From Chytriomyces cf. hyalinus JEL632 (lineage: Eukaryota; Chytridiomycota; Chytridiomycetes; Chytridiales; Chytriomycetaceae), in the NCBI GenBank assembly GCA_025435555.1, contig JAIWWG010000149.1, forward strand, positions 1 to 54,191: a stretch of DNA of 54,191 nt, in the 5' to 3' direction. The notes beneath the pieces are model-generated. The model saw only the letters and a list, made by a program, of their open reading frames with translations, did no database searches and had not been told where the DNA came from. Position numbers and translations under genes: made by a program. This document shows, one piece after another, positions 1 to 54,191 of this stretch (within the stretch, counting starts at the first letter, position 1; each line of letters starts with the position of its first letter).

Positions 1-1551
1 GCCTTCATTTTCAAGTCACTGCCACCTTCTTCATCTCCACCAGCAACGGCACTGGGACCACCACTACCACTTCCAGTCAACACTTTCAAAAGTTTCGCCA
101 AAACACCCATCTCCGCAAGAGCTTTTGCATGGTCCGGGCCGTGTCTGCCAATCTGTCCCAACGACCACGCGCTCGCAGCTTTCACATGTTCTTCGGGTTC
201 GTGTACGAGCGCGTGTGACAGTGGAGCGACAGCTTTGGCAAGGAGTACTGCGCATGCAAGTGTTTCTGAGAATGCGGCAATGTATCCGAGCGTCATGATG
301 CCGGGAAGACGAGCGTTGCCGCGTGCGTCGCTGGTGTAGTCGACCATTGCGGCGAGGCCTCCCGAGTTGACGACGAGTTGTGCGAGCTGCAAAATGAAAA
401 GAAGTTGAGTGGGGTATCCCCAGTTTGAACAAAAGCCAAACAGGAGATACCTCAGGAGTATGTTTTGCAATTTCGCAAATCAGAGTCGCACTGTTTTTGC
501 GCACATATCCATCTGGATCTTTCAAACAATTGAGAACATTGGGGAACAAATCGCCATCGACGACGGTTTCGGCAAGATCGACGGTGTGCTTTGAGATCTG
601 CGAGAGAGCGCTGCAGACCTGTCTTCTTAATTTTGCGTCTGGGTTTGCGAGTAATGGTGCAATGAATGGGATTGTGTTGGCGTCCACGACGGATTGTGCG
701 AGCTGGGTTTAAAAGAGATGAGGTTGTGTTTGATGGTTTTGAACAAGGAAGACAAGTCACCTCGGGAGAGTGTTTCGAAATATCGCTGAGAGCCGAGGCT
801 GCGATCCTTTTTAGAGACAGCTCAGGTTCCTGCACACACAGCACGAGGAGAGGAACAGCACCGGCGTCGACAACCGCTTGAGCCAGATCTATCGTCAAGG
901 TTCCAAATAAGTTTCCCCATCCCCATCCTAAATAAAAGAACCACCCGTACCGGGACTATGCCTTGCAATATATCCCAAAGCCCACGCCGCCGATTCTTTC
1001 ACGCCAGGATCAAACTCCTCCAAACACGTCACAAGTGCGTTCAAAGCACCCGCATCGACAACTGCTTGCGCCAATTCCGGAGAATGTTTCGCAACGGCTC
1101 TGAGGACAAATGCTGCTGCCTTTTTGTAAAATCGCTGTTTTTTTTTGTTGGAGTTTATTGGAGCTGTGATGGTGGATCGAAACAGTTGTAGCACTCACGT
1201 TCTGTTCTGCCAGCGAGTACACGAGATGCGGGACAATATCCGAGTCAACAACTGCTTCGGCAAGTTCTTCATTGTAATTTGCGATACGTCCGAGAGCCAG
1301 CGCCGCCGCGTGTTGGATGGCTGGGACACGGTCCAGCAAAAGTGGCCTCAGCAGCTGTGAAAACCAGTTGAGAATCTCTCCTTGATGAAGCAAGCAAGGC
1401 AGCTCACCTGGCACACACCAGCCCCGTGCAACGCGTCCATGTTGGACTCACGGCTTGCGAGGTCCGCCACAGTCTGCGCAAACAACAGCCGCTGTTTTTG
1501 GTATGTCTCAAACACGCCCAGAACGACTTTCGCGTTACTGGATTCCTTCAT
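1..1551 (-). CDS. SPAG6: SPAG6/PF16 flagellar central-pair armadillo protein (3' partial)
   Basis: Armadillo-repeat protein of the C1 microtubule of the flagellar central pair, needed for axoneme stability and beating. Six exons read cleanly on the minus strand: 1408-1551, 1199-1354, 951-1134, 761-888, 451-702 and 1-386, with introns of about 53-64 nt, GT-AG ends and matching phases. About 416 residues are present of the roughly 510 usual for the family; the C-terminus lies beyond the left edge. Near-universal SPAG6 signatures are visible: ALALGRIANYNEELAEAVV, AEQNRFYKKAAAFVLRAV, CLEEFDPGVKESAAWALG and AASALSDISKHSPE. The ATG opens with a VFETYQKQR stretch as in animal and algal homologues. 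The start lies only 124 nt beyond the RFC4 stop. Its presence shows the organism makes motile zoospores. Confidence 0.96.
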
Positions 1552-1674
1552 GGGTTTCGTGGGTGTTGAAGTTTAAAAAAAGAGATTGTCAGCCTTTTTG
1601 GAATTTCCTTTGTTAAAGGAAACCAATTCAAGATCATGCCCCTCGCATATATATTCATTAAACTTGATAGAATA

Positions 1675-3246
1675 CTAGTATGACGACACGAGCAGCTTCA
1701 GCAGCTGCAGCTCCTCATCGCTTCCATCCACAAGCGCCCTGTCCACTCCGCCAAACGTCTCGCACATGCGCGCCTTTTGAATGCTCGTCAGCAGAACATC
1801 CGAAAGCACGCGATCATGCAGTTGCGATACCACTTGCGTGCCGCTGTATCCAGAGCGCACAATTTGTGCAACCGCGTTTTGGACTGAGTAAAACTCTTTC
1901 TTTTGCCATGCTGCAAATAATGTTTCAATGACTGACGATGGCGCGACCTAATCAATCAAATAACGAGTGAGCATTCATCAAATAATTATCGCGATTCTCT
2001 CTTTACCCCAGCAATCTCGACAATCGCTTGCGGTGGAATCTCAGCAGTTGGGTGCAGCCGAAAAGCGCTCTGCAAGTACATGATGGCTTTACGCAAATCA
2101 CCTTCTGACACTTGCACAAGCATATCGAGAGTCTATAAAAACAATCAGACATTCGAAAAATCATTCCAAAAAAATCAAAAAATCACCTCATCCGAACACT
2201 GCACACTTTCAGCCGTCGCAATATCTCTCAACCGTGCTTTAACGCTTACGCTATGAAGAGGCTTAAATCGAAATTTCGAGCATCGACTTGCGAGGGGTTC
2301 GATAATTCTGAAGGAACAGCATGAATGGGTACTCTTCGCTGGCGCTACTCCACTGAAACATGCCAACATTACCGGCTGACGTAGTTGCAAATCAGACAGA
2401 ATCGAGTCATTTTCGAATACGTTTCCATGGTTCGTCGAAGCGCGCTTTGAGCATCGACCGTCATTGAATCGGCTTCATCTGCGCACAAGCAAGAAAGAGT
2501 TTCAGAAGCCCATTCCTGCATTCGATTCATTTGCTTATAATCGGCTAACCAAGAATAATGATTTTGAACGGTGGAATGTTTTTCCTGCAAGGAGAATTGA
2601 TGGTCAACAAATTGCCCTCCCGTCCAAAGGTCCCCTCTTCGAATAATAACAAGAACATAAACTTACCCAGAAGAAGCGCCCGCTGAAACAGTGACACGCG
2701 CAAAGTTTTTGACTTTTTCTCGCACAATATCGATACCGCGTTCATCTGAGGCGTTGAGTTCAAGCACCCGCGATTTCATGGCTTCAGGGCTTTGTGCGAA
2801 TGAAGGTGAATTGTTGATGAGTTTGTGCGAGTCGGTTGTTTGCAGGGAGTTGGGTTGTTACCCGTATAGATCTCTTGCAAGCGCCAGGATTGTACTTGTT
2901 TTCCCGGTTCCTGAAGAACGATACGAAGCACGTTGAGTGTGCGCCTTGGGTGATTGCTCTCAGTCAGAGTATTCACCTGGGGGACCGTAGAAGAGAAGAT
3001 GTGGCAACTAAAATGAGACAACTGTGAGAAGGACTCGATCGCAGAATACCAAGAAGAAAAGAAAATGAGGCGTACATTGTTGGACTCCATCGTTTTCCGC
3101 AGTACGGCAACAGTTTCTTCTTGGGCCGCAATGTCGGCCATCCCGCGTGGTCTATACTTTTCAATCCTGAAGGTGTGTGGTTGTGTGTATGCGATGAGTG
3201 TTGCTGTTCCGGTCTCGCTGAAAGAGGGCGTGGGAAGGCTGACCAT
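1675..3246 (-). CDS. RFC4: Replication factor C small subunit (RFC4 / yeast Rfc2 type)
   Basis: AAA+ subunit of the clamp loader that opens PCNA and places it on primer-template DNA. Nine exons (3076-3246, 2977-3007, 2862-2910, 2667-2789, 2550-2584, 2373-2478, 2187-2307, 2007-2132, 1675-1947) join in frame to 344 residues, close to the family norm. Seen: Walker A GPPGTGKT at about 65-72, ELNASDERG, Walker B IIILDEAD at about 133-140, [19 protein letters not shown], the SRC arginine-finger motif after IIEPLA, and the C-terminal collar helices. The match to RFC4 rather than RFC2/3/5 rests on the [10 protein letters not shown] and FRFKPL context and on the [10 protein letters not shown] tail. 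Intron density is high; exons of 31 and 35 nt occur, and both ATP-site motifs are split by introns. Confidence 0.95.
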
Positions 3247-3619
3247 GGCTGCGAGTTCATTTCTTGCTTGGATTCTTTTTTTTTATGTTTTTATCACCGA
3301 TTTACGGAAGCCGAGCCAGTCCGAATTTTGCAAGCGTCCCTTCCTGAGCGTCCGAATTTGTTCAGAACTTGATTCGACTGACGCCAAAACGCATGTGCAG
3401 ACGACGCAGTTTATTCATCTTTCGCACTCCAAAAGCGCGTAAAATAAGTAATGGGCAACTGCCATTTTATTCACAAATCCCAGTGTCGTGCATGTCTATA
3501 AAAACAAACATACCCATACTCATCGTCATGGTCGATAACGGACTTGCTTTACAGCAGTTGGGCAGGACGTGACCCTCGAACCGACCGTTTGTATTTTTGA
3601 CAAAATGAACTTCCTTGGA
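3247..3619. other. Intergenic stretch with one dispersed-repeat copy
   Basis: No convincing gene between the RFC4 start and the stop of the two-repeat unknown gene. Bases 3535-3615 carry one copy of a diverged sequence also found, inverted, near 11018-11105. Nothing else is recognised. Confidence 0.4.
3540..3612 (-). repeat. Dispersed repeat, copy 1
   Basis: Read on the minus strand, this stretch has GTTCATTTTGTCAAAAATAC, a variable spacer, then CGTCCTGCCCAACTGCTGTA and GCAAGTCC. The same order of blocks occurs on the plus strand at about 11030-11105. It begins just after the stop of the gene at 3620, so it may be a conserved 3' tail of that gene family rather than a mobile element. Confidence 0.55.
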
Positions 3620-4241
3620 TCACAACTGACGTCCAAAGACAACATGACTGCCGGCATTGACATAGACTCCAAGACGAATCCCATTCTGCTCAACCACAAC
3701 CATCTCGTAAGATGCGCGTCTCCACTCCTCTGTTGTGCCATGGTTGCTGTTTGTTTTGAGGAAGACACGAGCTCTGCTGCCAGAAGAATTTTCCACACTG
3801 ATAGAGCCGGGTGCCCTAGCTTCAACGCGGAACCTCGGGTCAACCACGTTCTCGACTCGCCTGATTAAGGCAGTGACTCCAGTGGGCACGTGTATGCCCA
3901 TCACCTGACGACTATTTCGAATCTCAACGGCCTCAAAACCATCTTTGCGATCCCATTCTTCGGTTCCGCCGTGGTTCACATTGTGATGGGCGGTATCACC
4001 GCCATGACCAAAGTATGTGGTCACAGACACAGTGAAAGCAGAGCCTGTTTCGTTCCTAACGCCGACCCTTCTGTCGGCTCGAGGGATAATGTCACTGTCA
4101 GGAGAGAATTTGAGCACTAAATGAGGAGAAGATAGAGAGCAATAGGAACTCACCGTGGGCGCTTTCTAAAGCAACGAAAGCAGATGAACACCATCCGCGC
4201 AGCTCCCAGACGACCATCATTGCATTGAAGCTCACGAGCAT
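3620..4241 (-). CDS. Unknown protein with two copies of a short beta-rich repeat
   Basis: Two exons (4154-4241, 3620-4116) join in frame to 194 residues with a 37-nt intron (GTGAGT donor, TTTAG acceptor). The second exon encodes two related segments, each with a VRNETGS/VENSSGS start, alternating hydrophobic residues, a shared GTTEEW or GGTEEW motif and an ending of the GIHVPTG/GVYVNAG kind. This looks like a duplicated small beta domain. I do not recognise the family. The chosen ATG lies inside a 17-bp tandem repeat, so the true start could be further upstream. No signal peptide is obvious from this start. It has no clear functional link to its neighbours. Confidence 0.55.
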
Positions 4242-4290
4242 ATGAAGCTCACGAGCATATGAAGCTCACGAGCATATGAAGCTCACGAGC
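4227..4290. repeat. 17-bp tandem repeat, about 3.8 copies
   Basis: The unit gaagctcacgagcatat occurs at 4227-4243, 4244-4260 and 4261-4277, with a partial fourth copy to 4290. On the minus strand each unit contains ATG and GTGAGC, so every copy offers a start codon and a splice-donor-like site. The unit length is not a multiple of three, so copy-number change would shift frame. The start assigned to the downstream unknown gene falls in the first copy. Confidence 0.95.
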
Positions 4291-4529
4291 TCTGGGTGCG
4301 CCAGAACCAAGTTGAAGGACAGCACCATTGCCAGGCATACGAGAACGGGAAGTGCATTGAGGTGGAGGGTGATGGCACCCTTTTCAATTATGCCCTTAAC
4401 CTGAACTACACCAGGGGCGATGAGAGTGTAGACACAGGTGAAGGCTTTGGCGAGGACGTCGAGCATGATCAAGTGGACTTTGATGTGGACGCGTAGCAGC
4501 CTCAAATACCTTTTTCAGAAAACCAGGGT
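4242..4529 (-). other. Upstream region with a hydrophobic 79-codon ORF (4266-4505)
   Basis: An open frame on the minus strand begins MRLLRVHIKVHLIML and ends in a hydrophobic stretch (LPVLVCLAMVLSFNLVL) that runs into the 17-bp repeat and stops. It could be an upstream exon or signal-anchor segment of the unknown gene at 3620-4241, with the repeat having changed the frame, or it could be chance. No homologue is recognised. Confidence 0.25.
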
Positions 4530-4720
4530 TCAAACGAAGAATTCACCGTGGACAAACTGAACAATTCGATCGAGGATGTCTGGCGGCATGGTTTCAAACG
4601 CACCAGATCGGGCGACGGATCCCTGGCCTGACGTGATTTCGTCGTCTGCAGCGTCCGTTGATGATTTGAAGGCGTCCATGCTGGTCAAAGGGTCCATTCG
4701 AAAGCATTTATTTAGTTTAC
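4530..4720 (-). pseudogene. F-box-like family fragment
   Basis: The minus strand encodes RMDPLTSMDAF, then SGAFETMPPDILDRIVQFV, then a stop. This matches the N-terminal part of the intact F-box-like gene at 40415-41527 (QMDPLTRMDAF ... SVAFETMPPEILDRIAQFV). Neither the Cys/His-rich start nor the body is present, so this is a truncated relic. The open frame extends to 4874, but that extension does not match the family. Confidence 0.7.
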
Positions 4721-5011
4721 GCGCTGAGTGACAGCCGATTATAATTGATTGCCAGTCTCCGACGCACGAGACCGTAAATAGCGCTGTCGTGCACACACAG
4801 TACTTTGGACGAGTCCAGCCCTTCAAAATGTCACGCTTGACCACTGTAAATTCAGCGACAGACCCGGGATCCATGCACGGCAGAATTACTCACATGAAGA
4901 CCGTATATTTGCTGTGAGACGCAGAGTTCGCTTGGTGGATCGTTGGTCGTTGCTTCGCCATTCCACTTTCAATTTTCCTTTTTCGGATGCACACCAAAAA
5001 CAATTCATAAA

Positions 5012-6241
5012 ATGTCGACTCTGTTCTTGGGACGTCTGGGAACCCGTGTCGAGGTGAGCATCGTGTCCTTATGAGAGGCATGGCACTGTCCCCGTGCCCT
5101 TGTTTGTTGAGGGAAGGGGGGCCGGGTGCGGACCATGCGTTCAAACGGCGACTCACTGTGGCTCACATACTGCTTGGATCTGTTTTAGGCCGCCGAGCTC
5201 GAAGACATCTTCAACAAGTTTGGAAAAGTCAGCAGGTGCGTTGTTGTCATTGATGGTATCGCTTGCATCGACTGCTTGACTGACAATACTTGTTGCTGCA
5301 GACTCGATGTGAAGCGTGGCCAGCAGTACAACTTTGGCTTTGTTGAATTCGAAGACCCAAAAGACGCTCAAGACGCCCAAAGAGACATTGACGGAAAGGA
5401 GGTTTGGCCATTTTGAAAACGACAGAAACCATCCTCTTCCTTCCTCGCGCTGGGGAGTCTGTTTGCCTGTCCGTTGTGTCTGTAATGATGTGTGCCCTGG
5501 GAGTCTGCGTGTCGTGTCGTCCGTCATGATCTTTATGCCTGTGGCTGAGTTTCCAAAGGCTACTGTGAAACTGTCGTTGGTCGTGCTTGGCTTGGGTCTT
5601 CCTGCTGGCATTCGTGATGAAAAGAGTCGTGTTGCCCCATGTCGTTGCTCTGCTCGCGCACAGTCATTTTGTCCCGCCTTTCTCTTCCTCCTTGTCTGTC
5701 TGTCGATGCTGTCCTGAGTCCTGATCCAACCCACTGTTACACCATGTTCTTCCAATCAAAAGCTTTCCGACGGCTCCCGCGTCGTTGTTGAATTCGCCAA
5801 GGGCGGTGCTCGCGCCGGTGGCAGAGACCGTGACAGAAACAGCAACGAATGCTTCAAGTGTGGCAAGGAGGGCCACTTTGCCAGAGACTGCCGTGAAGGT
5901 GGCGGTGGTGGCGGTGGTGACAGGTTTGTAATTTACACTCAAGCACTTATTGATTTTTGGTTGCTCAAACTGCTTCTTTAAACAGATACGGCGGAGGCCG
6001 AGGAGGATACGACCGTGACAGACGCAGCCCTCCCCGCCGCAGATACTCCCGTAGTCCACCCCGTCGCAGATATGACGACGACCGTCGCCGCGACGACCGT
6101 GACCGCTCCCCAGTCGCCAGACGGGACGACCGCGACAGATCCCCACCTCCAAGAAGGGAGGACCGCTCGCCACCAAGAAGAGAAGAGAGAGACCGCTCCC
6201 CACCCCCTGCCAGAAGAGAAGACCGTTCTCCCCGCGATTAG
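5012..6241 (+). CDS. SR-type splicing factor with RRM, CCHC zinc knuckle and RS domain
   Basis: Pre-mRNA splicing regulator of the RSZ/SRSF7 class, nuclear. Five exons (5012-5053, 5189-5235, 5302-5401, 5763-5923, 5986-6241) join to 201 residues. The RRM fills the first ~75 residues, with RNP2-like LFLGRL near the start and RNP1-like YNFGFVEF. A zinc knuckle CFKCGKEGHFARDC (CX2CX4HX4C) follows, then a Gly run, then a C-terminal arginine/serine/aspartate tail rich in RDRSP, SPPRR and RRYSRSP. Start chosen because MSTLFLGRLG is the canonical RRM opening. Intron 3 (361 nt) is several times longer than nearly all other introns here. A polyadenylation signal follows the stop. Confidence 0.93.
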
Positions 6242-6366
6242 ATGCTGATTGCGATGTGCGAGAATTAATTGGAATTTCTGTTCTATTTTGTTCAATATTT
6301 CTTGAGCTGTTTTTTCTCGTCTGTTTTTTTCTGGGATTTCCTTCCATCTTGTTTTCCTGCTTGTGG

Positions 6367-6372
6367 AATAAA
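6367..6372 (+). promoter_or_regulatory. AATAAA polyadenylation signal of the SR-protein gene
   Basis: A canonical AATAAA lies 126 nt after the SR-protein stop codon, after a T-rich stretch. Confidence 0.6.
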
Positions 6373-6476
6373 GTGTGTGGGATAAAATGTGCTTGACTTT
6401 GGTGAAGATTGGGATTTGGGTGATGTGTGCATCCAACTTCAGGCGAATGGTGAGGGGAAAAAACCAACAAGGAACA

Positions 6477-7419
6477 ATGGCCCAGTGCCCCTCCCGGTGC
6501 GTATGCTGTCTGAGGCACGCAGTCCATGTCCACTCGCTGCATCAAAGAGCGATCAACGAGCTCAATTTATACCGCAAACTGCTCCAAATGGACCCATTGA
6601 CCAGCATGGACGAATCCTTCGAATGCAATGCAATCACCTAGGACCATTCTCGCTCCGCCGCGTTTCAAAAATGCCAGAGATCCTGCATATATCGTATGTC
6701 GCGCCATCATTGCCGTATGCCATGCGCTGCCAACTACAACAGTATCCAGCCATGTTTGACTTGGAATCGATTCCAATGAAGTACACAAGTATGGCGACAT
6801 GTATTTCCCAAAGCGAGACTACGGAATTCCGACCAGCATGCATGTTGGAGCGTATGCACCATTTCGAAACACGCGGAAGTGTTGTCGTGCGAATGAATAC
6901 TTGCGCATCTCCTGACGTGTTGTCTGTTTTTCCTGGGGACATAAACACGTGCTCAGGATGGGCGGACTTTCTGCGTCAACTTGCGGATGCAAGCAAACGA
7001 ATTCGATCTTGTATAGTCGGCGACGTCCAGGCGTACGACATTTGGGCTGAGGTTGCGCACCAACTAACGCGCCTACCAATTCAGTCACTAATATGGAGAG
7101 ATGAACTCCCAGTCATTGTGCAGGAGACACTGCCGCGTATTTCAGGTCTCAGGCACCTTCAAGTGGATCGCCCAATAGATGTACGCGAAAACAACAGCCT
7201 TTCTCGATGCTTACATTTGGAAGAGCTCTCGTTCGCAAGGTTAATGTTTTTCGAAACTGCTGTGGGTCTGGTGGGTCGAATTCTGCGGCGGATCAAAGGG
7301 TCGCGTATTCGGAAAGTATGGTGCGAGAAGTTATCACAGATGACAGGGTCAACTTGACGGCGTGGGAAATGATCTCGTCCGACTTTCTTGAACACGGCTG
7401 GCGCAAGGAAGGGACATGA
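6477..7419 (+). pseudogene. F-box-like family pseudogene, nearly full length
   Basis: Starts MAQCPSRCVCCLRHAVHVHS and follows the intact gene at 40415 through LYRKLLQMDPLTSMD, then hits a stop near 6641. Homology resumes in another frame with LPYAMRCQLQQYPAMFDLE, RIRSCIVGD, LTRLPIQSLIWRDELP and KGSRIRKVWCEK, and shifts again near 7340 to end with SDFLEHGWRKEGT. At least two frameshifts and a degraded F-box region (KMPEILHI) show loss of function. It lies directly after the SR-protein gene on the same strand. Confidence 0.85.
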
Positions 7420-7765
7420 AAAGTTTTGATGATGATTTTGAGGAGATGGACAGTTGGATATATCCGTTGTAAACCCATGATGGCTTTGATCGGGGATGAT
7501 GGATTGACCGAGCTCTAAGGTGGGTGCGGTGGGTTTGTTATTAAAGTTGGCAGGCACGTTTCAGTCATTATAATGAAGAATTGGCAACATGGACTTCAGC
7601 AACGCAGCAATTCTCGCTTCATCGCATCGCATCGCGCGTCGATTTCCCGCATGTCGAGATACAGGCACAGTTGAGGGACTCGACCATTCCAACATTTTGT
7701 TTTTTCTGACTTTGAAATTGGTAAATATATCCCAAAACTATCATTAAAAAAAAAGGAAAGAAATC
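7420..7765. other. Intergenic, no gene seen
   Basis: Spacer between two F-box-like relics. No open frame here has a recognisable domain. A short A-run occurs at about 7746-7756. Confidence 0.5.
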
Positions 7766-8093
7766 ATGCTGGGCTCCTCCTTGTGCGCATGCTGTCAAAG
7801 GTGAGCTAGATTCCCATGTCTCATTAGGTTCCAAACTACTCTCTAGATAACATCCCTTCTTTATGCTGGATTTGGCACTCAGACCATGTCCAGTCACTGC
7901 ACCAAAGAGCACTCGACGAGCTTAACTTCTACCGCAAACTGCTCCAAATGGGCCCTATGTCCAGAATGAACGCATTCGATCCATCCATAGACGATGCCAA
8001 CATCCAACCCACTTCATGCCATGGGTCCATCACTCGCTCTGCTTCCTTCGAATCTTCTTCTCAGGAACATTTGTCAGTTCACATTTTACTGTA
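7766..8093 (+). pseudogene. F-box-like family fragment with an intron-like insertion
   Basis: ATG at 7766 gives MLGSSLCACCQ, matching the Cys-rich start of the family. The match is then interrupted by about 75-80 nt that begin GTGAGC, and resumes as HVQSLHQRALDELNFYRKLLQ, with QMGPMSRMNAFDPS and SITRSASFES, before a stop. The F-box itself and the whole body are absent. Splicing the insertion as GT-AG does not restore the family frame, so this is a truncated relic just upstream of TAF5. Confidence 0.7.
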
Positions 8094-8217
8094 AATTTAA
8101 ATAAAAAAGGGAAATAAATGGTTGGTTCATTGGAGTCACGACACATACAGAGACTGACTCCATCATCAGAGCAACACGGATGGTAGCCAGGGCAGCGCAG
8201 ATGCGGATCGGGTTGTG

Positions 8218-10879
8218 ATGGCGTATTTGAGGGAGAGGGGTAACTCTAAACTTCGTTCAACGCAATCCCAACACTCAACATCTACCGTTCTTTAAACAGG
8301 ATACAAAAACGCCGAAGCTGCTCTGAATGCTGACACCAAAGGCGCTGTTTCAAATGGATCCCAGATTCATTCGCAGAGTGCGTCCTTTCCTCGTCACTCA
8401 CAAATCCCACTCGAATCTCACTGCAACAAAAAAACAGACATCGAGGCATCCATCCCAGATTTCCTGCTCTTTTATTCCGAGACGGAAGCAAACAATCCGA
8501 ATGCATATCAACACAGTTATGCGCGGCTGTGTCGATGGGTCAAGGATTCGTTGGAGAAGTACAGGGTGCGTTCTTTTAGTCTTGAATGCCTGGTCAGGGA
8601 CGAGTTTCTTACTGTATTCGTATGGTCTCTCAGGGCGAACTATCAGCTGTGTTGTTTCCCTTGTTTGCGCATGCATATCTGGACTTAGTCGCCCGGTCAA
8701 TGCAAGACCAAGGTCTCCAAAATCTCAACCTTGTAACTGCACTGCGCTCAAATGAATTCTCCTCTTCGAAAGCACAGCCCGCCAGCTTCTCGAAACGCAC
8801 AAAAAAGAAACAACGAATCCAAACACGGCCGAAACATTGCGCCTTGCATCCATCGCAACACCTGATCAAATCCAATCCAACGAACTTGCACAACGATTCC
8901 TGACGAACCGATATACCGTGCGAATGTCGCGATACGCGTTCGAGTTGCTGCTCGCGTTTCTACAGGATAACAAGTTTATGTTGTTGACAAGGCTGCTGAA
9001 TCGGCATGTCGCTATTCGAGGTTGGGCTTTTATTTATTATTGGCCTTTTTCATGTAATTCAAAATCCCGTACAGTCGACACGGAGACCCCATCCACATCT
9101 GCGGCGACCTCCAGCGAAATCCAGGAAAAGACTGGTCTTTCCAGCTTGACCCCGACAACCTTGGACGCCCTCAACACTCAACCCGTACAGCTCGCACCTC
9201 TACCGCAAGATCCATGGATGGTCCAAGAGCTCGATTTTTACTTGCGTGACGACAAAATCGATGCCGAACCATTCCGCGATGAACTCAAAAAACTCATTAA
9301 GCGGGAAAGCGCGTCTTCTGCATCAGCCGCGGCAGAAAGCATGGAGGGGTTAACGAATGGTGAGGAGGTGTCTACTGTGTTGAAAGGGGACACGCCATCA
9401 CGCGAAACTGTGCCACAGCCCCCACCCAAATTTACAGATGTCAAGAAGGAGGTGCAGGCATTGAGAGATGTGAGGGAGCAGCTGTTGAGGAGCAGCAAAG
9501 GCGGGATGGCCGATCCTTCGATCAGCTGTTTTACGTTCCACAATACGTATGATACGTGAGTTGCGTGTCTTGTTATGATCCTTTTTGTGCAAAGTTATGA
9601 AATTCGATTTTCGTTGAAAACAGGTTGACATGTTTGACAACAAGTCCCGATCATTCACTTGTCTGTGGAGGCTTTTCGGAGTCGTATTTAAAAGTTTGGA
9701 GTCTGAAAGGGGACAAACTGCGCGGATTTAAGCTCAATGCAAACAAAGGTATGTCCAATATGTCGCAATTCGTACCGAGCGCTGAGTTTTCCAAATTGCA
9801 GAGGTGACGCGAGAAGTGGAAGGAAGTGACAGCAAACGACTGGTGGGTCATGCAGGTCCTGTCTACGCTGCACGAATCAGCAGCGACAAGAAATTTGCTA
9901 TTTCATGTTCTGAAGATGCCACTGGTGAGCTATTCCATTCCATATTTCATTTGCGGCAACACACGCAATTTCACACTACGCAATCTTCAGTCCGTCTTTG
10001 GAGTTTAGACTCGTACTCAAACTTGGCCGTCTACAAGGGCCACAATTTCCCGATTTGGGATGTCGATTTGGCAAGCAACGATGTGTATTTTGCGACGAGT
10101 TCGTTTGATGGGACGTCGAGGTTATGGCGGACAGACATGATCAATCCTTTACGCATTTTTGTTGGACATGAGAGTGATGTCGATGTAAGCTTTTGAATTA
10201 TTCGTTCTCAGTGCATAAATCTGATCCTGGCAAACAGTGCGTCAAATTTCACCCGAATTGCAATTACGTCGCAACAGGTGGAAGTGACGGAGAAGTGCGC
10301 CTATGGAACATTCAGAAAGGAAATACGGTGCGAGTGATGCGAAGCCACACGGGGCCTGTGATGGCGCTTGCATTTTCGGAGGATGGAAAGACACTGGCTT
10401 CTGCGGGTAAGCAACCCATCTGGCACATTAAGTTGATCCTCACTCCTCAATCAAAAAAGGTGAAGACAAGACTGTCAAATTATGGGACCTGAACTCCGGA
10501 AGACTTATCAAGAGTCTGATTGGACATGGGGATACCGTGTACAGCGTTGCATTCAACGGCGCTGGTACGCAACTTGTGAGTGGCGGTGCCGACCAAAGCG
10601 TCATTGTCTGGAACCCGAACGCAGACGCAAATGAGCCGGGAATAGTTCTCAAACCTGGCGGGGCTGCATTTGGAAGGCCTGGACGCGAGAAAAACGCGTA
10701 AGTCTTTGCACTCCCAATATTGCTCATTTTTTTTAAGCAAACTGGTTTTTCACAGTTCTCCAGAAATGGTTGGAAAGTTTTACACGAAACGGACTCCAAT
10801 CTTCAATGTTGAGTACACTCGGTCGAATGTGGTGTTGGCGTATGGCCCATTTTTAGGCGCGGCGGCTGCCGCAGTATAA
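8218..10879 (+). CDS. TAF5: TFIID subunit TAF5 (N-terminal LisH/NTD plus WD40 propeller)
   Basis: Scaffold subunit of the general transcription factor TFIID. Eleven exons (8218-8239, 8300-8565, 8634-8712, 8778-9020, 9075-9555, 9624-9748, 9802-9924, 9991-10184, 10238-10406, 10460-10697, 10756-10879) give 687 residues with every phase consistent. Seen: a LisH-like opening MAYLRERGYKNAEAAL, the TAF5 N-terminal domain (LFPLFAHAYLDLV, RFLTNRYTVRMSRYAFELL), an acidic linker, then at least six WD repeats with LVGHAGPVYAARIS, GHNFPIWDVDLA, FVGHESDVD, ATGGSDGEVRLWN, GEDKTVKLWDLN, and the TAF5 C-terminal FYTKRTPIFNVEYTRSNVV. The frame stays open upstream to about 8158 without another ATG, so a short upstream exon is possible. 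Intron 4 (54 nt, a multiple of three, no stop) could be retained. Confidence 0.93.
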
Positions 10880-10885
10880 ATCCTA

Positions 10886-10891
10886 AATAAA
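10886..10891 (+). promoter_or_regulatory. AATAAA polyadenylation signal of TAF5
   Basis: AATAAA seven bases after the TAF5 stop codon; unusually close, but the clearest signal nearby. Confidence 0.45.
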
Positions 10892-12643
10892 GGATCTGAT
10901 ATCACTTGAACTCTGCACGTTAATTTTCCAGCGCGCAATGATGATGTTTGTTGGGTAGTGGTTTTGTGGTTATTTCGAAGAGGCTGCACATCCTGTTTCT
11001 TTATTGCCAACTGACGTTCATTTTGCCAAAAATACAAAGTGCCCGTCTTCTTCGTTCCGAAGGTCGCGTCCTGCCCAACTGCTGTAGTGCAAGTCCTTCA
11101 TCGCAAAGGTCCCATATCCCCAGCACCACAAATCTGCAGTGTCCCTGAGTGCAAGCTTTACCAACTGGAATAACCAGGAGTTGCACAACCACCGCCTACT
11201 TGTCTTTTCTACTTTGGCGACTGGTGCAGTCTTGCACCAGGAGTTACTGGGACCAAGTTTATATGGGGGTGGCTGGGGGACACCAGCAGTAGATGAGGAC
11301 ACCGGGGGGTCGACCAATGCGCGGAACTTACGGCAGACAGTTGGACAGAACTGGGGAGGGGGGCTACGTCTTCCCAAGTGGTGAACTTGTGGAAGCGCAG
11401 TTGTCCGAAACAGACCGAATTCTGGGGAACGAAGCTTGTCAGTAAACAAATACAATGATTGGTAAAAAAAAGTGCTCACTATTCGGTCTGTCCTCCCCTG
11501 CTATACTACGCTTACCCCCACAGTCACCCCACAATCAGGATGACTGAGGGAGAGCGTACCGCCCATCCTCCAATCCACCGCCCCGCCACCCCTCTCCACC
11601 GCCCCTTCCCCCCTTCCAGATCCAGCCGAGACCTGAAAGAAAAAGGAACAGCGTTAGTCGCGTGCAGAGTCACCTTGGATTACCTCAAGTGCCCTGGTAG
11701 GGTGAGTTCCCGTGGCGGAAGACTGGTTTGTGGTCAGATGGCTTAAAACTTGATCGTGAATTGAAGAAGGCAGGGACCAACTGAAGATAGGAGCGGAAAG
11801 GAGTCAGAGTGTGAGATCAAATAAAAGATTGTATAAAAGGATTGGATAAGAAGACCCATCAGTTTCCATGAGCAACAGAGATCAAACACAAGGCTTAAAG
11901 GGAGATGGGCCATGCGGGACTCAGAGATGATGTCGAGGGTCGAATTACACGGTGAGTTGTCTGGTTGTTGATGTGAAGTTTCATCAGAGAAGAGGATGGC
12001 AAACAACAGAAGAAAAGGTCAAACCTCAACTGAGACAGTGAAGCAATACAGTGGCTGTTTGCTGGCGTAGATGAGGCGACTTGGATGCCAGGAGGACGCG
12101 TCATTTGCTTTGGCTGATGACCGGCGGAGATGACAATGTGCTTGGCGAGTGACTGAAATACCGGAGCGGTAAGTGAGACCGACGCGTTAGTGAACAAAGA
12201 TCCCGGCGGCGAGGAACCCAGGAGGAAGCAATGGCATTGCGGATGTGGTGGCTGCTTGGTTCAACAGTCGGTGAGCTTGGGACTTGTAGACTTGATATGC
12301 ACTTACAGCTAACAGCCCGTGTCAGTCAGCAGGTGGTGGCACGTGGTGGTCGATACCACTCAGCAGTTGAGAGGGAGAGGGTGTTGCTGTGCTTTGCTTT
12401 GGGCATCTTCGTTTGTTTTGGCATCTTTTTTATTCGTCGGCAGGCCCTGGTGCATTGTTTTTGTTTGCAATTTTCGCCGGTTCGAAATTCTCCGACGGTT
12501 TAACTTATCAGTTCCACTTTTGCCAGGTAAAATGTGTGAACCTGCAAAAGCATCGCAGGTGCCGATTTGGGGTTAAGGGCGACACCAGCATTGATGAAAA
12601 GCAGCGAGAGATTTTTATAAAGGAATGCCCACGCGTGCCCACT
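10892..12643. other. 1.75-kb region without a supported gene
   Basis: Open frames exist on both strands, including a 153-codon minus frame at 11018-11479 of low-complexity, Pro/Ser-rich character, but none shows a recognisable domain, convincing splice structure or repeated homologue. The left part holds the second copy of the dispersed repeat. The rest may be old degraded sequence or regulatory DNA. Confidence 0.4.
11030..11105 (+). repeat. Dispersed repeat, copy 2
   Basis: GTTCATTTTGCCAAAAATAC, a spacer of different length, then CGTCCTGCCCAACTGCTGTA and GCAAGTCC, in the order seen on the minus strand at 3540-3612. Sequence outside these blocks does not clearly match. Confidence 0.55.
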
Positions 12644-14197
12644 CTACCGCGTCAACAAGAACCGGAAATTCTGATAAAAGTCCAACATGGGACACTCCCC
12701 ATTCCGCGTCTTTGCAAGCTCCAAATTCACAGCATTCTGCTTCAAAAAGTCGCGTTGTGTCACCACTTGAACTTGTTTGCTTTCCTCCTCGCCTGAAGTA
12801 ACGCCTCGTTTCAAACGCTCCCGCCGCCCAATTTCTTGATACATTTCAGCAGCAGCTTTGAAATTGGTGGGAAAGAAAATGTCAAAGAATCCCGGCTGGA
12901 CAAGGTATGTGCTGCATGCAACCATTGTGCCTTTGTATCGCGTTTGAACGACGGGTGCAGTGTGTCCTGGAATAGCTTCCGGGAGGGAGTCAAAGTCGGA
13001 GAGGATAAGTCGGTGGTTTGGAAAGTTTCGGTGAAGCTTTTCCATGAAGACCTTTTTGGTTTTTTGTAATTGGTTTAGCAGACACATCAAAACAAAACCA
13101 AAATCTCACCATCAGCATCGTCGGTAAAAACTCTGGTTTCGTCAAGTTTGTACTGAACGGGAACATGGACTTTAGCGTTTGAATCATCGGATGTGGCACA
13201 ACTGGGGGTCGTTTCCCACCCGTCCAACTATTTCGAAGTTCCAAATATTGTTGAATCAGGGGATCTTCGAGCGGCTCATAGGCTTCTTGATAGTCTCCGT
13301 CCTCATCCACAAGAACAACACCTTGCACAGGATCACCCGATTCTGCCGTATATCGCACAAGATCATGCGCAAAGTTATCAACGACTTCCATAGCAATGAA
13401 ATAGCACGGATCCGTGTCAATGATGTCTGTACCAGCAGCATTCCAATCAAACACGCTCTGATTGACAAACCGTACAACAGAATCAGAATGCTGTTTCCCC
13501 ACAGCAAGTTTCTGCACTGCCGACAATTTCGCACTAATCTCGACAATCGTATACTCCAACCGGCTATAAACATCCGGCCGCGTCGTTTGAATGGCGTCCA
13601 GGATATTGCGCGCAAGAGTTCCATTTCCCGCACCAATCTCATAAATCTTGAGTTTCCCTTGCCCAAGTCCACTCGCTTCACTATCTTTGAGAATGTAATT
13701 CGCGACAGCGTTCCCATAATGCGGTTTAAACAGTTCCGTCGGTGTGTGCCAGACCTGCCGCATCTGTTCATCCATTGTCCCAGCTTCTTCAAAGTCGGCA
13801 TACAGTTTCGCGAGATGGTTCGAAAAGGCGACCGAGTCTTTTAGTGTGTTGAATGGGATACCGTCCTTGTTTTGGGTGTGGAAGATCCGGGCATTGCGGG
13901 AAAAGTAGCCGTAGTTCGGGTTGTAGAGGCAGTCGTGGATGAATGCGCGGGTGGTCATTCGAGCGTTGATTGGAGGGTTTTGGTGGTTGTTGAGTTGTGA
14001 GGGATTCGAGAAGCGGGTGATGGGGGGTGGTGGTTTGGATTTCGGTTTTGGTATGTCGCTTGTGGTCAAACCTTCTCGGCCCATTGCATCCCTGCATACA
14101 TGTCAATATACTGATCATAAACTGCAATGCCTAATACTCACCAGTAGTTTCCGCGGCGTATTGGTGTCGTTGACAGCAGCCGAGTTGAACACCGCAT
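12644..14197 (-). CDS. NDUFAF7: Mitochondrial MidA/NDUFAF7-family SAM-dependent methyltransferase
   Basis: In animals this DUF185-family enzyme methylates an arginine of complex I subunit NDUFS2 during assembly. Three exons (14142-14197, 13110-14091, 12644-13051) join to 481 residues. The first exon supplies MRCSTRLLSTTPIRRGNYW, a basic and hydroxylated mitochondrial presequence. Then come YNPNYGYFSRNARIF, HTPTELFKPHYGNAVANYI, SAM-binding motif I YEIGAGNGTLARNIL at about 169-183, YTIVEISAKLS, and the family-typical C-terminal GFFDIFFPTNF. Length is slightly above the human protein because of a Pro/Ser-rich segment after the presequence. The enzyme is assigned by family; the substrate in this organism is inferred. 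Confidence 0.9.
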
Positions 14198-14249
14198 GTT
14201 GGGATATTTTTACTGGTTTTGGTAAAGTAAATAAAGTCAGTAAATAAAC

Positions 14250-14599
14250 ATGGAAGGAGATCTCGTCTCAAAATGGCTCAACAATCCACCTTCAGCCAGC
14301 CAGACACCGCGTGAGTACGGCGCGATGCCAGAGAGACCAAGTCAAGACGCGCGCCGTCGTTACTCGCTGCCGTCAAGCGACGGCGACGCCAACTCTGAGC
14401 ATGAAAGTGATGTGGAGGAGGAAGTTTCTTTCGACCAAGTCGCAACACTGCTCGTGCCCATTCTTATTCCTCTCCTTGCGCGGGCGCTGGGCCGATACAG
14501 TTTAGTTTTGTGTTTATATTATATTTGCTCACAAGCTGATCTCTCAAAAACACAGTCACGCTTCGACTCATCAAGAGACATCTATTCGGGCTCATATGA
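14250..14599 (+). CDS. Small single-pass membrane protein (unknown; Mim2-like layout)
   Basis: Two exons (14250-14499, 14556-14599) join in frame to 97 residues. An acidic, Ser-rich N-terminal half (SEHESDVEEEVSFDQ) is followed by a hydrophobic helix VATLLVPILIPLLARAL and a short basic tail that is completed only by splicing (GRYITLRLIKRHLFGLI). The layout of acidic domain, one helix and short basic tail resembles small mitochondrial outer-membrane proteins such as fungal Mim2, but I cannot confirm homology. It lies 52 nt from the divergent start of the mitochondrial methyltransferase gene, so the two may share a promoter. A read-through reading without the intron loses the clean basic tail and runs into unrelated sequence. 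Confidence 0.65.
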
Positions 14600-14659
14600 T
14601 CGTGATTCACCATACCGCCCGAATAAAAAAACGAAATTCAACGTCACCCGTCTTATATT

Positions 14660-15964
14660 CTACAATTCCAATCCATCAAACATAAAGTCGCACTTCAATC
14701 CCGCATTATCCCTCAAATCGCACTGGATGATACAGCGCATGCTGCGCAGTTCCACCGGTACAATTCCCACCAACCGATTCGAACTCAACAGCAGTCCCCA
14801 CAAATTCTCCAATCGCCCAATCTCAACGGGTATCTCCCCGCTCAACTGATTCTCGCGTAAATGCAAATGCCGCAGCTGAAGCAGTTGCCCAATCTCTGGA
14901 GGGATGCGCCCGGTGAATGCGTTTCGATCCGCGAGAAGGTACTTGAGATCTGAGAGGAGACTTATCGTTGCTGGAATGGAGCCCGAAAGGTTGTTGCAAG
15001 TCAAATTGAGTCCATTCAACTTTCTGAGCGCGTGAATTTCATGAGGAATTGTGCCAGAGAGAGCATTGTCATGGATATCGAGTTTTTGCAGGTTGATGAG
15101 GGAGCAGAGATCGAGTGGAATGGGTCCCGCCAAATGATTCACATACAGATGCAATTCTTGGAGTTGTTTCAGTTGTCCCAATTGCGCGGGTATATTTCCA
15201 GTAAACTCATTGTTTCCGAGATTCAAGTAAATCAGATTGGACAACATGGAAAGCCCGGTTGGGATGGGCCCGCTGAAGCGATTTTCATTAACGGACAACT
15301 CAACAAGCGATCTCAAGTCTCCAATGGAAGATGGAAGCGGGCCATCCAGCATGTTGTCATCCAAAACAAGAGTCTCCAAACTTGTCAGGTTCGTCAACTC
15401 GACTGGAAACGGGCCGTACAGAAAACAGGAGCACAACTGCAGCGACGTTAATTGTTTCAGAATGCCAAACGATGGTGTTAATCGTGAAGGAAACTGCAGT
15501 TGCTGACTCCAACAAATGCGCAACAAGTGTCGCAGATAAAAGTGCGCATACACGTCCTGGAATGTATGTGGCCAGCCCAGAAACTCAATATCAGTTTTTG
15601 ATGGGAAATACGATCGCGTTTCTGAGAGTGTCGGTTTTGGACAGTGCCTGGATAAGCACAGACGCGCGAAGTGGCTCGACTCATTCGGTGCTGGGGACAG
15701 CGCTGCATTAACATGTCGTGATAGTAATCGATAGAATGCAATGGAGGCAGGATCCATCCAGCTGAAGATCTCCTGGATAAGTTCTGTGGGAAGGGTGGAA
15801 ATACTCCATCGCTTGATAGGATGAAGCTTCAAGTGGCGGATGGATGGATGCTGTTCGAGCAGCGACTCGATGCTCAAACGCAGCGTCCTTTGACTGGTCT
15901 CAATTGCGCCAAGTTCGCGTTCGCTGTGGTGGGAGTTCGGCAATCTGGACTGCGAAGATTCCAT
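14660..15964 (-). CDS. F-box protein with plant-type leucine-rich repeats
   Basis: Single-exon gene of 434 residues. Residues ~54-90 (ISTLPTELIQEIFSWMDP) are F-box-like. From about 175 to the end there are roughly ten LRRs of the 24-residue plant type with the consensus LxxLxxLxLxxNxLxGxIPxxL; examples are LVLDDNMLDGPLPSSIG and LNLGNNEFTGNIPAQLG. There is no signal peptide or transmembrane segment, so the product is probably intracellular, with a possible role as substrate adaptor of an SCF ubiquitin ligase (inferred). It is the best-preserved member of an LRR family with broken or shorter copies at 30.3, 32.4, 39.7, 44.7, 47.2 and 49.7 kb. Confidence 0.88.
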   Translation of the reverse strand: MESSQSRLPNSHHSERELGAIETSQRTLRLSIESLLEQHPSIRHLKLHPIKRWSISTLPTELIQEIFSWMDPASIAFYRLLSRHVNAALSPAPNESSHFARLCLSRHCPKPTLSETRSYFPSKTDIEFLGWPHTFQDVYAHFYLRHLLRICWSQQLQFPSRLTPSFGILKQLTSLQLCSCFLYGPFPVELTNLTSLETLVLDDNMLDGPLPSSIGDLRSLVELSVNENRFSGPIPTGLSMLSNLIYLNLGNNEFTGNIPAQLGQLKQLQELHLYVNHLAGPIPLDLCSLINLQKLDIHDNALSGTIPHEIHALRKLNGLNLTCNNLSGSIPATISLLSDLKYLLADRNAFTGRIPPEIGQLLQLRHLHLRENQLSGEIPVEIGRLENLWGLLLSSNRLVGIVPVELRSMRCIIQCDLRDNAGLKCDFMFDGLEL

Positions 15965-16156
15965 CGAAGAGTTCTAGAACAGCGCATTTGTTGTGGGTAA
16001 TTGCGACTGCGGATGCAGTGCCATTCCTTATTCGAAGTGCCGGATCCAACTTTGAGATCAAGAGTTGGCCAAATGAATTGTCACCAACGCACACACGCAG
16101 ACACCCAACACCAGACAAATTGACAAGCATAAAAAAAAAAAAAAGGAAAAACAGGT

Positions 16157-17519
16157 ATGTTCGGGCTTCGATCGGTGCTCTCGCCGCTTCCATTTGCAAC
16201 ACCGCGAGCCCGGACAAAGACAAGCAAGGAGCGGCTGTCGAGACACTCATCCTTCTCGTCCGATTTGAGTCCGGAAGAGGCCGTCGAGAAGGCGTTCGAG
16301 GAGGGCAAACCCATCGTGGATCTGAGGTGTGTGTGTATGCGTTCTTGATGTTGTTTGCCGCATTACCGCTTAATTCTATTCTTGCGCACGCTGTTGAATG
16401 CAGCTATCGAAACTTGAAATGCATCCCCGCAGTCGTGTTTGATCTGGTATATTTACGATACCCAATTTATTTTATCATAGCCCCAACTCCTCACATATCC
16501 ATCCTCGCATCAAGAAAAACATTGTCCACATCAACCAAGTTGTCCCATCGTGCAGTCCGCAAAAGACCAAACACTCTGAGAACGTGCCGCCCATATTCAC
16601 ACCCTCGAACGACGCACAACTCTTTCTCGCAAATAACCTCATTGAAACGATCCCGCTGGATCTGTTCAGCTTGATCCATCTTACCGTCTTGTCATTGCGT
16701 GCGTATGGTTTTTTTTTTTTTTTTTTTTTTTTGCGCTATCAGTTCGTTTAAACTGAGCAATCACAACACCCACAGGAAACAACAATATCAAATCCATTCC
16801 GCGCGAAATACGGCACTTGAAGCAATTACAGCTGCTGTCGATCGGTGGCAATCAGATTGTTAGTTCTTCAATATCCCATTTTGATCCCAACTCAGTATAA
16901 TCTTCGACAACCAGGAAACCCTTCCAATAGAACTATGCACCCTGAACCCAACATTTCGAATCAGCGCATTCCCGAACCCATTCTCGAAAGCAACTCCGCA
17001 AGATGTCGAATCTCTGCATCTCATCTCAGATCGTCATCGATCTGATCCAACAGCCGCAGAAAGCTCCATCAAACTCCCATATTCCTTCGAACATGCCACG
17101 GCGTTGAGAATCCATTGCGAACGCCCTTTACCTACACTCATTGAACTATGCGTGCGTAACGTGGCAAGTAACCCAAAGACTCGAACGTGTCCCATGTTTG
17201 GTTTAGTGAATGGAATTGAAACCTGGAGGATTTGTCATTTGGTGCAGGAAGCGCGTGGCGCGTTTTGTGGTGGTGTTTGTGATAATCGATCGTGCCAGCA
17301 GGCATTCTGTGATGCGGCCGTTGAAGCCATTGTATGGGGTTCCTGTGGCGCGAGTGAAGGAAGTGGGAAAGAGTTGCCATTTGAATTTAGGTGAGTCAAT
17401 TGTTCCTGCTGGTTATCTTGGATTTAACTGTGCAATATAGGTTTTGCAACAAGAAATGTTTCGCGTCTTTTCTTGCTGTCTGTGAGTCTGCGGGTACGCT
17501 TGTCCCTCCGCAAATGTAG
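16157..17519 (+). CDS. Leucine-rich-repeat protein with a Cys-rich C-terminus
   Basis: Probable exons 16157-16326, 16404-16436 (or to 16446), 16481-16698, 16776-16858, 16915-17390 and 17441-17519, giving about 352 residues. The start MFGLRSVLSPLPFATPRAR leads to a Ser-rich stretch, then LRRs (NLKCIPAVVF, LFLANNLIETIPLDLF, NNNIKSIPREIRHLKQLQLL, ETLPIELC), an insert, and LPTLIELC, ending in a Cys-rich segment with FCNKKCFASF. Fungal LRR proteins with a similar C-terminal metal-binding-like end exist, but I do not assign a name. The exon 2/3 junction is unresolved: the donor that best preserves the LRR gives a frame conflict, while the frame-consistent donor is weak. The intron after exon 3 holds a long T-run. 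Confidence 0.75.
16710..16732. repeat. Poly-T tract in an intron
   Basis: A run of about 22 T lies in the intron at 16699-16775 of the LRR gene. Runs like this often vary in length and may be misread. Confidence 0.9.
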
Positions 17520-18807
17520 TGTCGAGTTTGTTTCAAATCTCGCCGATCGTATCGCTTTTTCTTTTTTTCTTTTTCTCTTTCCATATTCCCCTTCGACTGA
17601 TGAAATCCTTTCCCGTTCTATATGCATTGAGATGCCTTAACTCATTTTTTTATCTTTCACCCATTTTTGCAAGTTACCTCGGCACTATTCGGCGCCACCA
17701 ATTAAAAAAAAGACGGATCAATATTCCCTGACTCATCACCCACTCCATTTTTATATTTATTTTTCCCGTGAATTTCAGAGTCGGAGCAGCCTTCGCGACC
17801 CAATGACAAGCAACTCGAGAATCTCAGGTAAGGCGCTGATGAAACAAAGCTGGGCATGAGTACGGTACATAGAGGTGAAGGAACACGGAAAAGCATTTCA
17901 CTTACTGGCAGAATGTGAATATGTACCAGTATATCTGGTAATGCCATGCTGTGAATAGATTTAACTTTACTTTAAGCGGAATCGGCTGATCGATTCAAGA
18001 AAAGGAGGTTCACCTTCAGTGATGAAAAACGAGAGCGAAATTGTTGCGGCTATATGGGCGAGGGTGTCTATGTCGCGTATGCGTCAGGTAAAAAATTAAA
18101 GAATATATTGATCTCGTATGGACTCAACAGATGAAGTTCACGGACGAATTGAACAACGTCAGTCCCGAAAACATGGCTAGAAATTCGAGCGAAAAACACA
18201 ACCAGGATAGACCCAGAGCCGATAGTATTCTTTGCAGTGCATGTTTGGAGAGTGGGAGTTGAGCAGTGGTCATGGGTCAACAACACCGCGAGGGGAAATC
18301 GCGCTTACGAAGTGTTTAAAGCATCATAATTTGAAATATCGCGTAACGGCATGGCTTTGTAAATGTTACCATCCTGTTTTTTAACGTTGCGTTATTTCGG
18401 ACGACATGGAAGTTTATTTACTGAGGATTCCAAACCTTTGTGTAAAAGACCATTATTGTGGCCATCACATGTCCGATCGTGGCGAGAAAACGGGCTGGAA
18501 ATAGCGTTTCTGAAGTTGTTTTCATTTTCTTTGGTTTGTTTGTTTTGATCTTATTTATTTATCCATCCGACTTTGTTACATCAGAATCCCTTTCAAACAG
18601 TACGTCATTCACCAGATGCAGAAAGACTGATGCGGAGAGGCAGATCCACACAATTCTGACGGCTTCAAATCCCTGCTCCTCATTCGAACACTGCTGAATA
18701 CATTTGCTGACAATATATGAAACGCGTGCAACCTATTTATAAACCCCCTCACATCCAAACACTCTGAATAGTACTGAAAAAACAAGAAAAAAACAAGAGC
18801 ATGGCCC
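17520..18807. other. Mostly unassigned 1.3-kb region with one possible small gene
   Basis: Lies between the LRR gene and 7TM copy A. Apart from the tentative spliced gene at about 17779-18262, no coding region can be supported. The part from 18300 to 18800 shows nothing recognisable. Confidence 0.4.
17779..18262 (+). CDS. Tentative spliced gene fragment (unknown)
   Basis: Exon-like pieces with good borders: 17779-17828 (after TTTCAG, before GTAAGG), about 17977-18087 (before GTAAAA) and 18131-18262. The last two join in frame to a polar, charged sequence containing SEIVAAIWARVSMSRMRQ, MKFTDELNNVSPENMARNSS and a Cys-containing end (ILCSACLESGS). The joint between the first and second pieces is not consistent in phase with this reading, and no start codon can be chosen. 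It may be a real small gene, an alternative end of the preceding LRR gene, or chance. Confidence 0.25.
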
Positions 18808-19779
18808 TCATGCAATGCAAACACTCTTCAAAGTTTCGTTCGGACTGATACACACCACATCCGTGTCCGCCTGCGGAGAATCTTTCCGATTCAACGCTTC
18901 CCTCGACCGAATCCGCCGCAACTCTGCAGACCCCAACACATTCTTCAACTTTTCATCGGCCGAATTTCGTCTCCGCACACGCTCCCGGTACAAATTAACC
19001 TTTAAAGCAGTGAGTACAAGAGAAACGGCACTCAACATTATGTAAGCGACAAGCCTTTGCCAGTCTTGGACCCACCCCGCAAACGCGAGTACACTGCCAG
19101 CGGCACCGAGAAACACGAAACTTCCAACGAGGCCGTATTGCGCCACGATGGTAAGGGAATCATCTGAGATGGAGCTCCCCGATTCAGATTGAACGTTGTT
19201 GTGGAGAAACACGACAAACGTGAAGAGGAAGATGATGTCCAAGAAAAACGTGAAGACGGCTAGGGAAGCGCCGTACCATCTTGAGATCATGAAGCTTAAC
19301 GCGATTTGATTCGGGTCCGATACACATACTGACACTATCCGGGATGTAATGGGCGGCAGGAACTGGAGTGGTAGGGTTTTGACGACCCACCAGAGTCCTG
19401 TCGCGAGTCCTGGCGGGAGAGTCCGTTCAAAAATTCCCTTTGCACGATCGTAGCTGTAGTTTATATATCCAAGCTCTGCAGCATTGAATCCGATGCCTTT
19501 GGCCATGACGAGAACTCCGTCGACAGCTTTTCCCAAGTCCACATCATAGTCGAGCGCCAAATGAGCGGCAGTTTCAGCGGAAAACATGATGATAAGAGAG
19601 ATCATCATTGTCAAGATGCTGAGATTGAAGGAGGTGGCGATGGCGGGTCGACCTCTGCGAGACAGCGTAAGGGCTGACTTCTCCTGCAGACAGGTGATGA
19701 AGACGATGAAGCTTGCGAGGTGGACGACTGTCAGCACGGTCATGACTATCGAGACGCAGGTGTAGATTGAGATGGACAT
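18808..19779 (-). CDS. 7TM family copy A (unknown, receptor-like layout)
   Basis: Single-exon gene of 323 residues. Seven hydrophobic segments: a short outside N-terminus and TM1 (~6-30), TM2 (~48-72), TM3 (~85-108), TM4 (~127-150), TM5 (~165-192), TM6 (~207-232), TM7 (~238-262), then a basic cytosolic tail of about 60 residues. Loop charges favour N-out/C-in. Family hallmarks present: YINYSYDRAKGIFERTLPP after TM3, SRWYGAS in TM5, ALKVNLYRERVRRR after TM7 and LGSAELRRIRSREALN in the tail. It groups with copy B (both have FSAETAAHL or a close variant and a shorter tail) against the longer copies D-J. The 36-bp minisatellite begins about 130 bp upstream of its start, in the promoter position. 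Confidence 0.85.
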   Translation of the reverse strand: MSISIYTCVSIVMTVLTVVHLASFIVFITCLQEKSALTLSRRGRPAIATSFNLSILTMMISLIIMFSAETAAHLALDYDVDLGKAVDGVLVMAKGIGFNAAELGYINYSYDRAKGIFERTLPPGLATGLWWVVKTLPLQFLPPITSRIVSVCVSDPNQIALSFMISRWYGASLAVFTFFLDIIFLFTFVVFLHNNVQSESGSSISDDSLTIVAQYGLVGSFVFLGAAGSVLAFAGWVQDWQRLVAYIMLSAVSLVLTALKVNLYRERVRRRNSADEKLKNVLGSAELRRIRSREALNRKDSPQADTDVVCISPNETLKSVCIA

Positions 19780-19911
19780 CAGCGCATTATTATTTTGTCA
19801 GGCAGGCTGTGCCAAGTTGAGTTCGCGTAGAAAATATTTATTACGTAATTTTGAAAACAGTTTTAAAAATAAAGTCAAGTCAGTCCGATTTTATTCAGGC
19901 AGGATAAAAAG

Positions 19912-21896
19912 AAAAAGAGTTAATAAATAAGTTGACCGTGCGCCAATAAAAAGAGTTAATAAATAAGTTGACCGTGCGCCAATAAAAAGAGTTAATAAAT
20001 AAGTTGACCGTGCGCCAATAAAAAGAGTTAATAAATAAGTTGACCGTGCGCCAATAAAAGAGTAAGAGTTACCATAAAAGAGTAATAAGTTGACCGTGCG
20101 CCAATAAAAAGAGTTAATAAATAAGTTGACCGTGCGCCAATAAAAAGAGTTAATAAATAAGTTGACCGTGCGCCAATAAAAAGAGTTAATAAATAAGTTG
20201 ACCGTGCGCCAATAAAAAGAGTTAATAAATAAGTTGACCGTGCGCCAATAAAAAGAGTTAATAAATAAGTTGACCGTGCGCCAATAAAAAGAGTTAATAA
20301 ATAAGTTGACCGTGCGCCAATAAAAAGAGTTAATAAATAAGTTGACCGTGCGCCAATAAAAAGAGTTAATAAATAAGTTGACCGTGCGCCAATAAAAAGA
20401 GTTAATAAATAAGTTGACCGTGCGCCAATAAAAAGAGTTAATAAATAAGTTGACCGTGCGCCAATAAAAAGAGTTAATAAATAAGTTGACCGTGCGCCAA
20501 TAAAAAGAGTTAATAAATAAGTTGACCGTGCGCCAATAAAAAGAGTTAATAAATAAGTTGACCGTGCGCCAATAAAAAGAGTTAATAAATAAGTTGACCG
20601 TGCGCCAATAAAAAGAGTTAATAAATAAGTTGACCGTGCGCCAATAAAAAGAGTTAATAAATAAGTTGACCGTGCGCCAATAAAAAGAGTTATAAATAAG
20701 TTGACCGTGCGCCAATAAAAAGAGTTAATAAATAAGTTGACCGTGCGCCAATAAAAGAGTTAATAAATAAGTTGACCGTGCGCCAATAAAAAGAGTTAAT
20801 AAATAAGTTGACCGTGCGCCAATAAAAAGAGTTAATAAATAAGTTGACCGTGCGCCAATAAAAAGTAAGTTTACGCTAAAATAAGTTGACCGTGCGCCAA
20901 TAAAAAGCGGTTAATAAATAAGTTGACCGTGCGCCAATAAAAAGAGTTAATAAATAAGTTGACCGGCGCCAATAAAAAGAGTTAATAAATAAGTTGACCG
21001 TGCGCCAATAAAAGAGTTAATAATAAGTTGACCGTGCGCCAATAAAAGAGTTAATAATAAGTTGACCGTGCGCCAATAAAAGAGTTAATAAATAAGTTGA
21101 CCGTGCGCCAATAAAAGAGTTAATAAATAAGTGACCGTGCGCCAATAAAAAGGAGTTAATAAATAAGTTGACCGTGCGCAATAAAAAGAGTTAATAAATA
21201 AGTTGACCGTGCGCCAATAAAAAGAGTTAATAAATAAGTTGACCGTGCGCCAATAAAAAGAGTTAATAAATAAGTTGACCGTGCGCCAATAAAAAGAGTT
21301 AATAAATAAGTTGACCGTGCGCCAATAAAAAGAGTTAATAAATAAGTTGACCGTGCGCCAATAAAAAGAGTTAATAAATAAGTTGACCGTGCGCCAATAA
21401 AAAGAGTTAATAAATAAGTTGACCGTGCGCCAATAAAAAGAGTTAATAAATAAGTTGACCGTGCGCCAATAAAAAGAGTTAATAAATAAGTTGACCGTGC
21501 GCCAATAAAAAGAGTTAATAAATAAGTTGACCGTGCGCCAATAAAAAGAGTTAATAAATAAGTTGACCGTGCGCCAATAAAAAGAGTTAATAAATAAGTT
21601 GACCGTGCGCCAATAAAAAGAGTTAATAAATAAGTTGACCGTGCGCCAATAAAAAGAGTTAATAAATAAGTTGACCGTGCGCCAATAAAAAGAGTTAATA
21701 AATAAGTTGACCGTGCGCCAATAAAAAGAGTTAATAAATAAGTTGACCGTGCGCCAATAAAAAGAGTTAATAAATAAGTTGACCGTGCGCCAATAAAAAG
21801 AGTTAATAAATAAGTTGACCGTGCGCCAATAAAAGAGTTAATAAATAAGTTGACCGTGCGCCAATAAAAAGAGTTAATAAATAAGTTGACCGTGCG
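19912..21896. repeat. 36-bp minisatellite, about 55 copies
   Basis: Head-to-tail units built from gttaataaataagttgacc then gtgcgccaataaaaaga (36 bp). Long stretches (about 20100-20680 and 21180-21830) are essentially perfect, while the centre (about 20690-21180), a short stretch near 20060-20100 and the right edge carry one-base indels and shortened units. The unit is a multiple of three and lacks stops in two minus-strand frames, which creates long repetitive open frames that are not genes. There are no spacers, so it is not a CRISPR array. It separates 7TM copies A and B and ends about 110 bp beyond the stop of B. Confidence 0.98.
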
Positions 21897-22007
21897 TTCG
21901 TGTTTCTGTTTCTGCGTCTGTTTCTGCGCCAGCCAGGAGAACGAACACATAAATGGAATGTATTCACCCATTGAACATTCCTCATGTATGTTTCCTCTGC
22001 TCAAAAA

Positions 22008-22979
22008 TCACACCACCTCCAAACATTTCAAAGTGTCGTTAACACCCACAAACACTGCATCTGAATACACCTTTGGAGACTCATACCGATTCAGCGTTTC
22101 CCTCGACCGAATCCGCCTTAGCTCTGCAGAACCCAGCACGTTTTTCAACCTTGCATCTGCAGTGGATCGCCTGCGCTCACGGTCCCGGTGCAAATGAACC
22201 TTTAACGCTGTGAGAACCACAGAAACAACGCTGAGCATGATATAAGCAAGCAACCTCAGCCACTCCTTAACCCACCCCGCAAACGCGAGAAGACTCCCCG
22301 CAGTGGCGAGAAATACAAAACTTCCAACAGCGCCGTACTGCGCCACCACCGTCATGGACTCATCTGCGATAGAACTCCCTAATTCACACTGAATATTCGA
22401 GTGCAGAAACACGACAAATGTGACGAGAAAGATCATGTCCAAGAAAAAGGTGAAAATAGCCACCGCAGCGCCGTACCATCTCGAGATCATGAAGCTTAAT
22501 GCGATTTGATTTGGATCTGATACACACACGGATACTGCACGGGCTGTGACAGGTGGTAGGAATTGAAGCGGCAAGGTTTTGACGACCCAGCAGAGTCCTG
22601 TCGCGAGTCCTGGAGGGAGAGTCCGATCAAAAATTCCTTTCGCGCGATCGTAGCTGTAGTTTATGTATCCAATTTCGGCCATGTCGAATCCGATTACTCT
22701 GGCCATGACAAGAATGCCATCGATAATTTTTCCAAAGCGGACATTGAAGTCGAGCGACAAATGAGCTGCAGTTTCAGCGCAGAACATGATGATGAGCGAG
22801 ATCAGCATGGTAAAGATGCTGAGGTTGAAGGAAGTGGCGATAGTGTGGCGGCCTCTGCGCGACAGTGTGACGGTTGGCTTCTCCGACAGACATGTGACGA
22901 AGACGATGAAGCTTGCGAGGTGGGCGACTGTCAGCACGGTCACTACGATCGACACACTGGTGTAAGTTGAGATGGGCAT
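22008..22979 (-). CDS. 7TM family copy B (unknown, receptor-like layout)
   Basis: Single-exon gene of 323 residues, same length as A and its closest relative; both keep the FVVFLH end of TM5, PPGLATGL before TM4 and SVCVSDPNQIALSFMISRW between TM4 and TM5. Hallmarks YINYSYDRAKGIFDRTLPP, SRWYGAA and LGSAELRRIRSRETLN are intact. Differences from A cluster in TM3, TM6 and the last 20 residues (NDTLKCLEVV end). No signal peptide apart from TM1. The minisatellite lies immediately downstream of its stop and may be included in its 3' untranslated region. Confidence 0.85.
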   Translation of the reverse strand: MPISTYTSVSIVVTVLTVAHLASFIVFVTCLSEKPTVTLSRRGRHTIATSFNLSIFTMLISLIIMFCAETAAHLSLDFNVRFGKIIDGILVMARVIGFDMAEIGYINYSYDRAKGIFDRTLPPGLATGLCWVVKTLPLQFLPPVTARAVSVCVSDPNQIALSFMISRWYGAAVAIFTFFLDMIFLVTFVVFLHSNIQCELGSSIADESMTVVAQYGAVGSFVFLATAGSLLAFAGWVKEWLRLLAYIMLSVVSVVLTALKVHLHRDRERRRSTADARLKNVLGSAELRRIRSRETLNRYESPKVYSDAVFVGVNDTLKCLEVV

Positions 22980-23128
22980 CCGCGCATTGTTTCATCCGCC
23001 AACTTCGCGCGAAATCTTGTGTAAGCAGTTTGGAATTGTTTTGAAATATCGCCAACAAAACGAATTGAAAAATTTCAAATAAAAAAAAACATTTGACCAG
23101 CTTTCTTCAATATGACGGACTTGCGTGC

Positions 23129-24122
23129 CTATTCTTGTACCATCACCAGTTCCACATCTTTGGTCACCTCCAAATTTCTCAACGTCCCGCTTGCGTCCCA
23201 CTCCAAATCAGGCCTTGGAGACCTTCTTCCGCGAGGAACCGCGTCTCTGGTCCGTATACACCTGAACTCCGCCGATCCCAACGCATCCTTCAACCTAGCT
23301 TCAGCATCAATCTGTCTACGAACTCTCTCTCTCTCTCTCCATAGCTTCCATTTCAAACCCGTCAAAATCACCCAGATCACGCTCAGTTGACAAAATGACA
23401 CCATCCTTAGCACCGGGCGAAGCCACTCGGCGTACGCAAACAACGCGCCAGCTGCACTGAGAAATGCAATACTACCAGCAGTTCCGTGCCGAGCCACAAT
23501 GAGCAACGACTCATCAGGAGCCGAGTTTGGCCGCTCAGAAAGACTGACTATTTGCGCGCAGAAGCAGTAAAAACGACACCAAAAACACGATATCGCACCG
23601 CCGCCCCTGCGGTTGCTGCTCCATACCATCGTGAGACGGAGAAGATCAAAACCGCTTCGTCTGAACTTTGCACAAAGAACGAAGCCACACGGACTAAAAT
23701 CGCGGGAAAGAACAGTAGCGGTACATACATGACCACGTAGTAGTACCACTGCTATCGCCGGTAACAGGGTCTGCTCAAAAATGCCTTGTGCGCGAGAGTA
23801 GCTGCAGTTGATGTATCCGATTTCGGTGGTAAGGAACCAGAGGGTGCGCCCAGTAACAAGGACTCGTTCTGTGAGACACTCCGTCGTAGTCGATTGCAAC
23901 GTATAAAATAGTCTCGCATACGTAAATCAGAAGAATTGAGGCAATCATGCCAGTCAAGCTGATGTTGAAGGTCGTCATGAGTCCGGGCCGTCGGTTTCCG
24001 GAAAGCGTACTTGTTCCTATTTCCTTGGGGGAGATGAGGAAAACAATGAAGCCAGTGAGGTGGACTGCAGTGGCGATTGTCATGGCGATGCAGGCACTGC
24101 TGTAGAGTGCGAGTGCCACCAT
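23129..24122 (-). pseudogene. 7TM family copy C, frameshifted
   Basis: Starts normally (MVALALYSSACIAMTIATAV, HLTGFIVFL) and keeps TM1-TM2, then leaves frame near 23880. Homology resumes as RTLWFLTTEIGYINCSYSRA, leaves again near 23740 and is picked up in another frame as PLLFFPAILVRVASFFVQ and SVSRWYGAAT, then returns to finish with LIVARHGTAGSIAFLSAAG, VILTGLKWKLWRE and LGSAEFRCIRTRD. At least three frame changes show that it is dead. The DR motif has become YSRAQGIFE, as in D and E. A long GT/CA repeat lies just upstream of the start. Confidence 0.88.
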
Positions 24123-24154
24123 CTATGAGCGAGTGCTTATTTGAGAGAGGATTT

Positions 24155-24162
24155 GTGTGTGT

Positions 24163-24213
<51 letters not shown>

Positions 24214-24216
24214 TGT
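24155..24216. repeat. GT dinucleotide microsatellite
   Basis: About 60 bp of (GT)n with two interruptions, 33-94 bp upstream of the start of pseudogene C, between it and the shared upstream block. Confidence 0.97.
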
Positions 24217-24262
24217 GTGTGCGGGGGGCTGTAGAAGGAGTCCGTGGGTGAGGAGCGGGATT

Positions 24263-24312
24263 TTCATGAAAATCCTTGTGACAGTTTTTTCGGCGCCAAA
24301 AAATATCTGGGC
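24263..24312 (-). promoter_or_regulatory. Shared upstream block, type 1 (copy C)
   Basis: Plus-strand blocks catgaaaatcc, ttttttcggcgcc and gggcgaaa, matching in order the block upstream of D, E and I. The CA repeat now separates it from the start of C. Confidence 0.6.
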
Positions 24313-24356
24313 GAAAGAAGTTCTTCATCTATCCCAAATCTTTCCTATTTACTTCA

Positions 24357-25358
24357 TTATTCGATGATTTCCATTGCCACATCCTTGGTCGGCTCCAAAC
24401 TTCCCATCGTCCCGCTCGCATCTGCAAAACCCCACTCCAAACCAAGCTTCGGAGACGTTCCGCCGCGAGGGGTCACGTCTCGGGTCCGAATACACCGCAA
24501 CTGCGCTGATCCTAACGCGCCTTTCAACCTAGCTTCAGCACTAATCTGTCTACGAATCTGCTCCCCATGCAGCCTCCATTTCAATCCAGTCAGAATCACC
24601 GAGATCACGCTGAACTGACAAAACGCCGCCAACCTTAGCAGTGGAGTAACCGATAAACAGTAATAAACCAATGTCCCAGCCGCACTGAGAAACAGAAAAC
24701 TGCCAGCAGCTCCATACCGAGCTACAATGAGCAACGAATCGTCACAAGTTGAGGTTACCTTTTCGTGCAGTTTGTTTGCCCGCAGAAAAAGAACAAAAGA
24801 ACCCAAAAATACAATATCCAGAAGCAACGACACAACAGTATTTGCTGCTCCGTACCACAGGGAAGCAGAATATATCAAAGTCGCGTCGTAATCGCTTTTG
24901 ACATAGAACGAGGCCACGCGGACCAAAACCGCCGGCAAGAACAGAAGCGGGGCGGTCTTCACCACGTAATAAAGTCCCACTGATAGCGCAGGCAACAGAG
25001 TCTGCTCAAGGATGCCTTGTGCACGAGAGTAGCTGTAGTTGATGTACCCAATTTGGGCGCACATAAAGCCGGCTATGCGAACAGTAACGATGACGCGTTC
25101 TATCACTTGCGATACTCCGCCGTAATCGATCGAAACAGATAAAATAGTCTCGCCCGAGTAGATCAGAAGAAGTGAGACGATCATGACCGTCAAGTTGACA
25201 TTGAATGTTGTCATGAGCCCGAGCCTGCGGCTTGCAGAACGCGTACTGGCTTGAGTTTCCTTGGAACAGATGAGGAAGACAGCAAAGCCGGTGAGGTGGA
25301 CTGAAGTAGCGGTGGTCATTGCGATGCAGACACTGCTGTAGATTGAGAGTGCTGACAT
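24357..25358 (-). CDS. 7TM family copy D (unknown, receptor-like layout)
   Basis: Single-exon gene of 333 residues, closest to C and E. TM1-TM7 are all present. Hallmarks vary: YINYSYSRAQGILEQTLLP replaces the YDRAKGIF form (Asp to Ser), SLWYGAANTV replaces RWYGAAT, and ILTGLKWRLHGEQIRRQ and LGSAQLRCIRTRDVTPRGG follow TM7. The loss of the Asp in the post-TM3 motif, shared with C and E, marks a subgroup. The type 1 block lies about 32-80 bp upstream of the ATG. Confidence 0.85.
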   Translation of the reverse strand: MSALSIYSSVCIAMTTATSVHLTGFAVFLICSKETQASTRSASRRLGLMTTFNVNLTVMIVSLLLIYSGETILSVSIDYGGVSQVIERVIVTVRIAGFMCAQIGYINYSYSRAQGILEQTLLPALSVGLYYVVKTAPLLFLPAVLVRVASFYVKSDYDATLIYSASLWYGAANTVVSLLLDIVFLGSFVLFLRANKLHEKVTSTCDDSLLIVARYGAAGSFLFLSAAGTLVYYCLSVTPLLRLAAFCQFSVISVILTGLKWRLHGEQIRRQISAEARLKGALGSAQLRCIRTRDVTPRGGTSPKLGLEWGFADASGTMGSLEPTKDVAMEIIE

Positions 25359-25389
25359 TTAAGCGTGGTGTGGGGTGTGTTGGGGATTG

Positions 25390-25440
25390 TCATGAAAATC
25401 CTGTGAGGTACAAATTTTCGGTACCAAGATAATGGGCAAA
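25390..25440 (-). promoter_or_regulatory. Shared upstream block, type 1 (copy D)
   Basis: Blocks catgaaaatcctgtga, attttcggtacc and gggcaaaatatg, at promoter distance from the ATG of D. Confidence 0.65.
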
Positions 25441-25488
25441 ATATGCACAGTTTTCTTCTTTGTCTATCGCAAGTCTTGAATTGTTTTA

Positions 25489-26488
25489 TCACTCTCCTAC
25501 ATCCATTTCCACATTCTCGACTGCCTCCACATTCCTCAAAGTCCCGCTCGCTTCTGCAAAATCCCACTCCAAACCAAGCCTCGGAGACCCTCCTCCACGG
25601 GGAAGCGTGTTTCTTGTCCGAATCCGCTGCAAATCGGCGGACCCTAACACGTCCTTCAGTCTCATACTGGCTATCGTTTGTTTGCGAATTCGCTCACCAC
25701 GTAGCTTCCATTTCAAACAAAATGATGCTCAACTGACAAAGCGACGCCATTCTTAGTGCCGAACTGATCCACTGGGTGTACGCAAACAAAGTCACTGTTG
25801 CGGTGAGAAACAGAAAACTGCCAGCAGTCCCATACCGAGCAACAATAAGCAACGAATCATCAGGACTGGAGGTTGCCCTTTCATTAAGGCTGTTTGCGCG
25901 CCGAAATAGCACGAAGGACACCAGAAACACAATATCCAGCAAAACCGCAACGACCGCCGTTCCGGCTCCGTACCATCGGGCGACGGAGAAGATCAGGCTC
26001 GCGTTGTCCTCGTGGACAACGAAGGACGCCATTCGGAAAAGCATCGCTGGAAGAAATAACAACGGCACGGTCTTGACCACGTAATAAAGTCCCGCTCCAA
26101 TCGCGGGTAACAGCGTTTGCTCGAATATCCCCTTTGCGCGAGAGTAGCTGTTATTGATGTACCCTATCTCAGCAGTCAGGAACCACACAGTTCTTCCAGT
26201 GACAAGGACTCTTTCCGTCATCTGCGATACTGCGCCATAGTCGCTGGCAATATATAAATAAGTTTCGCAGCCGTAGGTAAGCAGAAGCGAGGCTATCATG
26301 ATAATCAGGTTGATATTGAATGAAGACATGAACGCAGGCCGGCTTCTTCCAGAACGCCCATTTGATCGTGTTTCCTGGGAGCAGACGATGAAGATAATGA
26401 CGCCGGCGAGGTGGGTCAAAGTCGCGATTGTCACGGCGATGCAGACACAGCTGTAGGCTGAGAGGTCCTGCATATTTTGTGTTTGCAT
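25489..26488 (-). pseudogene. 7TM family copy E, broken in TM7 by a 14-bp deletion
   Basis: Reads well from MQTQNMQDLSAYSCVCIAV (or the inner Met at 26473) through TM6 and into TM7 (CQLSII), then a gap removes about 14 bp compared with C and D where SVISVILTGLKWKL should be, ending early at EMEATW. The missing tail is intact in another frame (KWKLRGERIRKQTI, LGSADLQRIRTRNTLPRGG). Everything else is well kept, so the break is recent, or a sequence error. The post-TM3 motif is YINNSYSRAKGIFEQTLLP. Confidence 0.8.
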
Positions 26489-26542
26489 GGGTGAGTGAGT
26501 GAGAAGGAGTGAGTATGTGAGGGGTATGTGTACAGGGGGATT

Positions 26543-26602
26543 GTCACGAAAATCCTTTGACTAATAATTTTTCGGCGCCGGGAATATTTGCGCCAAAATA
26601 TG
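26543..26602 (-). promoter_or_regulatory. Shared upstream block, type 1 (copy E)
   Basis: Blocks cacgaaaatcctttga, tttttcggcgccggg and gcgccaaaatatg, at promoter distance from the ATG of E; the fullest version of the block. Confidence 0.65.
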
Positions 26603-26644
26603 ACCAGTTTTCTTTATACAAAACCGGCACTTGCTTTTTTAGTT

Positions 26645-27643
26645 TCATTGCTCGTTTATTTCCTCTTCCTTGACGGCCAGCAAGTTGCTGAGAGTTGCGT
26701 GCATATCGACAAGGACACACTCGGACCCTTGGTTCGGGGACCTACTTCCGCGTGGCAGTGTGTCCCTGGTTCGAATCCTACGCAACTCATCATCTCCCAA
26801 AACACTTTTCAACTTGGCATTCGCATCAGCCTGACTTTTGATCCTCTCCTTTTGCAATGTCCGTTTCAAGCACGTCAGAATCACTGAAATCACACTCAAT
26901 AAGATATACGACAACATCCGTAGCGACACTTCAACCCACTCTGCGTAGGCGAGCGAGATCCCTGCCATGACGAGGTACACGGAACTGCCAACGGCACCGT
27001 ATCGAGCAATGATAACCACAGAATTGTCAGCGGTGGAATGGGCCATATCTAAGGGACTGTTTGCCCGCAGGAACAGCGCAAACGATACCAAAAAGACTAC
27101 GTCCAACAGGACGGTGATAATCGCTGTTGCGGCGCCGTACCACCGTGAAATTGTGAAGATGGCAGTGGTTTCCTCGTCGCTCGATAGAAACATCGACGCA
27201 ATGCGGAAGAGAATCGCAGGCAAGAACAGCAGCGGCACGGTCTTCACGAACCAATGGAAGCCAGTTGCAAAGGAGGGCGGAAGAGTTAGCTCGAATATTC
27301 CCTTTGCACGATCATAGCTGTAATTGATGTACGCGATTTCTGTGCCAATGAACCCGACTGTTCGTCCAGTCAGGAGTATGTTCATCACCATGTCCGTGTC
27401 TGTTCCACTGTCTTTTGCGACGTAGATGCCGGTTTCGGAGCTGTACATCAGCATTAAACAAACGATCATGACTATCAAGTTGATGTTGAAAGATGTCGAG
27501 ATCTGAGACCGGCGCTTGCCCGTCTGCGTACAGCAGTGCTTCTCCTGGCAGTAGCTGAGGTACACACCGAAGCCAATAAGGTGAGCCAGCGTGGCGACTG
27601 TCATGAAGATGCAGGCCAGAGTGTAGCTGGAAAGGGCCGTCAT
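26645..27643 (-). CDS. 7TM family copy F (unknown, receptor-like layout)
   Basis: Single-exon gene of 332 residues from MTALSSYTLACIFMTVATL. Seven membrane segments; hallmarks YINYSYDRAKGIFELTLPP, SRWYGAATAI, VILTCLKRTLQKERIKSQ and LGDDELRRIRTRDTLPRG. Groups with G and J in the first cytosolic loop, which is Cys- and basic-rich (CQEKHCCTQTGKRR). The frame stays open upstream of the ATG, but the sequence there matches the shared upstream block of G and J, so the Met at 27643 is preferred. Confidence 0.86.
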   Translation of the reverse strand: MTALSSYTLACIFMTVATLAHLIGFGVYLSYCQEKHCCTQTGKRRSQISTSFNINLIVMIVCLMLMYSSETGIYVAKDSGTDTDMVMNILLTGRTVGFIGTEIAYINYSYDRAKGIFELTLPPSFATGFHWFVKTVPLLFLPAILFRIASMFLSSDEETTAIFTISRWYGAATAIITVLLDVVFLVSFALFLRANSPLDMAHSTADNSVVIIARYGAVGSSVYLVMAGISLAYAEWVEVSLRMLSYILLSVISVILTCLKRTLQKERIKSQADANAKLKSVLGDDELRRIRTRDTLPRGSRSPNQGSECVLVDMHATLSNLLAVKEEEINEQ

Positions 27644-27649
27644 CAAAAA

Positions 27650-27735
27650 GTACGCGTTTGAATGTGTTTTTGGAAATCTCATTACGTAATTTATGGGTTT
27701 GTTTACTTGGCCTTCCAAGAAAGTCGCCGAGCGAA
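27650..27735 (-). promoter_or_regulatory. Shared upstream block, type 2 (copy F)
   Basis: Contains aaaaagtacgcgt next to the start, then tggaaatct, cgtaattta and aagtcgccg, in the order found upstream of G and, more diverged, J. Confidence 0.55.
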
Positions 27736-27904
27736 TGCGAACGGATACTGCGGAATTGAGAGGAGCTGTATTCATGTTTCTTGTGAAAGGCAGTGTGAAG
27801 TCGCGTCCAGAATATCAAAAAGCCAAAAGAGACAAAGCGTTTCCAGCACGGTCAGGCTCACACTTGCAAATTCCGAGAATATGATTTCTTATTAATACCG
27901 CAAA

Positions 27905-28900
27905 TTATTCTGCTATTTCCAGTTCCTTCATGGCCTCCAAATTGCTGAGAGTGCCGTTTATATCCACAACAAGGACACTCTCCGACCCACGTTTCGGCGA
28001 TCCAACATGTGGCAGCACGTCCCGAGATCGAATCCTGTGTAGCTCCACAGACCCCAAAACATTCTTCAACCTCGCGTCGGCAGCAGCCTGACTGCGGATA
28101 CACTCCTTTTGCAGCTTCCATTTCAAACCAGTCAGAATCATTGAAATCACACTCAGCTGAATAAACCCCAACATCCGCAGAGACGCTTCAATCCACTCTG
28201 CATACGCGAGCATGGCCCCCGCCACGCCGATATACATGGAACCTGCAACGGCCCCGTATTGCGCGATGATGACCATAGAATTGTCAGCTACAGAATGAAC
28301 CATGTCCATAGGCCTGTTTGCCTGCAGAAACAACACAAACGCTGCGAGAAATACAATGTCCAGCAGGACAGTCACAATGGATGTTGAAGCGCCGTACCAT
28401 CGCGCCATTGAGAAAATAGAAGCAGCCTCTTCACTGCTCGAGGCAAACAGCGGCGCAATGCGGAAAAGAACCGTTGGAAGAAACAGCAGCGGCACAGCCT
28501 TCACAACCCAATAAAATCCTCCTGAGAACGCGGGTGGCAGCGTTTGTTCGAATATCCCTTTTGCGCGATCATAGCTGTAGTTGATGTACGCAATTTCAGT
28601 GGCAATGAAGCCGATAGTTCTTCCAGTCACGAGGATATTCTCCACCATCTCTGTATTTGTTCCGCAGTCTCTTGCAACGTAAACACTGGTTTCACAACTG
28701 TAAATCAGCAACAGAAACGCAATCATGGCTATCAAGTTGATGTTGAAAGATGTCGAGAAGTGCGACCGGCGTTTACTCATCTGAGCACAGCGGTGCCTGT
28801 CCTGGTAGTAGCTTAGGTAGAAAACGAAGCCGACAAGGTGGGCTAGCGTGACGACAGTCATGAAAATGCAGACACTGCTGTAGATAGAAAGGGCCGCCAT
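27905..28900 (-). CDS. 7TM family copy G (unknown, receptor-like layout)
   Basis: Single-exon gene of 331 residues from MAALSIYSSVCIFMTVVTL. Hallmarks YINYSYDRAKGIFEQTLPP, ARWYGASTSI, MILTGLKWKLQKECIRSQ and LGSVELHRIRSRDVLPH. Its closest relative is J: both share SSSE in the TM4-TM5 loop, the same length, the same tail (VGSPKRGSESVLVV) and the same upstream block. G and J are therefore the two products of a segmental duplication that also carried H/K and LRR sequence. Confidence 0.87.
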   Translation of the reverse strand: MAALSIYSSVCIFMTVVTLAHLVGFVFYLSYYQDRHRCAQMSKRRSHFSTSFNINLIAMIAFLLLIYSCETSVYVARDCGTNTEMVENILVTGRTIGFIATEIAYINYSYDRAKGIFEQTLPPAFSGGFYWVVKAVPLLFLPTVLFRIAPLFASSSEEAASIFSMARWYGASTSIVTVLLDIVFLAAFVLFLQANRPMDMVHSVADNSMVIIAQYGAVAGSMYIGVAGAMLAYAEWIEASLRMLGFIQLSVISMILTGLKWKLQKECIRSQAAADARLKNVLGSVELHRIRSRDVLPHVGSPKRGSESVLVVDINGTLSNLEAMKELEIAE

Positions 28901-29030
28901 CAAAAAGTACGCGTCAAGTCAAGATTTTGGAGATCCGTTTTTGTCACTGGAAATCTCGTCGGGTGACTTAAATAGTTCTGTATATTTCTTTGGTTCATAA
29001 AAGTCGCCGGGTACATCGGCGCGGCTTCAT
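28901..29030 (-). promoter_or_regulatory. Shared upstream block, type 2 (copy G)
   Basis: aaaaagtacgcgt, caagattttgg, gtcactggaaatct and ataaaagtcgccg occur in the same order as upstream of J and partly of F. Confidence 0.6.
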
Positions 29031-29078
29031 TTCAGTGATCTTGTTTGTACTGAATGTTATAAACGGCAAAATGCAAAA

Positions 29079-29079
29079 C

Positions 29080-29114
<35 letters not shown>

Positions 29115-29121
29115 TAGAGAG
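29079..29121. repeat. GA microsatellite
   Basis: (GA)n with interruptions between the stop of H and the upstream block of G. A shorter counterpart at about 32073-32101 sits in the same place beside remnant K, supporting the block duplication. Confidence 0.95.
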
Positions 29122-29149
29122 ACTGTGAGAGCGAAACCGGCTTTCCCAT

Positions 29150-30151
29150 TCAGGAGTCAGTTTCCACACATAGGTCCTTGACCCCTTCCAAATTCTTGAC
29201 AGTGGTATTCGCATCCACAAATCCACTCTCCAAATTTCCCTTTGGCAACTCCACCACCGGCTCCGGAAACATTTCCCGTGACCTAATACGCCTCAACTCG
29301 GCCGACCCCAAAATACCCCTCAACCTCTCATCAGCCGCAGACTTTCTTGCAACCCTTTCACAATGCAATTGCCATTTCAAACAAGTCAGAATCACGGAAA
29401 CTGCGCTCAAAAAAATGTACGATAGCAGCCGCAGCGACGCGTTTACTTGCTCAGCGTATGCGGATAACGTCCCTGCGGCGCCGAGGAAGATGAAACTGCC
29501 GGCTGCGCCGTAGCGAGCGATGATTAGCATGGAGTTGTCAGAAACAGGGTGGACAGTTTCCGAGGGACTGTTTGCGCGTAGAAACAGCACAAACGACACC
29601 AAAAACACAGTGTCCAGCAACACCGTCACAATCGCCGTCGCAGCGCCATACCATCGCGATATTGAAAATATAGAAGCAGCTTCGTTATTTCTCGACACGA
29701 AAACAAACGCAGCACGGAAAAGAACCGTTGGAAGAAACAAGAGTGGCACAGTTTTCACGGCCCAATGAAGCCCCTTTCCAAAGACGGGTGTGAGCGTAGT
29801 TTCAAAAATGCTCTTTGCACGATCGTAGCTGTAATTGATGTACCCGATTTCCGCAGCAATGAAACCGACGGTTCTTCCTGTTATGAGAACGTCTTCTAGG
29901 GTTTCAGTGTCTGCGTTGTGATCGCTCGCGATGCCAATGCCAGTTTCGCACGAGTAGATCAGCAGCAGAGACACAAGGATGACTGCAATGTTCATGTTAA
30001 AGGGCGTGGCAAAAGCGGGCAGGCGCCTTTGTTTTGAGCGCTCCGGGTGTTCCTGGAACCAGATGATGAAAACAATGAATCCAGCTAGGTGGAGGAAAGT
30101 GAACGCAGTCATGAAGATGCAGACGGAGCTGTAACTTGAAAGCGCCGGCAT
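29150..30151 (-). CDS. 7TM family copy H (unknown, receptor-like layout)
   Basis: Single-exon gene of 333 residues. TM1 8-31, TM2 52-75, TM3 86-108, TM4 128-152, TM5 164-192, TM6 205-232, TM7 238-260, tail 261-333. The loop after TM1 is basic (QEHPERSKQRR) and the loop after TM2 acidic (SDHNADTETLED), which places the N-terminus outside and the tail inside. YINYSYDRAKSIFETTL sits at the inner end of TM3 (YDR at 109-111). RWYGAAT starts TM5 and ILTCLKWQLHCERVARK ends TM7; LGSAELRRIRSREMFPEP lies in the tail. Remnant K is its internally deleted duplicate. Confidence 0.86.
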   Translation of the reverse strand: MPALSSYSSVCIFMTAFTFLHLAGFIVFIIWFQEHPERSKQRRLPAFATPFNMNIAVILVSLLLIYSCETGIGIASDHNADTETLEDVLITGRTVGFIAAEIGYINYSYDRAKSIFETTLTPVFGKGLHWAVKTVPLLFLPTVLFRAAFVFVSRNNEAASIFSISRWYGAATAIVTVLLDTVFLVSFVLFLRANSPSETVHPVSDNSMLIIARYGAAGSFIFLGAAGTLSAYAEQVNASLRLLSYIFLSAVSVILTCLKWQLHCERVARKSAADERLRGILGSAELRRIRSREMFPEPVVELPKGNLESGFVDANTTVKNLEGVKDLCVETDS

Positions 30152-30295
30152 GGATTTTCACGGTCAAGAAAACAAAGTTGAATTGTCTTGTTTTGCGTAA
30201 ATCTCAAACTGAATTGAGAAAATATTTACGTCAAGGTTTTAATTTTTCTTCAAACAAGTGTCGGGAGGTAACTAAAGCATGCCTGGCCAGTTGAC
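30152..30295 (-). promoter_or_regulatory. Upstream block of copy H, also present at remnant K
   Basis: gaaaatatttacgt, caagtgtcgggaggtaacta and aagcatgcctggccagt match 32265-32375 almost base for base in the same order. Confidence 0.6.
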
Positions 30296-30480
30296 TGGGT
30301 CCAAATTTCCAAGCGCTTTCGGAATCTGATTCCTGACCATGAGGCGATGTGCGCAGGAGATAGATTCAACCCGCGTCAACAACTGTGTCGCAACTACATG
30401 CGCAAAGTTGCTCGACGCTGAGAACATGAGCGATTCAAACTGTCACGGGGGAAGTCTGAATATTAGTTGTCTTGCAAGCG
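30296..30480 (-). pseudogene. F-box/LRR gene fragment
   Basis: Over about 170 bp this matches the middle of the intact F-box/LRR gene (about 32905-33060): aagcgctttcggaatc, gatgtgcgca, caacccgcgtcaacaactgt and gtcgcaactacatgcgcaaa. Neither the F-box nor the repeats remain. It is the left-hand counterpart of that gene in the duplicated block. Confidence 0.85.
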
Positions 30481-30539
30481 TGCTTTGAAAGCAGTGTGTG
30501 AAGTCGGGCCGAGTACTATGTACAACAAAGCCAATAGGG

Positions 30540-30790
30540 ACTTAACAGTTTTCCGCAACGGCAATACCAGTTTCACACGTATAAATTAGCAGTACCGACG
30601 CGAAAATGTCGATAATGTTGATTTTGGATCGCGTCGCGAAAACGGTTAGTTTTTGTTGGGGACTGGCCGCTCCGGGCGCTCCTGGAACAAACAATGAAGA
30701 ATGAGTTGGCTAAAGCCGCGGTGGTGGGTGGAAATATTGCTGTAACTCTAGAGTACCGGTATTTGCGTGTGAGTGCATGCATGGGTGTTT
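30540..30790 (-). pseudogene. 7TM family copy I, N-terminal remnant
   Basis: Only the first third is left. DNA matches the start of H through the first loop and TM2 (ggccgctccgggcgctcctgg and ataaattagcag) but with frame changes and no start in frame with the rest. A type 1 upstream block still precedes it. Confidence 0.75.
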
Positions 30791-30800
30791 GTGTGGGATT

Positions 30801-30858
30801 GCCATGAAAATTCTTTGATAACCACGTTTTGTTGGCGTCAAACGCGCCGGAAATATCG
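30801..30858 (-). promoter_or_regulatory. Shared upstream block, type 1 (remnant I)
   Basis: catgaaaattctttga, ttggcgtcaaacgcgccgg and gaaatatcggtgtc parallel the blocks upstream of C, D and E, though the gene behind it is dead. Confidence 0.55.
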
Positions 30859-30908
30859 GTGTCAAAGATGTACCACGTTCTTTCTCTTAATACCGGGGCT
30901 AGTTTAAA

Positions 30909-31904
30909 TCACTCGTTTATTTCCACTTCCTTGATGGCCAGCAAGCTGCTGAGAGTGCCGTTTGTATCCACAACAAGGACACTCTCCGACCCACGTTTCG
31001 GCGATCCAACATGTGGCAGCATGTCCCGAGATCGAATTCTATGCAACTCCTCAGACCCCAAAACATTCTCCAACTTGGCTTCAGCAGCAGCTTGCCTGCT
31101 GAGACACTCATTTTGCAGCTTCCATTTCAAGCCAGTCAGAATCACTGAAATCACACTAAGCTGAATAAACGCGAACAATCGAAGCGACTCTTCAAACCAC
31201 TCTGCGTACGCAAGCATTGTCCCCGCCACGACGAGATACACGGAACTTCCAACGGTGCCGTACTGCGCAATGATGACCATAGAATTGTCAGCTACAGAAT
31301 GATCCATGTCCAAGGGATTATTTGCGCGCAGAAACAGCACAAACGCAACGAGAAATACAATGTCCAGCAGGACAGTCGCAATCGCTGTTGCAGCGCCGTA
31401 CCAACGCGACATTGAGGAAATAGAAACAGCCGCTTCACTGCTCGATGCAAACAGCGGCGCAATGCGGAAAAGAACCGTAGGGAGAAACAGGAGCGGCACG
31501 GCCTTCACAACCCAATCAAAGCCAGTTGCAAAGGCGGGCAGCAGAGTTCTGTCAAATATCCCTTTTGCGCGATCATAGCTGTAGTTGATGTACGCGATTT
31601 CCGTGACAATGAAGCCGATAGTTCTTCCAGTCATGAGGATATTCTCCACCATCTCAGTGTTTGTTTCGAAGTCTCTTGCAATGTAGATACTGGTTTCACA
31701 ACTGTAAATCAGCAACAGAAACGCGATCATGATGATCAAGTTGATGTTGAACGATGTTGCGAACTGAGACCGGCGCTTGCCCGTCTGCGCACAGCAGTGC
31801 TTGTCTTGGCAGAAGGAGAGATAGACAATGAAGCCGACAAGGTGCGCCAGCGTGCCGACTGTCATGAAGATGCAGACACTGCTGTAGGTCGAAACGGCTA
31901 CCAT
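30909..31904 (-). CDS. 7TM family copy J (unknown, receptor-like layout)
   Basis: Single-exon gene of 331 residues from MVAVSTYSSVCIFMTVGTL. Hallmarks YINYSYDRAKGIFDRTLLP, SRWYGAATAI, VILTGLKWKLQNECLSRQ and LGSEELHRIRSRDMLPH. Nearly the same tail as G (VGSPKRGSESVLVVD). Differences from G concentrate in the TM3-TM4 region and TM6. The start was chosen because the preceding in-frame codon is TTG and the ATG position matches G and F. Confidence 0.87.
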   Translation of the reverse strand: MVAVSTYSSVCIFMTVGTLAHLVGFIVYLSFCQDKHCCAQTGKRRSQFATSFNINLIIMIAFLLLIYSCETSIYIARDFETNTEMVENILMTGRTIGFIVTEIAYINYSYDRAKGIFDRTLLPAFATGFDWVVKAVPLLFLPTVLFRIAPLFASSSEAAVSISSMSRWYGAATAIATVLLDIVFLVAFVLFLRANNPLDMDHSVADNSMVIIAQYGTVGSSVYLVVAGTMLAYAEWFEESLRLFAFIQLSVISVILTGLKWKLQNECLSRQAAAEAKLENVLGSEELHRIRSRDMLPHVGSPKRGSESVLVVDTNGTLSSLLAIKEVEINE

Positions 31905-32030
31905 CAAAAGTACGATATGAGTTCAAGATTTTGGGGATCAGTTTTGTCACTGGAAATCTTTTCGCGTAATTTAAACGGTTACTTTTATTTTTGCTTCATG
32001 AACTTCGGCGGGAACATTGATGTAGTCTCA
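31905..32030 (-). promoter_or_regulatory. Shared upstream block, type 2 (copy J)
   Basis: aaaagtacg next to the ATG, then tcaagattttgg, gtcactggaaatct and cttcggcggga, aligned with the region upstream of G. Confidence 0.6.
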
Positions 32031-32121
32031 TTTGAGTGATTTTGTACTGGATGATTTGAACGTCAAAAGCCAAGAGAAAGCGAGAGAGCGAGAGAGAGAG
32101 AAACAGATTTCCGAATTCACG

Positions 32122-32262
32122 AACCCATCTGCACACACGCGTCCTTGACCTCCAAATTCTTACCCCTCAACCTCGCATCCGCCGTAGACTTTCTGAAAAC
32201 TCTTTCGCAAAGCAATTGCCATTTCAAACACATCAGAATCACGGAAACTGCGCTCAAAAAAA
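32122..32262 (-). pseudogene. 7TM family copy K, deletion remnant of an H-like gene
   Basis: About 140 bp matching the 3' part of H with one internal gap, up to gaaactgcgctcaaaaaaat, where it jumps straight to the sequence that lies at the start codon of H (gattttcacgg) and continues into the H-type upstream block. Roughly 0.7 kb of coding sequence, TM1 to TM6, is therefore missing. Confidence 0.85.
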
Positions 32263-32449
32263 TTCGATTTTCACGGCCACGGATTTAAGAAAATATTTAC
32301 GTAAAAGTTTTAAATTTTTTTCCAAACAAGCGTCGGAAGGTAACTAAAGCATGCCTGGCCAGTGACTGGGATCGACTTGATGCCTCCAGTTTGGTTCTAT
32401 GACATCCTCTTCGTGACACCCATCAGATAATCCTCCTCGACACAAAAAG
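32263..32449. other. H-type upstream block left beside remnant K
   Basis: Matches 30140-30300: gaaaatatttacgta, caagcgtcggaaggtaacta, aagcatgcctggccagtgac. The rest up to the LRR stop is unassigned. Confidence 0.6.
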
Positions 32450-33370
32450 TCAAAAACTCCGCACAATCAACCGCGTCAACCCCATCAACACAAACGCAAT
32501 CTCACTACAATCCAACAAATTCGAATGCAAATACAAATACTCCAACTTGAAACACTGCCCAATTTCCACCGGAACTTTTCCGCTAAACTGATTCCCCGCC
32601 AAATTCAACTCTCGCAACGTTGCTTGGAGTTCTAAAAGCGCGTACGGTACGGGTCCATTCATTTGGTTCCCTGAAAGATCCAATACTTCTAGAGTTTTGA
32701 TTTCGCAGATTTGTGTGGGGAAACTTCCTGTCAGTTTGTTGCCCATCAGATTCAAGATTCGCAAGTTTTGCAAGGTTCGAAATTCGGAAGGAAGTTGACC
32801 GCATAAACAATTCCGCGCAAGGATGAGGGATTCGAGGTTATGCAAGTTTCCCAGTTCTGCTGGAATTTCTCCAAATAGCCTGCAACTGCTCAAATCCAAA
32901 TGTTTTAGAAATCTTAGGCATCCAAGCGCTTTCGGGATCCGACTTCGGACCATGAGTCGATGTGCGCATGAGATGGATTCAACCCGCGTCAACAACTGTG
33001 TCGCAACTACATGCGCAAAGTTGTTTGACGCGGTGAACAAGAGTGATTCAAACTCGTCAGGCCATGTGAGAGTTGTTTTTTGCACTCGTTTTTGTTTGGG
33101 GCAAATGAATCGGGACAAGTTTAACTGCGCGAAATGTTTGCTGGAGAGGATGTTGTTGAGGGTTCGTGATAGTCTTTGGAGGTGATTTGAGTCTCTAGGA
33201 TGGATCCAGCTGCAGATTTGCTCGATAATTTCGCAGGGGAAGTCGTTGATGGAGACTGGGGTATCTGTGGGGAAGAAGAAGTGTCAGAGTTCAGATCCGC
33301 GACGGGCCATTCCCGTAGCAAACATACAGATGGGTCTTCGAATCGACGTGGTATCTTGGATGGCTGCCAT
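32450..33370 (-). CDS. F-box/LRR protein, short form
   Basis: Two exons (33328-33370, 32450-33264) join to 285 residues with a 63-nt GTATGT-CACAG intron. The first exon encodes MAAIQDTTSIRRPI. The F-box follows, with VSINDFPCEIIEQICSWIHP and RLSRTLNNILSSKHFAQLNL. Then about five plant-type LRRs: LSSCRLFGEIPAELGNLHN, LARNCLCGQLPSEFRTLQ, LMGNKLTGSFPTQI, LSGNQMNGPVPYAL and LAGNQFSGKVPVEIGQC. No signal peptide. Possible SCF adaptor (inferred). Shorter than the 434-residue relative at 14660. Part of its middle is duplicated as a fragment at 30296-30480. Confidence 0.82.
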
Positions 33371-33666
33371 GGCTGTAGTGGAGGGATGGGTTTAGAATCT
33401 GTTTTTTGGATGCATCTTATCGAATAATTTCACCAAACAACCAACCCTTGTGCAAAATGCGATTTGTCGAAAGTGGCACCCGCACAGACACCCTCCTTAT
33501 TTATTCTTGATTTATCGATCGTATTTCATTTATCGCATTATTCTTCTTTTTATTTTGCGCTTGATTCTCAAGTCGAAGATGCGATACAGACACAAACATA
33601 TGTAAAAAAAAAAAAGAAAAAAAAAAAAAAAAAAAAAAAAAAAGAAAAACAAACCCAGAAAATATC
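33371..33666. other. Intergenic with A-rich tract
   Basis: No gene seen. About 33603-33654 is a nearly pure run of A broken by a few G, next to the 3' end of the downstream gene on the other side. Confidence 0.7.
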
Positions 33667-34635
33667 CTAATAAGCTTCTTGCGCTTGCTCTTGTTGATGC
33701 TCGGTATAATCCACCGATTCCATAAACACGGACAACATCGTTTCATACCCTGCTTCCAATTCCATCGACCCAACCCTCAGCAAAAAATCAGTGTCTTCTG
33801 AATCCCGCGTCAGTTCTTCTTGATGCGATCTCACAGACACAACTTCGAGATCCGTGCACATTGACAAGACATTTCTTCCCTCGCCGTAAATGATTGGCGG
33901 TTGCGGTGAAACAGGTGACTGCACAAGACTGCGACCGGCACCACCGTCCTTTCTGTACTCCATATACGTCAGCACGGAATCCACGTGATGCGAGGTGACA
34001 TGTGATGTGGCAGATCGGGGACCGGCTTCACTCCATATGTTGTTGTTGCCGTTGACAGTAGTAGCGTGGTACGACGGCAGTCTCTCAAAGTATTCAGACT
34101 CTGGCATAGATCCACGCTCAAGGGTCAAGAACGTCAGCAAAAAGGCTTGATCGATGGGATCCACGGTCTGCTTCCCCCCATCAGACATGCCACCGCCAGC
34201 CGCCTCGTACTCGCTTGAAACAAAACGGTACAACACCAACGCCAGTTTAGAGTCAAACAGAGACCCTCCCATAAGCACAACCAGGTACGCATTCAGACTC
34301 GTCAGCAGTTTTGCATTTTGGGCGTCTTTGCAGCGCAGCGAGTTTGATAGTTTCGTGAGCATGTGTTTAAATGATAAGCTTGAGTCCTGCCGTAACGAGG
34401 CTGGAAACAGCGCCGCGACGCTTTCGTAGCAGAGGGGGTTTGGGGACTGAGGAGAGTAGCGGAGATGGTCCAGCACGACTTGATGCAGGAGGGTAAAATC
34501 GAGAGCTGTCCTTCTCAGAAGTTGTACTTTGGATGGGTTGCAGCGGTATCCCACGGCTAGGAGGAGGTCGTGCTCGCTGCTGGTGCCGCGAGTTTGGTTC
34601 ACACGTACGCATCGGATGCTGCTCAGTCGTTGCAT
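33667..34635 (-). CDS. Unknown 322-residue protein
   Basis: Single open frame from an ATG (MQRLSSIRCVRVNQTRG) to a stop after QEQAQEAY. No signal peptide or membrane segment. The first ~150 residues look helical and globular (LHQVVLDHLRYS, FKHMLTKLSNSLRCKDAQNA, LTSLNAYLVVLMGGSLFDSK); the second half is polar, Ser/Gln/Glu-rich and probably disordered. I do not recognise a family. Length, a good ATG and a smooth amino acid profile support a real gene; a distant homologue could be missed by eye. The A-rich tract lies just past its stop. Confidence 0.6.
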   Translation of the reverse strand: MQRLSSIRCVRVNQTRGTSSEHDLLLAVGYRCNPSKVQLLRRTALDFTLLHQVVLDHLRYSPQSPNPLCYESVAALFPASLRQDSSLSFKHMLTKLSNSLRCKDAQNAKLLTSLNAYLVVLMGGSLFDSKLALVLYRFVSSEYEAAGGGMSDGGKQTVDPIDQAFLLTFLTLERGSMPESEYFERLPSYHATTVNGNNNIWSEAGPRSATSHVTSHHVDSVLTYMEYRKDGGAGRSLVQSPVSPQPPIIYGEGRNVLSMCTDLEVVSVRSHQEELTRDSEDTDFLLRVGSMELEAGYETMLSVFMESVDYTEHQQEQAQEAY

Positions 34636-35083
34636 TGTTTTTTTCGCTTGATGTGTGATCTTTTTTTTTTTGGTTTTTTGGGGAAGGATGTAGTGGCTGA
34701 TTTTAAAGGGATTTCAAGGCCCAAAGACCACTTTTTTTGTACGTGGGAGAAGGCCGCAAAGGTGCAAGAATTTTGCCTCGAAGACCAAAAAAAGACCGGG
34801 CCAAGAATAGAATTAACGGTTAAAACTTGCGCGATCGAACAAAAATGAGATCGACCAATCAGATCGCGTGCATGCTGACTGAGATGCCCCCAATGACAAT
34901 CATATGGTGTGCAAACACATACACACTGACTCACGATCCCCAACTGGCATCAACTGCGATCAGAACCGACCACCCAGCAATAAAACAAATTGAAAGCTAC
35001 CATTTTTTTTTAATTCTCTTCTAGAGACATTGCTATGCTACACACACACGATCAACCCAAACAAAATAAATATAAACGGGCAG
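34636..35083. other. Intergenic, no gene seen
   Basis: Contains the upstream region of the unknown 322-residue gene and the 3' flank of the surface-protein gene. Only short T-runs and no supported feature. Confidence 0.5.
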
Positions 35084-36709
35084 TTAAAACGAAAAGAGTG
35101 CAACAAGCGCGACAACGGAAGAAGCGCCAAACACGGCAGTAGCACTGCTAGCAAGAATTCCAGCAGCCGGCTTGGCAGGAACTTGCGCCGCGGGGTTCTG
35201 CTTGGTAGCACTTGGAGCAGGGTACGTTGGTCCGTTATACGCAACCGCACCAGCTTGAGACTGGACATTGCTGTTACCGTTGTTGCTATTGCTGGACAAG
35301 TCGACGGAAACGGCAGCAGCATTTGGAGCTAGTGGGTTGGCTGGGACCATATTTCCAGATGGGTTCGTAGTGACGCCGGCAGAAGCTCCACCTTGAACGC
35401 CTGGAGCATTGACGGTAGCTTGCACAGTGGTACCGTTCATGCTGGTTTGGACGATGGGTGCAATCACGGTGGGTGGTACAACTGATCCTGATGGAACGTT
35501 CCCAGTAGTTGCAGCGGTAGTGGGGATGGTACTGGCTGGCGCGATAATGACGGGGTTGTTGCCTGGCACAGTGATAATGACGGGTTTGATGGGGTTGGCA
35601 ACGGCGTTGGCGCCCTTGTTGATAATTTCTGGAGAAATGGCAGCGATGGATTGGATTTGGTTGTACACGGGGCTGTTTGCTGGGAGCTTTGGAAGAAGAT
35701 TGGCACTTATGTCGACTACCATTTTGAGAGAGACACCAAAGTGGATGGCGATTCCGGCAGCAGAGGCGGTGATATCAGCACCCAACTTGATGCCAGCAAT
35801 AGACTCGATGATGGAAGCGACCAAGTCTTCGCCAATGTTGAGGGCAATGTTGACTGCAGTGAGAGCCGCTTGACAAGCCTCCAGAGCAAGTCCCAATAAA
35901 GGTCCAACGATCGGAACATGAACTTTGAATCCGGCTTGTGCGTGGAGACCCAAGTCGCCCTTGATTTCGTTGCCGAGGATTTGACCATTGACATGAGCGT
36001 CACCGCCGATTCCAGCAGCAGCTGAAACATCACCAGTTTTCAAGTTTGCAGCAACTCCGACATTGGCACCACCCTTTGCAGTAGCATTGAGTGCAACCAA
36101 GTCTCCAATGTTAGCTTGAACTGCACCGGCACCGTTAATGCTGGCGCCCGCCGAAACTTGTCCAGTCTTCAAGTCCGCTTCCGCTTGCACCTTGGCGGCA
36201 ACAGCACCGCCAGCCTTCACAGCAACCAAATCACCAACTTGTGCCTCCACAACACCTTTCGCTTTCGCATCAACGCTAGCCGCTACGTTACCATTCTTCA
36301 AATCCACGCCGACAGCAGCATGCGCATCACCCTCACCAGCAACTTTGGCCTTGACACCACCCACATTCACTTCCGCGTCCACTTTTCCTTTCACACCTGC
36401 ATCCGCTGAAATTTTCCCATCCTTCAAATCCACATTAGCTTTCACACCGGCAGCACCTGCAGCATTCACTTTTGCCAAATCACCGACTTGAGCAGCCACA
36501 GCGCCATTGACTTTGGCGTCGGCAGAGATTTTCCCGTCTTGTTGAACTTTGACAGCGGCTTCACCGCCTGCATGGACGTCAGCTTTGATGTCTCCGACTT
36601 GAGCGTGCGCGTTAATGTCGGCACCGGCGGAGACGCCCCCGCCGGCTTGTGCTTGGTGCGAGAGGAGGGTGATGAGGAGGAATGCGGTGTATGAGTTTAG
36701 GAGTTGCAT
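35084..36709 (-). CDS. Secreted, probably GPI-anchored surface protein with Ala/Gly/Val repeats
   Basis: 541 residues. Signal peptide MQLLNSYTAFLLITLLSHQA followed by QAGGG. Residues ~25-235 form five repeats of about 39-43 residues built around (D/N/T)GxxSAxA and (Q/N)VGDLxxV, rich in Ala, Gly and Val, a likely beta-strand pattern. Next is a helical domain (~265-360: LEACQAALTAVNIALNIGED, LLPKLPANSPVYNQIQSI) shared with the next gene. Then a Pro/Thr/Ser/Asn-rich stalk and a hydrophobic C-terminus (VFGASSVVALVALFSF) after small residues, as in GPI signals. Probably a cell-wall or adhesion protein (inferred). There are no introns, and it is tandem with its relative at 37244. Confidence 0.82.
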   Translation of the reverse strand: MQLLNSYTAFLLITLLSHQAQAGGGVSAGADINAHAQVGDIKADVHAGGEAAVKVQQDGKISADAKVNGAVAAQVGDLAKVNAAGAAGVKANVDLKDGKISADAGVKGKVDAEVNVGGVKAKVAGEGDAHAAVGVDLKNGNVAASVDAKAKGVVEAQVGDLVAVKAGGAVAAKVQAEADLKTGQVSAGASINGAGAVQANIGDLVALNATAKGGANVGVAANLKTGDVSAAAGIGGDAHVNGQILGNEIKGDLGLHAQAGFKVHVPIVGPLLGLALEACQAALTAVNIALNIGEDLVASIIESIAGIKLGADITASAAGIAIHFGVSLKMVVDISANLLPKLPANSPVYNQIQSIAAISPEIINKGANAVANPIKPVIITVPGNNPVIIAPASTIPTTAATTGNVPSGSVVPPTVIAPIVQTSMNGTTVQATVNAPGVQGGASAGVTTNPSGNMVPANPLAPNAAAVSVDLSSNSNNGNSNVQSQAGAVAYNGPTYPAPSATKQNPAAQVPAKPAAGILASSATAVFGASSVVALVALFSF

Positions 36710-36948
36710 TTTGTTTGTTTGGGTTGTTGTGCGTTCTAGATGCTGACTGGGAAAGTGGGAAGGGAGTCCCTTTTATGAGGGGCGTGTGTGCGGTCATTCA
36801 TTACTTGAAAATTTCGTTCAACTAAAATTAATGGTTTCCCCGAAACAGAGGGGGGGAAATAATTGGTTTCAAAAGTGAAACAAGGAAATAGGCTGTGATC
36901 ATTGGTTGGAAATAAGAATTCAGTTTCGCTGTGGAACGAGCCCAGTCA

Positions 36949-36980
<32 letters not shown>

Positions 36981-37243
36981 CGGCATCTGTTTGCGCGAAA
37001 ATAGAAAAATTGTCAGGTTTTTGTTTATTTGTTTGTTTTTGTTTGTTCAGTTTGTCAGGAGTTGCTTGTTGATTGATTGTCAGGTATTGCTTTGCTGGCA
37101 ACTACGGCAAAAGGACGTGTGTGAACAGATTCAACTCATGCTCAAAAAATACGCGTTTTATTCAACATGCCCGATAGAAAGTTAAAACATGCAACAACAA
37201 ACAGATAATAAATGTCCATCCATCCACCCCTTTGACTTCTTCG
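36710..37243. other. Intergenic with an ACGC repeat
   Basis: Promoter side of the surface-protein gene. Bases ~36949-36982 are (ACGC)n. No gene seen. Confidence 0.6.
36949..36982. repeat. ACGC tetranucleotide microsatellite
   Basis: About eight head-to-tail copies of cacg. Confidence 0.95.
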
Positions 37244-38089
37244 CTACACCATAAACCACACACCCAAACCAATCACAAACGCATGAATTGCCGCAACATT
37301 CGCGCCTGCTCCGCTCTTTAAAATCCCAATCGGCAGACTTGTTGCTGATGAAGATTTGGATGCAGAAACAGTTGTACTGCTGCTGCTGGTACTGATGGCG
37401 TATATTGTTGAAGGGAACATGATGGCACTACTTGGTATGGTGGAGCTTGAACTGGTTGTTGTTGTCTTTGATGTTGTCGCTGGTGTAGCAGTGGTTGTAG
37501 TAGTGGTTGTAGTAGTGGTTGTAGTAGTGGTAGTGGTTTTGATGGTGGTAGTGGTAGTGGTAGTGCTGGTCCTTGTAGCAGTGGAATAAGTTGGAATCGT
37601 GCTGACAAGGTATTGCAAGTAAGAGCTCTCAGGAACAGCGCAAATGGACTGAATGATGCCATACGATGGAGAATTGATGGGAAGCTTTGTTAAAAGCCCG
37701 CGACTGATTGTCAGTAAACTTGCCACTGGAACGTTATTCTTGAGCGCCAATCCGCACACGGCCGGTATAATATCCATGTTGGGTCCGATCGAGACAAGAC
37801 CTTGGAAGAGCGATAAAACAACATCCTGTCCAAGAGACACTGCGCCGACAAGCGCGCCTGTCAATTCTTGAAAAATATCGATCGATATTCCAAACGATTT
37901 TGTCAAATCAACTGCCGGACTGTTGATGACACCGCCTGGAGCACCGATCCATGGGTTTAATGCGGCAGAATCTGCAGTGCCTGCGCTGAAACCGATTCCA
38001 AAGTTTAATCCGAGTCCGATGGGTGTTGCGAGGGTTGTTGTTGTCGCTGATGAGATGTATGCGAGGGCAATGATTGTTGCGTGTTTCAT
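37244..38089 (-). CDS. Secreted, probably GPI-anchored Thr/Ser-rich surface protein
   Basis: 281 residues from MKHATIIALAYISSATTTTL, a signal peptide ending near LATPIG. Residues ~60-145 are helical (LTGALVGAVSLGQDVVLS, LLTISRGLLTKLPINSPSYG, IIQSICAV), matching the helical domain of the neighbouring 541-residue protein at LLxKLPxNSPxYxxIQSI. Next is a Thr/Ser stalk with a run of about 19 Thr, a likely O-glycosylated spacer, then a hydrophobic GPI-type C-terminus (AAIHAFVIGLGVWFMV). The frame is open upstream, but the Met at 38089 gives the clean signal peptide. Confidence 0.82.
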   Translation of the reverse strand: MKHATIIALAYISSATTTTLATPIGLGLNFGIGFSAGTADSAALNPWIGAPGGVINSPAVDLTKSFGISIDIFQELTGALVGAVSLGQDVVLSLFQGLVSIGPNMDIIPAVCGLALKNNVPVASLLTISRGLLTKLPINSPSYGIIQSICAVPESSYLQYLVSTIPTYSTATRTSTTTTTTTIKTTTTTTTTTTTTTTTTATPATTSKTTTTSSSSTIPSSAIMFPSTIYAISTSSSSTTVSASKSSSATSLPIGILKSGAGANVAAIHAFVIGLGVWFMV

Positions 38090-38667
38090 GGTTGTGGATA
38101 TCTGAGGATGGGGAGTTGTTGTTGTTGATGTAGGGCCTGTTCGCTTTGTTTTTGTAGTGTTTGAAGGTTTGGTACGAATGAATTGAGGTTGACTGGGCAA
38201 TCAATTTTTTGATAGACAAATGAGTGCCGTCCAATCAGGTTTATCCGCATGCGGGGAAGGATTATTGTGGCCCAAGTTGCTTTCGAGTTCTGGCTGCGCG
38301 ATGCGTGGGCTGACTGAAGACGAAGAATAGGTTCTGTCGATCGGCAGTCCGATAGCCTTGCAAGCAGGACACGTCAGCCTCGAACAATCGATTCGATCGA
38401 GATGTGCGATGTGTGTGTGAAGTGTGCGAGGGGTAACAACAGGCAAATTGCGGACAAGAGAAGCCGTTGAGATTTTGAGCGTGTGCATTCAGCCTTTGCC
38501 GACATTGTGGGAATAAAAAGCTCGGATGGGTGTATTCTGCCGTGTCTGCCCAGCCTAACTCTTGCCGTCAGCGAGCTGTATGGTATCTATGTCTGTGAGT
38601 GTGTGAGTGTCTGTGTGTGGTCGTTGGCCTGCCATTTTTGCCAGTTCTCTATCACTCGAAAAACACC
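38090..38667. other. Divergent promoter region
   Basis: Lies between the surface-protein gene and eS30, which are transcribed away from each other. No gene and no recognised motif. Confidence 0.5.
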
Positions 38668-39249
<582 letters not shown>

Positions 39250-39692
39250 ACTTGCAAGATGCAGCAGCAGCAAAAACCTTAATTTAGTTCATGTAAAGGG
39301 GAATTGGTGTGTTTTGTGGGTGGGTTTTCAGGAATATCTCTGAAGAGCGGTGGTGGAGTTAACTTGTGTTTGGGACTCGTTGGTTTTTTTCTTTCCTTGC
39401 GAAGGGGGAGATCCAGTGCGAAACGAAATACACAGTCCGCCCTGCCCATTTTGACATTGTTTATTCTGTCGTTCATCATACGTGACTGCTGCTTTTCGAA
39501 TAGATCATGCGCATGCAGAAGAACTTGCGAACACGTGATCTGACTGCTCCTGATTGTCGCAAACCATCATTCATCCAACTTAGGGCCTCAGTCCAATCGA
39601 CAGAAACCAAGCGGGCATGAGTGCGTGTTAAGCGGTGAGACTCGGACTCAAGATCCGCATTTTCCATGTCAAATTAATTGCCTGCCTCCCAA
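39250..39692. other. Intergenic, no gene seen
   Basis: 3' flank of eS30 and upstream region of the broken F-box/LRR copy. No supported feature. Confidence 0.5.
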
Positions 39693-40254
39693 ATGGACGC
39701 AGCCATGGCGGACATCAACATTCTTCCCGTCGAACTCCTGATCTGCATTTTCCGTTGGATCCCGGTCCGAAACGTGCTCAAATTCCGACGGCTATGCAAA
39801 GCAGTGAACGAGAGCCTTCTGACTTGCCCTGCTCAACATGGAACTTCCCGCCACTTTTGACACGCGTAAAAGCAAAATGTACCTGTGGCTCAAGCTGCCC
39901 GAACTCTACCAGTCGGCATTTGCGAGCAAGTATCTGGCGAATACTGAGGAAATTGAAGCTGCGGCTGCGGGACCTTTTCCAGCAAGTATTCTGCAGTTAA
40001 CGCATCTGAAAAGTGTGTATCTGGCGCGATCTAAATTTACAGGCCGGCTCCCAGATGGGATTGGAGCGCTATCAAACTTGACATCGCTGTTTCTGGACAG
40101 TAACCGATTCCAGGGAACCATTCCAATAAGCTTCAACAACTTGGTCGGTCTGCACAACTTGCTAGATGAATGTTGGACGAAATTAGCATCGAGAGAGAAT
40201 GTTTTCGCCAATGTCTGTTGGAAGATGGGTTTCGTCGATCGCAGCGTCCGTTGA
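39693..40254 (+). pseudogene. F-box/LRR copy, frameshifted and cut short
   Basis: Begins MDAAMADINILPVELLICIF, an F-box, then RLCKAVNESLLTCPAQHG and a stop. Homology continues after a frame change near 39830 with PFPASILQLTHLKSVYLARS, KFTGRLPDGIGALSNL and LFLDSNRFQGTIPISFNNL, where the LRRs stop after two repeats. The end runs into a piece that reads, on the opposite strand, like the F-box-like family (40235-40290). Confidence 0.78.
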
Positions 40255-40290
40255 TAATTCGAAGGCGTCATGCAGCTCATGGATGGATGT
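40235..40290 (-). pseudogene. Short inverted fragment of the F-box-like family
   Basis: gcagcgtccgttgataattc then gaaggcgtca nearly repeats gcagcgtccgttgatgattt then gaaggcgtcc at 4650-4680, which encodes part of the F-box-like relic there. It ends the broken LRR copy in inverted orientation. Confidence 0.6.
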
Positions 40291-40414
40291 GCACCGCGTG
40301 TCTTTGACTTTCGTTCTTGATTATTAATAATGAAAACATCCTTGCCAAATGCTTTTGCTGTGTTTCGGACGGGTTTTCTGATTCTGTAAAATCGTGTTCA
40401 AAAGGAGAAAAACA

Positions 40415-41527
40415 ATGCCGTCGTGCTCCTCACACTGCGTCTGCTGTCAAAGGCATGCCGCCCACATCCATTCACTCCAGCAAAGAGCGCTCTATGAACT
40501 CAACTTCTATCGCAAACTGCTCCAAATGGACCCGTTGACCCGAATGGACGCATTCGAATCATCCAAAGACCTTGCGATCGTCAAACCCGTTTCATGCGAA
40601 CGATCCATCACCCGCTCTGTTGCTTTCGAAACAATGCCGCCAGAGATTCTCGATCGCATTGCTCAGTTTGTGGACGGCAAATCGATTCTGCCCCTCTGCC
40701 ATGCGCTGCCATACTACAAATACATCTCAGCGGCCATGTTCGACTTTAAGATTCGATTCGTGGGCGAAATGTACAAACCGTCCAAGCTATGGCCAGATAT
40801 GCATTTCCCCATGCTTGGAGGCACGCATTCAGAAATAACTGAATTCCCAATCCAACACATGCACGCCGCTGGAGTGTACGCACGCATTGTTTCGAAGCAC
40901 GGCGGGAATATCCGTGTGCCTTGTTCCACGAATGTAGTAAACTACATTGGCGCTCTGCCTGATGTAGTGTCTGTTCATCCTGGCAATGACTTTTCAAGCT
41001 CAGGATGGGGCGATCTTCTGCGCGGGCTTGCAGATGCAAACAAGCAAATTCGATCATGTATAATGGACGCGGGTGGTGGGTACGACGATTGGGATGAAGT
41101 TGGCCGGCAACTGACGCGGTTGCAAATACAGACACTCATCTGGAGAGATGAGTTCTTTAGAGATGAAATCTTTCCCCTGGAAGTAGTTCAGGACGCGCTT
41201 CCATTCATTAAAGGCCTATCGTACTTTGCAACAGATGTTCCAGGAGACTGTGGTGAAAACGACTTACTTTCTCGGTGCGAGGATTTGAAAGAGATTGAGT
41301 TTCTGAGACTACTGATTGAAGAACCTGTGGGTCAGGCGGATTGGATTTTGCAGCTTATCAAGGGATCGCGTATTCATAAAGTGTGGTGCGAGAAACCGCG
41401 GCCGAACAACTATGAGGAGGATTCGAAAACATTGGAAATAATTACTTCTGAGTTTCTCCGGCATGGCTGGCACAAGGAAAGCAATGATGCTGATGAAAAA
41501 GTGTGCTTTGTTTACCGACCTTCATGA
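40415..41527 (+). CDS. F-box-like protein, intact reference copy of a local family
   Basis: Single-exon gene of 370 residues from MPSCSSHCVCCQRHAAHIHS, a Cys/His-rich start that could bind a metal (inferred). Then LYELNFYRKLLQMDPLTRMD, and an F-box-like segment SVAFETMPPEILDRIAQFVD with ILPLCHALPYYKYI. The rest (~110-370) has no domain I recognise but is well kept between copies: KQIRSCIMD, LTRLQIQTLIWRDEF, KGSRIHKVWCEKPR, SEFLRHGWHKE. The local family has at least six copies or fragments; this is the only one with a full reading frame. It may be an SCF adaptor or a decayed selfish family; the role is unknown. Confidence 0.78.
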   Translation: MPSCSSHCVCCQRHAAHIHSLQQRALYELNFYRKLLQMDPLTRMDAFESSKDLAIVKPVSCERSITRSVAFETMPPEILDRIAQFVDGKSILPLCHALPYYKYISAAMFDFKIRFVGEMYKPSKLWPDMHFPMLGGTHSEITEFPIQHMHAAGVYARIVSKHGGNIRVPCSTNVVNYIGALPDVVSVHPGNDFSSSGWGDLLRGLADANKQIRSCIMDAGGGYDDWDEVGRQLTRLQIQTLIWRDEFFRDEIFPLEVVQDALPFIKGLSYFATDVPGDCGENDLLSRCEDLKEIEFLRLLIEEPVGQADWILQLIKGSRIHKVWCEKPRPNNYEEDSKTLEIITSEFLRHGWHKESNDADEKVCFVYRPS

Positions 41528-41705
41528 ATGATGGGAACGTGTGAATATAATGGCAGGCACTTCTGGCTTACATTTCGCGGTTTTGAGCACAAAAAGTTCC
41601 ACAAACTGAGTTGACTGCAGGGTGAGTCTCGCATATGAGATCAACAGTGTGTTGACTTTGTTCGGACTGGGTTTCCATAAATAAAATCAAAAAAAAAAAA
41701 AAAGA
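41528..41705. other. 3' flank with AATAAA and A-run
   Basis: aaataaaatc is directly followed by about 15 A (41690-41704). See findings for a possible retrocopy origin. Confidence 0.6.
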
Positions 41706-42220
41706 ATGCACGCTGTTGAAGGCACGCAGTCCTTACCCACTCGCTGCAGCGAAGAGCGCTCGATGACCTCAATTGCTATCGCAAACTCTTTCAAAAAAGC
41801 CTGGACGAATCGTTCGCAGACCTTGCGATCGCCAAACCTGCCCCAATACCTGGGATCGATCACTCGCTCTGCTGCTTTCGAAACAATGCCGCCAGAGATT
41901 CTCGATCGCATTGCTCAGTTCGAAGACGGCAAATCGATTCTGCCGCTGTGCCATTCAATACGATACCACCACGGCCATGTTTGACTTTGGCCATCAATTC
42001 CCATTCGAAAACTACAAACTGCACGATCTGTGGCCAAACTTGTTTTCCCCATGAACCAAAACAACGAGTCGCAAATAATCGACTTCCCGATGCATCATTT
42101 CGGAGTATTTGCACGCATTATATCCAAACACGACCGAAATTTTATTACGATTGCGTATGCACAAGGAAACGCATGATGATTATGGGAAAGTGTGCTTTGT
42201 TCGGGGGGAGGAATTCATGA
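41706..42220 (+). pseudogene. F-box-like family relic
   Basis: aaggcacgcagtcc and gctgcagcgaagagcgctcg match the start of the family; SITRSAAFETMPPEILDRIA and KSILPLCHSIRYHHGHV match the F-box. Frame changes and large gaps follow, and only the last piece (HKETHDDYGKVCFV-like) echoes the C-terminus. Not functional. Confidence 0.78.
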
Positions 42221-42221
42221 G

Positions 42222-42310
42222 TGATGAATCTGACTGAGTGTGATGAATCAGACGCTGGGATGATGAATCGGACGCTGAATATGATGAATCAGACTCTGAG
42301 TATGATGAAG
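42222..42310. repeat. Degenerate short tandem repeat
   Basis: gatgaatc recurs at about 21-24-bp steps (gatgaatctgact, gatgaatcagacgctg, gatgaatcggacgctg, gatgaatcagactctg). It lies just past the F-box-like relic, whose last readable residues it would extend. Confidence 0.7.
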
Positions 42311-42601
42311 AAAATCACATTATCTGAGGTACCTTCACGTTGAGGGATTCAGAAGGGTGTGAATTCTTTCCATGCGCGGTGTATGTATGAAACTTCGAAT
42401 CAAGCGGCAGTGTTCGGGGGTTCAGTGTCGATGCCACGAAGGATTGAGAATAAATCACGGCGGTGGATTAATCCAAGACATAAGATGTCCAAGTCTGAAG
42501 ATGGAGAGTTGCAATTCAAACGCACTTCACTTTCACGGCGCACACGTGTCGCAAATCACATGCTTCGAGTTCAAACCACAACGGTTGATTTTTATTAACT
42601 G
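42311..42601. other. Intergenic, no gene seen
   Basis: Spacer between the F-box-like relic and the 3' end of the Crinkler-like gene. Confidence 0.5.
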
Positions 42602-44404
42602 TTACGACATTGAAGAATTCTGCAACTGCACATCAATTGAAAGCACAAACTGAGATAATTCTTGTAAAGCACGGTCAACCTTTACAGCAACAGTTCCTTC
42701 TTTTGTAACAAGATTCTGCTCTCGGTAACCACTGAAGCGTGTGTGTGGAACAACAAAATACAGTTTCGACATTCCACTATCCTTCATAATTTTCTTCAGC
42801 TCAACCATTTTCACCCCGTGATTTCGCGAAACAGTCATTTGAAATAGACCAACCGAAGGAATCAAAGAATCGATGCATGGATAGTTTTTTCGAGCGGCTG
42901 TATAGAGAACATTGATATCCGTACAATCCTTTATATCTTCGATGGTCTGTTTCTGGCGTGCGGGTAGGACCAAATCAACGCTGGCAGCAGCAGGGTCCTT
43001 AAGTGAGCGAATTTTGAATGTCCCTCCTTTGGATAGTTGGCGATGAGCAAAGGATTCGAACAAATTCCCACGAAGAGAAGAAGACAGCGTTTCACAATCA
43101 GGGGCAAGCAAAAACGCATGTAGTTTGCTTTCCTCCTGGGCGATGAAAACTTTGAGAGCTTCTTCCACAATATATTCTGCATGTATAAAGTTAGATGCAT
43201 ATTATGCTTGATTGAAAAACTCGACGTACCCGAAGCAAATTTAAGGGAATAATCATGATAATCATCGGAGACTGCGTAATGGATTATCAAGTGACTAATT
43301 TCGTCTTCTTTTGACAAGTACCCATCTGCCATAAGTCTGAAATTGTCAATATTCAACCGCCCAAGTGCTCGCTCAATTGTTCTACGTAGTCTGTCGGGTT
43401 TTTCGAACACAAAGCGTGCGATTCCACCAATCAAATTGAAACGTTCTTCGACTACAGCGGGGGATAAATCATACAAAGCACGAGCTGCAAGCAGTTCTTC
43501 CAAATCCCAAACAGGAAGATAGAAGAGAGGGGCCGTTTTTGTGAACTTGATAAACTGTTTGTAGTGCTTTCGAGCTGGCGGGGCAACGACAACAGTAATG
43601 GCACCAACGGCGGACGGACCATCAGGAAGTGCATCCGTGAGATACCAAGTGGCAGGAGAATCCAAATGTTGACGGAGAGAAGCGTAATTTGTCGTCCTAA
43701 AACAGCCCTCGCCGTCGAAAACGTATATCCAAGGTGCATCCTTGGCTCGATGCAAAACAATAGTCTTCACGTTATCCATCTTGCGCAACCTCCACATGAC
43801 ATAAAACAAAAATACGCTCTTCCCAATCCCAGGAATTCCAGTGATTGCAAACCCGCTCGTTTCCCTTTCGTCCATCGAATTAATTCCATAAAGTGCCTTC
43901 TCCCAAATCAATTGAAACATAAGAGGATAGCATTTCCTTATAAAGAACTGTTTCGGGATTTCTTGGCAGAAAGTTGGAGCAGGAACGAACATCAGGCAAT
44001 CGTCAACAGGAGCCACACTCGAGAGAGAATTCCAAAAATCAGACAGATTGGCTGATGCATCGATATCCATAGCAGTTAATGATAGTAAAGAAGTGGCTGG
44101 TGCTGAATAGACACCATTAAATTCAATATCGAAAGCAACTCATGCACTATTCACCTGCGCCGGTCAGTCCAAGTCGGTATGATTCCCTCTTATCCAGCGC
44201 CCCCCTCGCCTCCTTCCGCGCCGCCCCCCTCTCCTTCAGCGCCGCATCCCTAGTTTTGTATGCTGGCTCTCCACCCGTATAGGAGGGATTCTTCACCGTC
44301 CAGTCTTCCAAATTCTTCACAGCTTTCGAAACATCCCTCCTCGCCTCTTCGACGGCAGCTTCGGCTTCGGCCACGGCTCGTTGTGCGATGGCAAGGTCGT
44401 TCAT
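42602..44404 (-). CDS. Crinkler/RHS-like protein: coiled coil, P-loop NTPase, C-terminal nuclease-like domain
   Basis: Three exons (44155-44404, 43230-44096, 42602-43176) join in frame to 563 residues. Exon 1 is a charged coiled coil (AIAQRAVAEAEAAVEEARRD). The NTPase follows, with Walker A GIPGIGKS at about 170-177 and a Walker-B-like TWYLTDALPDGP. The last ~190 residues carry GNLFESFAHRQL, YPCIDSLIP, LFQMTVSRNHG and LYFVVPHTRFSGYREQ, a set I associate with the restriction-nuclease-like domain of Crinkler (CRN) and trypanosome RHS proteins. No secretion signal is visible. Roles described for the class include effectors and genome-conflict elements; here the role is unknown. The Met at 44070 could start a shorter form, but the 58-nt intron joins the coiled coil in phase. 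Confidence 0.8.
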
Positions 44405-44732
44405 TTTTTAACGTGCTTTATTAATATAAAAAGTACGACTGGAAAACTTGACCGAAAGAACAAAAAAGTACCGATCAAACACAGTCAAAATTGCACAGGC
44501 CGGGCTCTAATCGTGTAATGGTTGCAAATGATTTTGCAGAAGAGTAAACAAAGCCGCGTTTCATGTCATCGGTCATGTCCGCGCGTGTGTCGAAACAACG
44601 CGCCAGGGCTTCAGATGGGCAGGTAGTTCTAAATGGCTTTGTCGTGTAAAATGCTATTCTCTATTCGTGAGTGAAGCTACTACTCTCTTATGCGCAACCT
44701 CAAAAACACTTTATTCAGACAATTCAGACATC
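44405..44732. other. Upstream region of the Crinkler-like gene, with direct repeat
   Basis: Promoter side of the CRN-like gene, then the 3' end of a broken LRR copy. It contains the first member of a ~75-bp direct repeat. No gene seen. Confidence 0.6.
44438..44511. repeat. 74-bp direct repeat, left copy
   Basis: Contains gtaccgatcaaacacagtc and ttgcacaggccgggctctaa; nearly identical to 49546-49620 in the same orientation. The two copies bracket the broken F-box/LRR block. Confidence 0.92.
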
Positions 44733-46806
44733 TCACCAGCAATTACCGTCTTCGGATGGTCGGGATTCTGTTTCTGTCTCCCAGCGAAACGCAATCACCG
44801 GCCTGTCCGTCGACTGCTTTCGAAAATGTTCCGGTAAATCCCCTTCAAAACGATTTCCACTCAGATCCAGCCGCTTCAAATCCCTGCAACCACCAAGACT
44901 ATTGGGAATCAACCCGCTCAACTGATTGTTGCTCAAATCGAGCGTCTTGATTTGTTTCATGCTTTCGAACGAATCACAGTGAAGAGTACCGCAAGCAGTT
45001 GTTGCTCAAATCAGAGCGTTCGATGGATTGATAACGCAGCATGGAAGCAGGAAGTGGACCCGATAACTGATTGTGGCTCAAGTTCAAACTTTTCAGATAT
45101 TTTAGGTCTCCCGTGTCAGTTGGCAGCTGACCAGAAAAACGATTGTGGTCCAGGTGCAGGCTTTGAACATACTGCCATTCTCTAAATTTCGGTAGCGGAC
45201 CCGACATTCGATTATGATTCAGTTTTAGCGTGTTCAAACCCCGCGGCAAAAAAGCTTTCTGGCACGGAACCAGTTAACTGATTATGGCTGAGATCCAACG
45301 TGTTCAGCATGGTCAAGGCTCCAACATCTCGCTGCAATGAGCCGACAAAGCTGTTGTTGTTCAATCTAAGCGTGGAGATATTGGAAAGCATGAAAATTCC
45401 GGATGGAATCTCTCCAGTGAGTTAGTTGTGACTGAGATCCAATGTCCGCAAATGAAGAAGGCTTCGCACAGAGTCTGGAATTTCACCACACAATTGGTTG
45501 TGACTCAGGTTGAGCACTATGAGAAAAGTCAAACGCCCAATTTCCATCGGCAACCGACCGCTGAGCTTGTTGTATTGCAGCGACAGATCCGTGAGGCTCA
45601 CAAGCGAGGTGATTGAATCGGGAATTGCGCAGCATAATTCGTTTCTGTCAAGATACAGGAGTTCCAATCTGGATAGCCCCCCAATCTCAGTTGGGATTGG
45701 CCCTTGGAGGTTATTTCCTTGCAAGTTGAGGTACTCGAGGTTTGTAAGCGACATGACGTAGTCAGGAAGTCTCCATGAGAGACGGTTTTGAGAAAGGTCC
45801 AGCTCTGACATTAACAATGAAACTTCATCTTTTCCGCCGGCTCGTTCGAGCTGATTCCATTTCAGTGACTGCGAAACAAGGATGCCGATGGATGTCGTGA
45901 AGTGATTCCAGTGATGCGGTCGGAATCAAGAGGAACAATTGAGGAAACTGGTGGGCTCTTCGAGTTTCGATCAAATTTCGCGCCCTGAAGCAATGGCAGC
46001 CGGAATATCGATTCTGGAATAGCTCCAGAAAATCGATTCTGCTCGCAATGCAGCGTCTTCAGTTGTATGCATCGACCAATGGATTCTGGTATTGGTCCTT
46101 CGAAATGGTTGCTGCTCAGCGACAAACTCTGTAGCTTGGTCATTCTGCCAAACACATCTGGCAGCTTGCCTGAAAGCTCGTTATTTTGCAGGCGTAAGTC
46201 CACCAAGTTGACCAAGTTCCCAAAACTCGCAGGAATGCAGCCACTGAGCCTGGTATTAGACATATCCAGTACTTCCAGGTTAACGAGGTTTCCTAAACTG
46301 TCAGGCATCGTGCCTTCAAGATTCGTGTCACTAAAGTTCAAATTCTTCAAGGTGACGAGATTGCCCAACTCCGACGGGATTGGACCGGTCACGGTCTGGC
46401 CCATCAAATTTGCGCCTTGAGTACAGACGAGCCCCCAAAATCTAAGGATCAATTGTTTCAGGCAACCGACCGTGTTTGGCAGTGGACCTGTCAGATGGAA
46501 AGTTTTCATGGGGCCGTCGACTTCCGAAGGAAACCATTCCAAGATAGAAGTCGCATTGCTTGATTTTCTCGGGTTGATTGGGACGACTTTGAGAGTCGTC
46601 AAGGGGTACTGATGGAATACTTCGTATTCAAATGCTCGAGCCGTTTCTGTTAGGGCTCGTCGCAAGAAGTCCTTCCCAAATGACGCAGGTGTAACGAAAC
46701 AAAAGATATCCTCAGGACTGTCTGCGTTGGATTCGCGAAAATGTCCCATGTGAACCAGGCCAATCAGACGCGCTTGGAGTTTGTTGGGAATCTGCAGCAT
46801 ATTCAT
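44733..46806 (-). pseudogene. F-box/LRR copy without F-box, multiply broken
   Basis: Reads in four open pieces. 45862-46806 gives HLTGPLPNTVGCLKQL and a run of LRRs (DTNLEGTMPDSLGNLVNL, NNELSGKLPDVFGRMTKL); 45422-45817, 44974-45249 and 44733-44960 continue with LRRs separated by stops and frame changes. It parallels the copy at 47191-49546 along most of its length (FCFVTPASFGKD, GRMTKLQSLSL), but the F-box region is gone. Dead copy. Confidence 0.85.
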
Positions 46807-47190
46807 GTGTCACAAATTTAATAAAATGTGGTCCTGTTTATTTATGAGTGGGTCAGTTTCGCGATTGCGATGGATTCATACTGACGTTGTAAGTGGACTT
46901 GATATCATTGGCAGATTGTGCGCGCGCAAGTTTCAAACTCTTCAGCTTTGATCTCGCGTGGCACAGTTGTGACAAATACGAATGTGCGTGATTTCAATTC
47001 CACGCTGAGCCGGAGATAAAACCGCTTCGACGGCGCGTGAAATGTCCGTTTGATTTACTCCGAATTCTGACTGTGTTTGAAAAAGATTGTTGAAAAGATT
47101 TGAACCAGATTGCGACAGTGCCGAGCCCATTTTCCCGAAACTCTTTATTTTCAGACCTCGCACAAGAAGTACCAAGCCATACACGGACGT
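46807..47190 (-). other. Spacer between LRR copies
   Basis: No supported gene. A minus-strand open frame at 46942-47129 begins MGSALSQSGSNLFNNLFQ, which looks protein-like but has no recognisable family and only 62 codons. Confidence 0.35.
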
Positions 47191-49546
47191 TTACCACTTC
47201 TGCCAGCGGAACGGGATCACAGACTTGTTCGACCGCGTTCGAAAATGATCCGGCAGATCCCCTTCAAAATGATTTCCGCTCAGATCCAGCAGTTCCAAGA
47301 GCCAATAACTTTCAAGACTCTCGGGAATCAACCCGCTAAACTGGTTGCTGCTCAAGTCAAGCATCCTGATACGTTTCATGCTTTCAAACATGGACGCAGG
47401 AAGGGGGCCTGAAAACTGATTATGGCTCAGGTTTAAACTTTTGATATCCGCTAAATCTTGCGTTGGCAGGTGGCCAGAAAATTGATTGTGGTCGAGGTGC
47501 AAGGTTAAAATTTGCTCCAAAGCTTCCAATTTCGGGAGCGGACCCGACAGTTGATTATGGCTCAGTTTTAGCGATGTCAAACGCGGAAAAATGGTGTTCT
47601 GCAAAGAACCAGTCAATTGATTGTGGCTGGCGTCGATCCATCCTAACTCGAATGCGCTTCCAAGATTTTGATGGAAGGGACCAACGAGGTTGTTGTTGTT
47701 TAGTTGAAGCATGGAGAGATTGTATAGCATGAAAATAGGTGGAATTTCGCCGGAGAGCTGGTTATGACTGAGATCCAATATCCACAAATGAACAAGGTTT
47801 CCAATTGACTTTGGAATTTCACCGGAGAAGCAGTTGTGACTGAGACTCAACGATTGTAAACGCGTTAAGTTTCCAAAGGATTCTGGAATTTCACCGGAGA
47901 AGCAGTTGTGACTGAGACTCAACGATTGTAAACGCGTAAAGTTTCCAAATGATTCTGGAATTTCACCACATAACTGGTTGTGACTGAGGTCCAAACTTAC
48001 GAGGGAAGTAAGCAGTCCAATGTCCGTCGGCAAGGGACCGCTGAGCTTGTTGTGATTGAAAGACAGATGAGTGAGATTCACAAGTGACGAAATTGAATTT
48101 TGAATTCTGCCAATCAGAACGTTCACGCTAAGATTTAGCGACTTTAACGCAACAAGACCCGATATGGACTCAGGAATTTCGCCAGAGATTTGGTTGTGGT
48201 CAAGTTTCAGGTTCTCCAATTTTGTTAACCTTCCGATTTCAGTTGGTAGTGGGCCTTTGAGCTTACTATCACTCAACGTAAGCTCTTGCAGGTTTGTAAG
48301 TGTGGTGATGAAGTGTGGAATCCCTCCCGAGAGTTCATTTTGAGAAAGATCCAGGAAGAGCGCAGGTCCATCTGTTGCACCGGCTAAACTGTCCCCTTTG
48401 AGTTGATTCGAACTGGTGGTTGTTCCAGATTCACGATCACAGTCACGATTAACGCCACTTGCCGCGGTTTCCATTCGGACTGGCTGGGCGCTGACATTGC
48501 AAATTGACGAACTTTCCCAGGTTAAGAAATTGCTGTCAAGTCTCAAGTTTCGAAGCAATGGCAGTCGAAGAATCGATTCGTGGACAGAACCCTTGAACTT
48601 ATTCCTTTGGCAGAAAAATGTTGTCAACTGCATGCATTGACCCATGGATGTCGGTATTGGCCCTTCCATATTGCAGTCACGTACATCCAAACTTTGCAGC
48701 TTGGTCATCCCTCCAAACGTATCCGGCAACCCTGAAAGTTGGTTATTCCGTAGATTCAACTTGACCAAGTTGACCAAGTTCCCAATACTCGCAGGGATGA
48801 AGCCAGTCAGCCTGGCACGAGAAAGATTCAGCACATCCAAGTTGACAAGGTTTCCAATCGTGTCAGGTATTGTTTCGTCAAGAAGCGTGCCTGCGAGATT
48901 CAGAATCCTCAAGTTGACAAGATTGCACAGTTCCGCTAGAACAGGGCCAGTCATATGATTGCCCTTCAAATTCAGATTCGTTAACATTGCTAGATCACCC
49001 AAACTACGCGGGATGGGGCCAGACAACTTGTGGTTTTTCAACTCCAGGGATGTCAGTTGCTTCAGGCAGCCGATTGCGTTTGGCAGTGGACCAACCAAGT
49101 GAAAGGGTTCACTCCGACGATGGACTTGCGACAGGCAAACATTCCAGCAGGGAACTCTCGTTTCTTGGCTTGAGAAGAAATACTTTGAAATCATCCGGAG
49201 TCATCAAAGTGCACTGGTGATATCGAGAGTACTTGAACACTTCTGCCAGGACTCGTCTCAAGTAGTCCTTCCCAAACGATGCAGGCGTAACGAAACAGAA
49301 AACTTCTGCAAGATCGCTCGAAATTGGATGGGGGATGTGTCCAATGTGAATCAGGCCAATCAGATGCGAGAACGGAGGACCAGTCAACAGGTTGTTGAAG
49401 GAGCGGCAGACACGCCGGTACTGAGCAATATTGAATGGATTAAGCTGCAGAAAGATGTGAACTTGTAGTTCGGACGGGCAAATCGAGCAGGTGCATGTGT
49501 CTCCGTTTTTTCTTTTTTTATGTTTCACATTTAACGACTGTTTCAA
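47191..49546 (-). pseudogene. F-box/LRR gene with about 18 LRRs, one frameshift and no clear start
   Basis: An N-terminal part (49109-49546) carries an F-box-like ICPSELQVHIFLQLNPFNIA and FCFVTPASFGKDYLRRVL, then leaves frame near 49150; the rest (47191-49194) is a 650-residue open run of plant-type LRRs ending NHFEGDLPDHFRTRSNKS. By comparison with the copy at 45862-46806, one base is gained or lost between LLECLP and PFHLVGPLPN. A sequencing error is possible. No ATG precedes the F-box: the frame runs into the 75-bp direct repeat. Two neighbouring LRRs are almost identical (72 bp at about 47810-47955), a sign of recent internal duplication. Confidence 0.75.
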
Positions 49547-49645
49547 CTGGAAAACTCGACCGAAAAAACAAAAAAGTACCGATCAAACACAGTCCTAAAT
49601 TGCACAGGCCGGGCTCTAATTACCGATCAAACACAGTCCAAATTA
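49546..49645. repeat. 75-bp direct repeat, right copy, plus a partial extra copy
   Basis: 49546-49620 repeats 44438-44511 with a few differences; 49621-49645 then repeats taccgatcaaacacagtc and a few bases more a second time. Confidence 0.92.
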
Positions 49646-49665
49646 GAAAAGGCTTGAGGACATTC

Positions 49666-50466
49666 TCATTTATCAACGATCATGCTGATTTTATTATCAA
49701 CACAGGCGTCAGCTACATGCATTTCATGGGCATTGTCCACAGAGACCTCAAACTGGTAGGTAGGAACTCTCCCAGACAGTCGGTTGCAAGAAAAATGCAA
49801 ACTCGACATTGACGGCAAAACCGTATGATTTCCTGCAAAGCTGTTTCCTAGTTGATTGTACGCCGCATTTAGTGACTGGAGATCAAGCAATGCTGTCGGA
49901 GGCAAAGAGATTATACCCGTGATACGATCAGCGTCAGGATCCACAATTAAAGTTGGCTGCGCGTCTCCCATTTCGACAGATTCAGCACTGATACAAGATT
50001 CCCAGATTATCAAATTGTTCTTGAAGCACAATTGCTGAAGTAGCGGCAATCGGAATATCACTTCAGAGATGGAACCTGAAAATCCATTCTGATCGCAGTG
50101 AAGGTTTATCAGTTTCATGCATTGGCCAATGGATTCTGGCACCGGCCCTTCGAAATGGTTTTCGGACAAGGACAAAGTTTGCAGCTTGGTCATTCCTCCA
50201 AAAATATCGGGCACCGTGCCTGAAAACTTGTTTCTACGCAGAATCAGCTCGACCAAGTTGACCAAGTTCCCGAAACTTGCAGGAATAGGGCCAGTCAGCT
50301 TGGCGCTGAATATCTTCAGCCTCTCAAGATTGACCAAGTTCCCAAAACTGTCTGGTATTGTGCCTACAAGTCGCGTGTCACTAAGATTAGGTACTTCAAG
50401 CTGACGAGGTTGCCCACCTCCAAAGGGATTGTACCAGTCACGGCATTTTCCGACAAAATCAACTCT
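49666..50466 (-). pseudogene. F-box/LRR fragment
   Basis: Several LRRs (KLTGPIPASFGNLVNL, NKFSGTVPDIFGGMTKL, NHFEGPVPESIGQCMKL, NGFSGSISEVIFRLPLL) match the centre of the copies at 45.9 and 48.7 kb. It lacks the F-box and start, breaks frame near 50380, and ends in unrelated sequence (VDNAHEMHVADACVDNKIS). Confidence 0.8.
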
Positions 50467-51479
50467 TAAGACGGTTTTTTAATGGGCCATTAAGCGCGAC
50501 TTTTGATTGGTTTGCAGACTAGTCAGATTCACTCGCGCGTGCACTGTAGGCCGCTGGAACCTTCCCGGGTTCTTTGCATCGGACTCGCCATTTATTCTCG
50601 AAATAGCCTGCTCCTGTGCATATGAGCTTCGCTGCCACGCGTTCATTTTATTGTTCAAACGCGAGGCTTGTTGACATTGCTGTGCCGGTGCTGCTACTGG
50701 TGCTTGTGGTTATGTTGGTGTGGATGCTGGTGAGCGTGCGTGTTGATACCTTTCGGCAGAAGATGCTATAGCATGAGACCACTTGACGTGGCTGGAGACT
50801 CCAATCTGAAGATCTGTGAGAGTTTTTCTGAGACCCTGTCTTCATTGTCAGTTGATACATTTGGCAGCTTTCAATATTTGATTGGCGCGTTTGAGTGATT
50901 ACTCGCACACCCATTTCGACAACGCCATTAAGACCCACGTTAAAATCTACCAGGAGGAAACTGATGAATGATATGCATTGCGGCGCTGAGAAAAAAATCT
51001 TCAACATCCGCCCTAGTCTTCAGCCGTGGGTGGGATTGGACTCGTTATTCGCATGAATACGCCAACACAGATCTGGGCATGAAATTCCCGAAAAAACAAA
51101 GACATGGATCCAGCCGAATATTACCGAATCAACCGGGGAAATATCAACATTTGCTTGCTTGCTAAGTGCACTGTTCCAATAATATCCCGATCTATTGTAT
51201 CTTAAAATGAGCTGCACAAACACGGCGAAGGCGTCTCCTCACGCTCCTCACAACACGCCCGCCGGTGCCAACGGCTTCTTAAGCCTCTCCAGCATCATTC
51301 TGACCCGCTACTCCAGCACTCCACCCAACCCCATGAAACCATCAAAAACACCGCCCAATAAGGTTCCAAACAAGCATCGCAATTGCCTATCGTCCAGTTG
51401 ATTCGATGGCCAATACCGTCCAACGCATTCTTTGAAAGCCCATACAGCCGTCCATCAATCAAACAACAGCAGCACCCAC
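50467..51479. other. Region without a firm gene, possible 5' exon of the glycosyltransferase
   Basis: A short frame from an ATG at 50623 encodes a basic start, then a strong hydrophobic helix (VDIAVPVLLLVLVVMLVWML), and meets a GTGAGC donor. This is what the type II signal anchor of a Golgi glycosyltransferase would look like, and the fringe-like fragment lies downstream on the same strand. The stretch between them has no clear exons. Confidence 0.3.
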
Positions 51480-52095
51480 AGCAGAAGGACAATTCCCAAA
51501 TATTGCCATCGTTCTCAAAACCGGCTCAGAAACTCTAATTGACCGTGTCGTAATCCAACTCGCCACGTTTTTGAACCGAATTGAAAACTTGCTTGTCGTG
51601 GGAGACAAGCCGGGTTTTGCTATTGGCGATTATAAGATGGTGGATGTATATTCGCAGTTATACGTGGACACGAGGAAGCGGGTGGGTTTAAAGTTGGATG
51701 GATCGCAGGACGATTTGGCGGGTGTGAAACGAATGTGGAGCAACAATGCGCACAAGAATGAAGTGGATCGGAGGGATGATGAGTCAGCATTTCAACGCAG
51801 CGATCGTGTTGTGAGTGGCCAGGAATATTCAGGCTGACGGGTGGTAAGTCAATTGTGTGTGTTGCCAAATGTTGTGTGTGTTTGACAGTTTTTGCGAAAA
51901 AACAGGAAAGCCGACGCACACAAAAACTTGCCCGCATTCAAAATTTTGCTTGAGAAATATCCAGACGCGAATTGGTTCTTGATGATCGATGATGACTCGT
52001 ACGTGTACTGGGGCAATCTCGCGGAATATCTCAAAGACAAGGATCCAAGCAAGCCGTATTGCACAGTGCGAAACATGCTTTCTGGGAACGTTTAA
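51480..52095 (+). pseudogene. Fringe-like (GT31/DUF604) glycosyltransferase, truncated
   Basis: Reads IAIVLKTGSETLIDRVVIQL, FLNRIENLLVVGDKPGFAIG, MVDVYSQLYVDTRKRVG, then after a probable intron (GTGAGT at 51810, acceptor before TTTTTGCG) DAHKNLPAFKILLEKYPDAN and WFLMIDDDSYVYWGNLAEYL. IDDDSY is the DxD metal/nucleotide-sugar motif of fringe and C1GalT-type enzymes. After KDPSKPYC the usual acceptor-binding half is missing and a stop follows, so the product would be only about half an enzyme. Decayed gene or incomplete copy. Confidence 0.65.
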
Positions 52096-52276
52096 ATTGT
52101 TCAAGACAAATAACAAAACAAAAATGAATTGGGACATTCGACAGCTGTTTGCTGTTGTTGTTTTTTATGCAAACATAATCTTTCAGTCGTTTGCGTGCAA
52201 GTTGTTTTTTAGTTGTTTTCCCATTTATTTTGGAGTTCTTTTTTGTTTTTTATTGTTGTGTTGAAAGTAAAATAAA
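52096..52276. other. Intergenic, upstream of the second Crinkler-like gene
   Basis: T-rich region; AATAAA-like sequence lies just before the ATG but has no assigned role. Confidence 0.4.
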
Positions 52277-54191
52277 ATGGATGCGATAGACACTCAGCTC
52301 ACGCAGGTGGCCGAAGAGATCGATGCCATGAAGAAAGAGCGCACAGAAGCGAAGAAGGCGCTTGAGAGGGCGATAAAAGACAAGGACCCTGCGGATATCC
52401 GTGGCGACCTCCGATCTTTGCTCGATGCGGCCACCACCGAACTCAAGCAACTCCGAAAAAAAGAAGTGGAGCTGATGAGGCAAAAGGATCGGCGCACAGC
52501 AGTGATTGAAGCAAAACAAGGTGGCATCTGTCTTCAACATGTACCTGTGTTGACTAACCATCGAAATGGGCATCATAGGCAGCCGCAGTTCGTCTGACTC
52601 CAGCCTGTCCATCAAAGACTCTTCTCCGCAGTCGATTGCGTCCGATTCCATGGACGTTGATGTACGCTGGAAGGATGAAGTGCCACCTGTATATTCTCTC
52701 CAAAAAAGGTCCATGTACTTTGTGAATCGAACCGATGCTGTCAAGCAGCTACATGAGATCCATCGGTCTAAATTTGAGCGGGCCAAACTTAAAGAAGGGA
52801 ATGAATGGATCATCCCGATTGCTGACAACGTGATTGGTTTGGGCAAATCGGCCTTTGGACGACATTACATTCGCAAGTCAAGGGAGTCATGGCCCACAGC
52901 TACTGAAATAGGTTCTTTCGAAAAAACTCTCTGCGACTGCCACACTGTGCACATCGAATTTCTTGAAGGAGCGTTGTTAAAAACCTCGTTTGATGCCGTT
53001 ATGATCGAGTTGTTGTGTGAGGCGCTGAAAGACATGTTTGTCGTTCAACCCGCCATTCTATCAAAGCCCCCGAAAACCGTCGCCGCCTTCCTGAATGGTT
53101 TGACAAAAGTCGCTGGGCCTGTCTTCATTGTGCTCGACGAAATTGGAAAGGCATTCCGCAGCGAGGACGACTCTCTTGATGACTTTGCACAACGTGACCA
53201 GTTTTATTCCTTCTGTCGGAGAATTCTCGACAAGTGGCTCCCTTTGATGAACGTATTCTTTGTTGTGCTTGGCCGTGCCTCTTTTCTCAACTATGTGGCC
53301 CTTCGACCGACAAATGCTTTCATCACGCCCAGCCCATACGTATTCGAGCGCTTGAATATCCACCTACTTCGGCCGCCTTCAATACGTACGATTATGGACC
53401 GCACGTGGATCTCATCGACTGGGACTGGGACTGATACAATAGCAGCCCGGCTTGAGCTCACGCAGCAAACCTCTGAAGCCGTAGCTGAGCATCTATTTCG
53501 ACAGACCAACGGCCATCCTCGCTCTCTGTTGGATGCTTTCGAAAGCTGTCACTCTGTGGATGAACTTCTCCAATACCATAAACCCCTGGAGATGTTGAAT
53601 TGGAAGGAATTCTATGAAAAACTTGTTCTCAACGAGGCTACTGTAACGCGGCTCTTGAATTATGTGGAGTCTGGTGATACAATCGATCTTACCGAGACTA
53701 CTGATGATGCTGGCAAGAAAAGTGTCACCCTTGACAATATTGCTTCCAATTCGTTCATCGCTTGGGAGGGAACAGTTCTGAAAGCTAAATTATATGTTCA
53801 TCCAACTGTGAAGATGTACATGGAAGATTATTTCATGCCATTCAGAGAGTACCTCAAGCATATCGGCAACATGACTCGAGTCACTATTGATTTTCCTACC
53901 GTGTTTGAGTGGATGTTCCTCAAACGTTTTCAAGAAATATTCTTTCAAGCACCAAACGAGCCTCGCCTTGCTCTTCCTGCGTTTTTCGGCACCCCTAAGT
54001 TTGGAAATTATACGTCAGTGTCGTTTTCTAAGTCTGTACGCCCAATTCCGAAAATTACAAGCGCTGGTTCGGCATCAGCTTCACTTGATTCAGATACTGC
54101 TCGTCCGGCCGCTTGGCCAAGGTTGTTGGATTCAATCGGTCCTGGACCAATATGTCTAAAGCCACTATCAAAGTCTGCTTCTTCTGATGCG
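52277..54191 (+). CDS. Crinkler-like P-loop ATPase with coiled-coil first exon (3' partial)
   Basis: Exon 1 (52277-52520) encodes an 81-residue coiled coil (QVAEEIDAMKKERTEAKKAL); exon 2 (52579 to the window edge) stays open for 1613 nt without a stop, giving at least 619 residues. After a Ser-rich linker come VNRTDAVKQLHEIHRSKFER, Walker-A-like DNVIGLGKSAFG at about 164-175, Walker B VFIVLDEIGKAF, and later LFRQTNGHPRSLLDAF, a pattern I associate with Crinkler-type ATPases. The C-terminal effector or nuclease part would lie beyond the edge. Coiled-coil exon 1 and a phase-1 intron match the gene at 42602-44404, although the ATPases differ greatly. Confidence 0.75.

Follow-up and report, generated by a model that had tools for sequence, protein, structure and literature searches.

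Eleven tandem copies of a seven-transmembrane gene in Chytriomyces represent one clade of a genome-wide family with a predicted GPCR-like fold

The stretch of DNA analysed here (the window) comprises 54,191 nucleotides of contig JAIWWG010000149.1 from Chytriomyces cf. hyalinus JEL632, designated C56 among the 242 contigs (37.8 Mb) of the genome searched. On its minus strand, at 18808-32263, lie 11 copies of a single gene family, seven intact and four broken, a count proposed by an earlier sequence-only reading and upheld here by open frames and tblastn. The intact genes, each an open frame, are c1 (18808-19779, 323 aa; also recovered by tblastn, and near-identical, at 94%, to annotated protein P0003), c2 (22008-22979, 323 aa), c4 (24357-25358, 333 aa), c6 (26645-27643, 332 aa, or 376 aa when read from an upstream ATG at 27775), c7 (27905-28900, 331 aa), c8 (29150-30151, 333 aa) and c9 (30909-31904, 331 aa). 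The broken copies were located by tblastn against the window at E 0.01, with the seven intact copies and the c5 frame as eight queries. They include c3 (23135-24122), split between two frames, and c5 (25492-26488), in which an open frame of 264 aa is accompanied by a C-terminal part in another frame. The remaining two are fragments, one resembling residues 39-77 of c8 (30545-30667; 51% identity, E 3e-7) and the other its residues 246-279 (32162-32263; 85% identity, E 1e-12). Compared with c1 or c9, array copies show 42-80% identity, with a mean column identity of 58%, far beyond chance.

The genes are single-exon, as had been suggested for most of them, and match annotated array proteins of 323, 323, 331, 333, 333 and 376 aa that are listed as hypothetical proteins of this strain. 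A conserved basic tail, likewise predicted, takes the form of a C-terminal motif, LGsaELrrIRsRd, common to the intact copies with variations. Between c1 and c2 is a 36-bp minisatellite of 4.2 + 50.5 copies, which occupies about 2 kb (19912-21896) and has no assigned strand. LRR genes flank the array on both sides (14660-15964, 32450-32953, 45862-46806 and 47191-49194); three have Pfam LRR matches, one of these with an F-box, and that at 32450-32953 is LRR-like by eye. The segment at 35084-36709 gave no match in a comparison with plasmids.

Two further contigs carry counterparts of this locus. C168 holds an array near-identical to that of the window, and we infer that the window represents a second copy of the C168 locus within the same strain. 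C69 holds a third copy with two genes fewer: a single gene, 98% identical to c9, replaces c7, c8 and c9 of the window, no separate counterpart of c8 being seen. The alignment of the window with C69 jumps from 29106 to 30918 in the window while both aligned pieces overlap on C69, which is the pattern expected from unequal exchange. Both c3 and c5 are broken on all three contigs and c2 is broken on C69 only, while the minisatellite is missing from the fetched C168 and C69 stretches that hold the array locus. Divergence of array genes between contigs is a mosaic. Between C56 and C168, c2, c6, c7, c8 and c9 differ by only 1-4 changes each, c4 differs by 15 and c1 has a dS of 0.115; c6 on C69 reaches a dS of 0.37. 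The near-identical loci on C56, C168 and C69, all within a single assembly, could be alleles, duplicates or assembly haplotigs.

The relative ages of the copies were read from a FastTree phylogeny of 57 sequences over 282 columns, in which the 23 rows of array type fall into a single clade (support 0.997); groupings of strains were taken from the branching order, irrespective of support at those nodes. Copies c1, c2, c4, c6 and c8 each group with an annotated protein of another C. hyalinus strain and thus appear to predate the strains, whereas c7 and c9 are mutually closest, beside two proteins of strain HDU81; P0010 is placed beside the c4 group. From this branching, most intact copies look older than the strains, with c7 and c9 the youngest. 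The ongoing birth and death envisaged in the sequence-only reading is thereby recent only in part: the two genes fewer on C69 and the broken c2 there are recent changes, and five copies look older than the strains. Judged by codon comparisons, the array genes are under purifying selection: the 21 possible pairings of intact paralogs have dN/dS of 0.12-0.36, a range that is rough because dS exceeds 1 in 17 of them, and in the four less diverged pairs the ratio is 0.21-0.36. Such values do not favour the proposed role in cell-surface variation, despite the few changes between contigs that are all nonsynonymous in c2 (4), c7 (3) and c8 (1). Between-contig dN/dS rises as high as 0.71 (c4), on small counts of changes.

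Seven members of the family served as queries in six-frame searches of the genome, which recovered 120 merged places on 51 contigs. Of these, 106, window included, lie outside C168 and C69, and 82 of the 106 have an open frame of at least 280 aa. Several conventions define these totals. A merging distance of 150 bases fused c4 with c5, so that C56 contributes 8 places; three places with several internal stops (C168:21632, C111:881832 and C5:39618) were entered as frames of 200, and C194:62588 as 325; two pieces were joined at each of C170:261215 and C235:43405; C64 and C146 were kept at 372 despite a stop; and C232, C17, C183, C23, C190:253185 and C192:168803 were found only at E 1e-3 to 6e-5. 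Near-identical places (C76/C205/C199/C134, C229/C192 and C222/C203) were left unmerged, so that fewer than 106 of these genes are distinct. Apart from the array on its three contigs, the family forms 15 groups of neighbours within 5 kb, some of which may be pieces of one gene, and 13 of the 15 are on a single strand. A profile of the array aligned with one of ten dispersed members over 279 columns (Prob 99.65, E 4.5e-25) and with nine members of a WSC group, described below, at Prob 96.85 (E 2e-10). By sequence, then, the single array that was first noticed is one locally duplicated clade of a family that spans the Chytriomyces genome.

No established family could be attached to these proteins, as the sequence-only reading had anticipated. 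Every Pfam match of family members fell below the curated cut-off, transporter and enzyme families included; with E to 0.1 across the 57 rows, the best for the 7TM part was PalH (E 0.0019, 17.8 of the 34.1 bits required). The LRR matches of one row belong to P0014 of strain HDU81, where a neighbouring LRR gene is joined to a c8-like 7TM gene, probably through a gene-model error. NCBIfam and PDB sequences yielded nothing significant (stray weak matches included EpsF, E 0.036, and VPH2, E 0.061), and scanning of viral contigs with c9, in regard to a possible viral origin, found no relative. In protein searches, which depend on shared 5-residue words, no relative was named beyond Chytriomyces: among the matches listed (at least 16, at least 20, and 9 proteins), all those that carried a species name belonged to C. 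hyalinus or C. cf. hyalinus. We found no description of the family in the largely open-access literature consulted.

The model of c9 (pLDDT 85) has seven long helices (6-37, 51-78, 84-120, 123-152, 156-194, 207-236 and 239-282), in agreement with the seven hydrophobic segments noted earlier, and places them in a predicted GPCR-type arrangement. Foldseek E-values for that fold are modest; the best 50 rows listed contain no microbial rhodopsin, GRL protein or transporter, which in itself excludes nothing. In 51 of the 57 rows, which are related to one another, loops 1, 3 and 5 are richer in lysine and arginine than loops 2, 4 and 6, the exceptions being P0014, P0023, L016, L017, L027 and P0019. 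From this charge bias, an N-terminus on the outside and a basic tail on the inside are predicted. When the seven intact copies are compared with one another, similarity is higher in the inner than in the outer helix halves (0.63 versus 0.50; permutation p 0.006, with residues taken as independent), most strongly in TM3, TM4 and TM7 and with the order reversed in TM1 and TM2. Loops on the two sides score nearly the same (0.52 inside, 0.48 outside), as does the C-tail (0.49). Three residues, Arg112, Asp181 and Gly216 in c9 numbering, are present in all 57 aligned rows, and Lys260, Phe188, Ile212 and Leu256 exceed 90% by weight. Arg112 falls 28 residues past the start of helix 3, which we take to be about the position of the DRY arginine by usual numbering; the residues around it read DRA in six of the seven intact copies and SRA in c4.

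The signalling apparatus encoded in the same genome is extensive. Counting haplotype copies, the Pfam cut-off is exceeded by 34 G-alpha matches that span profile position 200, a very large number, as fungi usually have about three. Several of the matches lie close together, on C220, C100, C161, C171, C44 and C1. Twenty RGS matches were found, 14 of them in a tandem array within a 9-kb stretch (C9:44344-53662). Animal-like GPCR classes have been reported in chytrids by Krishnan et al. 2012, in the part of that paper available (PMC3251606). In the accessible text of one source, the detection of food and hosts by chytrid zoospores is called poorly understood (PMC12115818), and the words GPCR and receptor are absent from the main text of a chytrid development atlas (PMC8887899).

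Taken together, the fold, topology, gene organization, selection and signalling setting are best accommodated by viewing the array as a local clade of a large, unnamed and GPCR-like receptor family of Chytriomyces, a reading to which we assign a probability of roughly 0.6. Each protein would then span the membrane seven times, with its N-terminus outside, in a GPCR-like fold. Ligands would bind from outside the cell, at the part of the helices that varies most among the copies, and the helices would then move; a putative intracellular face, comprising Arg112 at the inner end of TM3, Asp181 in TM5, Gly216 in the inner part of TM6 and Lys260 at the inner end of TM7, would engage one of the many G-alpha proteins. 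In a subgroup described below, the 7TM part is preceded by a Cys-rich WSC-like ectodomain that may bind polysaccharide. The proteins may act in zoospores or in the thallus, and a chemosensory role is conceivable, in which they would be among the sensors that this fungus uses for orientation or for locating food.

The most serious alternative is a lineage-specific 7TM family with a non-receptor job, such as transport, lipid handling or membrane organization, that shares with receptors the seven helices only. The modest Foldseek values and the failure to match any GPCR sequence family are compatible with this, and the basic C-tail and the conserved charges D181 and K260 could serve other roles. 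We nevertheless consider it unlikely, as no transporter or enzyme family reached the Pfam cut-off, and the N-out charge bias, outer-half variability, tandem expansion and WSC-like ectodomains are more in keeping with receptors. A diverged origin within one of the known GPCR classes that this genome encodes, above all class C (7tm_3), is improbable in our estimation. Class C is indeed abundant, with 52 of its 56 matches over the cut-off (exon pieces and haplotype copies unmerged), yet profile-to-profile comparison with six 7tm_3 domains drawn from these matches returned Prob 0.4, 0.3 and 3.1, whereas the same tool scored branches of the family itself at 96.85 and 99.65. Ligand-gated channels of the insect gustatory-receptor-like (GRL) superfamily are also seven-TM proteins, with candidates in two Spizellomyces chytrids, but their N-terminus is intracellular, according to the portion of the source available (PMC7746228). 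The charge bias points to the opposite orientation in 51 of 57 rows, and we consider membership in that superfamily very improbable. Least probable of all are photoreceptors or pumps resembling microbial rhodopsins, in which the retinal lysine sits in the middle of TM7, whereas TM7 of c9 (243-263) has as its only lysines K260 and K262, at the inner end.

A more elaborate form of the receptor hypothesis takes account of a distinctive branch of the family. In the tree, 17 rows form one clade (support 1.0), most with a Cys-rich N-terminal part; a WSC-like region of this kind precedes the 7TM part in L022, L027-L032, L034-L036 and L039 (contigs C173, C184, C177, C14, C1, C39 and C186) and is absent from the copies in the window. 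As modelled, it consists of strands and two short helices (pLDDT 41-77). The WSC domain itself (PF01822) was not matched above cut-off: L036 came closest (E 0.0064, 17.1 of 27.8 bits), followed by L035 (E 0.53), with no WSC match in L034, P0019 or P0022. Sensors of the Wsc1 type have a WSC domain followed by one helix; this subgroup resembles them in carrying a Cys-rich domain at the N-terminus, with a WSC match below threshold, and differs in the seven helices that come after it. In the accessible portions of the literature linking WSC domains, seven-transmembrane receptors and fungi, no such fusion is evident. One can imagine an undescribed GPCR class that supplies the principal set of chemoreceptors in Chytriomyces, with the WSC-like branch feeling polysaccharide surfaces and the whole wired to the unusually large G-alpha set; we regard this fuller scheme as tentative and, on balance, doubtful.

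As a fold class, GPCRs (class D Ste2, class A, class T and class C) share with these proteins the predicted seven helices and fold, the N-out bias, an arginine at the inner end of TM3 and greater conservation of inner halves; the family differs from known GPCR families in its want of sequence similarity at cut-off and of DRY or NPxxY as such. Liu et al. 2025, as far as that text could be consulted, define 17 fungal GPCR classes (PMC12842992), and lineage-specific expansion of 7TM receptors, as in the Pth11-like class, offers a parallel. The novel candidates in the same accessible text are DUF6534 proteins of Agaricomycotina, unlike the present Chytriomyces family, and its chytrid passage concerns glutamate-type homologs. 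A choanoflagellate survey describes six new GPCR families (PMC12716839); the word chytrid is absent from the text available. Tens of tandem-expanded, GPCR-like proteins that escape Pfam constitute a concrete list of candidate receptors for chytrids, and suggest that profile-based counts of fungal GPCRs can miss large lineage-specific sets. In animals, chemosensory receptor families characteristically occur as same-strand tandem arrays with graded divergence and pseudogenes. The chemoreceptor-like gene organization that had been perceived in this zoosporic fungus is borne out on each of these points, and by the difference in copy number between near-identical contigs; the array departs from the animal families in that no sequence relation to them was found and in the persistence of five copies from before the divergence of the strains.
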